Positions 1 to 39,774 of a stretch of 39,774 bases of DNA are shown piece by piece. The notes beneath the pieces were generated by a model. That model was not told the origin of the DNA, searched no databases, and was given only the letters and a program-made list of their open reading frames with translations. Each line of letters begins with the position of its first letter. Positions within the stretch are counted from its first letter, which is position 1. The position numbers and the translations under genes were made by a program. The stretch is from a virus: positions 1-39,774 of the IMG/VR virus record IMGVR_UViG_3300025577_000026. One strand, 5' to 3'.

Positions 1-584
1 CATTCAAATATTGCATTTGCGGCAATTCCGAGTGCAAGAGTTCCAATGAAGTCCATAATACGACCAAAGATTCCCTTGACCGGTGCTAAAGCTTCATTTG
101 ACTTTTCACCTACCGATTTTTGTATTCTTCTAGATGATTTTTCTAATTGACTCTCTTCTTTATTGAGTTTTGCTTTAGATGCACTTCTTTTTTCTCTATC
201 AGTTTCACCTCTTCCACCTTGCGATCTCAATGCAGAACTTCTCATAAGTTCTTTTTGAATTTTAACAAGAATCTTATTTGTTTCTATAAGACTTTTAGTT
301 AAGTCATCTTTATTACTACTATTACCAGTTTGCTGTTTTATACTATTTACAATTTTTGCCGTTTTTTCTTCTTGATTATCTACTCTTTTTTCTAATGCTC
401 CGATACGAATTACAGATTTTCTTACATGACCAGATAATTTACTTAGTGTCTTATGAATATTTTTGAGAGATTCTCCGGAACCACTTTTTCCAGCACTATC
501 TTCTTTCCCAAAGACTGCTGATGAAACAGTCTCCACATTCAACTTTGGTGCATTTGTTGTCTTTATACTTAAGTTAGATTCCAC
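1..584 (-). CDS. Tail tape-measure-like protein, N-terminal part (cut by window start)
   Basis: The open frame runs from a GTG at 584 to the window edge, so about 194 N-terminal residues are visible. No ATG lies near the start. The GTG overlaps the stop of the preceding ORF, and a TAAAGG ribosome-binding-like stretch sits about 12 nt upstream. The visible part is rich in Lys, Glu, Ser and Gln (predicted helix or coiled coil) and then enters a hydrophobic Gly/Ala segment near residues 175-194 (GIFGRIMDFIGTLALG). A long helical protein with hydrophobic segments directly after the gp26/gp51 chaperone-position genes fits a tail length tape measure (T4 gp29 role). This rests on position and composition; I see no diagnostic motif. 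Confidence 0.55.
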   Translation of the reverse strand, partial: MESNLSIKTTNAPKLNVETVSSAVFGKEDSAGKSGSGESLKNIHKTLSKLSGHVRKSVIRIGALEKRVDNQEEKTAKIVNSIKQQTGNSSNKDDLTKSLIETNKILVKIQKELMRSSALRSQGGRGETDREKRSASKAKLNKEESQLEKSSRRIQKSVGEKSNEALAPVKGIFGRIMDFIGTLALGIAANAIFE

Positions 585-753
585 TTTGCTGTTGTGCCTT
601 TAGGTTTTCTTCTTCAATATATTGTTGAAGTAGAGCAAGATAAACTTCTCTCTCCCACGGAATCATATTTTCTAGTTCTGTTAATGAATATTTATGATGC
701 TGCATCAAGGCAAAATTTATCTTGTAGTATGACTCAAGACTTGTATGAGCCAT
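574..753 (-). CDS. gp51-position small protein, possible -1 frameshift extension of gp26
   Basis: This 59-aa ORF begins two bases after the gp26 stop (ATG 753-751) and ends at 574. It contains a central IPWEREVYLALLQQYIEEE stretch that should be helical. In T4 the gene after 26 is 51 (baseplate hub assembly); in most tailed phages the pair before the tape measure is a tail assembly chaperone made by frameshifting. No clear ribosome-binding site precedes the ATG: the only AGG lies 3-5 nt away, inside the overlap. The ORF is in the -1 frame relative to gp26 and is open back through a slippery heptamer at 768-762, so it may be made mainly as a gp26 fusion. The gp51 label is positional only. Confidence 0.7.
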   Translation of the reverse strand: MAHTSLESYYKINFALMQHHKYSLTELENMIPWEREVYLALLQQYIEEENLKAQQQSGI

Positions 754-755
754 AC

Positions 756-1478
756 CTAACTGAAAAAACTTGCTAATCCTTCCAAAACAACTTCAGACTC
801 TACACCAGTTTCTGGATTTTTCACTGCAATTGTATGAGAAAGTTTTGGCATCGTAGCAAAAAACTTCTCAATTTGTTTGAATTGTTTAGTATTCAATTGC
901 TCAATAAATTCATCAAGTTCTTTCTTCGAATAATCAGATGCTTCCCAACTCTCTTCTTGATTATAAATCATCTCAACACAAGATGTAATCATTGAAAGTG
1001 ACTGGTTAATTTCACTTGCTCCCTCTTCTGTCTCAAAATTATTCTCAACAAACTGATCTAGTGAGGGATACTTTAATTTCATTGAAAGTTCATCATCAAG
1101 TTTGATGATATTTTTGTGTCCTCTAGTCTTTTGAACCTTAATTGAATCAATATCAATCGACATTTCTACCTGTGTCTCACCATCATCAGGACAAGTAATA
1201 TTCACATCAACAGTTTCACCAACAGACTTGGCACGAACATTCAAGAATAAGTATTCAATATCAAAAGTAGCAAGAGATTCTACTTTGACATCCTTTGAAA
1301 CAATACAATCTGAAAGTATTTGAACAATAGCATTGGTAATCTCGGTCATATTTTCAGATTCCATTGCCATAATAAGAATTTTTTCTTCTCTCACAAGGAA
1401 GGGTCTATATTTAATCTTCTTTCCGGTAGAAGGCAACACCAACTCATAAGTCGGTGTATTAATCTTGGGTAAAGGCAT
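756..1478 (-). CDS. 26: Baseplate hub assembly protein gp26 (T4_baseplate family)
   Basis: This 240-aa protein opens with MPLPKINTPTYELVLPSTGK followed by KYRPFLVREEKILIMAME, the characteristic start of the T4 gp26 family in cyanophages. T4 gp26 is needed for assembly of the baseplate hub. Because it sits directly before the tape-measure gene it may act as a tail assembly chaperone, like lambda gpG. The ATG at 1478 lies 28 nt downstream of a CTAAATAA late-promoter-like octamer. The gene ends at a TAG embedded in the slippery sequence described separately, with the next ATG two bases on. Family assignment is strong; the chaperone role is inferred. Confidence 0.85.
   Translation of the reverse strand: MPLPKINTPTYELVLPSTGKKIKYRPFLVREEKILIMAMESENMTEITNAIVQILSDCIVSKDVKVESLATFDIEYLFLNVRAKSVGETVDVNITCPDDGETQVEMSIDIDSIKVQKTRGHKNIIKLDDELSMKLKYPSLDQFVENNFETEEGASEINQSLSMITSCVEMIYNQEESWEASDYSKKELDEFIEQLNTKQFKQIEKFFATMPKLSHTIAVKNPETGVESEVVLEGLASFFS
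762..768 (-). promoter_or_regulatory. Candidate -1 ribosomal frameshift heptamer T-TTT-TTC
   Basis: On the minus strand the last gp26 codons read AGT TTT TTC AGT TAG. The seven bases T TTT TTC sit in the correct phase (X XXY YYZ) for tandem -1 slippage, four codons or fewer before the stop. After slippage the reading becomes CAG TTA GGT ATG GCT CAT, which is exactly the frame of the downstream 59-aa ORF. The product would be about 301 aa (239 + 3 + 59). The heptamer and phasing are read directly from the sequence; use in vivo is inferred by analogy with lambda G/GT. Confidence 0.6.
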
Positions 1479-1505
1479 AGTAATTGTAATAACACTTCAG
1501 TAATT

Positions 1506-1513
1506 TTATTTAG
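1506..1513 (-). promoter_or_regulatory. Late-promoter-like octamer CTAAATAA before gp26
   Basis: The minus strand reads CTAAATAA 28 nt upstream of the gp26 ATG, in the short gap after gp54. T4 late promoters use TATAAATA, and the same core recurs before several structural genes in this window. It is a short motif in AT-rich DNA, so the support is positional. Confidence 0.4.
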
Positions 1514-1518
1514 CGGGG

Positions 1519-2451
1519 TTATTTAAAGGTTCTTATTTCAAGGTCCGGGAATGTCTTGTCTCTCTCTGTCGTAAAGGTGTTATTGGTGAAGGTTCTTATT
1601 TCTAGATCGGGAAATATATTGTCCTTCTCTATTATCACATTCGATTCTGCGAGTTGGGCAGCTTCGCTTCGTAATATTTCATTTCGTGTTGGTAGTACTG
1701 GTGCTGGAGGAGCACCAGATAAAGAGTCAGTTGTATTACGTTTTGCTTGTTGTAATTCTGCTGATGATTGAGTTCTATCTACATCATTAAAACTTCCAGA
1801 ATTTCCTCTTGTGACAGAACCTTGTGGATTCATAATATAACGATCATAATTAAAACTCACACCTACTTTTAAAATATCTGCACCACCATATTGAACTGGA
1901 ATTGCATTTACCAATTTTGGAAATGCATTTACAAAAAGATAATCCAATCTTCTTCCATTATTATCAATGTCTTTTTCAAATTTAGTGATATACATCGTAT
2001 TTGCTTTATAATTTTCAGGATACTGCATTCGACGATAATAATTATCGGTCAATTCATTCATTCCATCCGTGCTTTCAGATCCACTACTAATATAGTCAAT
2101 CCACCCCTCAAAAATACGAAGATTTGTGTAATCTAAATCAATGTAAAAAGTAAAATCAACATCAGCATATAAACGAGTATGAGCAAACTCTTGTGGAATG
2201 CCCATAAAATTATCTCTTACTTCTCCAGTTGCCAAAGAACTTCCTGGTAATGATGCATCAGAACAAAGAACACCACCTTTTTGAGACATAAAATTATTTG
2301 CATCAAAGACACCAAACTTTCTGCGAATATGCCTTTCGACTTCTCCAGGAAGACTACCAAAACTCACTTGATAATGATTTGTTTGTGATAATTTACCAAA
2401 TATTTCTTTAGCATCTCTTGGTTGTATACTTCTTACATAAGGACGAGCCAC
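1519..2451 (-). CDS. 54: Baseplate tail tube initiator gp54
   Basis: This 310-aa protein has the gp19/gp54-type tube fold signature. A beta-rich stretch with ADVDFTFYIDLDYTNLRIFEGW lies near residues 95-118, then YPENYKANTMYITKFEKD, then ILKVGVSFNYDRYI near 195-208. T4 gp54 (320 aa) sits on the baseplate and starts polymerisation of the inner tube. The separate gp48 homologue at 3347-4369 supports calling this one gp54. The start is GTG; no ATG exists in frame upstream before a stop, and an AGG lies 8 nt upstream. The C-terminal part after about residue 215 is Asn/Ser/Thr-rich and ends in two near-identical copies of FPDLEIRTF(T/K). Confidence 0.8.
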   Translation of the reverse strand: MARPYVRSIQPRDAKEIFGKLSQTNHYQVSFGSLPGEVERHIRRKFGVFDANNFMSQKGGVLCSDASLPGSSLATGEVRDNFMGIPQEFAHTRLYADVDFTFYIDLDYTNLRIFEGWIDYISSGSESTDGMNELTDNYYRRMQYPENYKANTMYITKFEKDIDNNGRRLDYLFVNAFPKLVNAIPVQYGGADILKVGVSFNYDRYIMNPQGSVTRGNSGSFNDVDRTQSSAELQQAKRNTTDSLSGAPPAPVLPTRNEILRSEAAQLAESNVIIEKDNIFPDLEIRTFTNNTFTTERDKTFPDLEIRTFK

Positions 2452-2452
2452 T

Positions 2453-2460
2453 CTAAATAC
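2453..2460 (+). promoter_or_regulatory. Late-promoter-like octamer CTAAATAC, facing gp4
   Basis: The plus strand reads CTAAATAC immediately beside the gp54 GTG, 32 nt before the gp4 ATG. Its mirror-image partner on the other strand (2484-2491) abuts the gp4 ATG, so the two divergent starts share a 40-bp gap. Motif resemblance to the T4 late promoter only. Confidence 0.4.
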
Positions 2461-2483
2461 CTGTATGTCTACTTTGTTATTAG

Positions 2484-2491
2484 TTATTTAG
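2484..2491 (-). promoter_or_regulatory. Late-promoter-like octamer CTAAATAA, facing gp54
   Basis: The minus strand reads CTAAATAA directly against the gp4 start codon and 33 nt before the gp54 GTG. With 2453-2460 it forms a symmetric pair in the only divergent gap of the window, so two outward transcripts would start within a few bases of each other. Confidence 0.4.
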
Positions 2492-2929
2492 ATGTCATAT
2501 AAGGGAAAATATAAACCATCTTATCCTAAAAAGTATAAGGGTGATCCCAATAACATCATTTATCGTTCCTTATGGGAGCGCAAATTTATGATTTATTGTG
2601 ATAATAACCAGAATATTTTAGAATGGGGAAGTGAAGAAGTTATTGTTCCCTATCGTTCACCCATTGATAACAGATATCACAGATACTTTCCAGACTTTTA
2701 TATTAAAGTCAAAGAATCAAATGGTATGATTAAAAAAATGATTATTGAAATCAAACCATTTAAACAGTGTATCGAACCTAAAGTTAAAAAAATAACATCG
2801 AAACGTTATATCTATGAAGTCGTTGAGTATGCTAAAAATCAGGCAAAGTGGAATGCCGCTAAAGAATGGTGTTTAGATCATGGTTATGAGTTTAAGGTCC
2901 TTACAGAAAACGAACTCGGTATTAAGTAA
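2492..2929 (+). CDS. 4: Head completion protein gp4 with PD-(D/E)XK nuclease-like core
   Basis: This 145-aa protein matches the cyanophage gp4 family: an N-terminal YKGDPNNIIYRSLWERKFM block, then VPYRSPIDNRYHRYFPDFYI and MIIEIKP. T4 gp4 (also called gp50) completes filled heads before tail joining. The PDF...IEIK arrangement (roughly residues 68-88), together with the early Glu in SLWERKF, is the layout of a PD-(D/E)XK nuclease (TnsA-like) core, so it may trim or protect the packaged DNA end. It is the first plus-strand gene and ends in TAATG, overlapping the next start by one base. No strong ribosome-binding site is visible. Confidence 0.85.
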   Translation: MSYKGKYKPSYPKKYKGDPNNIIYRSLWERKFMIYCDNNQNILEWGSEEVIVPYRSPIDNRYHRYFPDFYIKVKESNGMIKKMIIEIKPFKQCIEPKVKKITSKRYIYEVVEYAKNQAKWNAAKEWCLDHGYEFKVLTENELGIK

Positions 2930-3330
2930 TGCCAAGAAAAACACTCCAACAAAGAAGAAATCCAACAGAAGATAATGATAATCGTGTGCGTGGTGTTGTT
3001 GATACTTTAATTGGTATCGAAACTGCTGATGATATTATGACTGAATTAATCAGTGTTTTATCCGAAGGTGGTAAGGTTCCTTCTAGTGGAAAATATTATA
3101 CCTTCTTTTATAATGCCAAGACACCAGGAATGCAGTATGACCAACACCCTCTTGTAGGTGTTACCGAAGTATTCTCTTGGGGGTTTCGTGGAATTAATTT
3201 TCATTGGAATACGCAGAATAGTAGAAGGCAATATGATTACAATCAAATCATTGGTGGACTCTACGAAATCTATCCAGAAGAGATGTCTGATGTGATAGAA
3301 CTCGGTTTTGCTAAAGTTCGTTCTAAATAA
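2929..3330 (+). CDS. Conserved cyanophage protein between gp4 and gp48, unknown function
   Basis: This 133-aa protein starts inside the gp4 stop (TAATG), suggesting translational coupling. It has a charged N-terminus (residues 1-20) and an aromatic core with TFFYNAKTPGMQYDQHPLVG and FSWGFRGINFHW around residues 58-93. No signal peptide or membrane segment is seen. Its position among head-completion and tail-tube genes suggests a virion assembly role, but I do not recognise a T4 counterpart. Its last codons overlap a CTAAATAA late-promoter-like octamer that precedes gp48. Confidence 0.75.
   Translation: MPRKTLQQRRNPTEDNDNRVRGVVDTLIGIETADDIMTELISVLSEGGKVPSSGKYYTFFYNAKTPGMQYDQHPLVGVTEVFSWGFRGINFHWNTQNSRRQYDYNQIIGGLYEIYPEEMSDVIELGFAKVRSK
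3323..3330 (+). promoter_or_regulatory. Late-promoter-like octamer CTAAATAA before gp48
   Basis: The octamer includes the TAA stop of the upstream gene and lies 17 nt before the gp48 ATG. The same overlap with a stop codon is seen for the late-like motifs at 8913, 12544 and 14641. Confidence 0.4.
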
Positions 3331-3346
3331 CTAAAAAGTAAGGCAG

Positions 3347-4369
3347 ATGCCACAAAATAGTACGAAACCTATACTAAGATATCCATATACTGCTTTTACA
3401 GAGAGGACTGATTATTTGCAGATAGATGTTATTGAATATACTGCAATTAAGGCTACTAATCGTGCCAAGAACATTAATGTAGAGATAAATGATGATGATG
3501 GGAATCCAATTAATAAAGATATATCTACAACCTCCATAAGTGCAAGAGCAGGAGGAATAAGACAAAACTCCAAAAAAGCATCAAAGGCAACAATATTATT
3601 ACCAATACCATCAAGTATTTCTGATAGCAATTCAGTATCGTATCAATCATCAAATCTGAATAGTATTGCCGGTGCCGCAGTCGGTGGAGTGATGGATATC
3701 ATGAATACCGGTAGAGACTATGTGGATAATGCAGGAAATGCGGATGTGATGGATGGTCTAAAATCTACTATTGGTGCAGTATCAGCAACTGCAGGGAATA
3801 TTAAAAAGGCAGCTGGAGGAGTCGAAGGAGCCGCAGGATTTGTAACTAGAATATTAGCGTCAAAGGCAGTCGCTATTGCTAATATTAATATTACTCCAGC
3901 TCAAATTTTAGCAAGATCAACAGGACAAATTTTAAATCCAAATATGGAGTTATTATTTAATGGTCCAAGTCTTCGCACTTTTAGATTTCAATTCAAATTC
4001 GTGCCCAGAGGACCAAAAGAAGCAGAAGAGATTAGAAATATTATAAGAACATTTAAATATCATATGGCACCAAAAGTAGATGGACAAACTTTCTTAAAAA
4101 CTCCAGATATTTTTGAATTGAGATATAGACAGGGTGGTCAACCACACTCATTCTTACATAAATTTAAACAGTGTTTTTTATCGTCCGTAAATGTCAATTA
4201 TACAGGAGAGGGTAATTACACAACTTATGAAGATGGAACACCAGTATCAATGATTATGGACTTAACATTTCAAGAACTCGAACCAATTTATAATACTGAT
4301 TATATTCCGTATACTGGTCCATATGCACCAGGTCAGGATCCAGCAACACCCGGAGGAGTAGGATACTAA
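3347..4369 (+). CDS. 48: Baseplate tail tube cap gp48
   Basis: This 340-aa protein is close to the T4 gp48 length (364 aa). It has an N-terminal beta region (YPYTAFTERTDYLQIDVIEY), a Gly/Ala-rich middle of about 100 residues (about 108-185), and a C-terminal tube-like domain with LLFNGPSLRTFRFQFKFVPR, FKYHMAPK and FKQCFLSSVNVNYTGEGNY. T4 gp48 caps the baseplate hub and, with gp54, forms the platform on which the tail tube grows. It is followed after one base by gp53. The start has a short AAGG three bases upstream. The family assignment comes from the C-terminal signature and gene order. Confidence 0.8.
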   Translation: MPQNSTKPILRYPYTAFTERTDYLQIDVIEYTAIKATNRAKNINVEINDDDGNPINKDISTTSISARAGGIRQNSKKASKATILLPIPSSISDSNSVSYQSSNLNSIAGAAVGGVMDIMNTGRDYVDNAGNADVMDGLKSTIGAVSATAGNIKKAAGGVEGAAGFVTRILASKAVAIANINITPAQILARSTGQILNPNMELLFNGPSLRTFRFQFKFVPRGPKEAEEIRNIIRTFKYHMAPKVDGQTFLKTPDIFELRYRQGGQPHSFLHKFKQCFLSSVNVNYTGEGNYTTYEDGTPVSMIMDLTFQELEPIYNTDYIPYTGPYAPGQDPATPGGVGY

Positions 4370-4370
4370 A

Positions 4371-5021
4371 ATGGGATATTTCAGAGAACTACCAGAATTA
4401 GACTATCAATCATTTTTATCTGACAGCAATTCTTCTCAAAATTATTTGAGAGTTAAGAATTTATTCAGAAGAAATAAGTTACGTGATGACTTACAAAATG
4501 TATTCACCATTTTTGATAAGTATGAAATTGTAGAGGGTGCAAGACCCGATACAGTTGCCGAAGAACTTTATGGAAGTGCAGAACTTGATTGGGTCGTTTT
4601 AATGACGGCAAATATTACAAGAGTCAGAGATCAGTGGCCACTGTCAAATCGTGACCTCTATAGATATTCAGAAAATAAGTATGGTGTTACTGGATTATCT
4701 TCCGTGCATCATTATGAAACAACAGAAGTAAAAGATACTCAAGGTAGATTGATTCTTCCGGCAGGTAAAGTTGTAGATGAAGATTTTACAATTCCAAATC
4801 CTTCGAATACTGCAACTACTTTAAATCCTGTGATTAATATCAATAACTATGAATATGAAGTTAGAAAAAATAATGAAAAATCATCAATATATCTACTAAA
4901 ACCATCATATTTACAGCAGTTTTTGAATGATATGAGAGAAATTATGATTTATGATCGTTCATCAGAATATGTTGACGACAATCTAATCAGAACAGAAAAT
5001 ACTAGAGTTACAAATCCATAA
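4371..5021 (+). CDS. 53: Baseplate wedge subunit gp53
   Basis: This 216-aa protein (T4 gp53 is 196 aa) begins MGYFRELPELDYQSFL, followed by a DDLQNVFTIFDKYEIVEGARPD block and ELDWVVLMTANITRVRDQWPL, the core signature of gp53-family wedge proteins. In T4 it joins six wedges around the hub. The ATG lies one base after the gp48 stop, so the two are probably coupled. This is the last plus-strand gene, ending at a GC-rich hairpin that also ends the opposing gp32 transcript. Confidence 0.85.
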   Translation: MGYFRELPELDYQSFLSDSNSSQNYLRVKNLFRRNKLRDDLQNVFTIFDKYEIVEGARPDTVAEELYGSAELDWVVLMTANITRVRDQWPLSNRDLYRYSENKYGVTGLSSVHHYETTEVKDTQGRLILPAGKVVDEDFTIPNPSNTATTLNPVININNYEYEVRKNNEKSSIYLLKPSYLQQFLNDMREIMIYDRSSEYVDDNLIRTENTRVTNP

Positions 5022-5043
5022 AAAAGGGGAGGTTTCCCTCCCC
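5020..5043 (-). terminator. Rho-independent terminator after gp32
   Basis: On the minus strand a 7-bp GC stem (GGGGAGG / CCTCCCC, four-base loop) is followed directly by TTTTTT, a canonical intrinsic terminator for the gp32 operon. It lies in the 29-bp gap between convergent gp53 and gp32. In the plus direction the same hairpin has no T-run, so it should work poorly for gp53. Confidence 0.85.
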
Positions 5044-5050
5044 ATCTTAC

Positions 5051-5974
5051 TTAGTCTGCTGCGAGTGCGGCAAAGTATGAGAGTGTATCATCATCGTCAT
5101 CATCAGTCTTGGTAGGTGACAGACTATCAAGTTCTTCCTTCATTGACTGAGGGACAGGATTTGATTCTGCACGATTCTGTTGACGGAACTCTTCTTCTTC
5201 CTGAACGGATTCTTGGTCTTGGAACTTAGTCGTTCCTTTGATACCGAGAACATAATCAAGACGCTTCTTCAGATCATCATAAGACTTGAATTGATCGGGA
5301 GCAACAAAATCTTCGAGAGAATACTCTTTCTTCCATATTGCTTCCATTGCTTCGTCATCTTCCAGAAGTGCATCCTGACGGGCAAACTCTGAAGAATCAT
5401 AGTTACGATAACCGGCAACATTCTTTGCCTTCAGTTTGAAGTTAGCACCCTGCCAGAAGTCAAACGGATCGATTGCTTCCTCGTCCTCAAACTCAGGTTG
5501 CATTGCGGCAGTAATCTTATCAAAGATTTTCTTACCGAATTTGTAAAGCATTACCTGACCTTCATTAGAAGGATTAGCAGGATCTTTTACAACATAGATA
5601 TTTGCGACATAAGTCAGTTTACGTTTCTGCTTACGTGCTTGTTCTTTACCAGAATCGGTGCCGTTGTTCCACAGCATCGTGTTGTATTCTGACATTGGGT
5701 CTTTCTGACTCAGAGTTGTCAGAGAGTTCTCAATATACCATCCACCAGGACCTTGGAAGGCATGGGAATAGAGTTTGACGAATGGGAGGTCTTCACCTTC
5801 AGGAGCAGGAAGGAAACGAATAACGGCATAACCATTGCCACCTTTATCACATTCTAGTTTCCACAGACGTTCATCTCCTGAACTACCTGCATTATTCATT
5901 TTTTCGACTTCCTTGACCAGTTTTTGTGTCAAAGAACCCAGTTTGGATTGCTTCTTAAGATCAGCAAAAGACAT
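5051..5974 (-). CDS. 32: Single-stranded DNA-binding protein gp32
   Basis: This 307-aa protein shows the gp32 plan: a basic N-terminus (MSFADLKKQSKLGSLTQKLV) for cooperative binding, an OB-type core with GYAVIRFLPAPEGEDLPFVKLYSH and GPGGWYIENSL, and a very acidic tail (six consecutive Asp, ending SYFAALAAD) that in T4 recruits gp59 and other partners. The only cysteine is C42, so the T4 zinc-ribbon ligands are absent. AAGG lies 8 nt before the ATG. It has its own near-consensus promoter at 6020-6048 and ends at a strong terminator, fitting high expression from both the operon and its own start. Confidence 0.95.
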   Translation of the reverse strand: MSFADLKKQSKLGSLTQKLVKEVEKMNNAGSSGDERLWKLECDKGGNGYAVIRFLPAPEGEDLPFVKLYSHAFQGPGGWYIENSLTTLSQKDPMSEYNTMLWNNGTDSGKEQARKQKRKLTYVANIYVVKDPANPSNEGQVMLYKFGKKIFDKITAAMQPEFEDEEAIDPFDFWQGANFKLKAKNVAGYRNYDSSEFARQDALLEDDEAMEAIWKKEYSLEDFVAPDQFKSYDDLKKRLDYVLGIKGTTKFQDQESVQEEEEFRQQNRAESNPVPQSMKEELDSLSPTKTDDDDDDTLSYFAALAAD

Positions 5975-6019
5975 TTAGATTACCTTAGATTAGTTTGGAT
6001 GTTTTGGATTTACTCGGAT

Positions 6020-6048
6020 AGTATAGCAGAAATTCTCTCAGTCGTCAA
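6020..6048 (-). promoter_or_regulatory. Sigma70-type promoter for gp32
   Basis: The minus strand reads TTGACG (6048-6043), a 17-nt spacer, and TATACT (6025-6020), both one mismatch from consensus with optimal spacing. The predicted start leaves about a 40-nt leader before gp32. The -35 overlaps the 3' end of the upstream gene. Confidence 0.7.
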
Positions 6049-6370
6049 TATAGTCTTTGAGAGATTTGATTGTAGCATTCATACTACTGAATAAAGTCAT
6101 CATATCAGTCTCTGGTGGGAAACCCATCATTGAAACTGATTTGCGTAGATTATCTTTCATCTCGATGGCCTTTGGGTCATCAGAAAGAGATAGTCTAGTA
6201 TACATCACTTGCTGTTTTTCAAGCAAGGTTGTAAGTATTTCAACGTGTTCAAGTTTTTGTTCACGGGACATTCTACCGAAAGTAATAAAACTTTCGTAGA
6301 TTTTTTCTTGCATTTCATTAATTTCACTCAGTTCTTCCTGAATGATTTCAGAATCAAAAAAGTCACTCAT
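6038..6370 (-). CDS. DUF1825-like cyanophage protein
   Basis: This 110-aa helical protein starts MSDFFDSEIIQEELSEINEM and continues with REQKLEHVEILTTLLEKQQV and TRLSLSDDPKA. The FFDSEIVQEE start and the LLEKQxVxxxRxxLSDD block resemble the cyanobacterial DUF1825 family. It overlaps the end of gp59 by 8 nt and is followed by the gp32 promoter. In some cyanophage annotations the small gene beside gp59/gp32 is called gp33, but the 86-aa protein two genes upstream fits gp33 better by sequence and T4 order. Homology to DUF1825 is from memory of the motif. Function unknown. Confidence 0.7.
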   Translation of the reverse strand: MSDFFDSEIIQEELSEINEMQEKIYESFITFGRMSREQKLEHVEILTTLLEKQQVMYTRLSLSDDPKAIEMKDNLRKSVSMMGFPPETDMMTLFSSMNATIKSLKDYIDD

Positions 6371-6959
6371 CTACAAGGGCCCGCAAAATTTTCTTAAACT
6401 TGAATACATCAATATTTAGAAAGGGAGAATATTTTTGGAGTTTTAAACTTACGGTTTCCCATACAGGATCTTTCAGTTTTTTATCAAACTTCTTTCTGAA
6501 TGAGAATATTCTATCATAGATTACAAAAGTTTCAAGACTTATGTCTCCACCAAGAAATCTTTTTAAGATTGTTGGATGACCTTTCGAGCAACTGAATAGA
6601 TTCTCTAATTCGTTGTTCGAGAGTAATTCGTTGCTTTGTTCTTTGAACAAGTAAGTCAAACTCTGTTGTCTCTTTGTCCAATCTGCGTAAGTCCTTTCTC
6701 CAGAACTGATAATTTCTCCAATCCATAAGTTTTGTGGGTTGTCGGCGTATGCGAAGTTAGATACAAGAAATTTTACAACTTCTTCATCATTATATTTACG
6801 ACTGGTTTTCTCGAACCAATACTTATCTCTTCTTTTATTGAATGAAGAAACACTTGCACGGGTCTTCGCACCATATCGGAAGAAGTCGTATTTTGGGTTT
6901 GTAAAATGATTTTTGAGTGACAAATAATGTTGGTAGGTATCAAATGGAGTCACTTTCAT
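6363..6959 (-). CDS. 59: Replicative helicase loader gp59
   Basis: This 198-aa protein (T4 gp59 is 217 aa) carries the family hallmarks: an N-terminal YQHYLSLKNHFTNPKYDFFRYG, then NKRRDKYWFEKTSRKY, FLVSNFAY...LWIGEI, SLETFVIYDR and a C-terminal LNIDVFKFKKI. T4 gp59 loads the gp41 helicase onto gp32-coated forks. Gene order 33-59-(x)-32 is the T4 order with one insertion. It overlaps its upstream neighbour by ATGA and its downstream neighbour by 8 nt, indicating coupled translation in one operon. Confidence 0.9.
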   Translation of the reverse strand: MKVTPFDTYQHYLSLKNHFTNPKYDFFRYGAKTRASVSSFNKRRDKYWFEKTSRKYNDEEVVKFLVSNFAYADNPQNLWIGEIISSGERTYADWTKRQQSLTYLFKEQSNELLSNNELENLFSCSKGHPTILKRFLGGDISLETFVIYDRIFSFRKKFDKKLKDPVWETVSLKLQKYSPFLNIDVFKFKKILRALVDE

Positions 6960-7216
6960 AAAGGCAGTTTTGCTTTCGAAGTTGCTTTCATAAAATTAAG
7001 TCTCGTGGCATCCCACTTCAGTTTTTCTTTCAGTGGTTTCGATACAAGTTTTGTGACTGATTCTACATCAAGTTCATTGACTTCACAATAGTGAACAATC
7101 GCATCGATATAGTTGATTTTTTCCTCGGCAACAATCTTTTCGATTTCTAACGCAAACTTAGAAGGTGTCAAAAATTTATTCTCGATTACCTTTTCTAGTT
7201 CCTTATTCGGTTCCAT
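6956..7216 (-). CDS. 33: Late-transcription coactivator gp33-like protein
   Basis: This 86-aa protein starts at ATG 7216 (MEPNKELEKVIENKFLTPSK) and contains FALEIEKIVAEEKINYIDAI then YCEVNELD and KPLKEKLKWDATRLN. This matches the T4 gp33 pattern FIIEKMVEEFGMSYLEATTA...EENSIP...GIIEKIQSEA. T4 gp33 bridges RNA polymerase and the gp45 clamp for late transcription. It lies directly before gp59, as in T4. A longer frame extends upstream, but that part lies inside the exonuclease gene; the chosen start overlaps it by only 14 nt. The late-promoter-like octamers in the window fit the presence of a gp33/gp55 system. Confidence 0.7.
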   Translation of the reverse strand: MEPNKELEKVIENKFLTPSKFALEIEKIVAEEKINYIDAIVHYCEVNELDVESVTKLVSKPLKEKLKWDATRLNFMKATSKAKLPL

Positions 7217-7883
7217 AGAGTTCCAATTTATCTCTAACAAACTTTCTAATATATTCGGTAAGAAGTTTGATGTACTTTGATTTGTTTCGTTCTTCGTAGA
7301 CAACACATTCTCCATTTTCACAAGCCATAATGATTACAAATTTTTTGACCGGGATACCAGTCATTTCATACAACATACATCCATATGCAGCACATTGTAC
7401 AAAATAGTTTTCGATCCAATCTCTTGGTTTCGGTTTCTTAGAAGTCTTAAAGTCAATTATTGCTAATTCACCCTCGTATTCTGCAATACAATCGACGGTT
7501 CCAGCAATACCCAACTGCTTACTATATAGGGAAGTTTCCAGAGCATGAATATTATCAATATTCTTTAAAGTTCCCTTGGAAATTTTAAATAGAAAATCAG
7601 AAATAGGAGGAACTTTTAGTAACTCTACATTCTTTAGGTGACACTCAGTGAGACTATGAAAATCAGTTCCACGACGTGTTGCCGCCTTTGTGACTCGATT
7701 TGCTTCCTCATCACCAACTCTTTTTCTCCATTTTATAAAAGTCTCCTTATTATAATGACTCGTCACCGAAGTGATAGAAACTAGTTTTAAGAGTTCTTCT
7801 TCATCAGGAACAGAATAGTATCTGACTCCATCAATAGTCTCCCTCTCAAGTTGAGGAAGATTCAAATCAACATGATTAAACAT
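7203..7883 (-). CDS. PD-(D/E)XK exonuclease (MGME1/RecB-like)
   Basis: This 226-aa protein has the RecB-type nuclease motifs in order: H76 in GTDFHSLTE, E116, GTVD with D131, IIDFKTSK with D144 and K146, and the QCAAYG motif with Q163 and Y167. These are the metal and catalytic positions of the PDDEXK_1/MGME1 group. It probably acts on DNA ends during replication, recombination or host DNA breakdown. It is joined to PhoH by a TAATG overlap and lies in the replication operon before the gp33-like gene. Confidence 0.85.
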   Translation of the reverse strand: MFNHVDLNLPQLERETIDGVRYYSVPDEEELLKLVSITSVTSHYNKETFIKWRKRVGDEEANRVTKAATRRGTDFHSLTECHLKNVELLKVPPISDFLFKISKGTLKNIDNIHALETSLYSKQLGIAGTVDCIAEYEGELAIIDFKTSKKPKPRDWIENYFVQCAAYGCMLYEMTGIPVKKFVIIMACENGECVVYEERNKSKYIKLLTEYIRKFVRDKLELYGTE

Positions 7884-8644
7884 TAAAAACCTGCTTCTGT
7901 TTTTGCTACGATATACTCTTTGACTAGACCAGATCGAACAATATCGTCAGTTCCAAACTCAATTATATCAAAAGAAGGCATTTTACGCAAGATGTTCATA
8001 AAGTCAACAATACCATTCCTTTCATTTGCCTTATTTAAATCTGACTGTCGAGAATCACCACAGAAACAAATTCGTGTATTTTCACCAACACGAGTGATAA
8101 TACTGTCGAGTTCATGAAAATTCAGGTTCTGAAATTCATCGACAATCACAATCGCATTATCAAGTGTCGTTCCACGAAGGAATGATGTGCTCCAGAATTT
8201 AATTGATTCCTGTGATTTAAGATTGCCATACAACATCTCAAAATCAGCATCAGAAGGCATTTGGAACATATACTTCACCATGTTCTTATATGGAATTTGA
8301 TAAATGTCTGCCTTGTCTTCATGGGATCCGGGAAGAAACCCAATCTCTCTAGTTGCTACAAGAGACCTCACAAGGTAGATTCTCTCATAAGGTGTATTCT
8401 CGTCCAATACATCTTTAAGTGCGTTAAAGAGGGTTATAAAGGTCTTACCTGTTCCTGCACAACCATATGCGACTAGATGCTTTCCTTCTTTATAAGAATT
8501 GAACAATCTTTTTTGATTATCATTGAGTGGGTCTATATCCACTAAGTATCCAGAACTTAATGGTTTCTTTCTTTTCATCTGCTTTGTTGTAAGACCAACT
8601 CCAATGGGTTGATCATTCGCAGATGCTCTTTTTCTTCTTGCCAT
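7883..8644 (-). CDS. phoH: PhoH-like P-loop ATPase
   Basis: This 253-aa protein shows a Walker A motif GCAGTGKT (61-68), the conserved LVRSLVATREIGFLPGSHEDK segment typical of PhoH, and a Walker B IVIVDE (165-170) followed by FQNL and a GDSRQSDLN sensor. PhoH is among the commonest accessory genes of marine phages. It is sometimes tied to phosphate starvation but is biochemically a ring-type NTPase with possible RNA helicase or RNase links. The first 35 residues are basic. It is coupled at both ends by TAATG overlaps. Confidence 0.95.
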   Translation of the reverse strand: MARRKRASANDQPIGVGLTTKQMKRKKPLSSGYLVDIDPLNDNQKRLFNSYKEGKHLVAYGCAGTGKTFITLFNALKDVLDENTPYERIYLVRSLVATREIGFLPGSHEDKADIYQIPYKNMVKYMFQMPSDADFEMLYGNLKSQESIKFWSTSFLRGTTLDNAIVIVDEFQNLNFHELDSIITRVGENTRICFCGDSRQSDLNKANERNGIVDFMNILRKMPSFDIIEFGTDDIVRSGLVKEYIVAKTEAGF

Positions 8645-8892
8645 TAGATTTTAGATACTTTAGAACCTGGTGCTTTTGATGCCTTGTTCAAAACTTCATT
8701 CCATCCAGGATTTCTTGCCACAAGTTTATCTCTCCATTCACCAACTTCTGCTGGTCTAGGGCAGGTAGATGGGTCAGACCAATCACGAATCCAATCACTA
8801 TTATCTTCGCACCATTTTGGCCACTCATGAATACTCAGAACTATTTCCTTTTGTTCACCAGTTTCTTTATTAATAATCGGATACGTTGCCAT
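8644..8892 (-). CDS. Conserved small cyanophage protein upstream of phoH
   Basis: This 82-aa acidic, Trp-rich protein (seven Trp; HEWPKWCEDNSDWIRDWSDP) ends with NPGWNEVLNKASKAPGSKV. It contains a Thr-Cys-Pro-Arg-Pro segment but no paired zinc-binding cysteines. No signal peptide or membrane segment is seen. It overlaps the phoH start by one base and is preceded by a CTAAATAT late-like octamer, so it may be read both early with the operon and late. I recognise the pattern as a cyanophage protein of unknown function. Confidence 0.75.
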   Translation of the reverse strand: MATYPIINKETGEQKEIVLSIHEWPKWCEDNSDWIRDWSDPSTCPRPAEVGEWRDKLVARNPGWNEVLNKASKAPGSKVSKI

Positions 8893-8912
8893 TTTATCAA
8901 TTCAGTATAAAA

Positions 8913-8920
8913 ATATTTAG
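8913..8920 (-). promoter_or_regulatory. Late-promoter-like octamer CTAAATAT
   Basis: The minus-strand octamer contains the thyX stop TAA and lies 21 nt before the ATG of the 82-aa gene. It would allow late transcription of that gene, phoH and gp32-region genes, independent of the early promoter at 9919-9948. Confidence 0.35.
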
Positions 8921-9552
8921 ATCCATTCCAGAGCTTCTGCTACTGTTGGAAACTGTTCTACAAAAACACTCTTACATGCTTCTGCGATGTCCATGTGCTC
9001 TTTTTGAGTTCCGTGAGCAGAACGCAAATCAATATAATGAATCCATGAGCGACATGAACCACTCATATAAATTCTGGTTGGTACTGCCAAAGGAAGCACA
9101 AATCTTGAACATTCCTTTGCAATTCCAGCAGCAAGCATTTCTTGATACAGTTGCATAGCATCATCAAAGTGCTTTTGAATCTTCATTTCAAAATTTTGAC
9201 GAGTATGTGGATTAATATCATCAATAGAATTTTGACGATTCTTTGTATCTTGCCTTCTTAGATCAAACAAAGGAATAGTATCGGCAAGCATTGATGAATC
9301 TGCATACCGTTGCGAAAACTCCTGGAATGTAAAACTCCGATGACGCAAGATTTGAGCTGCCAGTCCTCTAGTAGTCTCAATCTCAAGAGTCATGAATGAC
9401 TGCTCAAAGACACTCCAGTGTTGGTGCTTTACACAATACTTAAGAAGACCAGCAACCTTTGGATTCTCTTGATTAGAAGGATTTGACACTCGTGCCACAT
9501 ATCCCATCATTTTCTCTGCATCAGGAGTAACACTAATCAGTTTTACGTTCAT
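8917..9552 (-). CDS. thyX: Flavin-dependent thymidylate synthase ThyX
   Basis: This 211-aa protein carries the ThyX signature RHRX7S: R70-H71-R72 through S80 in RHRSFTFQEFSQRY, with R82-Y83 following. HQHWSVFEQ (43-51) and the C-terminal AIAKECSRFVLP-like block with SGSCRSWIHYIDLR also fit the family. The enzyme makes dTMP from dUMP using FAD, NADPH and methylene-tetrahydrofolate, supplying thymidine for an AT-rich phage genome. Its ATG overlaps the preceding stop (ATGA), placing it in the early operon. Length is typical. Confidence 0.95.
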   Translation of the reverse strand: MNVKLISVTPDAEKMMGYVARVSNPSNQENPKVAGLLKYCVKHQHWSVFEQSFMTLEIETTRGLAAQILRHRSFTFQEFSQRYADSSMLADTIPLFDLRRQDTKNRQNSIDDINPHTRQNFEMKIQKHFDDAMQLYQEMLAAGIAKECSRFVLPLAVPTRIYMSGSCRSWIHYIDLRSAHGTQKEHMDIAEACKSVFVEQFPTVAEALEWI

Positions 9553-9728
9553 TTACCAAATCCTTTGTAATTCTTTTGTTCCATTTTTACAATTTGTTCT
9601 TTTATTGAAGAGAGTGCTTCTTTCATCTCTACAATACGTTCTTCACTATAAAGATGATCTTGTGCTATTAATCTTTCAAATAGTTTTGCAAGATCTTTAA
9701 CCTTTTTGATTTTAGTGCGATTATCCAT
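9549..9728 (-). CDS. Small helical protein before thyX
   Basis: This 59-aa protein starts at ATG 9728 (MDNRTKIKKVKDLAKLFERL) and is almost entirely charged helix with heptad-like hydrophobics, probably a short coiled coil, ending KNYKGFGK. The ATG overlaps the upstream stop as ATGGATAA, and the stop overlaps the thyX start, so three ORFs are translationally linked. An ATG one codon earlier (9731) is also possible. Function unknown. Confidence 0.65.
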   Translation of the reverse strand: MDNRTKIKKVKDLAKLFERLIAQDHLYSEERIVEMKEALSSIKEQIVKMEQKNYKGFGK

Positions 9729-9897
9729 CATCGTCCTCAAAAACTTCGTCGTAATCTAAAATATAATCAGAAGATGGATTATCAAAATTTTCTTGCTTTG
9801 TGGTATGTATATCAACATCAGAATAAACTTCTGCCTTTAGAGAATCAACAAGCAATTCAAGATTTCGGACAATTAGTTTTAACCTTTCTTTCTCCAT
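9721..9897 (-). CDS. Small acidic protein, first gene of the thyX-gp32 operon
   Basis: This 58-aa ORF (MEKERLKLIVRNLELLVDSL... ending DYDEVFEDDDG) has an N-terminal amphipathic helix and a strongly acidic tail. It lies directly downstream of an extended -10 promoter, and its stop overlaps the next gene's ATG by 8 nt. Coding support is its position in the coupled chain. No family recognised; the acidic tail resembles small phage DNA-mimic or partner-binding proteins in composition only. Confidence 0.6.
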   Translation of the reverse strand: MEKERLKLIVRNLELLVDSLKAEVYSDVDIHTTKQENFDNPSSDYILDYDEVFEDDDG

Positions 9898-9918
9898 AAT
9901 ACTGCGATATTTGAATTA

Positions 9919-9948
9919 ATTATAGCATAAAAAAAGAGGGTCTTGCAA
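9919..9948 (-). promoter_or_regulatory. Sigma70 extended -10 promoter heading the early operon
   Basis: The minus strand reads TTGCAA (9948-9943), an 18-nt spacer ending TGC, and a perfect TATAAT (9924-9919), giving the extended form TGCTATAAT. The start would fall about 15-20 nt before the 58-aa gene. The -35 lies in the loop of the preceding terminator, so termination and initiation share DNA. Confidence 0.7.
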
Positions 9949-9954
9949 CCCCCC
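9929..9954 (-). terminator. Intrinsic terminator after the DUF4278-like gene
   Basis: On the minus strand a run of six G is followed by a loop and ACCCTC, then seven T. Four G-C pairs and one G-U form the stem. It ends the short transcript from the promoter at 10412-10440 and overlaps the next promoter. Confidence 0.65.
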
Positions 9955-9976
9955 TAACAATTTTAACGTAAGTGAC

Positions 9977-10144
9977 TCACTTATTGTAGACACGACCACG
10001 ATAACAGAATGTACCGTGTGTTTCGTTTGATTTTACACAACGAGTATCATACTCAACACCACGATATGAGGTGTGAGTGATCTGTGCGTCGTGCAGTGCA
10101 GATACTTTGTTGATCTGCTTTTTAATCATTTGAAGTGTGTTCAT
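9977..10144 (-). CDS. DUF4278-like small protein
   Basis: This 55-aa ORF (MNTLQMIKKQINKVSALHDA...) has a perfect AGGAG seven bases before its ATG. Its C-terminal half shows two YRG units, SYRGVEYDTR and CYRGRVYNK, the hallmark of DUF4278 proteins common in cyanobacteria and cyanophages. It contains two Cys (C36 and C47). It stands between the 53-aa gene and a terminator. Function unknown; the YRG resemblance is from memory and the protein is short. Confidence 0.7.
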   Translation of the reverse strand: MNTLQMIKKQINKVSALHDAQITHTSYRGVEYDTRCVKSNETHGTFCYRGRVYNK

Positions 10145-10185
10145 TTGTTTACTCCTAAAGTAGTTGGATTTTTAGGTCCGTTCCT

Positions 10186-10347
10186 TTAGTCGTTTGCGTC
10201 CCATATACACTCAGGTACAGATTCCTTTACGGTCTCTACCAACTCAACCTTAAAAGCATCAGAGAGATTCTCGTTTGCTTTCATCTTCAGCATAATACTA
10301 TCGGCTTGTTGGCATGTGAGTGATGAATATAAAAGAAATTCAATCAT
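10186..10347 (-). CDS. Small conserved-looking protein, 53 aa
   Basis: The chosen start at ATG 10347 gives MIEFLLYSSLTCQQADSIML... ending VPECIWDAND, a 53-aa protein with a short hydrophobic N-terminus. GGAG lies 10 nt upstream. An in-frame ATG at 10413 would give 75 aa, but that codon overlaps the TATAAT of a strong promoter and would be absent from the transcript. The pattern resembles small secreted-looking cyanophage proteins, although the hydrophobic segment is short for a signal peptide. Function unknown. Confidence 0.65.
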   Translation of the reverse strand: MIEFLLYSSLTCQQADSIMLKMKANENLSDAFKVELVETVKESVPECIWDAND

Positions 10348-10411
10348 GGGATGAACGGCTCCGTTCCGCGACTTACTTGCGTCAGAGTCTCCTCTGATGA
10401 ACGATAGGTCC

Positions 10412-10440
10412 ATTATAGACCCTATACTGTATTTAGTCAA
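10412..10440 (-). promoter_or_regulatory. Sigma70 promoter TTGACT-17-TATAAT
   Basis: The minus strand reads TTGACT (10440-10435), a 17-nt spacer and a perfect TATAAT (10417-10412). The predicted start near 10405 gives a leader of about 58 nt before the 53-aa gene. This is one of the two or three strongest promoter matches in the window. Confidence 0.75.
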
Positions 10441-10450
10441 GAGGTTTCTG

Positions 10451-10489
10451 AAAATCCCTACAGACCAAAAAATTGCCGGGATTTTTTTT
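10451..10489 (+). terminator. Inverted repeat followed by T8, plus-strand terminator-like
   Basis: AAAATCCC (10451-10458) and GGGATTTT (10478-10485) form an 8-bp perfect inverted repeat with a 19-nt loop, followed on the plus strand by a T-run to 10489. No plus-strand gene is seen nearby, so it may block antisense transcription or, on the minus strand, act as a weak hairpin between the 119-aa gene and the next promoter. Confidence 0.35.
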
Positions 10490-10504
10490 GCCGATATTTT
10501 GGAA

Positions 10505-10864
10505 TTATTTTCGTTTTTTGGTTGGGGGTGGTGGTTCCAGTCCCCATAGTTTTGGATTGGTTCTTCCCATACCAAAACCAATTCCCTTTAGATTCTCACG
10601 GAACTTATCCCAGTACATGTTAAATATACGAACTTCTTTCTGACTACGAGTCAAATCATATCTCGTTTCCCCATCAACCACATAGGTGATTATCATGGCA
10701 TCATAAGGACAATCTTTAGTGGATACTTGTTCCCAAGTTCCATTCTCTATCAGTATATCACATCCATATACGGATTTAGAATTTTCTTTTTCTGATGGTG
10801 TCCATGAAGTCATAGACTGTTCCTCTTCTGTTTTAGTAGGAGCATCTCCCAATTGATTTGCCAT
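10505..10864 (-). CDS. Unknown cyanophage protein, 119 aa
   Basis: The start at ATG 10864 (MANQLGDAPTKTEEEQSMTS) lies two bases after the upstream stop, so coupling is likely. The middle, KSVYGCDILIENGTWEQVST and MIITYVVDGETRYDLTRS, looks like a small beta domain. The C-terminus is Pro/Lys-rich (EPPPPTKKRK) and basic. No signal peptide or membrane helix. I do not recognise the family; the WYIP-like composition around VRIFNMYWDKF suggests a compact folded protein. Confidence 0.7.
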   Translation of the reverse strand: MANQLGDAPTKTEEEQSMTSWTPSEKENSKSVYGCDILIENGTWEQVSTKDCPYDAMIITYVVDGETRYDLTRSQKEVRIFNMYWDKFRENLKGIGFGMGRTNPKLWGLEPPPPTKKRK

Positions 10865-10866
10865 AA

Positions 10867-11448
10867 TTATGAACGATTTCCCCAAGTAATATCTGGATAT
10901 GCTTCACTCACAATTTCCTTTGTGATTTTATATCTTTCAGAAAGTTTTTTATCCTTACATAGACAGACAACATCTGCTTCTAGTGGGTGAAGTCCCTCAA
11001 GAATGTTAATGAACATCGTTTCACGACGAACACTATTCATACTATCATTACCACCCTTAATAAAGTGGTAGAAGTTTTTAAATTCTCTACGAATTGTAGT
11101 GTGTCCGTTCTTATCACTCGAACCCATTGAGAATGAATCGGTTTCGTGCATTCTACGAACTTCTTCAGTAATTTTAGTGCTCAAAGTTCCATTTGATGAT
11201 GCCTGATCCTCAAATCCAGAATAAGGAACCTCTCCTGCAGGAAGAACAGATATTACACTTTCATCAAAGTTCCAAATGAATACTGCCTTCAAAGAAATAT
11301 GCTCATACTTTTTCAGAACTTCAATCTTCTTTGCCTTACTTCTCTGTTTGGAAACAAGATCCAAAACTTCAAAGACAAATGGATTTCTTGGAAGTTCTAA
11401 TGATGCTGCCTTAGTCGTTGTCGTTTTCTTCTTCGTTACTGTCGTCAT
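10867..11448 (-). CDS. DUF6433-like cyanophage protein
   Basis: ATG 11448 gives 193 aa; a TTG three codons upstream is also possible. The protein has a Thr/Lys-rich start (residues 1-14), LPRNPFVFEVLDLVSKQRSK, and a C-terminal block with FINILEGLHPLEADVVCLCK and SEAYPDITWGN. The ILEGLHPxEA...KDKKL...YxITKEIVxEAxPDIxWG pattern is one I associate with the cyanomyovirus family DUF6433, of unknown function. It overlaps the upstream 75-aa gene by 38 nt, an unusually long same-strand overlap, and is followed by the coupled 119-aa gene. Confidence 0.75.
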   Translation of the reverse strand: MTTVTKKKTTTTKAASLELPRNPFVFEVLDLVSKQRSKAKKIEVLKKYEHISLKAVFIWNFDESVISVLPAGEVPYSGFEDQASSNGTLSTKITEEVRRMHETDSFSMGSSDKNGHTTIRREFKNFYHFIKGGNDSMNSVRRETMFINILEGLHPLEADVVCLCKDKKLSERYKITKEIVSEAYPDITWGNRS

Positions 11449-11638
11449 AGTTTTCAAAATTAAATGCGATTACTTCGTCTGGAATAAGATTTCCTTGCTC
11501 ATCAAACATTTCGGGATGATATCTCGGTGCCTCCCGATAGTTCATCATGTATTCTCTAGCAGTCCAACCAATTAAAAGTCCCATCATGAGAAATAGAATA
11601 GTCAAAAATGATCCAAATACTAAACTAGTTGCTAACAT
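11411..11638 (-). CDS. Small single-pass membrane protein with acidic tail
   Basis: This 75-aa protein has one transmembrane helix at about residues 5-25 (LVFGSFLTILFLMMGLLIGW), a short tyrosine-rich juxtamembrane part, then NLIPDEVIAFNF and a very acidic tail ending EEENDND. GGAG lies 8 nt before the ATG. It probably sits in the host inner membrane or thylakoid during infection. Gene order in front of the DUF6433-like gene looks conserved in cyanophages from memory. Function unknown. Confidence 0.75.
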   Translation of the reverse strand: MLATSLVFGSFLTILFLMMGLLIGWTAREYMMNYREAPRYHPEMFDEQGNLIPDEVIAFNFENYDDSNEEENDND

Positions 11639-11829
11639 TTTTCTTACTCCGGGAGATTACTTCTCTTTTTCTTGTACTAATAGAAAATTCGAAATAGATA
11701 GTTACTTCCCGTCTCAGAAAGCAGACCATCTTTTCAAAGATAATATGAAATGGTTGTGTCTGCTTTCTTTTTCCTCCATTAAGTAAAAATTCAATACCAC
11801 GATTTCTGTGGTCTTCATTTTTATTTATG
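11639..11829 (-). other. 190-nt intergenic stretch with a strong stem-loop; possible tiny ORF
   Basis: Between glutaredoxin and the membrane protein no confident gene is seen. It holds an 11-bp perfect inverted repeat: AGAAAGCAGAC at 11716-11726 against GTCTGCTTTCT at 11758-11768, with a 31-nt loop that contains a smaller ATCTT/AAGAT hairpin. A 34-codon ORF starting MKTTEIVVLNFYLMEEK lies just after a CATAAATA late-like motif, and another frame is open through the gap but its only upstream ATG lies inside glutaredoxin. It could be a structured leader or small RNA. Confidence 0.4.
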
Positions 11830-12072
11830 TTAAGACTTGATGACTTGATGTTCTCTGAGGAATTTGATTGTGTCAACACATCCTCCCAATTTTTTATTGT
11901 CACATACTACCTGTGGAAAGGTAGAACCTTTACCAAATTTAGCATAGAATTCCTCTCTTGTAAAGTCCTCTTCAAGTTTATAAGATACAAAATCTGTTCC
12001 GGTCAATTCCAATACTTGTTTAATCTTATAACAGTGAGGACAATTTTCTTTTGTGTATACAGTAAAGTTCAT
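11830..12072 (-). CDS. grx: Glutaredoxin
   Basis: This 80-aa protein is a full-length short glutaredoxin: the MNFTVYTKENCPHCYKIKQV start with a CPHC active site (11-14), STFPQVV with the cis-proline loop, and LGGCVDT near residues 63-69 that binds glutathione. It probably supplies electrons to ribonucleotide reductase or repairs thiols, as T4 nrdC does. The ATG follows a hairpin that contains an AGGAG, so ribosome access may depend on folding. Transcription likely starts at the near-perfect promoter 12105-12133. Confidence 0.9.
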   Translation of the reverse strand: MNFTVYTKENCPHCYKIKQVLELTGTDFVSYKLEEDFTREEFYAKFGKGSTFPQVVCDNKKLGGCVDTIKFLREHQVIKS

Positions 12073-12104
12073 AAAAAAGAAAATAGGAGGTTTAAACTCC
12101 TATT
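12071..12104 (-). terminator. Hairpin terminator between the 128-aa gene and glutaredoxin
   Basis: On the minus strand AATAGGAG and CTCCTATT form a perfect 8-bp stem with a 7-nt loop, followed by TTTCTTTTTT. It should stop transcripts from the adhesin island. Transcripts starting from the adjacent promoter begin inside the stem, so they would lack most of its 5' arm and escape. Confidence 0.65.
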
Positions 12105-12133
12105 AGTATAAAATATTTAAATTAAATTGTCAA
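12105..12133 (-). promoter_or_regulatory. Near-perfect sigma70 promoter for glutaredoxin
   Basis: The minus strand reads TTGACA (12133-12128), a 17-nt spacer and TATACT (12110-12105): perfect -35, one mismatch in -10. Initiation near 12098 falls within the terminator hairpin described next to it, giving a leader of about 26 nt. Confidence 0.75.
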
Positions 12134-12134
12134 A

Positions 12135-12521
12135 TCAGAGTGCATTCAGTGCATTCTGTGCTTCGGTTGCTTTGGCATCTGCAGCAGTATTCTTAGTTGC
12201 TGCAGTGTCAGTATCACCACTCATTTCTGCCTCCATTGCTGCCTGACGAAGAACTGATTCTTCATCAAGAGGAGTTTTAACAGAATTAAATTGAGTTTCG
12301 GTCAGTTCAATAACCGCATTCTTGGAACCTACGGTGATCGTAGAAATCGCAGTGCTATCAGGAACTTCAGAAAGACATACGTCAACACCATCAGAGTCGT
12401 GCATCCAGATCTTTACCCCAAGACCGGCATAGTCTGACTCTGGGTGTGTCTGACCCACAACATTTGATGTGGTAAGCCATGACCCACCATTCTTCCAATA
12501 ATGCTTTAGATATTTTGCCAT
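12135..12521 (-). CDS. Unknown protein after the carbamoyltransferase, 128 aa
   Basis: ATG 12521 (MAKYLKHYWKNGGSWLTTSN) gives 128 aa; a TTG seven codons upstream is possible but no better supported. The first 75 residues look like a small beta domain (DYAGLGVKIWMHDSDGVDVCLSEV); the rest is an Ala/Thr/Glu-rich helix ending EAQNALNAL. A TATAAATA late-promoter match lies 22 nt before the ATG, suggesting late expression and perhaps a virion protein. It is the last gene of the adhesin/modification island. Family not recognised. Confidence 0.65.
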   Translation of the reverse strand: MAKYLKHYWKNGGSWLTTSNVVGQTHPESDYAGLGVKIWMHDSDGVDVCLSEVPDSTAISTITVGSKNAVIELTETQFNSVKTPLDEESVLRQAAMEAEMSGDTDTAATKNTAADAKATEAQNALNAL

Positions 12522-12543
12522 TTTTTGTGAGATAACTTTCAAA

Positions 12544-12551
12544 TATTTATA
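12544..12551 (-). promoter_or_regulatory. Exact T4-type late promoter TATAAATA
   Basis: The minus strand reads TATAAATA, overlapping the TAA stop of the carbamoyltransferase gene. It is directly preceded by TGCTATAAT (12559-12551), an extended -10 sigma70 element, so the same 16 bp could serve both host and late-modified polymerase. Confidence 0.55.
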
Positions 12552-13956
12552 TTATAGCACCATTGATAATCATCATGTCTAATTTAGAATTTTTGTAAAA
12601 CTCTTGTGCATCCTCTTCGGTTTCTAATATAGGTTGTCCGTTCCCATTTAAACTTGTATTGAGTAGAACAGGCACACCAGTTAGTTCTCCAAATGCTTTA
12701 ATAATATTATAGTAGTGCTTATTAGATTTCTCTGTGACTGTCTGAAATCTGGCAGACCCATCAACATGAGTTATGGCTGGAACTTTTTCTGGTTGCTTCA
12801 CCTGTGCGGTATAAAGCATATAAGGACTAGGTATAGGAAAGTCAAACCAATCTTGATAGCATTCTTCTAATACAACAGGAGCAAAAGGACGGAACCATTC
12901 TCTATTCTTCACAACATGATTGATGAGATCACGATTATGAAAGTTTCTTGGGTCTGCAAGAATAGAACGATTACCTAGTGCTCTTGGACCAAACTCTGAT
13001 TTGCCCTGAAACCAACCAATGATTTTACCATCGGCAATTTGTCTTGCTATGTGATTATAGTCCGGTGTCTGACTTGGATAATCTCTTCCGGTATAACAGA
13101 TGTCTTGTGGTTCGTAATCATACCTTGCCTCTCCAAGAATATGATGAGACACATAAAGTGCAGAACCAACTGCTGTTCCATCATCACCACATGCCGGAAA
13201 GTGATGAAACTGTTTAAATTTAGATTTTCTTACGACCTCTGAGTTAGCATTACAATTTAAAAATGATCCTCCGGAGAGACAAAGGTTATTAGAGTTCTGA
13301 TCTATATCATTTAAGACACTCAATACTTTATTCTCAAACAAATTCTGAACGGATGCTGCCACATTCATCTTATGTTTGATATCATCAGTATAAGATTGAT
13401 AATCAAAATCAAATGGTGTCCCATATGATGAGAGACCCATTGTTGTTCCTGCCTTATGAAGTGCAGGTCCGAGTCCTAACTTCTCTGTTACTTCACCATA
13501 TAATACTCCGACCATTTCTCCGGGACAATATTCGGCAAAAAGTTTCTTCCCCTTACCATATGCCACCAGAGAATTTGCTTCTATCTTTCCCATACTACAA
13601 TCCATACTGAAACAATGTGCCTCATTAAATGGACTAGTATAATATGCAGAGGCACAGTGTGCCAGATGATGAGAAATAATATAACACTTAATCTCTCTAC
13701 CCTGAATAATAAAATTATCTACAAGATATTCATTACCAAAAAATTCTTGCTTAAAATCATTGGTGGCAACACAATCAATATCATCAACTGTTAAACCACA
13801 AGAGTCCAAAGCATAATTTATAATCTCGTCTGTAAATCCTTGTTGCTTTTTAATACCAGTAATTCTTTCTGTTCCAATGGCAAACTCTAACTTACCATTC
13901 TTAACAAGGCAGACGGATCCATCATGTCCGAATTGCACTCCCAAAATGTTTGCCAT
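12547..13956 (-). CDS. NodU/CmcH-type carbamoyltransferase
   Basis: This 469-aa protein has the O-carbamoyltransferase plan: an N-terminal Kae1-like ASKHA domain with ILGVQFGHDGSVCLV (4-18), the metal/ATP motif HHLAH (96-100), SLSGGSFLNC-like LSGGSFLNC (228-236), and a C-terminal domain with FGPRALGNRSILADPR (322-337) and REWFRPFAPVV. Such enzymes move a carbamoyl group from carbamoyl phosphate via carbamoyl-AMP to a sugar hydroxyl (nodulation factors, antibiotics, O-antigen). It is shorter than many relatives (about 550-600 aa). It follows the P4H-like gene by three bases. In this island a plausible acceptor is a glycan on fibres or host surface; that is inference. Confidence 0.9.
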   Translation of the reverse strand: MANILGVQFGHDGSVCLVKNGKLEFAIGTERITGIKKQQGFTDEIINYALDSCGLTVDDIDCVATNDFKQEFFGNEYLVDNFIIQGREIKCYIISHHLAHCASAYYTSPFNEAHCFSMDCSMGKIEANSLVAYGKGKKLFAEYCPGEMVGVLYGEVTEKLGLGPALHKAGTTMGLSSYGTPFDFDYQSYTDDIKHKMNVAASVQNLFENKVLSVLNDIDQNSNNLCLSGGSFLNCNANSEVVRKSKFKQFHHFPACGDDGTAVGSALYVSHHILGEARYDYEPQDICYTGRDYPSQTPDYNHIARQIADGKIIGWFQGKSEFGPRALGNRSILADPRNFHNRDLINHVVKNREWFRPFAPVVLEECYQDWFDFPIPSPYMLYTAQVKQPEKVPAITHVDGSARFQTVTEKSNKHYYNIIKAFGELTGVPVLLNTSLNGNGQPILETEEDAQEFYKNSKLDMMIINGAII

Positions 13957-13959
13957 AAT

Positions 13960-14622
13960 TTAAATTACTTTAACTCCATACTCTTGAGATAACTGATTAT
14001 TAATTTCGTCCATACTTGGTTGACCTTTTACCGTAGCCCAACACACTATACTATATCTTTTTCCTCTTGTCACTGGTTCTACTCCGTGCATATAATAATG
14101 ACTGGAAGGGAAGCAAACCATCATACCAGGTTCAGGTCTTACACGAATATGATGTTCTGGGAAAATAAAATCTCCACCCTCAAAATCATCATTGAGATAA
14201 AAGACCATAGAAATATCTCTATCCGTAGATTTCTTCCAAATCTTTTCACCTCTTGGTGTGACCCAGATACTCTGCCCATCAATATGAGGTTTATAGTGTC
14301 CACCAATACCATAAGATAGAACCTGTGGGACTTCACTACTGGTTACCTCAATACCATAGAAAGGATTGATAACTTCTTTTACGGCATGATGAAGAAGTTC
14401 CGTAATCTTGGGATACAAATTTCCCATAGGAACAATTTGTGTGTCTCTTGTCTTCTTATCAACCTGCCATGATGTCTCACCTGTTCTATTCGTTGTCTCT
14501 GAATCAAAAACAGATAAATCTTCTGCGGGTGAAGATTTGATATGATTTACTAATTCTTGAAGTCCTTCTGAATTGATAATATTAGGACGAATGAGAATAT
14601 ATGATAATGGATTTTCAATCAT
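13960..14622 (-). CDS. 2-oxoglutarate/Fe(II) dioxygenase, prolyl-4-hydroxylase-like
   Basis: This 220-aa protein has a complete P4H-type active site: HxD at H113/D115 (GGHYKPHIDG), distal H179 (YYMHGVEPV) and R189 ten residues later (RGKRYSIVCW) for 2-oxoglutarate. The EGGDFIFPE stretch (148-156) is the usual GGxTxFP-like strand with Asp-Phe in place of Thr. It hydroxylates peptide or free substrates; proline in GPL or surface-loop positions of the neighbouring propeller proteins is a possible target, by context only. It lies between propeller protein A and the carbamoyltransferase and has an exact TATAAATA late promoter 19 nt upstream. Confidence 0.9.
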   Translation of the reverse strand: MIENPLSYILIRPNIINSEGLQELVNHIKSSPAEDLSVFDSETTNRTGETSWQVDKKTRDTQIVPMGNLYPKITELLHHAVKEVINPFYGIEVTSSEVPQVLSYGIGGHYKPHIDGQSIWVTPRGEKIWKKSTDRDISMVFYLNDDFEGGDFIFPEHHIRVRPEPGMMVCFPSSHYYMHGVEPVTRGKRYSIVCWATVKGQPSMDEINNQLSQEYGVKVI

Positions 14623-14640
14623 AATATATGGTATTTAAGG

Positions 14641-14648
14641 TATTTATA
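14641..14648 (-). promoter_or_regulatory. Exact T4-type late promoter TATAAATA before the dioxygenase
   Basis: The minus strand reads TATAAATACC, overlapping the stop codon of propeller gene A and 19 nt before the dioxygenase ATG. It indicates that the modification enzymes are expressed late with the structural genes. Confidence 0.6.
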
Positions 14649-17600
14649 GACCGTTGGCAACAGGACTGCAAGCAGTATTGCCGTATTCTACATTAGTTAA
14701 TGGTCCTTTAGGTGATGCTGTTTCTGTGTCGTTAGAGTAATCTATACGGTCTACTAATGATGTTGCAGCAGGAGCAACACCTCCAGCAAAGTATCCGAAA
14801 GAACTATTACCTGTTGCCGCTAAGTTATATCTAGCAACACTTAATGGTCCTTTTGCTACTGCCGTTGCGGTGTCATTAGAATAATCAATACGGTCTACTG
14901 ATGATTTTGCAGCAGGAGTATAACCACCACCAAAGTAACCGAATGAAGCATTACCTGTTGCCGCTAAGTAATATCTAGCAAAACTTAATGGTCCTTTTTC
15001 TACTGCCGTTGCGGTGTCATTAGAATAATCAACACGATCTACTATTGACTTTGTAGGATAACCACCACCAAAGTAACCAAAGGAAGCATTACCTGTTGCT
15101 GCTAAGTGCCTTCTGGCAAGACTTAATGGTCCTTTTTCTGCTGCAGTTGCGGTGTCATTGGAATAATCAATACGATCTACTGTTGATTTTGGACCAGGCA
15201 CACCTCCAGCAAAGTAACCGAAGGAACTATTACCTGTTGCTACTAAGTACTGCCTAGCAACACTTAATGGTCCTTTAGAAAGTGCAATTTGATAATCCGT
15301 TGCGTAATCAATACGGTCTACTGTTGATACTGTACTAGGAGTATAACCACCACCGAAGTATCCAAAGGAAGCATTACCTGTTGCTGCTATGTAAGCGACA
15401 AACTTGTTCAGTGATGCTCTCCAGGATGCGGTTACAGTATCATTAGAGTAATCTATACGATCAACGTCAAATGTTCCTCCAGGGTATGGAGGGTTAACAC
15501 CACCACCAAAATAACCACTTGTAGGAACTGGTGCTCCTGGTGCTGCTGGAACTGGAACTGGAGTTAATCCAATACCATTTGCAACTGGACTACAAGCAGC
15601 ATGAAGTCCTCTTGCAATATTCAGTGGACCTTTGGTAACTGTATTTGCTGTATCATTTGAATAATCCAAACGATCTACTGTTGATATTATAGGTGAATAC
15701 TTACCACTCCAATATCCAAATGATGCACTACCAGTTGCTGCACTATAAGATAAAAATGCGGGAGAAAGATTAGATCTTGTTTGTGCCCAGATCATGTCAC
15801 TTGCATAATCAAGTCTTTCTATTGACGTGGAATATGATGCAGAACCACCACCAAACCATCCATAATCTTTATTTCCTGTTGCAGAATATTTAAACTTGAG
15901 ATTTTGGAATGCAGATTTTTGAGATGCTGTTGCGGTATCATTAGAGTAATCAATCTTATCAATCCAACGATACCCTGACGGATAACCAGAAGGAACACCA
16001 CTACCAAAATATCCAAAGGAAGCATTACCTGTTGCTCCTGAAGCATACTTGGCAGTACTTAATGGTCCTTTTGGTGATGCTGTTGCGGTATCATTAGAGT
16101 AATCAATACGGTCTACTGTTGAATATGCAGGAAAACCACCACCAAAATAACCAAAGGAACTATTACCTGTTGCTGCCAATTCCCTTCTAGCGACTGTCAG
16201 TGGTCCTTTTGTGAGACCAGATACATCATTACTTGAATAATCAATACGGTCCACTGTTGATACTGTAACCCCACCACCAAAGTAACCAAAGGAAGCATTA
16301 CCTGTTGCTGCTAAGTACCACCGTCCTGTTGGCAGGAATGAATCAAATGATGCCGTTGTAGTATCATTTGCATAATCAATTCTTTCAATACTTTGGTGTC
16401 CTTTAGTACTATAACCACCACCAAAATAACCACTTGTGGGTGGTGGTGTTGCTGGTGCTGGTGATGGTGTATAAGAAGAATAATCTAATAGATTGATAAT
16501 AGAAGTATTTGCTGCCAGATAATATCTAGCAACAGTCAATGGTCCTTTTTCTACTGCTGTTGCGGTGTCATTAGAATAATCAATACGGTCTACTGATGAT
16601 TTTGCAGCAGGAGTAAAACCACCACCAAAGTAACCGTGAGTTGTGTTTCCTGTTGCTCCTGGACCTTGTCTATTAATCGTTAATGGTCCTTTTGTTGATA
16701 AGAATACAGTATCATTTGCATAATCTAAACGATCTACTGTTGATATTCTAGTAGGATTATAACCACCACCGTAATAACCATAATCTTTATTACCTGTTGC
16801 TGTAAATAATCCTCTTGCAGAAGATAGTACAGTTCTTGCCGGTGCCGTTACGGTATCATTTGCGTAGTCAATACGATCTACAAGTTGATTAAATGACGGA
16901 TTATAACCACCCGCCCAATATCCATAGTCTTTATTTCCTGTTGCGGCATTTCCTGAAGTAACAGAGGTAAGATTTCCTTTTGGTGATGCTGTTGCGGTAT
17001 CATTGTTGTAATCAATACGGTCTACTGTAGTAAGTGATGGTAATCCTCCACCAAACCATCCATAATCATAATTGCCTGCAGCACTAAAGTATTGTCTAGA
17101 AGAATTTAATGGTCCTTTTGTTGAAAGATTGAGTCCTGGTGATGGTAATAATGAATCGGTGGAATAATCAAGTCTTTCTACTGATGAATTTCCTCCACCA
17201 CCAAAGTATCCAAAGGAAGCATTTCCTGTTCCTGCACCACCAGTTCTTACTTGTAATAATGTTCCTCTTGGAGATGCTGTTACTGTATCGTTGGTGTAAT
17301 CAATACGATCTATGACTGCTGTTCCACCAGTACCTCCAGCAAAGTATCCATAGAAAAATACTGGGAATCTTTGTTCTGTTGAGTTTGCTGGTGGTACTGT
17401 TGAATCAACTACTGATGAAAATCCATTTGCTCTTGCTGAGGTTGCTGCTAAACCCTGTCTAGCAGCACTTAATGGACCCTTTGGAGATGCTGTTGCTGTA
17501 TCATTAGTATAATCAATACGTTGTACTGTTGATTTTGGACTAGGAGAAGGACCACCACCACCAAAGTAACCAAAGGAAGCATTACCTGCTGCTGCTAAGT

Positions 17601-18447
17601 TCTCTCTGACAAGACTTAATGGTCCTTTTGCTGATGCCGTTGCAGTATCATTAGAGTAATCTATACGGTCTACTGATGATACTACTGCTGGGACAAGTCC
17701 TCCACCAAAGTAACCAAAGGAAGCATTACCTGTTGCTGCTGTGAGATATTTAGCAACACTCAATGGTCCTTTTGCTGATGCCGTTGCAGTATCATTAGAG
17801 TAATCTATACGGTCTACTGATGATACTACTGCTGGGACAAGTCCTCCACCAAAGTAACCAAAGGAAGCATTACCTGTTGATCCCAAATATGCCCTAGCCT
17901 GACTCAATGGTCCTTTTAATGCTGCCGTTGCAGTGTCATTAGAGTAATCAATACGATTTACTGCTGATCGCCATCCCGATGCAGATCCACGACCGCCTGC
18001 AAAATATCCATAATCGTTATTTCCTGTTGCAGATTCATTAATTTTACCAAATCCTAATGAACCTACTGGTGCTGATGTAATAGTATCATTAGAGTAATCA
18101 ATTCTTGATATTTTAGTTTGCGTATAAGGAGCATAACCAGCACCAAAATAACCATAAGAACTGTTACCTGTTGCTGCTGATTTTTGTGTTCCACCATAAA
18201 GTAATGGACCTCTTACTGATGCTGTTGCAGTATCATTAGAATAATCAATACGGTCTACTGTTGTTTGATAAGTATTACCACCACCAAAATAACCAGTGTT
18301 AGGAGTTGCCACTACACCAGTTCCAAAGTTTGTGAGTCCTCCTGGTAGTTGTAACCAAACATCTCCTTTCGTGGACCAAACTCCGGCACCCTGTCTTTCT
18401 CTTACATCAAGTAATGAAAATATTCCTCTTTTATTAGTTGCTGCCAT
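14644..18447 (-). CDS. Kelch-like propeller adhesin A, four six-bladed propellers
   Basis: This 1267-aa protein is built from tandem units of about 46 residues. A typical unit runs FGYFGGG, a variable loop, STVDRIDYSNDTATA, KGPLSxARxxLAATGNAS. The GYFGGG strand, the VDRIDY strand and the xPLxxAR turn match the kelch motif (hydrophobic-GG, Y, and PxxR positions). Counting GYFGGG-type strands gives 24 units, in four groups of six separated by Pro/Ala-rich or Ser-rich linkers near 17.4, 16.45 and 15.55 kb. Each group ends with a cap such as ATSARANGF or CSPVANG. The N-terminus shares GIFSLLD...VWSTKGDVW with propellers B and C and is the likely virion anchor. A receptor-binding fibre or surface decoration is the likely role. 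Confidence 0.8.
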   Translation of the reverse strand: MAATNKRGIFSLLDVRERQGAGVWSTKGDVWLQLPGGLTNFGTGVVATPNTGYFGGGNTYQTTVDRIDYSNDTATASVRGPLLYGGTQKSAATGNSSYGYFGAGYAPYTQTKISRIDYSNDTITSAPVGSLGFGKINESATGNNDYGYFAGGRGSASGWRSAVNRIDYSNDTATAALKGPLSQARAYLGSTGNASFGYFGGGLVPAVVSSVDRIDYSNDTATASAKGPLSVAKYLTAATGNASFGYFGGGLVPAVVSSVDRIDYSNDTATASAKGPLSLVRENLAAAGNASFGYFGGGGPSPSPKSTVQRIDYTNDTATASPKGPLSAARQGLAATSARANGFSSVVDSTVPPANSTEQRFPVFFYGYFAGGTGGTAVIDRIDYTNDTVTASPRGTLLQVRTGGAGTGNASFGYFGGGGNSSVERLDYSTDSLLPSPGLNLSTKGPLNSSRQYFSAAGNYDYGWFGGGLPSLTTVDRIDYNNDTATASPKGNLTSVTSGNAATGNKDYGYWAGGYNPSFNQLVDRIDYANDTVTAPARTVLSSARGLFTATGNKDYGYYGGGYNPTRISTVDRLDYANDTVFLSTKGPLTINRQGPGATGNTTHGYFGGGFTPAAKSSVDRIDYSNDTATAVEKGPLTVARYYLAANTSIINLLDYSSYTPSPAPATPPPTSGYFGGGYSTKGHQSIERIDYANDTTTASFDSFLPTGRWYLAATGNASFGYFGGGVTVSTVDRIDYSSNDVSGLTKGPLTVARRELAATGNSSFGYFGGGFPAYSTVDRIDYSNDTATASPKGPLSTAKYASGATGNASFGYFGSGVPSGYPSGYRWIDKIDYSNDTATASQKSAFQNLKFKYSATGNKDYGWFGGGSASYSTSIERLDYASDMIWAQTRSNLSPAFLSYSAATGSASFGYWSGKYSPIISTVDRLDYSNDTANTVTKGPLNIARGLHAACSPVANGIGLTPVPVPAAPGAPVPTSGYFGGGVNPPYPGGTFDVDRIDYSNDTVTASWRASLNKFVAYIAATGNASFGYFGGGYTPSTVSTVDRIDYATDYQIALSKGPLSVARQYLVATGNSSFGYFAGGVPGPKSTVDRIDYSNDTATAAEKGPLSLARRHLAATGNASFGYFGGGYPTKSIVDRVDYSNDTATAVEKGPLSFARYYLAATGNASFGYFGGGYTPAAKSSVDRIDYSNDTATAVAKGPLSVARYNLAATGNSSFGYFAGGVAPAATSLVDRIDYSNDTETASPKGPLTNVEYGNTACSPVANGL
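17618..17879 (-). repeat. Exact 118-bp tandem duplication inside propeller A
   Basis: Bases 17618-17735 recur unchanged at 17762-17879, an offset of 144 bp, exactly 48 codons. They encode blades 4 and 5 of the first propeller, which share the loop LVPAVVSSVDRIDY. The lack of any silent change points to very recent blade duplication or gene conversion. Confidence 0.85.
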
Positions 18448-19267
18448 TTTTTACCAAATAGGGGCTGTCCGGATACTTCCAGTATTCCAGTTTCTTATAC
18501 TTATTTAGAATAAAAGGAGATAAAACATCTTCGGGTTTCTTTGATATTTTCTTGACTTTATCACGGACATAATGCATATCCTTTAAGTTCCACTGGTCTT
18601 CACTTTCTCTATGATTATTCTGCACATTATTAAAATCATGATGATAGTAATCAACCTCCAAGAAATTATAAATTCTTCTCATCGTTTCTTCTGGAGTATT
18701 GACTAGATCATCATACTCAACCATCAACAAATACTTATCATCGTGCCGAACGAATGCCTGAGACTGTGCCCATAGTGCCTGCTCTACAATACCATCATCA
18801 CCCATCAAATACTGACAACGATTATCATCATCCACACTGAACCCACCATCAATCAGTGCCTTATCAATAAAATTAAATTCATCAGAGTTGCGATGTATCA
18901 TTGTAATAAATGAAGTCAATACTTCTGTGATATTACGGACAGGACATATGATTTTTGGATTAGGTGTAATGTAAGTCTTTAATCGTTCTATGTTATTTGG
19001 CCAGGCACGGCAGTGGTCAATGATTATCTCTTCTTCTCTTTCATAATATTGATTCTCTATAAAACTACTAATAATCTTATGAGCATTCTGTGGTTTTTGA
19101 TATCCCTGATACTGTTCTGATTTTTTAAAGTATTCTTCCGTATGATACATCAGTTCCATTACAGAACTCACAGGTTCAGTATGAATGTTTGGATTCTGGT
19201 CAATCAAACTCTTCAATAAGGTGCTTCCGGATCGTGGAAGACCTGCCATAAAATGATATGTTTTCAT
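18434..19267 (-). CDS. Sulfotransferase-family protein
   Basis: This 277-aa protein begins MKTYHFMAGLPRSGSTLLKS; GLPRSGST (9-16) is the 5'-phosphosulfate-binding loop of PAPS-dependent sulfotransferases, followed by DQNPNIHTEP as in the tyrosylprotein/heparan sulfotransferase group. ICPVRNITEVLTSFITMIHR (about 110-129) matches the 3'-phosphate-binding segment with its Arg and Ser. VEYDDLVNTPEETMRRIYNFLEV is the conserved C-terminal helix. The enzyme moves sulfate to a sugar or tyrosine. It lies between propeller B's hydroxylase-like neighbour and propeller A, whose start it overlaps by 14 nt. A fibre or host glycan target is inferred from context. Confidence 0.85.
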   Translation of the reverse strand: MKTYHFMAGLPRSGSTLLKSLIDQNPNIHTEPVSSVMELMYHTEEYFKKSEQYQGYQKPQNAHKIISSFIENQYYEREEEIIIDHCRAWPNNIERLKTYITPNPKIICPVRNITEVLTSFITMIHRNSDEFNFIDKALIDGGFSVDDDNRCQYLMGDDGIVEQALWAQSQAFVRHDDKYLLMVEYDDLVNTPEETMRRIYNFLEVDYYHHDFNNVQNNHRESEDQWNLKDMHYVRDKVKKISKKPEDVLSPFILNKYKKLEYWKYPDSPYLVKNGSN

Positions 19268-19885
19268 TCACCACTCCTTCACCGGATTAAAAAAGAACAA
19301 CTGGACCATACGACCATTCTCTAGTGTATCACCAAAATTATAATTATGCGAGTGCCACAGATGAGTTCTGAATAATACTAAACGATTATACTTCATCGGA
19401 CACAGAAAGTGTCGTGTCCATTTATCTCTATCTAGTCCATCACCATAGACCATCGTCCACCAACATTCCTTATATGTTGGCCATCCGTGATGCTGTGCCT
19501 CAAAGTCTGTCTTGGGAATGTTCTCATAATTCAGAGTATTATGTCTCCAGAATGATGTGCCACCCTCATCAACACAATCCTTTGGGTCGGACATATAAAT
19601 TACGGCACCCCATTCCCAGGATGGATCTACATGAACGTCTTGTTTATACTTATCTTTCTCTAATGAAAGACGAAAGTATCCATTCTTATCTGCAGGAATG
19701 AGTAGTTCCTTGGCAAGATCCTCAAACTTTCTATGAATCTCTTCAGAATAATATGAACCTTCTGAGTTTTTTCCAGGATATGTATAGTCATCACCGGGAT
19801 CAGGAAACTCTGCAGTTAATGAAAAGTTCCTGACCTCTTCTGGATTATCATAAAAGTCATCAACAACAATAATATTCTGTCTCAT
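19268..19885 (-). CDS. DUF6445/2OG-Fe(II)-oxygenase-like protein with intact ligands
   Basis: ATG 19885 (MRQNIIVVDDFYDNPEEVRN) gives 205 aa; an upstream extension falls in the repeated region and is rejected. The active-site set is present: H85-x-D87 in KQDVHVDPSWEWGAVIYM, EGGTSFWRH (107-115), distal His in RTHLWHSHNYN (H178 or H180) and R192 in NGRMVQLFFFN. The VVDDFYxxPxxVR start and YNRLVLFR strand are typical of the DUF6445 group. It is separated from the sulfotransferase by no gap and is preceded by an extended -10 promoter within a 57-bp repeat. Substrate unknown. Confidence 0.75.
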   Translation of the reverse strand: MRQNIIVVDDFYDNPEEVRNFSLTAEFPDPGDDYTYPGKNSEGSYYSEEIHRKFEDLAKELLIPADKNGYFRLSLEKDKYKQDVHVDPSWEWGAVIYMSDPKDCVDEGGTSFWRHNTLNYENIPKTDFEAQHHGWPTYKECWWTMVYGDGLDRDKWTRHFLCPMKYNRLVLFRTHLWHSHNYNFGDTLENGRMVQLFFFNPVKEW

Positions 19886-19940
19886 ATAATCAATCTTTTG
19901 TTTATTATAGCATACTATTGTGGAAGTGCATTTGCTGCTG
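19884..19940 (-). repeat. 57-bp exact repeat, copy 1 (propeller B 3' end plus promoter)
   Basis: Bases 19884-19940 are identical to 28559-28615, 8675 bp away. On the minus strand the repeat holds the last codons of a propeller gene (ANALPQ, stop), an extended -10 element TGCTATAAT (19912-19904) and the leader up to the next gene's start. The genes that follow the two copies are unrelated. Confidence 0.85.
19904..19912 (-). promoter_or_regulatory. Extended -10 promoter element TGCTATAAT
   Basis: Perfect TATAAT with upstream TGC, 19 nt before the ATG at 19885; no recognisable -35. The same nonamer stands at 28579-28587 and 12551-12559 and in the early promoter at 9919-9927. Confidence 0.5.
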
Positions 19941-22900
19941 GTGAACATGCCATGGGCCAGTTCTTATCGAAAGAGAATGCATTCGCTCTTGCTACTGCCG
20001 TTGCGGTATCATTAGAATAATCAATACGATCTATGTGCCTTATAGCAGGAGATGGATCACCACCACCAAAGTAACCAAAGTTAGCATTACCTGTTCCTCC
20101 ATGTTGATTTCTACTAATAGTCAATGGTCCTTTGACTGCTGCTGTTGCTGTGTCATTAGAATAATCAATACGTTCTACTGTTGATTTTGCAGGATAACCA
20201 CCACCAATGTATCCAAAGTTGGCATTACCTGTTGCCGCATGACGACCTACACCCACATTTAATGGTCCTTTTGCCACTGCCGTTGCGGTATCATTAGCAT
20301 AATCTATACGATCCACTGTCGAAACAGCTGACCATCCACCAGTAATATAACCAAAGTCGGCATTACCTGTTCCTTTCGTTGTGTGTTGAGCAGAACTTAA
20401 TGGTCCTTTGACTGCTGCTGTTGCAGTGTCATTAGAATAATCAATACGGTCTACTGTGGATACTTTACTTGAAGGAGCTTGACCACCAGCAAAATAACCA
20501 AAGGAAGAATTACCCGTTGCTCCTATCCAATATTTGGCCACACTTAATGGTCCTTTTGCTACTGCTGTTGCGGTGTCATTATTATAATCAATACGATCTA
20601 CTGATGATTTTGGAAGTCCACCAGCAAAGTAACCAAAAGAACTATTACCTGTTGCTGCACCATAAATTCTACTAACACTTAAGTTACCTTTTTCTACTGC
20701 CGTTACGGTATCATTATTAAAATTGATACGATCCACTCTTGTCTGGCCTGGTGTTCCACCAGCAAAGTAACCGAAGGATGTTATTGGGAAGAATGGTTCT
20801 GGAGTATTTGTAACAAGTGCTGGACCCAATATTGCAGTAAATCCGCTTGCTCTGGCACTTACTGCTGAAAGACGATTTCTACCAACACCCAGTGGTCCTT
20901 TTGGTGATGCCGTTGCAGTATCATTAGAGTAATCAATACGATCTACTGTTGATTTTACACTAGGAGTACCACCACCAAAGTAACCAAAGTTAGCATTACT
21001 TGTTGCTCCTGTGTATGCTTTAGCAGCACTTAATGGTCCTTTTGCTAATGCTGTTGCAGTATCGTTTGAGTAATCAATACGGTCTACTGTTGATACTGCA
21101 CCAGGATTACCACCACCAAAGTAACCAAAGGAAGCATTACCTGTTGCTGTTATACCATATCTATCAACAGTTAATGGTCCTTTTGCTACTGCTGTTGCGG
21201 TGTCATTAGAGTAGTCAATACGGTTTACATATGTTTTTGAACCACTATCAGATCCACCACCAACATAACCAAAGTCTTGATTGCCTGCTCCACCATGATA
21301 TTTAAAAGGTGATGCCAGATTACCTTTTGCTACTGCTGTTGCGGTATCATTAGAATAATCAATGCGATCCACTAACTGAGGAGAAGGAACACCACCGGCA
21401 AAATAACCAAAGTTCTCATTACTCATTCCTGTGGAATATTTTCTAGCAGCACTTAATGGACCTCTTGATAATGCCGTGGCAGTATCATTAATGTAATCAA
21501 TACGTTGTACTGTTGAGAGATTATTATCTGAAGGATTTGTTCCACCACCAATATATCCAAATGATTGATTACCTACTCCTGTTCCTCCCATTCTCCATGT
21601 CTGGGTGTTTAGTGGTCCTTTTTCTACTGCTGTTGCGGTATCATTAGAGTAATCAATACGTTCTACTAATGTCAACCAGTTAGGATTTGTTGCGGTTTGA
21701 TATCCACCAGCAAAGTAACCGGTGTTAGGAGTCCCATAAGTCCCTGCCGCATAATTTACAATATTTTCAGTCGGGATTGCATTGGCTCTGGAACTTGATG
21801 CTCCACTATTCCTTAAAGAATGACTCAGTGGACCTTTAGGTGATGCGGTTGCAGTATCATTAGAGTAATCAACACGATCTACTGATGATAAATTATCATT
21901 ATTATTACCGGCACCACCACCAAAATAACCAAAAGAACTATCACCCGTTGCACATCCAGTACCTCTAGTTTGACTCAATGGTCCTTTGACTGCTGCCGTT
22001 GCGGTATCATTCGAATAATCAAGACGGTCAACTGTTGACACCCAATTATTGCTACCAGGAACACTATTATATCCACCAGCAAAGTAACCAAAGTCAGCAT
22101 TACCTGTTGCTCCAAATTCCCTTCTCTTTACAGACAATGGACCTTTCGGTGATGCCGTTGCGGTGTCATTAGAATAATCAATACGATCTATTGTTGTTAC
22201 TCTAGCACTTCCAGGCATTGCTTGTCCAATAGCAAAATAACCAAATGATTGATTGCCAGTTGCTGCCCCATCCTCTCCCCCAATGCTCAAATTACCTTTT
22301 ACTAATGCGGTTGCAGTATCACCAGAATAATCAATACGTTCTATTGATGTAGAATAAACTGTTCCTACCGAAGGATCAAATCCAGATCCACCAGCAATAT
22401 ATCCAAATGATTGATTACCTGTTGCTGACGATTTAGATCTACCAGCACTTAATGGTCCTTTGACTGATGCCGTAGCAGTATCATTACCATAATCAACACG
22501 GTCTACTGATGATAATGAAGGAGCACCACCACCAAAGTAACCAAAGGAAGCATTACCTGTTGCTGCTGAACGATATCTAGTAATACTTAATGGTCCTCTT
22601 GCCGATACTGTAGAGGTATCATTACTATAATCAATTCTAGAAACTGATGAATAGTAGACAGTGCTTGGGAAACTTGGTGAGTTAGATGGTTGCCATCCAC
22701 CAGCAAAGTAACCAGTGCCAAATCCTTGTGGTGCAGGAAGACTAAAAGCACCCAATGAGACTGGAACTTCTAAGATACCAGGTCCTTTGAGTGGTATTGC
22801 ATTTGCTCTGGAACTTGATGCTGCCATTACATACTTAGCAGCACTCAATGGTCCTTTGACTGATGCTGTTGCTGTGTCATTAGAATAATCTATACGACTT

Positions 22901-25617
22901 ACTGTTGATACTGAACCAGGATTACCACCACCAAAGTAACCAAAGTCAGCACTACCGGTTGCTACTACACCATACTTAGCAGCACTCAATGGTCCTTTTG
23001 ATGGTGTTGTTCCAGTGTCACTAGAATAATCAACACGATCTACTGTTGATAATGGACCAGGATTACCACCACCAAAGTAACCAAAGTTAGCATTACCTGT
23101 TGCTGCTAAGGAATATTTGGCAGAACTTAATGGTCCTCTCGCTGATGCCGTTGCAGTGTCATTAGAGTAGTCAATACGATCTATTGTTGAATCATTAGGA
23201 CTATTACCACCACCAAAGTAACCAAAGTTAGCATTACCTGTTGCTGCATTTCTTAATCTATTATAATCAGTCAATGGTCCTTTTACTACTGCCGTTGCCG
23301 TATCATTAGAATAACTAATTCTTTCTACTGTTGATATAGCGGGACTACCACCAGCAAAGTAACCAAAGTTTTGATTACCTGTAGCAGAGAGTAACTGTCT
23401 AGCAACAGTTAATGGTCCTTTTGCTACTGCAGTTGCGGTGTCATTAGAATAATCAATACGGTCCACCGTTGATATGTTAGGAGGAATCTGACCACCACCA
23501 AAGTAACCAAAGGAAGCATTACCTGTTGCTGCTAATCGTTTTCTAGCAACACTTAATGGTCCTTTAGATGATGCCGTGGCAGTGTCATTAGAGTAATCAA
23601 TACGATCTACTGTTGACTTAACGGGACCTCCACCACCACCAAAGTAACCAAAGTCAGTTCCTTGTGGTACTACATTTGGTCTTGCATCTGTTGATGCTAT
23701 AAATGTTTCTATATTTCCAGTATTAGTAGGAAGTGCATTTGCTGCTGCTGAGGTTGCTGTTAAACCATTTCTAGCAACACTTAATGGTCCTTTAGGTGAT
23801 GCCGTTGCAGTATCATTAGAATAGTCAATACGATCTACTGTTGAGTGACGATTGGGATTAAGATAACCACCACCAAAGTAACCAAAGGAAGCATTACCTG
23901 TTGCTGCTAAACCAAATCTAGCAAGACTTAATGGTCCTTTTGCTACTGCTGTTGCGGTGTCATTAGAGTAGTCAATACGGTCTACTGTTGATAAATAATC
24001 ACTTCCATATCCACCACCAAAGTAACCAAAGGAAGCATTACCTGTTGCTGCTAAAGCATTTCTAGCAAGACTTAATGGTCCTTTTGATGGTGTTGTTCCA
24101 GTGTCATTAGAATAATCAACACGGTCTACTGTTGATATTTTACCAGGAGAACCACCACCACCAAAGTAACCAAAAGAAGTATTACCTGTTGCTGCTAATT
24201 GATATCTAGCAGCACTCAATGGTCCTTTTGCTACTGCCGTTGCGGTATCATTAGAATAATCAATACGGTCTACATTTGTTTTTGGACTAGGACTATGACC
24301 ACCACCAAAGTAACCAAATGAAGCATTACCTGTTGCTGCCAAGTACGCGTTAACAATACTTAATTGTGTTCTTTGTGATATCGTTGGAGTATCATTAGTA
24401 TAATCAATACGGTCTACTCTTGAATATCCACCAGCAGCAAAGTAACCATGTGTTGAGTTTCCTGTTGCTGCTAAAGCCTGTCTAGCAACACTTAATGGTC
24501 CTTTTACTACTGCTGTTCCAGTGTCATTAGTGTAATCAATACGGTCTACTGTTGATGACGTTGATGGACCAAAACCACCACCAAAGTAACCATGGTTAAT
24601 TGTCCCTCTTGCAGTGATATAAGGAAGTCCATATGCTTTACGGCTTGTTGCTCCCATATAAAATCTAGCAACACTCAATGGTCCTTTTGCTACTGCCGTT
24701 GCGGTGTCATTAGAGTAATCAACACGATTTACATTGGCTTGATAACTTGCAAAGTAACCAAATTCAGAATTACCTGTTGCAGCACTTAAGTTAACGACGT
24801 TTACCAGAGGACCTTTTGCCGGTGCCGTTCCAGTATCACTAGAATAATCAATACGGTCTACTGTTGATACTGAAGTATTTCCTGGATTAACATAACCACC
24901 ACCAAAATAACCAAAGGAAGAATTACCTGTTGCCGAAAAAGATCTTCTAGTACCACTTAATGGTCCTTTTGGTGATGCTGTTGCGGTATCATTACCATAA
25001 TCAATACGGTCTACTGTTGATAATCCAGTTGTAGGGCTAGGAGTAGAACCACCACCAAAGTAACCAAATGATTGATTACCTGTTGCTGCCAATGATGCCC
25101 TAGCAACAGTTAATAGTCCTTTTGGTGATGCTGTTGCAGTGTCATTAGAATAGTCAATACGATCTACTGTGGATTTTGTAGCAGGAGCACCACCACCAAA
25201 GTAACCAAAGGAAGCATTGCCTGTTGCTGATGCATTGTATACAGAAATACTTAGGTTTCCTTTTGCTAATGCCGTTACTGTATCATTACCGTAATCAATA
25301 CGGTCTAACTTTGATGAAAAAGGAATACCACCACCAAAGTAACCAAAGGAAGCATTACCTGTTGCTGTTACATACCCTCTGGCAATACTCAATGGTCCTC
25401 TAACTGATGCCTTTGCTGCATCATTGGAGTAATCAATACGATCTACTGTTGTTACATAAACAGAAGAAGGATTCATACCACCAGCAAAGTATCCAAAAGG
25501 AGCAGGACCAGACGATAAAAAGGGACTCGGAGTATTCCAGACATCTCCTTTCGTGGACCAGTTGCCTGATAACTGCTCTTCATATACCTGTTTTAATCTA
25601 AATATTCCTCTAGGCAT
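19915..25617 (-). CDS. Kelch-like propeller adhesin B, six six-bladed propellers
   Basis: This 1900-aa protein is the largest of the three propeller adhesins: 36 kelch-like units in six groups of six. Linkers lie near 24.6, 23.7, 22.75, 21.75 and 20.8 kb. The N-terminus (MPRGIFRLKQVYEEQLSGNW, then STKGDVW) is the shared anchor module. Groups end with caps such as TSAAANALP and SSSRANAIP. Linkers include LKGPGILEVPVS and TYGTPNT, both also used in protein C, showing exchange between the genes. Most blades carry RIDYSNDTATA. The blade loops after GGG are the variable positions and would form one face of each propeller. Transcribed between a catalytically degenerate DUF6445-like gene and an intact one. 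Confidence 0.8.
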   Translation of the reverse strand: MPRGIFRLKQVYEEQLSGNWSTKGDVWNTPSPFLSSGPAPFGYFAGGMNPSSVYVTTVDRIDYSNDAAKASVRGPLSIARGYVTATGNASFGYFGGGIPFSSKLDRIDYGNDTVTALAKGNLSISVYNASATGNASFGYFGGGAPATKSTVDRIDYSNDTATASPKGLLTVARASLAATGNQSFGYFGGGSTPSPTTGLSTVDRIDYGNDTATASPKGPLSGTRRSFSATGNSSFGYFGGGYVNPGNTSVSTVDRIDYSSDTGTAPAKGPLVNVVNLSAATGNSEFGYFASYQANVNRVDYSNDTATAVAKGPLSVARFYMGATSRKAYGLPYITARGTINHGYFGGGFGPSTSSTVDRIDYTNDTGTAVVKGPLSVARQALAATGNSTHGYFAAGGYSRVDRIDYTNDTPTISQRTQLSIVNAYLAATGNASFGYFGGGHSPSPKTNVDRIDYSNDTATAVAKGPLSAARYQLAATGNTSFGYFGGGGSPGKISTVDRVDYSNDTGTTPSKGPLSLARNALAATGNASFGYFGGGYGSDYLSTVDRIDYSNDTATAVAKGPLSLARFGLAATGNASFGYFGGGYLNPNRHSTVDRIDYSNDTATASPKGPLSVARNGLTATSAAANALPTNTGNIETFIASTDARPNVVPQGTDFGYFGGGGGPVKSTVDRIDYSNDTATASSKGPLSVARKRLAATGNASFGYFGGGQIPPNISTVDRIDYSNDTATAVAKGPLTVARQLLSATGNQNFGYFAGGSPAISTVERISYSNDTATAVVKGPLTDYNRLRNAATGNANFGYFGGGNSPNDSTIDRIDYSNDTATASARGPLSSAKYSLAATGNANFGYFGGGNPGPLSTVDRVDYSSDTGTTPSKGPLSAAKYGVVATGSADFGYFGGGNPGSVSTVSRIDYSNDTATASVKGPLSAAKYVMAASSSRANAIPLKGPGILEVPVSLGAFSLPAPQGFGTGYFAGGWQPSNSPSFPSTVYYSSVSRIDYSNDTSTVSARGPLSITRYRSAATGNASFGYFGGGAPSLSSVDRVDYGNDTATASVKGPLSAGRSKSSATGNQSFGYIAGGSGFDPSVGTVYSTSIERIDYSGDTATALVKGNLSIGGEDGAATGNQSFGYFAIGQAMPGSARVTTIDRIDYSNDTATASPKGPLSVKRREFGATGNADFGYFAGGYNSVPGSNNWVSTVDRLDYSNDTATAAVKGPLSQTRGTGCATGDSSFGYFGGGAGNNNDNLSSVDRVDYSNDTATASPKGPLSHSLRNSGASSSRANAIPTENIVNYAAGTYGTPNTGYFAGGYQTATNPNWLTLVERIDYSNDTATAVEKGPLNTQTWRMGGTGVGNQSFGYIGGGTNPSDNNLSTVQRIDYINDTATALSRGPLSAARKYSTGMSNENFGYFAGGVPSPQLVDRIDYSNDTATAVAKGNLASPFKYHGGAGNQDFGYVGGGSDSGSKTYVNRIDYSNDTATAVAKGPLTVDRYGITATGNASFGYFGGGNPGAVSTVDRIDYSNDTATALAKGPLSAAKAYTGATSNANFGYFGGGTPSVKSTVDRIDYSNDTATASPKGPLGVGRNRLSAVSARASGFTAILGPALVTNTPEPFFPITSFGYFAGGTPGQTRVDRINFNNDTVTAVEKGNLSVSRIYGAATGNSSFGYFAGGLPKSSVDRIDYNNDTATAVAKGPLSVAKYWIGATGNSSFGYFAGGQAPSSKVSTVDRIDYSNDTATAAVKGPLSSAQHTTKGTGNADFGYITGGWSAVSTVDRIDYANDTATAVAKGPLNVGVGRHAATGNANFGYIGGGYPAKSTVERIDYSNDTATAAVKGPLTISRNQHGGTGNANFGYFGGGDPSPAIRHIDRIDYSNDTATAVARANAFSFDKNWPMACSPAANALPQ

Positions 25618-26143
25618 TTTGTATTAACATCTTCTGGTATATCATTGAGTTATTTAGTTGTTCACCGAAACCTTTACCATATGAATGCCATAAATCAGCA
25701 CCGAATAATACAATACGATTATATTTTACATACACATTAGAATATTCTTTCCACTCTTCCCTATTATCAATATTAAATGTTACCATAATATCTTCTTGTG
25801 TCTGTATTCCATGTAACTGACGGGCATACTCATCAGGGAATGCATCAAATCCTGTTCTTAAATGACTATAAAAACTCATGCCTCTTTGTGATACACAATC
25901 ACCAGGCATCGTTAGATAGACAACCGCAATCCAATCACAGGCAAGATTAGCAGTGATTGGATTTGAAGTATTGGATGGAGCAACTTCATTAAATAAGTTC
26001 TCTACTTTTATCTCACGACCCAGAAGATGTGAAATTTTCTGGGGTGCTTCATCAGTAAAAATTGGTTCACCTTCTACGATACCTTTATGATATGGATGTG
26101 CGATATCATAAAAGTCATCGGCAACAATAATCTTCTGGTTCAT
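25610..26143 (-). CDS. Degenerate DUF6445/2OG-oxygenase-like protein
   Basis: ATG 26143 (MNQKIIVADDFYDIAHPYHK) gives 177 aa. It is clearly related to the 205-aa protein at 19268-19885: shared DDFYD start, WIAVVYL strand, GDCV, SFYSH, YNRIVLFGADLWHS. The ligand positions differ, though. The HxD becomes T64-A-N66 and the 2-oxoglutarate arginine is Ser, while only the distal H153 is kept. Iron-dependent catalysis is therefore unlikely; it may be a binding or regulatory paralogue. It starts one base after the GT4 gene's stop and overlaps propeller B's start by 8 nt. Confidence 0.7.
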   Translation of the reverse strand: MNQKIIVADDFYDIAHPYHKGIVEGEPIFTDEAPQKISHLLGREIKVENLFNEVAPSNTSNPITANLACDWIAVVYLTMPGDCVSQRGMSFYSHLRTGFDAFPDEYARQLHGIQTQEDIMVTFNIDNREEWKEYSNVYVKYNRIVLFGADLWHSYGKGFGEQLNNSMIYQKMLIQNA

Positions 26144-26144
26144 A

Positions 26145-27899
26145 TCAACCTTGCAGTTTCTTTTGCTCCTCTTCTGGAGAACCAGCAATCATACCAAGAT
26201 TTTCACCAGTAACTTCTTGGATACCTGTAAGAACTTTCTTCTGAAGATCATTCAGGAAGTCCATCTTACCTTGAGGACTTTCGAGAACTTTATTCAGAGG
26301 CAAATAACCTTCTGGTAATTCATTTCTCTTATCAACAATTGCAGGTGCAGAAGCACGACGCATACTGTGTAGGTTACCAATAGAGATACCAGTTTGTGCC
26401 GCAACCATTTCATCCATAGCCTGGTCGGCAAATCTTCTTTCCCAATACTGTCCATCAGCATCAAGGAACTGCTCTCGGGTGACTGCTTTACCACCATTCT
26501 GTTCGGTAAGTTTCTCAAGAATCTTATCTAGGTGTTGCATCTGGTGGAGACGGTCACGAATCTCAAGTTCACAAGACTTCAGATAATGAGATAGTGTAAG
26601 TTCATCTAAATCAAACCAACACAATTTCTTGGAACCACCACCGGGTCCACCTTCTTCCCAAAAAATTGGTTGTGCTTTATCCTTATCTGCCCACTTAAAG
26701 TCAAACTCACGGACCTTTTCTTTCATCTCAATGAGTTTATACATATAACCTTCTGCCATCTGACGACGAGACTTCAGAGTATTCTCAAAGGCAACAGGAA
26801 GGGTATGAGTATCAAGAAGTGCAAACTTCTCTAACTGGAAATTAGTTCTGCCTTGTGCAAGTTCCTTATCACTATCCTCCCACCTCAGAACATTGGCAAA
26901 TGCTTGCTGTAGATATTCATCATCCATCACTGCCTGCTCAGAAGTGATGGGAGTATAAGCCAATTCAGTATTTTCTGTAGTCATGGGTGCTCCACTTGTA
27001 ATTTTAGTAATCAGTTTTTTCCACTGGTGTGCAATTTTTTTCCAGTCACACTTCTGTGAAATATGATTGGAAAGAGATTTTGAGATTTGGTTATAATATG
27101 TTCTGTCTCCCTCAAAATAATCTAAAGCAGTACAGCAAATCTCTGTGAATGTATTTAGAAAGTTTTCGGTAACCTCATATCCTTTGGTTGTTCGGGTTCC
27201 ATTTAAAGGAACAACCGAAGCAAAGTTCTCAGTTGCAACTTCTGAAAGTGCTCCAATATCAGTAATGATAGGATATGCACCACATTTCATTGCCTCTGCC
27301 ATTGAAACACAAAATGTTTCTTCCCAAATGTTTGGATGAATAAAAAATGCAGCATCTTGATAATGTTCTACAAGTTCTTCTTGATCCACTGCCGCAGAAT
27401 ATTCTACGTTAGGAAGTTTTTTTAGTTCCTCATACAGTTCTATATATGTGTCATTGAGAGGACCATATAAAGACATTGATGAGAAGATTTTAAACTTTGC
27501 ATCAGGATGTTTTGTATGAATTCTCCTAATAATATCGGGCATTAACTCTAGACCTTTATAAGGAATAGAAGTATGAATAAAAGTCTTAGTTTTATTTTCA
27601 GAATAGGTGAAGATATCATTCACACCATTTGAAATTACAGTAATTTTATCCTTTGGAATATGATGAAACTTAATCAGTTGCTCCTTTGCCCAATGAGAAG
27701 GAGTTACAATATGATCTACAGTCTCATGATTAAAATTTAAAAATACAGGTTGATCATATGCATGATGTGCCCATAAGATTTTATATGTTTTATTAGATTT
27801 TTTCAGTTCCTCTGGAAGATGAGATACTTCTACATCTTCAGGAAATTCATAATATTGTGAAAGATAATGAAATGAACTTTCAGTTGCTCCGGACTTCAT
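26145..27899 (-). CDS. GT4 glycosyltransferase fused to an unknown C-terminal domain
   Basis: This 584-aa protein has two parts. Residues 1-305 are a GT-B/GT4 glycosyltransferase: TPSHWAKEQLIKFHHIPKDK with VISNGVND, then the nucleotide-sugar site WEETFCVSMAEAMKCGAYPI with ITDIGALSE. The N-terminal Rossmann half is short. Residues 306-584 start MTTENTELAY and form a helical, charged domain (DLDELTLSHYLKSCELEIRD, QYWERRFADQAMDEMVAAQT) of a type I recall as a separate cyanophage protein. The ATG at codon 306 has GGAG five bases upstream, so the C-terminal part may also be made alone (26145-26984, 279 aa). It follows the GT-A gene and may glycosylate a virion or host surface component. Confidence 0.8.
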   Translation of the reverse strand: MKSGATESSFHYLSQYYEFPEDVEVSHLPEELKKSNKTYKILWAHHAYDQPVFLNFNHETVDHIVTPSHWAKEQLIKFHHIPKDKITVISNGVNDIFTYSENKTKTFIHTSIPYKGLELMPDIIRRIHTKHPDAKFKIFSSMSLYGPLNDTYIELYEELKKLPNVEYSAAVDQEELVEHYQDAAFFIHPNIWEETFCVSMAEAMKCGAYPIITDIGALSEVATENFASVVPLNGTRTTKGYEVTENFLNTFTEICCTALDYFEGDRTYYNQISKSLSNHISQKCDWKKIAHQWKKLITKITSGAPMTTENTELAYTPITSEQAVMDDEYLQQAFANVLRWEDSDKELAQGRTNFQLEKFALLDTHTLPVAFENTLKSRRQMAEGYMYKLIEMKEKVREFDFKWADKDKAQPIFWEEGGPGGGSKKLCWFDLDELTLSHYLKSCELEIRDRLHQMQHLDKILEKLTEQNGGKAVTREQFLDADGQYWERRFADQAMDEMVAAQTGISIGNLHSMRRASAPAIVDKRNELPEGYLPLNKVLESPQGKMDFLNDLQKKVLTGIQEVTGENLGMIAGSPEEEQKKLQG

Positions 27900-27901
27900 A
27901 A

Positions 27902-28555
27902 TTATTCAGTAAAGACGTGTGAACCGACGTGTTGTAGTTTGATTGTAGTATCTAGCCAATGAGTATACCCCGACATTCTAGCACGATAAAAGAAACTTTT
28001 ATCTTCTGATGCAAAACTGTCATCAATCTTTTCTTCTGCAAAGTAATGATATGAGTTATTCATCTCTGCTTCTGTTGGTGGATAGTTACTATCTTTGGTT
28101 GATGGTATGTATTTAAGATATGGAAATTTCTGTGCGATATCGGCAAAGACATTACGATGAATTATCACAAACCCCATACCATTTCCACCGACCTTAAGTA
28201 AATCACCCTTGCGTTCTTCTGGTTCTAAGACATCAACACAATACCGAATGGGTATTGTCTTCATTGGATATGTGCCAGAAACGATGTTCTCATTATGACT
28301 CAATAATCTTAGCACATCTTCTGGATTAAATCCAATATCACTATCAAGGAAAAACAGATATTCATGATCTGTATTGTTGATAAAAAAGTTAGCACACTTT
28401 GACCTTCCATGAGTAATCAGGGAAGAGTTTGCCTGAGTGAGAAGACCGTGCGGAATATTATTTCTTACTAAGAGTTTACCTAGATTAAACAAACTCATCG
28501 TTGTCTTTTCATTCACAATTCCCCCGTGACAGGGGAGTGCGATCATTATACTCAT
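27902..28555 (-). CDS. GT-A-fold glycosyltransferase-like protein
   Basis: This 217-aa protein starts MSIMIALPCHGGIVNEKTTM, then SSLITHGRSKCANFFI and YLFFLDSDIGFNPED. DSD (71-73) is the metal-binding DxD of GT-A enzymes, and the surrounding pattern matches the Mnn9/Van1/Anp1-like family seen in marine phages. VGGNGMGFVIIHRNVF and the C-terminal SEDKSFFYRARMSGY are also typical acceptor-side motifs. It is followed two bases later by the GT4 gene, forming a glycosyltransferase pair next to propeller gene C. Its leader lies in the 57-bp repeat with an extended -10 element. Confidence 0.85.
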   Translation of the reverse strand: MSIMIALPCHGGIVNEKTTMSLFNLGKLLVRNNIPHGLLTQANSSLITHGRSKCANFFINNTDHEYLFFLDSDIGFNPEDVLRLLSHNENIVSGTYPMKTIPIRYCVDVLEPEERKGDLLKVGGNGMGFVIIHRNVFADIAQKFPYLKYIPSTKDSNYPPTEAEMNNSYHYFAEEKIDDSFASEDKSFFYRARMSGYTHWLDTTIKLQHVGSHVFTE

Positions 28556-28558
28556 ATT

Positions 28559-28615
28559 ATATAATCAATCTTTTGTTTATTATAGCATACTATTGTGGAA
28601 GTGCATTTGCTGCTG
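28559..28615 (-). repeat. 57-bp exact repeat, copy 2 (propeller C 3' end plus promoter)
   Basis: Identical to 19884-19940. It includes the ANALPQ end of propeller C, the stop, and TGCTATAAT at 28587-28579. The following gene is a glycosyltransferase here and a DUF6445-like oxygenase at the other copy. Confidence 0.85.
28579..28587 (-). promoter_or_regulatory. Extended -10 promoter element TGCTATAAT before the GT-A gene
   Basis: Perfect TATAAT preceded by TGC, about 24 nt before the ATG at 28555, carried within the 57-bp repeat. No -35 match at normal spacing. Confidence 0.5.
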
Positions 28616-31600
28616 CTGAAGTTGCTCCCAAAGCACGTCTACCAACACTTAAGGGTCCTTTTGCTGATGCTGTTGCCGTATCGTTTGAGTAATCAACACG
28701 ATCTACTGATGATTTTGCAGGATTACCACCACCAAAATAACCGAATGAACTGTTACCTGTTGCCCCATGGTAATATCTAGTCGCACTTAATGGTCCTTTT
28801 ACTGATGCTGTTGCCGTATCGTTTGAGTAATCAATACGGTCCACTGTTGATACTGGAACCCCACCACCAAAGTAACCAAAGTTAGCATTACCAGTTCCTT
28901 TCGCATCACGTCTACCAACACTTAAGGGTCCTTTTGCTGATGCTGTTGCCGTATCGTTTGAGTAATCAATACGATCTACTGTTGATTTTGAACCAGGAGT
29001 ACCACTACCAAAATATCCAAAGGAAGCATTACCTGTTGCTCCCAAATCAAATCTAGCCTGACTTAATGGTCCTCTTACTGCTGCCGTTGCAGTATCATTA
29101 GAGTAATCAATACGGTCTACTGTTGAATAATTAGAATAACCAGCACCAAAGTAACCAAAATTAGCATTACCGGTTGCTGATAAACCATATCTAGCAGCAC
29201 TTAATGGTCCTTTTGGTGATGCTGTTGCGGTGTCATTAGAATAGTCAATACGATCTACTGTTGATTTTGAAGGACCACCACCACCAAAATAACCAAAAGA
29301 ACTATTACTTGTTGCTCCCATGTATCTTCTAGCAAGACTCAATGGTCCTTTTACTGCTGCCGTTGCAGTATCATTAGAGTAGTCAATACGATCTACTGTC
29401 GAATTTGTAAGAGCACCACCACCAAAGTATCCAAAGGTTGTTGGATTAAATGACCCTGCGACTGCAGCGGCATTAGAAACCACTGCTGGACCGACCACAG
29501 TAAATCCATTGGCTCTGGCACTTGCTGCTCCTAAGAGTCTTGTAGGATAAAGTAATGGTCCTCTTTTTGATGTGGTTGCGGTATCATTTGAATAATCAAT
29601 ACGTTGTACTGTTGATGTATCAAAAGGACTACTAGGAGTACCACCACCAGCAAAATAACCAAAGTCAGCAGTACCTGATGCTCCCGTCTGTGCTCTACTA
29701 CCGACTAATCGTCCTTTTGGTGATGCAGTTCCAGTGTCATTAGAATAATCAACACGATCTACTGTTGAGTAATAAGTTGGTGAGGGAGTAGTTCTACCAC
29801 CACCAAAGTAACCAAAGTCGGCATTACCTGTTGCTTGTACACCATATCTAGCAACACTTAATGGTCCTTTTAATGATGCCGTTGCAGTATCATTGGAGTA
29901 ATCAATACGATCCACTGTTGATCGCATGGTACTATATCCGGGACGATCACCTCCACCAAAGTAACCAAAAGATTGATTACCTGTTGCTGCTAATTCATTT
30001 CTAGCAAGACTTAATGGTCCTTTTGCTACTGCCGTTGCGGTGTCGTTTGAGTAATCTACACGATCCACTGATGATTTTGGACCAGGACCACCAACAAAGT
30101 AACCGAAAGAAGCATTACCTGTTGCTCCTCCAGAATTATGACTAGTATTTAATGATCCTTTTGCTACTGACGTTACGGTGTCATTTAAGTAATCAACACG
30201 AGAAGTAGGAGTGCCAGACGAAAAATAACCAAAAGAATCATTACCTGTTCCAATTAAACCTTGAAAGAAAGAAATTAATGGTCCTTTTAGTGATGCCGTT
30301 GCAGTGTCATTACTGTAATCAATTCTTTGTACTATTGACGGTCTAGCAGGAGAAAAACTACTACTTTGTCCAGCAGCAAAGTAACCGGTGTTAGGAGTCC
30401 CATAAGTTCCTGTCGCCATTGAGACTGGAACTTCTAAGATACCAGGTCCTTTGAGTGGGATTCCATTGGCTCTGGAACTTGATGTCCCCGAATCATATCT
30501 AGCAATACTCAATGGTCCTTTTACTGCTGCCGTAGCAGTGTCATTAGAGTAATCAATACGATCTACTGTTGCTCCTGGAGCACCACTATAAGCACCACCA
30601 AAGTAACCAAAGGAACTATTACCTGTTGCCGATGCATAATATCTAGTAGAACTTAATGGACCTCTTACTGATGCTGTTGCGGTGTCATTAGAGTAATCAA
30701 TACGTTCTACTGTTGATACAGAAGGATGACCAGCAGCAAAGTAACCAAAGTTAGCATTACCTGTTGATCCCAAATATCTTCTAGCAAGACTCAATGGTCC
30801 TTTTTCTACTGCCGTTGCAGTATCGTTGGAATAATCTATACGATCTACTGTTGAATATATACCAGCACCACCACCAAAATAACCAAAAGAACTATTGCCT
30901 GTTGCTGTCACACCATGTCTAGCAAGACTCAATGGTCCTTTGACTGCTGCCGTCGCAGTATCATTAGAGTAATCAATACGATCTACTGTTGATTTTGGAC
31001 CAGGAGAACCACCACCAAAGTAACCAAAAGAAGTATTACCTGTTGCCGCATGGTAAGTTCTAGCAAGACTCAATGGTCCTTTTACTGATGCCGTTGCAGT
31101 ATCATTAGAATAATCAACACGGTCTACTGTTGAATATGAACCACCACCACCAAAGTAACCAAAGTTTTGATTGCCGGTTGCTCTCACACCACGTCTACCA
31201 ACACTTAATGGTCCTTTTGCTGATGCCGTTGCAGTATCATTCGAGTAATCAATACGATCTACTGATGATTTTGCAGGAGCACCACCACCAAAGTAACCAG
31301 TGTCAAATCCTTGTGGTACTACGTCAGGTCTTACTGATGATGCCGGGAATAATGTTGTCTGCGGAAGTCCATTAGCCTGAGAACTTGATGCTGCCAAAGC
31401 ATATCTACCAACACTTAATGGTCCTTTTGCTGATGCCGTTGCAGTGTCATTAGAGTAATCAATACGATCTACTGATGATAATGCACCAGGAGTCACACTA
31501 CCACCAAAGTAACCAAAGGAACTATTACCTGTTGCTCCTAAAGCACTTCTAGCAACACTCAATGGTCCTTTTGCTGATGCCGTTGCAGTGTCATTAGAAT

Positions 31601-32333
31601 AATCAATACGATCTACTGATGATGCTGCTGCAGGATAAGAACCACCAAAGTAACCAAAGGAAGCATTACCAGTTGCTCCCATGTACCATTTAGCAACAGT
31701 TAATGGACCTTTGACTGATGCTGTTCCAGTATCATTACTATAATCAATACGATCTACTGTTGATAATGGACCAGGACCACCACCACCAAAGTAACCAAAG
31801 GAAGCATTACCAGTTGCTGCTGAGAGATATTTAATAATACTTAATGGTCCTTTAGGTGATGCTGTTTCTGTGTCGTTAGAGTAATCTATACGGTCCACTG
31901 TTGATACTCCAGCACCACCACCAAAGTATCCGAAAGAACTATTACCTGTTGCTGCTAAACCATACCTAGCAAGACTTAATGGTCCTTTTGGTGATGCCGT
32001 TGCAGTGTCATTAGAGTAATCAATACGGTCTACTCTTGATAATGGACCAGGAAAACCACCAGCAAAGTAACCAAAGGAAGCATTACCTGTTGCTGCCAAA
32101 TTAGATGTAGCAACAGTTAACGGTCCTTTGACTGCTGCTGTTGCGGTATCATTAGAATAATCAACACGGTCTACTGTTGATGTAACAGGATAAGAACCAG
32201 AAAAGTAACCAAAAGGAAGTGCCTTAGTAAAAGGACTCGGAGTTAACCAGACATCTTCTTTCGTGGACCATTGCCCTTCTATCTGCAGTTGATAAATCTG
32301 CTCTAGACCAAATACATCATTTCTTATTCCCAT
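28590..32333 (-). CDS. Kelch-like propeller adhesin C, four six-bladed propellers
   Basis: This 1247-aa protein has 24 kelch-like units in four groups of six. Linkers lie near 31.3, 30.4 and 29.5 kb. The start MGIRNDVFGLEQIYQLQIEG, then QWSTKEDVWLTPSPF, aligns with the N-termini of A and B. Linker text VVPQG, LKGPGILEVPVS and TYGTPNT recurs in B. Blade sequences are more uniform than in A; many DNA units differ only in the loop after GGG. The ending ANALPQ is shared with B. Transcribed directly after the 1619-aa fibre gene with a 12-bp gap, so it is likely a virion component of the same fibre system. Confidence 0.8.
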   Translation of the reverse strand: MGIRNDVFGLEQIYQLQIEGQWSTKEDVWLTPSPFTKALPFGYFSGSYPVTSTVDRVDYSNDTATAAVKGPLTVATSNLAATGNASFGYFAGGFPGPLSRVDRIDYSNDTATASPKGPLSLARYGLAATGNSSFGYFGGGAGVSTVDRIDYSNDTETASPKGPLSIIKYLSAATGNASFGYFGGGGPGPLSTVDRIDYSNDTGTASVKGPLTVAKWYMGATGNASFGYFGGSYPAAASSVDRIDYSNDTATASAKGPLSVARSALGATGNSSFGYFGGSVTPGALSSVDRIDYSNDTATASAKGPLSVGRYALAASSSQANGLPQTTLFPASSVRPDVVPQGFDTGYFGGGAPAKSSVDRIDYSNDTATASAKGPLSVGRRGVRATGNQNFGYFGGGGSYSTVDRVDYSNDTATASVKGPLSLARTYHAATGNTSFGYFGGGSPGPKSTVDRIDYSNDTATAAVKGPLSLARHGVTATGNSSFGYFGGGAGIYSTVDRIDYSNDTATAVEKGPLSLARRYLGSTGNANFGYFAAGHPSVSTVERIDYSNDTATASVRGPLSSTRYYASATGNSSFGYFGGAYSGAPGATVDRIDYSNDTATAAVKGPLSIARYDSGTSSSRANGIPLKGPGILEVPVSMATGTYGTPNTGYFAAGQSSSFSPARPSIVQRIDYSNDTATASLKGPLISFFQGLIGTGNDSFGYFSSGTPTSRVDYLNDTVTSVAKGSLNTSHNSGGATGNASFGYFVGGPGPKSSVDRVDYSNDTATAVAKGPLSLARNELAATGNQSFGYFGGGDRPGYSTMRSTVDRIDYSNDTATASLKGPLSVARYGVQATGNADFGYFGGGRTTPSPTYYSTVDRVDYSNDTGTASPKGRLVGSRAQTGASGTADFGYFAGGGTPSSPFDTSTVQRIDYSNDTATTSKRGPLLYPTRLLGAASARANGFTVVGPAVVSNAAAVAGSFNPTTFGYFGGGALTNSTVDRIDYSNDTATAAVKGPLSLARRYMGATSNSSFGYFGGGGPSKSTVDRIDYSNDTATASPKGPLSAARYGLSATGNANFGYFGAGYSNYSTVDRIDYSNDTATAAVRGPLSQARFDLGATGNASFGYFGSGTPGSKSTVDRIDYSNDTATASAKGPLSVGRRDAKGTGNANFGYFGGGVPVSTVDRIDYSNDTATASVKGPLSATRYYHGATGNSSFGYFGGGNPAKSSVDRVDYSNDTATASAKGPLSVGRRALGATSAAANALPQ

Positions 32334-32345
32334 TTTATTCTACCC

Positions 32346-35300
32346 TCAGGATGTTATTTTCTTGCCGGAAATGATGACATCAACAGTTGATGTTGACCCA
32401 ACCTCAACTTCAATTTTAGCACCAGTCTCAATTCTCTTTGGTCTATCCAATATATCTACCGTAGAGTATCTTGGTATAATTAAATCTTTAGCAAGATAAG
32501 ATGTTGTTGTTCCGTTCGTAATCTTAATAGAAATCGGGAAATCACCAGTATCAGTTCTGTTTGCAAATCCAATTTTTTCAATTGCTGTTGGATTAGATGT
32601 TGATGTATATAGGGTAATTGTATCAGTGCTATTAATAGTAGTGGTAGAGGCAAACTTACTAATATAATCAGTGCTTGTAAATTCACTATAATTCATATAA
32701 ACTTCTGCGGCATTACTGACTCCAGTGTATCCATCATTTGTGGACCACATCTTAATTACATCCGATGGACCGGCAACAATTGGATTTTTAATTAATTCAA
32801 TCAAACCACCATTAACAATTGGGACATTATAAGCAATATAAGTTTGTTCTGCTGCTGTTGCATCCTGAATAGAAGCAATAATATTAACGGTTGTTCCAAC
32901 ACCAACAGAAGCATCAATATTCGCAACATTAATAGACTCAATTACATATTGTTTGCCTGATGTTGATGGGAAAGTAAATACCGTTGACTCAAAAGATAGT
33001 GGAGCAATTTGTCTAGAACTTGTAATTCCAGTATAAAACTCACCATTAGATGATGGTGATACTATATTAGTTAAACTAGAACCATCACCAGCAAATGATG
33101 TGGCAGTTACAACTCCGGTAGCATTAATACCACTAGAATTTATTGTTACTGCAGCACCTACAACAATTGATTCTCCACTATTCCCAATGTAAATCTTACC
33201 ACCCATGGCAGCATGAGATGTACACTGATAATAAAGAACATCTGGAGCATCAAACTGAACATTCCAATTTAAAGTAACTCCATTTCCGGCATCATTATTA
33301 GTTATTCCATCATTATATTGTGTTCCTGTCGATCCATTTGGAGTGCTTTGAATTCTGAATGGATGACCACCACTACTATTTTTGAAATTATATTTTTGAC
33401 CTCTTACAAGATAAATTGAAGGATCATTTTCGGCACCAGTAAGTCCGGGTCCGGTAAATGTATAGTCACTTGATCCGTTAGCTCCCAATACCCATTCAGA
33501 AATCGCAGCATCTAAAGAAGTAGCAGTTACAACACCAGTAACATTTAATCCGCCAGTTCCGGTTATAAACTTACTATTAAGATCTAAGTTACCACCAAGT
33601 TGTGGAGTAGTGTCTTCTACTACATTCTTAAGGAATGTGCTTGCTAACTTACCATCGGCAATAGAACCTGCTAACTGAGCATTAGTAATTGTACCACTTA
33701 AGGATGATGTTGGGTAGTTAGTAGCATCAGATAGATTAAATGCCGGTGTTGAATCAGAAGCACCTAAGTCAACAGATACTCCACCAAAGGAAACACTATC
33801 GTTTGTTAATGCAGAGTTAGGAATTGATGTTAAGCTAGCACCAGAACCACTAAATGATGTAGCAGTTAATGCACCTGTGCTTGAGTTAAAGGTTAAATTA
33901 GTTCCACTCTTAGGTGCTAAGTCTCCTGTTGCTGCTGTTGCAAATAGTGGGAAACAAGTAGTATCAGAACTTTCATCGGCAACTGTAATGGTAGTAGATG
34001 CCGGTAAATTAGTTAAGGAAGCACCAGAACCAGAGAATGCTACTGCCGTAAATAAACCAGTGCTTGGATTATAACTTAATCCAGTATCAGTTTCGGCACC
34101 TTGTGCTCCAGTAGCTCCATCTACAAATACTGGATATACAGTTTCGTTTGCTGAGTTATTAGCAGTTACTGTAAAGGTAGCAGACTCTATATTATATGTG
34201 CCAGACATTCTTGCTGCTGGCACGACACCCGAAGTGAGTTCACTTGCGTATAAAGCAGTTAATCCTGCACCATTACCACTATGAGCACCGGTGATTGTGT
34301 TGGCACTCAGCAATGTGGCAGTTAGTGTTCCATTAGAAGAATTGAAAGTAAGATTAGTTCCACTCTTAGGTGCTAAGTCTCCTGTTGCTGCTGTTGCAAA
34401 TAGTGGGAAACAAGTAGTATCAGAACTTTCATCGGCAACTGTTACATTAGTCGCAGTTGTCGATGATGTTGCATTACCACTGAAAGTTGTGGCAGTCACA
34501 ACACCGGAGACATTAATACCACCTGTTCCAGATATAAACTTACTATTAAGATCTAAGTTACCACCTAATTGTGGAGTAGTGTCTTCTACTACATTCTTAA
34601 GGAATGTGCTTGCCAACTTACCATCGGCAATAGAACCTGCTAACTGTGCATTAGTAATAGTTCCGGTTAAGGATGATGTAGGATAATCGGTAGCATCAGA
34701 TAGATTAAATGCTGGAGTAGCATCCGTTTGTCCTAAATCTAGGGATACTCCACCAAATGAAACACTATCGTTTGTTAATGCAGAGTTAGGAATTGATGTT
34801 AGGTTTGCACCAGAACCATGGAATAATGTTGCTGTTACACTATTGATTCCGGAAATATTAGTAGAATTATCACCTATAATATTACCATTTGCAGTAATAT
34901 TATTAGTTACTGCAACAGTATCAAATGTTGGAGTATCCGATACTGTTATCCTTGCAGTACTACCAAGTCCAACCGCAGAGACAGAAACATTATTGCCGAC
35001 AACATCAATTGCCGCAAATGTATATCCAGTGCCAACTGCAACACCTTCATCAAAAATTTGAAGTCCCTCAATTCTCTGATTAATCAAATTATTAAGATTT
35101 TGACCGTCACCATAGAATGCCGTTGCACTAATAATACCGGTAGATGCATAAAACGTAATACCAGTACCAACATTTACATCATTGGCAAATGTAGTGACAC
35201 CAGAAATATTTGGAATCGTAGTAGTTCCAGTAACATTCAGACTTGAGAAAGTAGGAGTATCAGTTAATGTAATAGTAGCACCAACACCAGATGCTGTTGC

Positions 35301-37205
35301 TGTTAAATTAGAACCAACAAAATTAATATTTTTAACACTACTTGCAGTGCCAACTAGAGATCCTTCTTCTCTTATAGTGACACCAACATCAGCAATTTGA
35401 CCTGCATTAATACCAATTAAATTAGAACCAGAACCATAAAATGATGTTGCCGTTACACTATTGATACCAGAAATATTAGTGGCACTATCACCTATAATAT
35501 TACCATTTGCATTCACATTCCCAGAGACTGTAAGTGCTCCTAATGTTCCAACACTCGTTAATGAAGAGTTGATAACACCACTACCAAGAGTATCGGAAGT
35601 TAAAACATCAGTTCCAGCAATCTCATAATGTTTACCCGATGCTAGATTCCAGTTCTCACTAGACATTAATGCAGATGTTGCATTATTCCAGGTGATAAAC
35701 TTTCTAATACTTGTAGCACCGATACCAAGTCCGGCACCATCGAGTAATGAGTTTGTTGATACTGTGGATGCAATTCCTATATTAAAATCACCAAGTTCAA
35801 TTTTATCTACATCAACAATAAATTCTGTTCCATCTACATATAAATCACCTCTAATTCTAACAGACCCGGAAGTTGTACCAGCTCCTGCAGGAGAGGGATC
35901 AATCCAAATTTCTGATGGACCTTCAATATATGCAGTATTTCCGGCACCATTCGCAATAGATATACCAATTCCAGTGGTAGTTAACTTACCAGTTGCATTT
36001 AATGATGCTGTAGTAATTATTCCAGATACATTTACATTATCAAGTTCAGTATGTCCATTAACATCTAATCCGGTTAACGTTCCAACTGATGTAATGTTTG
36101 TTTGTGCCGCAGTTTGTAATGTTCCCGATAATGTCGTAGCAGTAACACCAGCAATACCGGTTATGTTTGTAGAGTTATCTCCGGCAATATTACCATTGGC
36201 AGTTATATCACCAGAAACTGTTAAAGCACCTAATGTTCCAACTGATGTAATATTGGTCTGAGCAGCAGTATTAACTGTTCCTGCCAAGTTACCAGTAAAT
36301 GTAGTTGCAGTAATAGCACCACTTACATTTACGTCATCTAATTCAGTATGCCCATTAACATCTAATCCGGTTAACGTTCCAACTGATGTGACATTTGTTT
36401 GTGCCGCAGTTTGTAATGTTCCACTTAGAGTTGTTGCCGTAACACCAGCAATACCGGTTATGTTTGTAGAGTTATCTCCGGCAATATTACCATTGGCAGT
36501 TATATCACCAGAAACTGTTAATGTACTTAGAGTTCCAACTGATGTAATGTTAGGTTGTACCGCAGTATTAACTGTTCCTGCCAAGTTACCAGTGAATGTG
36601 GTAGCAGTAATGGCACCACTTACATTTACGTCATCTAATTCAGTATGACCATCTACATCTATAGAACTCTTAAATTCAGCAGCACCAGTAAAGGTAGAAA
36701 GACCAGAAATAGAAAGTGCTGATCCAACTAAATTATCAGCAGACACTGATGATCCAGTAAATTCACCAAATACACTACTATACAATCTTGTAGCTGTTAC
36801 AAATCCAGCAATATAAACATTATCACTTACATATAAATCATTTTTAAATGTTCCTAAACCTACAAATGTAGAAACTCCAGATACATTTACATTATCAAGT
36901 TCGGTATGACCATCTACATCTATAGAACCATTAAAGTCGGCAGCACCGGCAAATGTAGAAACACCAGATACATTTAATTGACTAAAGTTTACTTGTCCAG
37001 TCGATACGTCAATATTACCAGCAGTTAATATTCCACTAATTTTTATATCACCACGAACTTCTAATTCCGAAGTAGGTTCAAAAATTGTAGTGCCAATACC
37101 AACTCGACCAACAACCTCTAATACCTTTTGGTTATCAGTACTTCCTTCTATTCCAATTTTTTGTTGTTGATTTCTTCCACTAAGGAATCTAATTGGTGCT
37201 GCCAT
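32346..37205 (-). CDS. Long tail-fibre-like protein with repeats and a cupredoxin-like domain
   Basis: This 1619-aa protein starts MAAPIRFLSGRNQQQKIGIE and has an N-terminal GIGTTxxxPTSELEVRGDIK block typical of marine phage fibre proteins. Residues about 60-1240 are beta-repeat units (TATTFSGN, DVNGHTELDDVNVSG, LTVSGDITANGNIAGDNS) likely forming a fibrous stalk. Residues about 1245-1340 form a distinct domain with LVRGQKYNFKN, GGHPFRIQ and YYQCTSHAAMGGKIYI, giving His, Cys, His and Met in cupredoxin order. The last 110 residues resemble the separate 113-aa protein encoded just upstream. Function as a tail or lateral fibre is inferred from composition and neighbours. Confidence 0.75.
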   Translation of the reverse strand: MAAPIRFLSGRNQQQKIGIEGSTDNQKVLEVVGRVGIGTTIFEPTSELEVRGDIKISGILTAGNIDVSTGQVNFSQLNVSGVSTFAGAADFNGSIDVDGHTELDNVNVSGVSTFVGLGTFKNDLYVSDNVYIAGFVTATRLYSSVFGEFTGSSVSADNLVGSALSISGLSTFTGAAEFKSSIDVDGHTELDDVNVSGAITATTFTGNLAGTVNTAVQPNITSVGTLSTLTVSGDITANGNIAGDNSTNITGIAGVTATTLSGTLQTAAQTNVTSVGTLTGLDVNGHTELDDVNVSGAITATTFTGNLAGTVNTAAQTNITSVGTLGALTVSGDITANGNIAGDNSTNITGIAGVTATTLSGTLQTAAQTNITSVGTLTGLDVNGHTELDNVNVSGIITTASLNATGKLTTTGIGISIANGAGNTAYIEGPSEIWIDPSPAGAGTTSGSVRIRGDLYVDGTEFIVDVDKIELGDFNIGIASTVSTNSLLDGAGLGIGATSIRKFITWNNATSALMSSENWNLASGKHYEIAGTDVLTSDTLGSGVINSSLTSVGTLGALTVSGNVNANGNIIGDSATNISGINSVTATSFYGSGSNLIGINAGQIADVGVTIREEGSLVGTASSVKNINFVGSNLTATASGVGATITLTDTPTFSSLNVTGTTTIPNISGVTTFANDVNVGTGITFYASTGIISATAFYGDGQNLNNLINQRIEGLQIFDEGVAVGTGYTFAAIDVVGNNVSVSAVGLGSTARITVSDTPTFDTVAVTNNITANGNIIGDNSTNISGINSVTATLFHGSGANLTSIPNSALTNDSVSFGGVSLDLGQTDATPAFNLSDATDYPTSSLTGTITNAQLAGSIADGKLASTFLKNVVEDTTPQLGGNLDLNSKFISGTGGINVSGVVTATTFSGNATSSTTATNVTVADESSDTTCFPLFATAATGDLAPKSGTNLTFNSSNGTLTATLLSANTITGAHSGNGAGLTALYASELTSGVVPAARMSGTYNIESATFTVTANNSANETVYPVFVDGATGAQGAETDTGLSYNPSTGLFTAVAFSGSGASLTNLPASTTITVADESSDTTCFPLFATAATGDLAPKSGTNLTFNSSTGALTATSFSGSGASLTSIPNSALTNDSVSFGGVSVDLGASDSTPAFNLSDATNYPTSSLSGTITNAQLAGSIADGKLASTFLKNVVEDTTPQLGGNLDLNSKFITGTGGLNVTGVVTATSLDAAISEWVLGANGSSDYTFTGPGLTGAENDPSIYLVRGQKYNFKNSSGGHPFRIQSTPNGSTGTQYNDGITNNDAGNGVTLNWNVQFDAPDVLYYQCTSHAAMGGKIYIGNSGESIVVGAAVTINSSGINATGVVTATSFAGDGSSLTNIVSPSSNGEFYTGITSSRQIAPLSFESTVFTFPSTSGKQYVIESINVANIDASVGVGTTVNIIASIQDATAAEQTYIAYNVPIVNGGLIELIKNPIVAGPSDVIKMWSTNDGYTGVSNAAEVYMNYSEFTSTDYISKFASTTTINSTDTITLYTSTSNPTAIEKIGFANRTDTGDFPISIKITNGTTTSYLAKDLIIPRYSTVDILDRPKRIETGAKIEVEVGSTSTVDVIISGKKITS
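33897..34442 (-). repeat. Exact 90-bp direct repeat within the fibre gene
   Basis: Bases 33897-33986 recur unchanged at 34353-34442 (offset 456 bp, 152 codons), encoding TVADESSDTTCFPLFATAAT and the following residues. Larger diverged copies surround it (about 33.54-33.84 kb against 34.5-34.8 kb), and another module repeats with a 297-bp offset near 36.15 and 36.45 kb. Confidence 0.8.
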
Positions 37206-37222
37206 TTTTCTACTTTAAAATA

Positions 37223-37564
37223 TTAGAGATTTGATGTTTCCAAAATACTTGACAAATATTTAAGATCGGTAGCAGTGCTACCAACAATTGTCAAAGTATC
37301 ACCAGTCTCAACAACTAGTTTTCCTGATAATAAATTTGCAGTATCACTTGATGGGATTGCTAAATTCTTAACAATCTCAGTATCTGTTCCACTTCTGCGA
37401 TGACCAAAACTAATTGTTTGAGTCGATGCCCCAATATTAGTTACTTGCGATAAAAGAACAACACCTGTATAACCGACAGGTGCCGTATAAATTCCAACTG
37501 TGCTTGTTCCGACTACATTTGTAATCGTTTTAAATACATTTACTGCTGCTGCTGCGACTGCCAT
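37223..37564 (-). CDS. Small structural protein, 113 aa
   Basis: This beta-rich protein (MAVAAAAVNVFKTITNVVGT... ending YLSSILETSNL) has no Cys, signal peptide or membrane helix. Its plan follows the last 110 residues of the adjacent 1619-aa fibre: short Thr/Ser start, (L/I)YTxP, an N-x-(G/T) strand, NLAIPSSDTANLL against DLIIPRYSTVDIL, then VETGDTL against IETGAKI. It therefore looks like a stand-alone copy of that terminal domain, perhaps a fibre tip, connector or decoration subunit. It lies between spike and fibre genes with gaps of 4 and 17 bp. Confidence 0.7.
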   Translation of the reverse strand: MAVAAAAVNVFKTITNVVGTSTVGIYTAPVGYTGVVLLSQVTNIGASTQTISFGHRRSGTDTEIVKNLAIPSSDTANLLSGKLVVETGDTLTIVGSTATDLKYLSSILETSNL

Positions 37565-37568
37565 TTGA

Positions 37569-39774
37569 TTAATCTCCTCCTAAGGCAAGAATGAATGGTG
37601 TTACTTGCGTGAATAAACTCTTAATGTAAACGTTTCCGGATACAGTTCCGGTTGTTTGATTGATCACAACACCATCACCAATTCTAAAGTTGCCACTTTG
37701 ATCTGTACTGGTATAATTAATTTGCCCACCATCAGTTGTTATAACTTCATTATCTACAATTGAAACCCCACCCCTTGACGGATATGCACTCTCAATCGTA
37801 TTACCGGCACCAATGTATTGGAAAGAATGTGAACTTACAATCTGAAAACTTTGTCTTGCAAAGTATGCTGTGCTACCAACTCCAACTTCATTATTTAGAT
37901 TCTGCACCAGACTGATAGTTGTGATACCAGCAGAAGGTTTAGTTGCCTCGGCAACATCATAATAAATTGCATCAATCTCTGCCGTGGCAGCAGCACTAGA
38001 TCCACCACCACCAGAGAAAGTAACACTAGGAACACCTGTATATTGCGAACCTCCACTTCTTACGGTCACTACAGTAACCGCACCATTCTCAACAGTTGCC
38101 GTAGCCTGTGCAGGAATAGCAACACCAGGTCCTGTTGGAGCATCAATACTTACAATTGGTGGTGAAGTATATCCAGAACCACCATTCGTAACCTTAATAT
38201 CACTCACAATAAAATACTTCCGATCAAAATAAATTGCCTGACCATCATAAGGACGATTGTTTCCTACACCAGAAACAACAATCTGGTTCTGACTTACTGC
38301 TGCAGTAGAACTTACAATTCCAGTATAACGATCATTACACTTAGAAGTTTCATCACCAATACCTTCGGCAACTAATCCTTTAGTTCCGAATGATGAGTTA
38401 GAGTTCGTTAAATCACATTGACCTCCATTGGCAGTATAGACTGCAATATCATCGCAAATAGTGAAGAGTGAGACTAATTGAGCATAAGCACCATTAGTTA
38501 CTGAAACTCCAATGCCACCTTGATTATATTGTGTATAAGAGTCAACATTAAATGAACCCTGAACTCCTATTGTGCTTATCTTATCTCCTTCATCAGCATT
38601 AAAACCATCAACCTTGGCACCAATACTATCCTGAATGAAATTGGTACAGTTTCTTATATAAGGACCTTTTGTAATAATACCGGTTCCTTGTAATGGACTT
38701 GAGGATGCTGTCAAAATACCAGAACTGATTGCTCCACTATTACCAGGGAAATTTGTAGTAAATCCGGTTGTTGCAGGATTTCCATTAATACCATTCTGAA
38801 TAATACCAGTTACAATACCAACACAAACTGTAACTGCAGAATTTACATTGGCACAATTCCCTATATCGTATGATCCACCTTCTGCCTGAATACTTACATC
38901 CTTTACTTGAGTAAAAGTCGATTGGTATCCACCATTCCAAGTAATATTATTAATACAAGAACGAGCAATACCGATAGAATAATTAAGTACATCAATTGTT
39001 GTTGCACCAAATCCAACAATATGATCTAAGTTCCCATTAATATCAAAATACGATTTACCTGCTCCAATAGATTTAGAATTACCACCTCTGGTAATATCGT
39101 GACAAACTGCTTTGTAGATATCTTTAACATCATCAGCACAATTTATCGAATCAATTGTAATTGCAGGATTTTTATAATCTGTACTCGTTATATAACCTAC
39201 TGCTTCTTTCGCAATGAAATCTAAATTTCCACGAATTATTCTTGCGGCATCAAAAAATCTATCAGAAGATACACCAACAAGTGGTCTGAGTGCAATAACT
39301 GCTGCACCATTCGTCATTGGACCACCGACAAAACTCAAGTCAGTAACATGACATCCTTGACTTACATAAAATAAATCAGTATTTGTATTTTGTGGTGCAA
39401 CCAAACAACGACGAAGTTCTGTTCCTTCTACAGAAACATTATCTGGAAGATTGATTGGATTATTTTCAGTATAAGTTCCAGGAAATACTTTTACAGTATC
39501 ACCAGGAGATGCAAGTGCCACTGCTGCTTTAATTGTTGCCTTTGCATTATTATCATCTAACCCAGTATTATCATCATTACCATTTTCAGTAACAAATAAA
39601 GTCTTACCTGCAAATGTAGTGCTTCCTGCACCAACTTCTACAATTCTCGTTCCAACACCAACTCCACCAGTATCCTGCTTTAGGAAAATCTTACCATCAT
39701 AAAAGTTAACAGCTAATTCACCTAACTGTAACTGTCCGTCTGTTGGTTTTTTGCCAGCAACAGCTGACCTCTTA
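37569..39774 (-). CDS. Beta-helix spike/fibre protein (5' end beyond window)
   Basis: The frame is open to the window edge, so at least 734 codons are visible and the true start is outside; a GTG at 39521 is internal. The visible N-terminal part, KRSAVAGKKPTDGQLQLGEL then AVNFYDGKIFLK, is a common virion-attachment module of marine phage fibres. It is followed by NAKATIKAAVALASPGDTVK and VFPGTYTENNPINLPDNVSV, the pectate-lyase-like start of a right-handed beta-helix. Near the C-terminus two GGSxYTxxPxVxxxxxxG units occur (GGSGYTSPPIVSID and GGSQYTGVPSVTFSG). No catalytic depolymerase residues could be identified. Confidence 0.75.
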   Translation of the reverse strand, partial: KRSAVAGKKPTDGQLQLGELAVNFYDGKIFLKQDTGGVGVGTRIVEVGAGSTTFAGKTLFVTENGNDDNTGLDDNNAKATIKAAVALASPGDTVKVFPGTYTENNPINLPDNVSVEGTELRRCLVAPQNTNTDLFYVSQGCHVTDLSFVGGPMTNGAAVIALRPLVGVSSDRFFDAARIIRGNLDFIAKEAVGYITSTDYKNPAITIDSINCADDVKDIYKAVCHDITRGGNSKSIGAGKSYFDINGNLDHIVGFGATTIDVLNYSIGIARSCINNITWNGGYQSTFTQVKDVSIQAEGGSYDIGNCANVNSAVTVCVGIVTGIIQNGINGNPATTGFTTNFPGNSGAISSGILTASSSPLQGTGIITKGPYIRNCTNFIQDSIGAKVDGFNADEGDKISTIGVQGSFNVDSYTQYNQGGIGVSVTNGAYAQLVSLFTICDDIAVYTANGGQCDLTNSNSSFGTKGLVAEGIGDETSKCNDRYTGIVSSTAAVSQNQIVVSGVGNNRPYDGQAIYFDRKYFIVSDIKVTNGGSGYTSPPIVSIDAPTGPGVAIPAQATATVENGAVTVVTVRSGGSQYTGVPSVTFSGGGGSSAAATAEIDAIYYDVAEATKPSAGITTISLVQNLNNEVGVGSTAYFARQSFQIVSSHSFQYIGAGNTIESAYPSRGGVSIVDNEVITTDGGQINYTSTDQSGNFRIGDGVVINQTTGTVSGNVYIKSLFTQVTPFILALGGD

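Follow-up and report, generated by a model that had tools for sequence, protein, structure and literature searches.

The window analysed here, i.e., the whole stretch of 39,774 bases, is the record of a marine virus of bacteria, with T4-like genes for a baseplate protein, tail tube, gp53, gp32, gp59, PhoH and ThyX. Several large fibre genes are also present. One of them encodes a tail fibre of 1619 residues, in which a cupredoxin domain with a candidate copper site is found. The features are as follows.

32346..37205, minus strand: tail fibre gene carrying the domain, 1619 aa (matches to tail-fibre, baseplate-wedge and gp9-connector families of PHROGs)
33186..33500, minus strand: cupredoxin domain, residues 1236-1340 (AlphaFold2 pLDDT 94.2; Foldseek; VIA Z 11.3 to 2dv6)
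33363..33365, minus strand: His1281, candidate first copper ligand, in the HPF motif (structural register; joint conservation with Cys1328 and His1331)
33300..33302, minus strand: Thr1302, conserved column relaxed upon loss of the site (Thr in 178 of 199 site-bearing copies and in 5 of the 26 site-less copies having a letter there), possibly a second-sphere residue
33222..33224, minus strand: Cys1328, candidate copper thiolate ligand (aligned with the Cys of plastocyanin and amicyanin)
33213..33215, minus strand: His1331, candidate second His ligand (profile alignment to the PDB; ligand-masked conservation counts; comparison with the site-less lineage)
33204..33206, minus strand: Met1334, candidate axial ligand (on the axial Met/Gln, counting from the shared alignment end)

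The surroundings of the gene are rich in large proteins. Those encoded at 14644-18447, 19915-25617 and 28590-32333 (minus strand) have 1267, 1900 and 1247 residues, and each matches phrog_19111, for which no function is assigned there, in five to eight stretches. Judged by these matches, they are a paralogous family of giant repeat proteins adjoining the fibre. Genes of the Nol-like carbamoyltransferase, 2OG-Fe(II) oxygenase and glycosyltransferase types lie amid the fibre genes at 12547-14622 and 26145-28555 (minus strand) and perhaps serve the modification of the virion or host surface. A stand-alone TnsA-like endonuclease N-terminal domain (PF08722, 1.3e-21) is encoded amid the T4-like tail genes at 2492-2929 on the plus strand.

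Residues 849-1341 of the fibre align with positions 174-409 of the phrog_677 profile, which has 412 positions and is named 'baseplate wedge tail fiber protein connector'. This match reflects a shared module and says nothing for the 1619-residue fibre being a connector. Megablast of the fibre region against phages gave no match. Stretches of the GVVTATS type can be read in the sequence just before residue 1233 and again after residue 1340, and the domain seems to be placed on the fibre like a bead between them. Profile searches detected one copy of the domain in the window.

The initial annotation had placed a cupredoxin-like domain at about residues 1245-1340, based on short motifs. The motifs are where it had put them. 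LVRGQ lies at residue 1266; GGHPFRIQ begins at residue 1279, with codons from 33371, and YYQCTSH begins at residue 1325, with codons from 33233. The end at 1340 was kept, but the domain starts earlier, at residue 1236. The ligand loop has the spacing C-x2-H-x2-M. Cys, His and Met are scarce in the whole fibre (3, 9 and 6 residues, respectively), and a loose pattern (H-x30-70-C-x2-5-H-x2-5-M) was obtained in 3 of 20,000 shuffles of it. The same pattern occurs in one other of the 41 stop-to-stop frames of at least 100 residues in the window. In a first scan of IMG/VR for relatives, in which one of six seeds contains the Cys, all four ligand residues were invariant in 57 of 57 distinct copies, the copy of the window included. 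A chance motif is ruled out by the scarcity of Cys, His and Met, the rarity in shuffles, and this invariance.

The AlphaFold2 model of the domain (29-row alignment) has a pLDDT of 94.2, a pTM of 0.86 and eight strands. It predicts a two-sheet Greek-key beta-sandwich of about 100 residues, as is characteristic of the cupredoxin fold. The structure prediction proposed as a check in the initial annotation thus supports the domain with confidence, as do the structure and profile comparisons. In a Foldseek search against the PDB, 69 chains matched at E<=0.001, and the best 50 of these all have cupredoxin domains, counting the rows of coagulation factors V and VIII, which we take to contain them. 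The matches listed include rusticyanin, plastocyanin, copper nitrite reductase, multicopper oxidases, pseudoazurin and amicyanin. With VIA, residues 24-131 of 2dv6 (Hyphomicrobium nitrite reductase) were superposed with a Z score of 11.3 and an rmsd of 1.9 over 93 residues, and rusticyanin reached Z scores of 9.3-10.4. Rusticyanin and the N-terminal domain of the Hyphomicrobium enzyme are the best whole-domain structural matches (Z 9.3-11.3, 93-96 residues); identity is, however, only 18-19%, and both are redox proteins. The loop of rusticyanin is also longer (C-x4-H-x4-M; entry titles give His143 and Met148). Matches to the model in BFVD (E about 1e-6) include small 'beta-sandwich proteins' from Pithovirus and Marseillevirus metagenome viruses, and the fold may thus also exist in giant viruses.

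At the sequence level, a search of the PDB with the single domain sequence returned a glycoside hydrolase alone (E 0.043), and a profile was therefore needed. A 54-row profile of diverse family members matched plastocyanin (5.8e-5), copper nitrite reductase (1.6e-4) and amicyanin (2.5e-4), as well as rusticyanin. The best 34 rows are all cupredoxin proteins; the first unrelated match is penicillin acylase (E 0.028), which makes up 8 of the 60 rows listed. Curated families remained below their cut-offs. Pfam PF00127 Copper-bind scored 16.3 bits (E 0.013; gathering cut-off 21.2 bits) and matched 12 of 29 relatives at E<=5. PF25489 (At5g54830-like) scored 16.9 bits, below its cut-off of 27 bits, and matched 20 of 29 relatives at E<=5, the best at 8.1e-6. 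NCBIfam TIGR02657 (amicyanin, cut-off 110.2 bits) did not match the fibre and gave 14.7 bits for a bacterial relative (L110). Hence, the domain is a cupredoxin outside the present models. Comparisons by hhalign with a small azurin-like set (probability 85%, over 32 columns only) and a small multicopper oxidase set (probability 3%, HPF opposite HPFH) are weak and do not form part of the main evidence.

The positions of the ligands were examined with a second AlphaFold2 model, comprising 62 residues from G1280 (46-row alignment, pLDDT 93.8). The register was read from where the alignment of this cut model with each PDB match begins and ends. Its residue 1 aligns with residue 84 of rusticyanin, 39 of pseudoazurin, 52 of amicyanin, 36 of plastocyanin, 43 of umecyanin and 44 of mavicyanin, and His1281 thus falls on residues 85, 40, 53, 37, 44 and 45, respectively. 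Further positions of residue 1 and His1281 are 53/54 in versutus amicyanin, 38/39 in plastocyanin 1m9w, 84/85 in AcoP and 113/114 in a CuA chimera. Going by what we take to be the ligand numbers of these known structures, His1281 lies on a copper His in 38 of the 41 rows listed, which are all the rows that could be judged and cover eight kinds of protein, a good part of the rows being mutants of a single protein. The remaining three are 5fc9, 9cck and 9vyg_m, the last being a phage tail chain. The assumed numbers agree with Met148Gln, His143Met, M98A and P52G in the titles of PDB entries.

Met1334 is situated seven residues before the shared C-terminal end. In matches whose loops are not engineered, it corresponds to residues 148 (rusticyanin), 86 (pseudoazurin), 98 (amicyanin), 92 (plastocyanin), 95 (umecyanin), 96 (mavicyanin) and 171. 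As the C-x2-H-x2-M loop is as long as that of amicyanin, the positions of the Cys and the second His are fixed as well. In the first model, Cys1328 ends the strand E91-96, and His1331 and Met1334 precede the strand E103-108. A His, a Cys, a second His and an axial Met/Gln are thus found in order, with all but the first His on the loop that leads into the last strand. The Z scores of the cut model are low (2.0-3.5) because it is half a domain, and such values alone may reflect a common arrangement only; the weight of this comparison lies in the agreement of the register. A sequence-only HMMER alignment with plastocyanin placed His1281 two residues before His37, in conflict with the structural register. 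It was set aside, as the 38 rows that could be judged agree otherwise. In VIA, chain m of 9vyg (127 residues), from the tail complex of cyanopodophage Pan3, ranks first for the half-domain model, with a Z score of 3.5, an rmsd of 3.0 and 7% identity.

Among known copper proteins, amicyanin of Paracoccus has much in common with the fibre domain. Both have the cupredoxin fold and, in the HMMER alignment, a C-x2-H-x2-M loop, and in the cut model His1281 and Met1334 lie on His53 and Met98. Amicyanin is, however, a free periplasmic electron carrier of about 105 residues, with 15-19% identity to the cut model over 48-49 aligned residues. It has PHN where the phage domain has HPF, and the phage domain possesses a Y-N-x-G-[IV]-T-N-N loop. 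Plastocyanin heads the sequence matches of the family profile in the PDB and has the same ligand positions, but its loop is C-x2-H-x4-M and PF00127 stays below its cut-off. The type 1 centre of multicopper oxidases (Cu-oxidase_2, HP[FIM]H) shares the HPF around the first His; HPFHLH there is replaced by HPFRIQ in the fibre, which lacks the further His and hence a trinuclear centre.

The ligand set is that of electron-transfer cupredoxins, and a redox function was therefore considered. Cycling between Cu(I) and Cu(II) could, e.g., quench superoxide at the cell surface, or it could sense the reducing periplasm and set off a change in the tail. Judged by the role of gp9 in T4, connectors of the gp9 type are placed where a trigger could act. 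No gene for a redox partner was, however, recognised in the subset of ORFs of the window that were scanned, and we consider a redox role highly unlikely.

The conservation of the site was then counted in a larger set of relatives. Two scans had used seeds with ligand letters (LYYQCT[SA]H, YYQCT[SA]H), and the cellular and part of the viral counts consequently lean towards the site. The recount was therefore made on the fetched loci with a ligand-masked profile, in which the four ligand columns were blanked. Loci added by a scan with ligand-free seeds were the best 80 of at least 600 stretches. Removal of copies shorter than 80 residues and of exact duplicates reduced 431 hits to 237 distinct copies. 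Of these, 204 have all four residues, one is cut after the Cys and 32 are without the site. The alignment shows H-C-H-M in 199; a further six were inspected by hand, five of which have all four residues. In L210 and L218, the first His is a place or two off, and in L093 the Met lies just past the hit. The loop is shorter in L339 and L340 (C-x2-H-x1-M), which were grouped with the site-bearing copies. So was L319, which breaks off after the Cys and whose site is unproven. Longer ligand loops were observed in L126 and L146; the length of the loop varies across these sequences while the ligand residues stay.

Loss of Cys, His or Met in close homologues had been named in the initial annotation as an outcome that would speak against a copper site. 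No copy lacking just one ligand was found among the 237. The other such outcome, ligand side chains far apart in the model, is not suggested by the structural register either, in which the ligands fall on copper-site positions of known structures. Copies with and without the site number 153 and 31 in IMG/VR, 19 and 1 in named phages, and 33 and 0 in loci of cellular genomes. As IMG/VR is the source of 31 of the 32 site-less copies, 26 of which were retrieved by means of the S-B43 sequence, 32 of 237 is not a natural frequency. Both His are gone in all 32, and the Cys is gone too in 31; the exception, L343, keeps the Cys without the two His and the Met.

The largest site-less lineage is of the S-B43 type and comprises 27 copies, i.e., L344-L387 and L389 (26 distinct) and S-B43 (L189). 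It has Phe, Ala/Ser and Thr/Val/Ile in place of the ligands. The column of Cys1328 holds Cys in 199 of 199 H-C-H-M copies and Ala or Ser in all 27 copies of this lineage. Among the 27 columns that are at least 85% conserved in H-C-H-M copies, only five have changed, namely those of His1281, Gly1294, Thr1302, Cys1328 and His1331. Met1334 is kept, and, going by these sequences, it is tied to the site less tightly than the other three. As the lineage changed only the His, Cys and His and two other columns, the fold does not appear to need the ligands, and their conservation elsewhere points to a metal. In sequence terms, this lineage is a natural site-less control. His1281 is 47 residues away from Cys1328, and its joint fate with Cys1328 and His1331 is best explained by one shared metal site. 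The type 1 ligand set of the initial annotation is therefore supported by the fold, the profile match, the register and the joint loss or retention.

Changes between the two states were followed in a quick tree search (85 rows, 98 columns), in which many forks are unresolved. Six changes are needed on the best tree, and only two are forced by branches with strong support. Closely related copies differ in the whole site at once. The site-keeping L388 adjoins the site-less S-B43 lineage (SH-aLRT 94), and L180, which keeps the site, adjoins L296, which lost it (SH-aLRT 90); neither is starred. Site-less lineages with an otherwise intact family sequence indicate that the module can work without metal. 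It might accordingly be supposed that the fold persists with a site that is a vestige or that holds a soft metal other than copper, e.g., Zn(II). A vestigial site would, however, be expected to lose its ligands singly, which is the case in 0 of 237 copies, one of them being cut after the Cys, and this explanation is quite unlikely.

By tblastn, relatives of the domain were detected in 355 of 50,697 phage records at E<=0.01, and 342 of them cover at least 80% of the domain. Many of these records are near-copies, such as isolates of one phage or GenBank/RefSeq twins. By name, 344 are cyanophages (Synechococcus 270, 'Cyanophage' 55, Prochlorococcus 19); the others are named as Marine (4), Methylophilales (4), Pelagibacter (1), uncultured (1) and Actinomycetia (1). 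The annotations among the matches listed are 'baseplate wedge tail fiber connector', 'tail fiber protein', 'hypothetical protein' and similar. In sixteen named phage genomes, which were chosen for having a hit, the domain occupies 29 places. In several named phages, it lies at the C-terminus of the annotated baseplate-fibre connector. For instance, it ends the 406-residue connector of Syn9, whose N-terminal 58 residues match T4-like coliphages at their gp9/gp10 genes; the coliphage match stops there. In the T7-like podovirus P-GSP1, the domain is located near the N-terminus of a 666-residue protein, which gave no phmmer match in the PDB at E<=1. Most of the 220 distinct viral copies lie inside their reading frames (140), the others at the N-terminus (48) or the C-terminus (32); some of these frames are truncated where a contig or locus ends. 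The domain is best regarded as a mobile bead, employed by marine T4-like and T7-like phages in both tail fibres and the connectors of fibres. Phage structural proteins also contain Ig-like domains, which are likewise promiscuous beta-sandwich modules found at many positions of tail proteins, but in contrast to the cupredoxin module they are not known to have a conserved metal site.

These positions also bear on whether copper could guide adsorption. As a 'copper Trojan horse', the virion would have its copper recognised or exchanged by a metal-binding or uptake structure on the host surface. The site is kept across the tails of many marine phages, and a related idea, iron held at HxH motifs of tail fibres such as T4 gp37 (Ferrojan/Trojan Horse), is set out for marine phages in a published paper (PMC11705849). 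Both cases concern a metal on a phage fibre; the iron is held by HxH there, whereas a cupredoxin site is present here. HxH iron sites in this fibre were rejected, as none of its 1619 residues form such a motif. Receptor contact would not be expected at the C-terminus of a connector or near the N-terminus in P-GSP1, and the hosts differ, including cyanobacteria and Methylophilales. Adsorption by means of copper is thus unlikely to be the main function.

Relatives also occur in cells. The 30 cellular loci comprise contigs that look phage-like by eye (L082, L083, L084, L086) as well as proteins encoded on chromosomes, those of Bacteroidota among them. Going by a crude pattern, 14 of 31 cellular ORFs have a lipobox, two of which are doubtful (L100, L105), and L098, L099 and L109 are lipoprotein-like by eye. 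Some cellular relatives, as far as their sequences tell, look like exported surface lipoproteins of non-photosynthetic bacteria. The exported compartment is where type 1 copper proteins work. No copper-handling partner was seen by eye in the gene neighbourhoods of eight bacterial relatives. In Marivirga, a lipoprotein-like ORF (L094:3462-5294) combines four DUF7282 stretches with a cupredoxin domain at the C-terminus. Within the picocyanobacterial family, 6 of 121 genomes match the profile, five of them weakly; the three matches examined keep a His, a Cys, a His and a Met.

With 344 of 355 named carriers being cyanophages by name and plastocyanin as the best PDB sequence match, mimicry of host plastocyanin by a cyanophage fibre suggests itself, and the initial annotation had found it tempting. 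It is barely credible in view of the amicyanin-type loop, the relatives in a Methylophilales phage and in marine bacterial lipoproteins, and the few picocyanobacterial genomes that match. Moreover, plastocyanin resides in the thylakoid lumen, beyond the reach of a fibre.

Overall, the domain is probably a type 1 cupredoxin with an amicyanin-type loop, serving as a mobile bead of fibres and connectors and binding one copper, which may act as a lock. What the computations show is the fold, where the ligands lie and that they are conserved jointly, and from these we infer that a single copper would be bound via His1281, Cys1328, His1331 and Met1334. The relatives in the tails of many known cyanobacterial viruses suggest that these virus particles may bind copper. 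Regarding the role of the metal, a structural lock is ranked first and metal-guided adsorption second. In type 1 copper proteins, the site exists already in the apo form and the metal adds stability, and the cytosol is kept poor in copper. The virion would be put together in the host cytosol while the preformed site is still without metal, and copper would be picked up after lysis, in oxic seawater. The metal would then lock the bead and stiffen the fibre or connector; a homotrimeric fibre would have three sites. Since fibres are made in a copper-poor cytosol and released to oxic water, loading after lysis and stiffening would be the simplest role. As the fold persists without the site in some tails, copper is dispensable there and would be an advantage but no requirement of the fold.

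Cupredoxins are familiar as electron carriers and as domains of oxidases. Here, a cupredoxin is a repeated building block of virion tails, with a candidate site that is kept or lost as a unit. This retention or loss spans very different marine phages, and the site-less counterparts provide natural controls. Among the open-access papers listed in literature searches, no title or abstract start concerned a cupredoxin, plastocyanin or copper-binding domain in a phage tail or virion, although some of these proteins may already be 'cupredoxin-like' in automatic database annotation. Among the open-access papers searched, 'cupredoxin' and 'cyanophage' co-occur in one paper, on Borg elements (PMC9605863), and the iron-binding HxH motifs of fibres are the nearest published idea (PMC11705849). 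The cryo-EM study of cyanopodovirus P-SCSP1u resolved a jelly-roll N-terminus of the fibre; in its main text, 'metal' is absent and 'copper' refers to a grid only (PMC10575957).

The finding leads to the testable claim that cyanophage virions contain copper, for which cultured Syn9, P-SSM2, S-RIM2 and P-GSP1 are suited; their connector and fibre proteins are annotated only as tail or hypothetical proteins. It would tie the stability or attachment of phage particles to a trace metal of relevance in the ocean. A more far-reaching and doubtful possibility is that marine tailed phages are copper particles by design, with a conserved type 1 module on their connectors and fibres that takes its copper from the host or from seawater at lysis and is needed for attachment or tail triggering. 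If true, phage infection in the ocean would depend on copper, phages would represent a copper-carrying ligand pool, and the iron 'Trojan horse' idea would have its copper counterpart.
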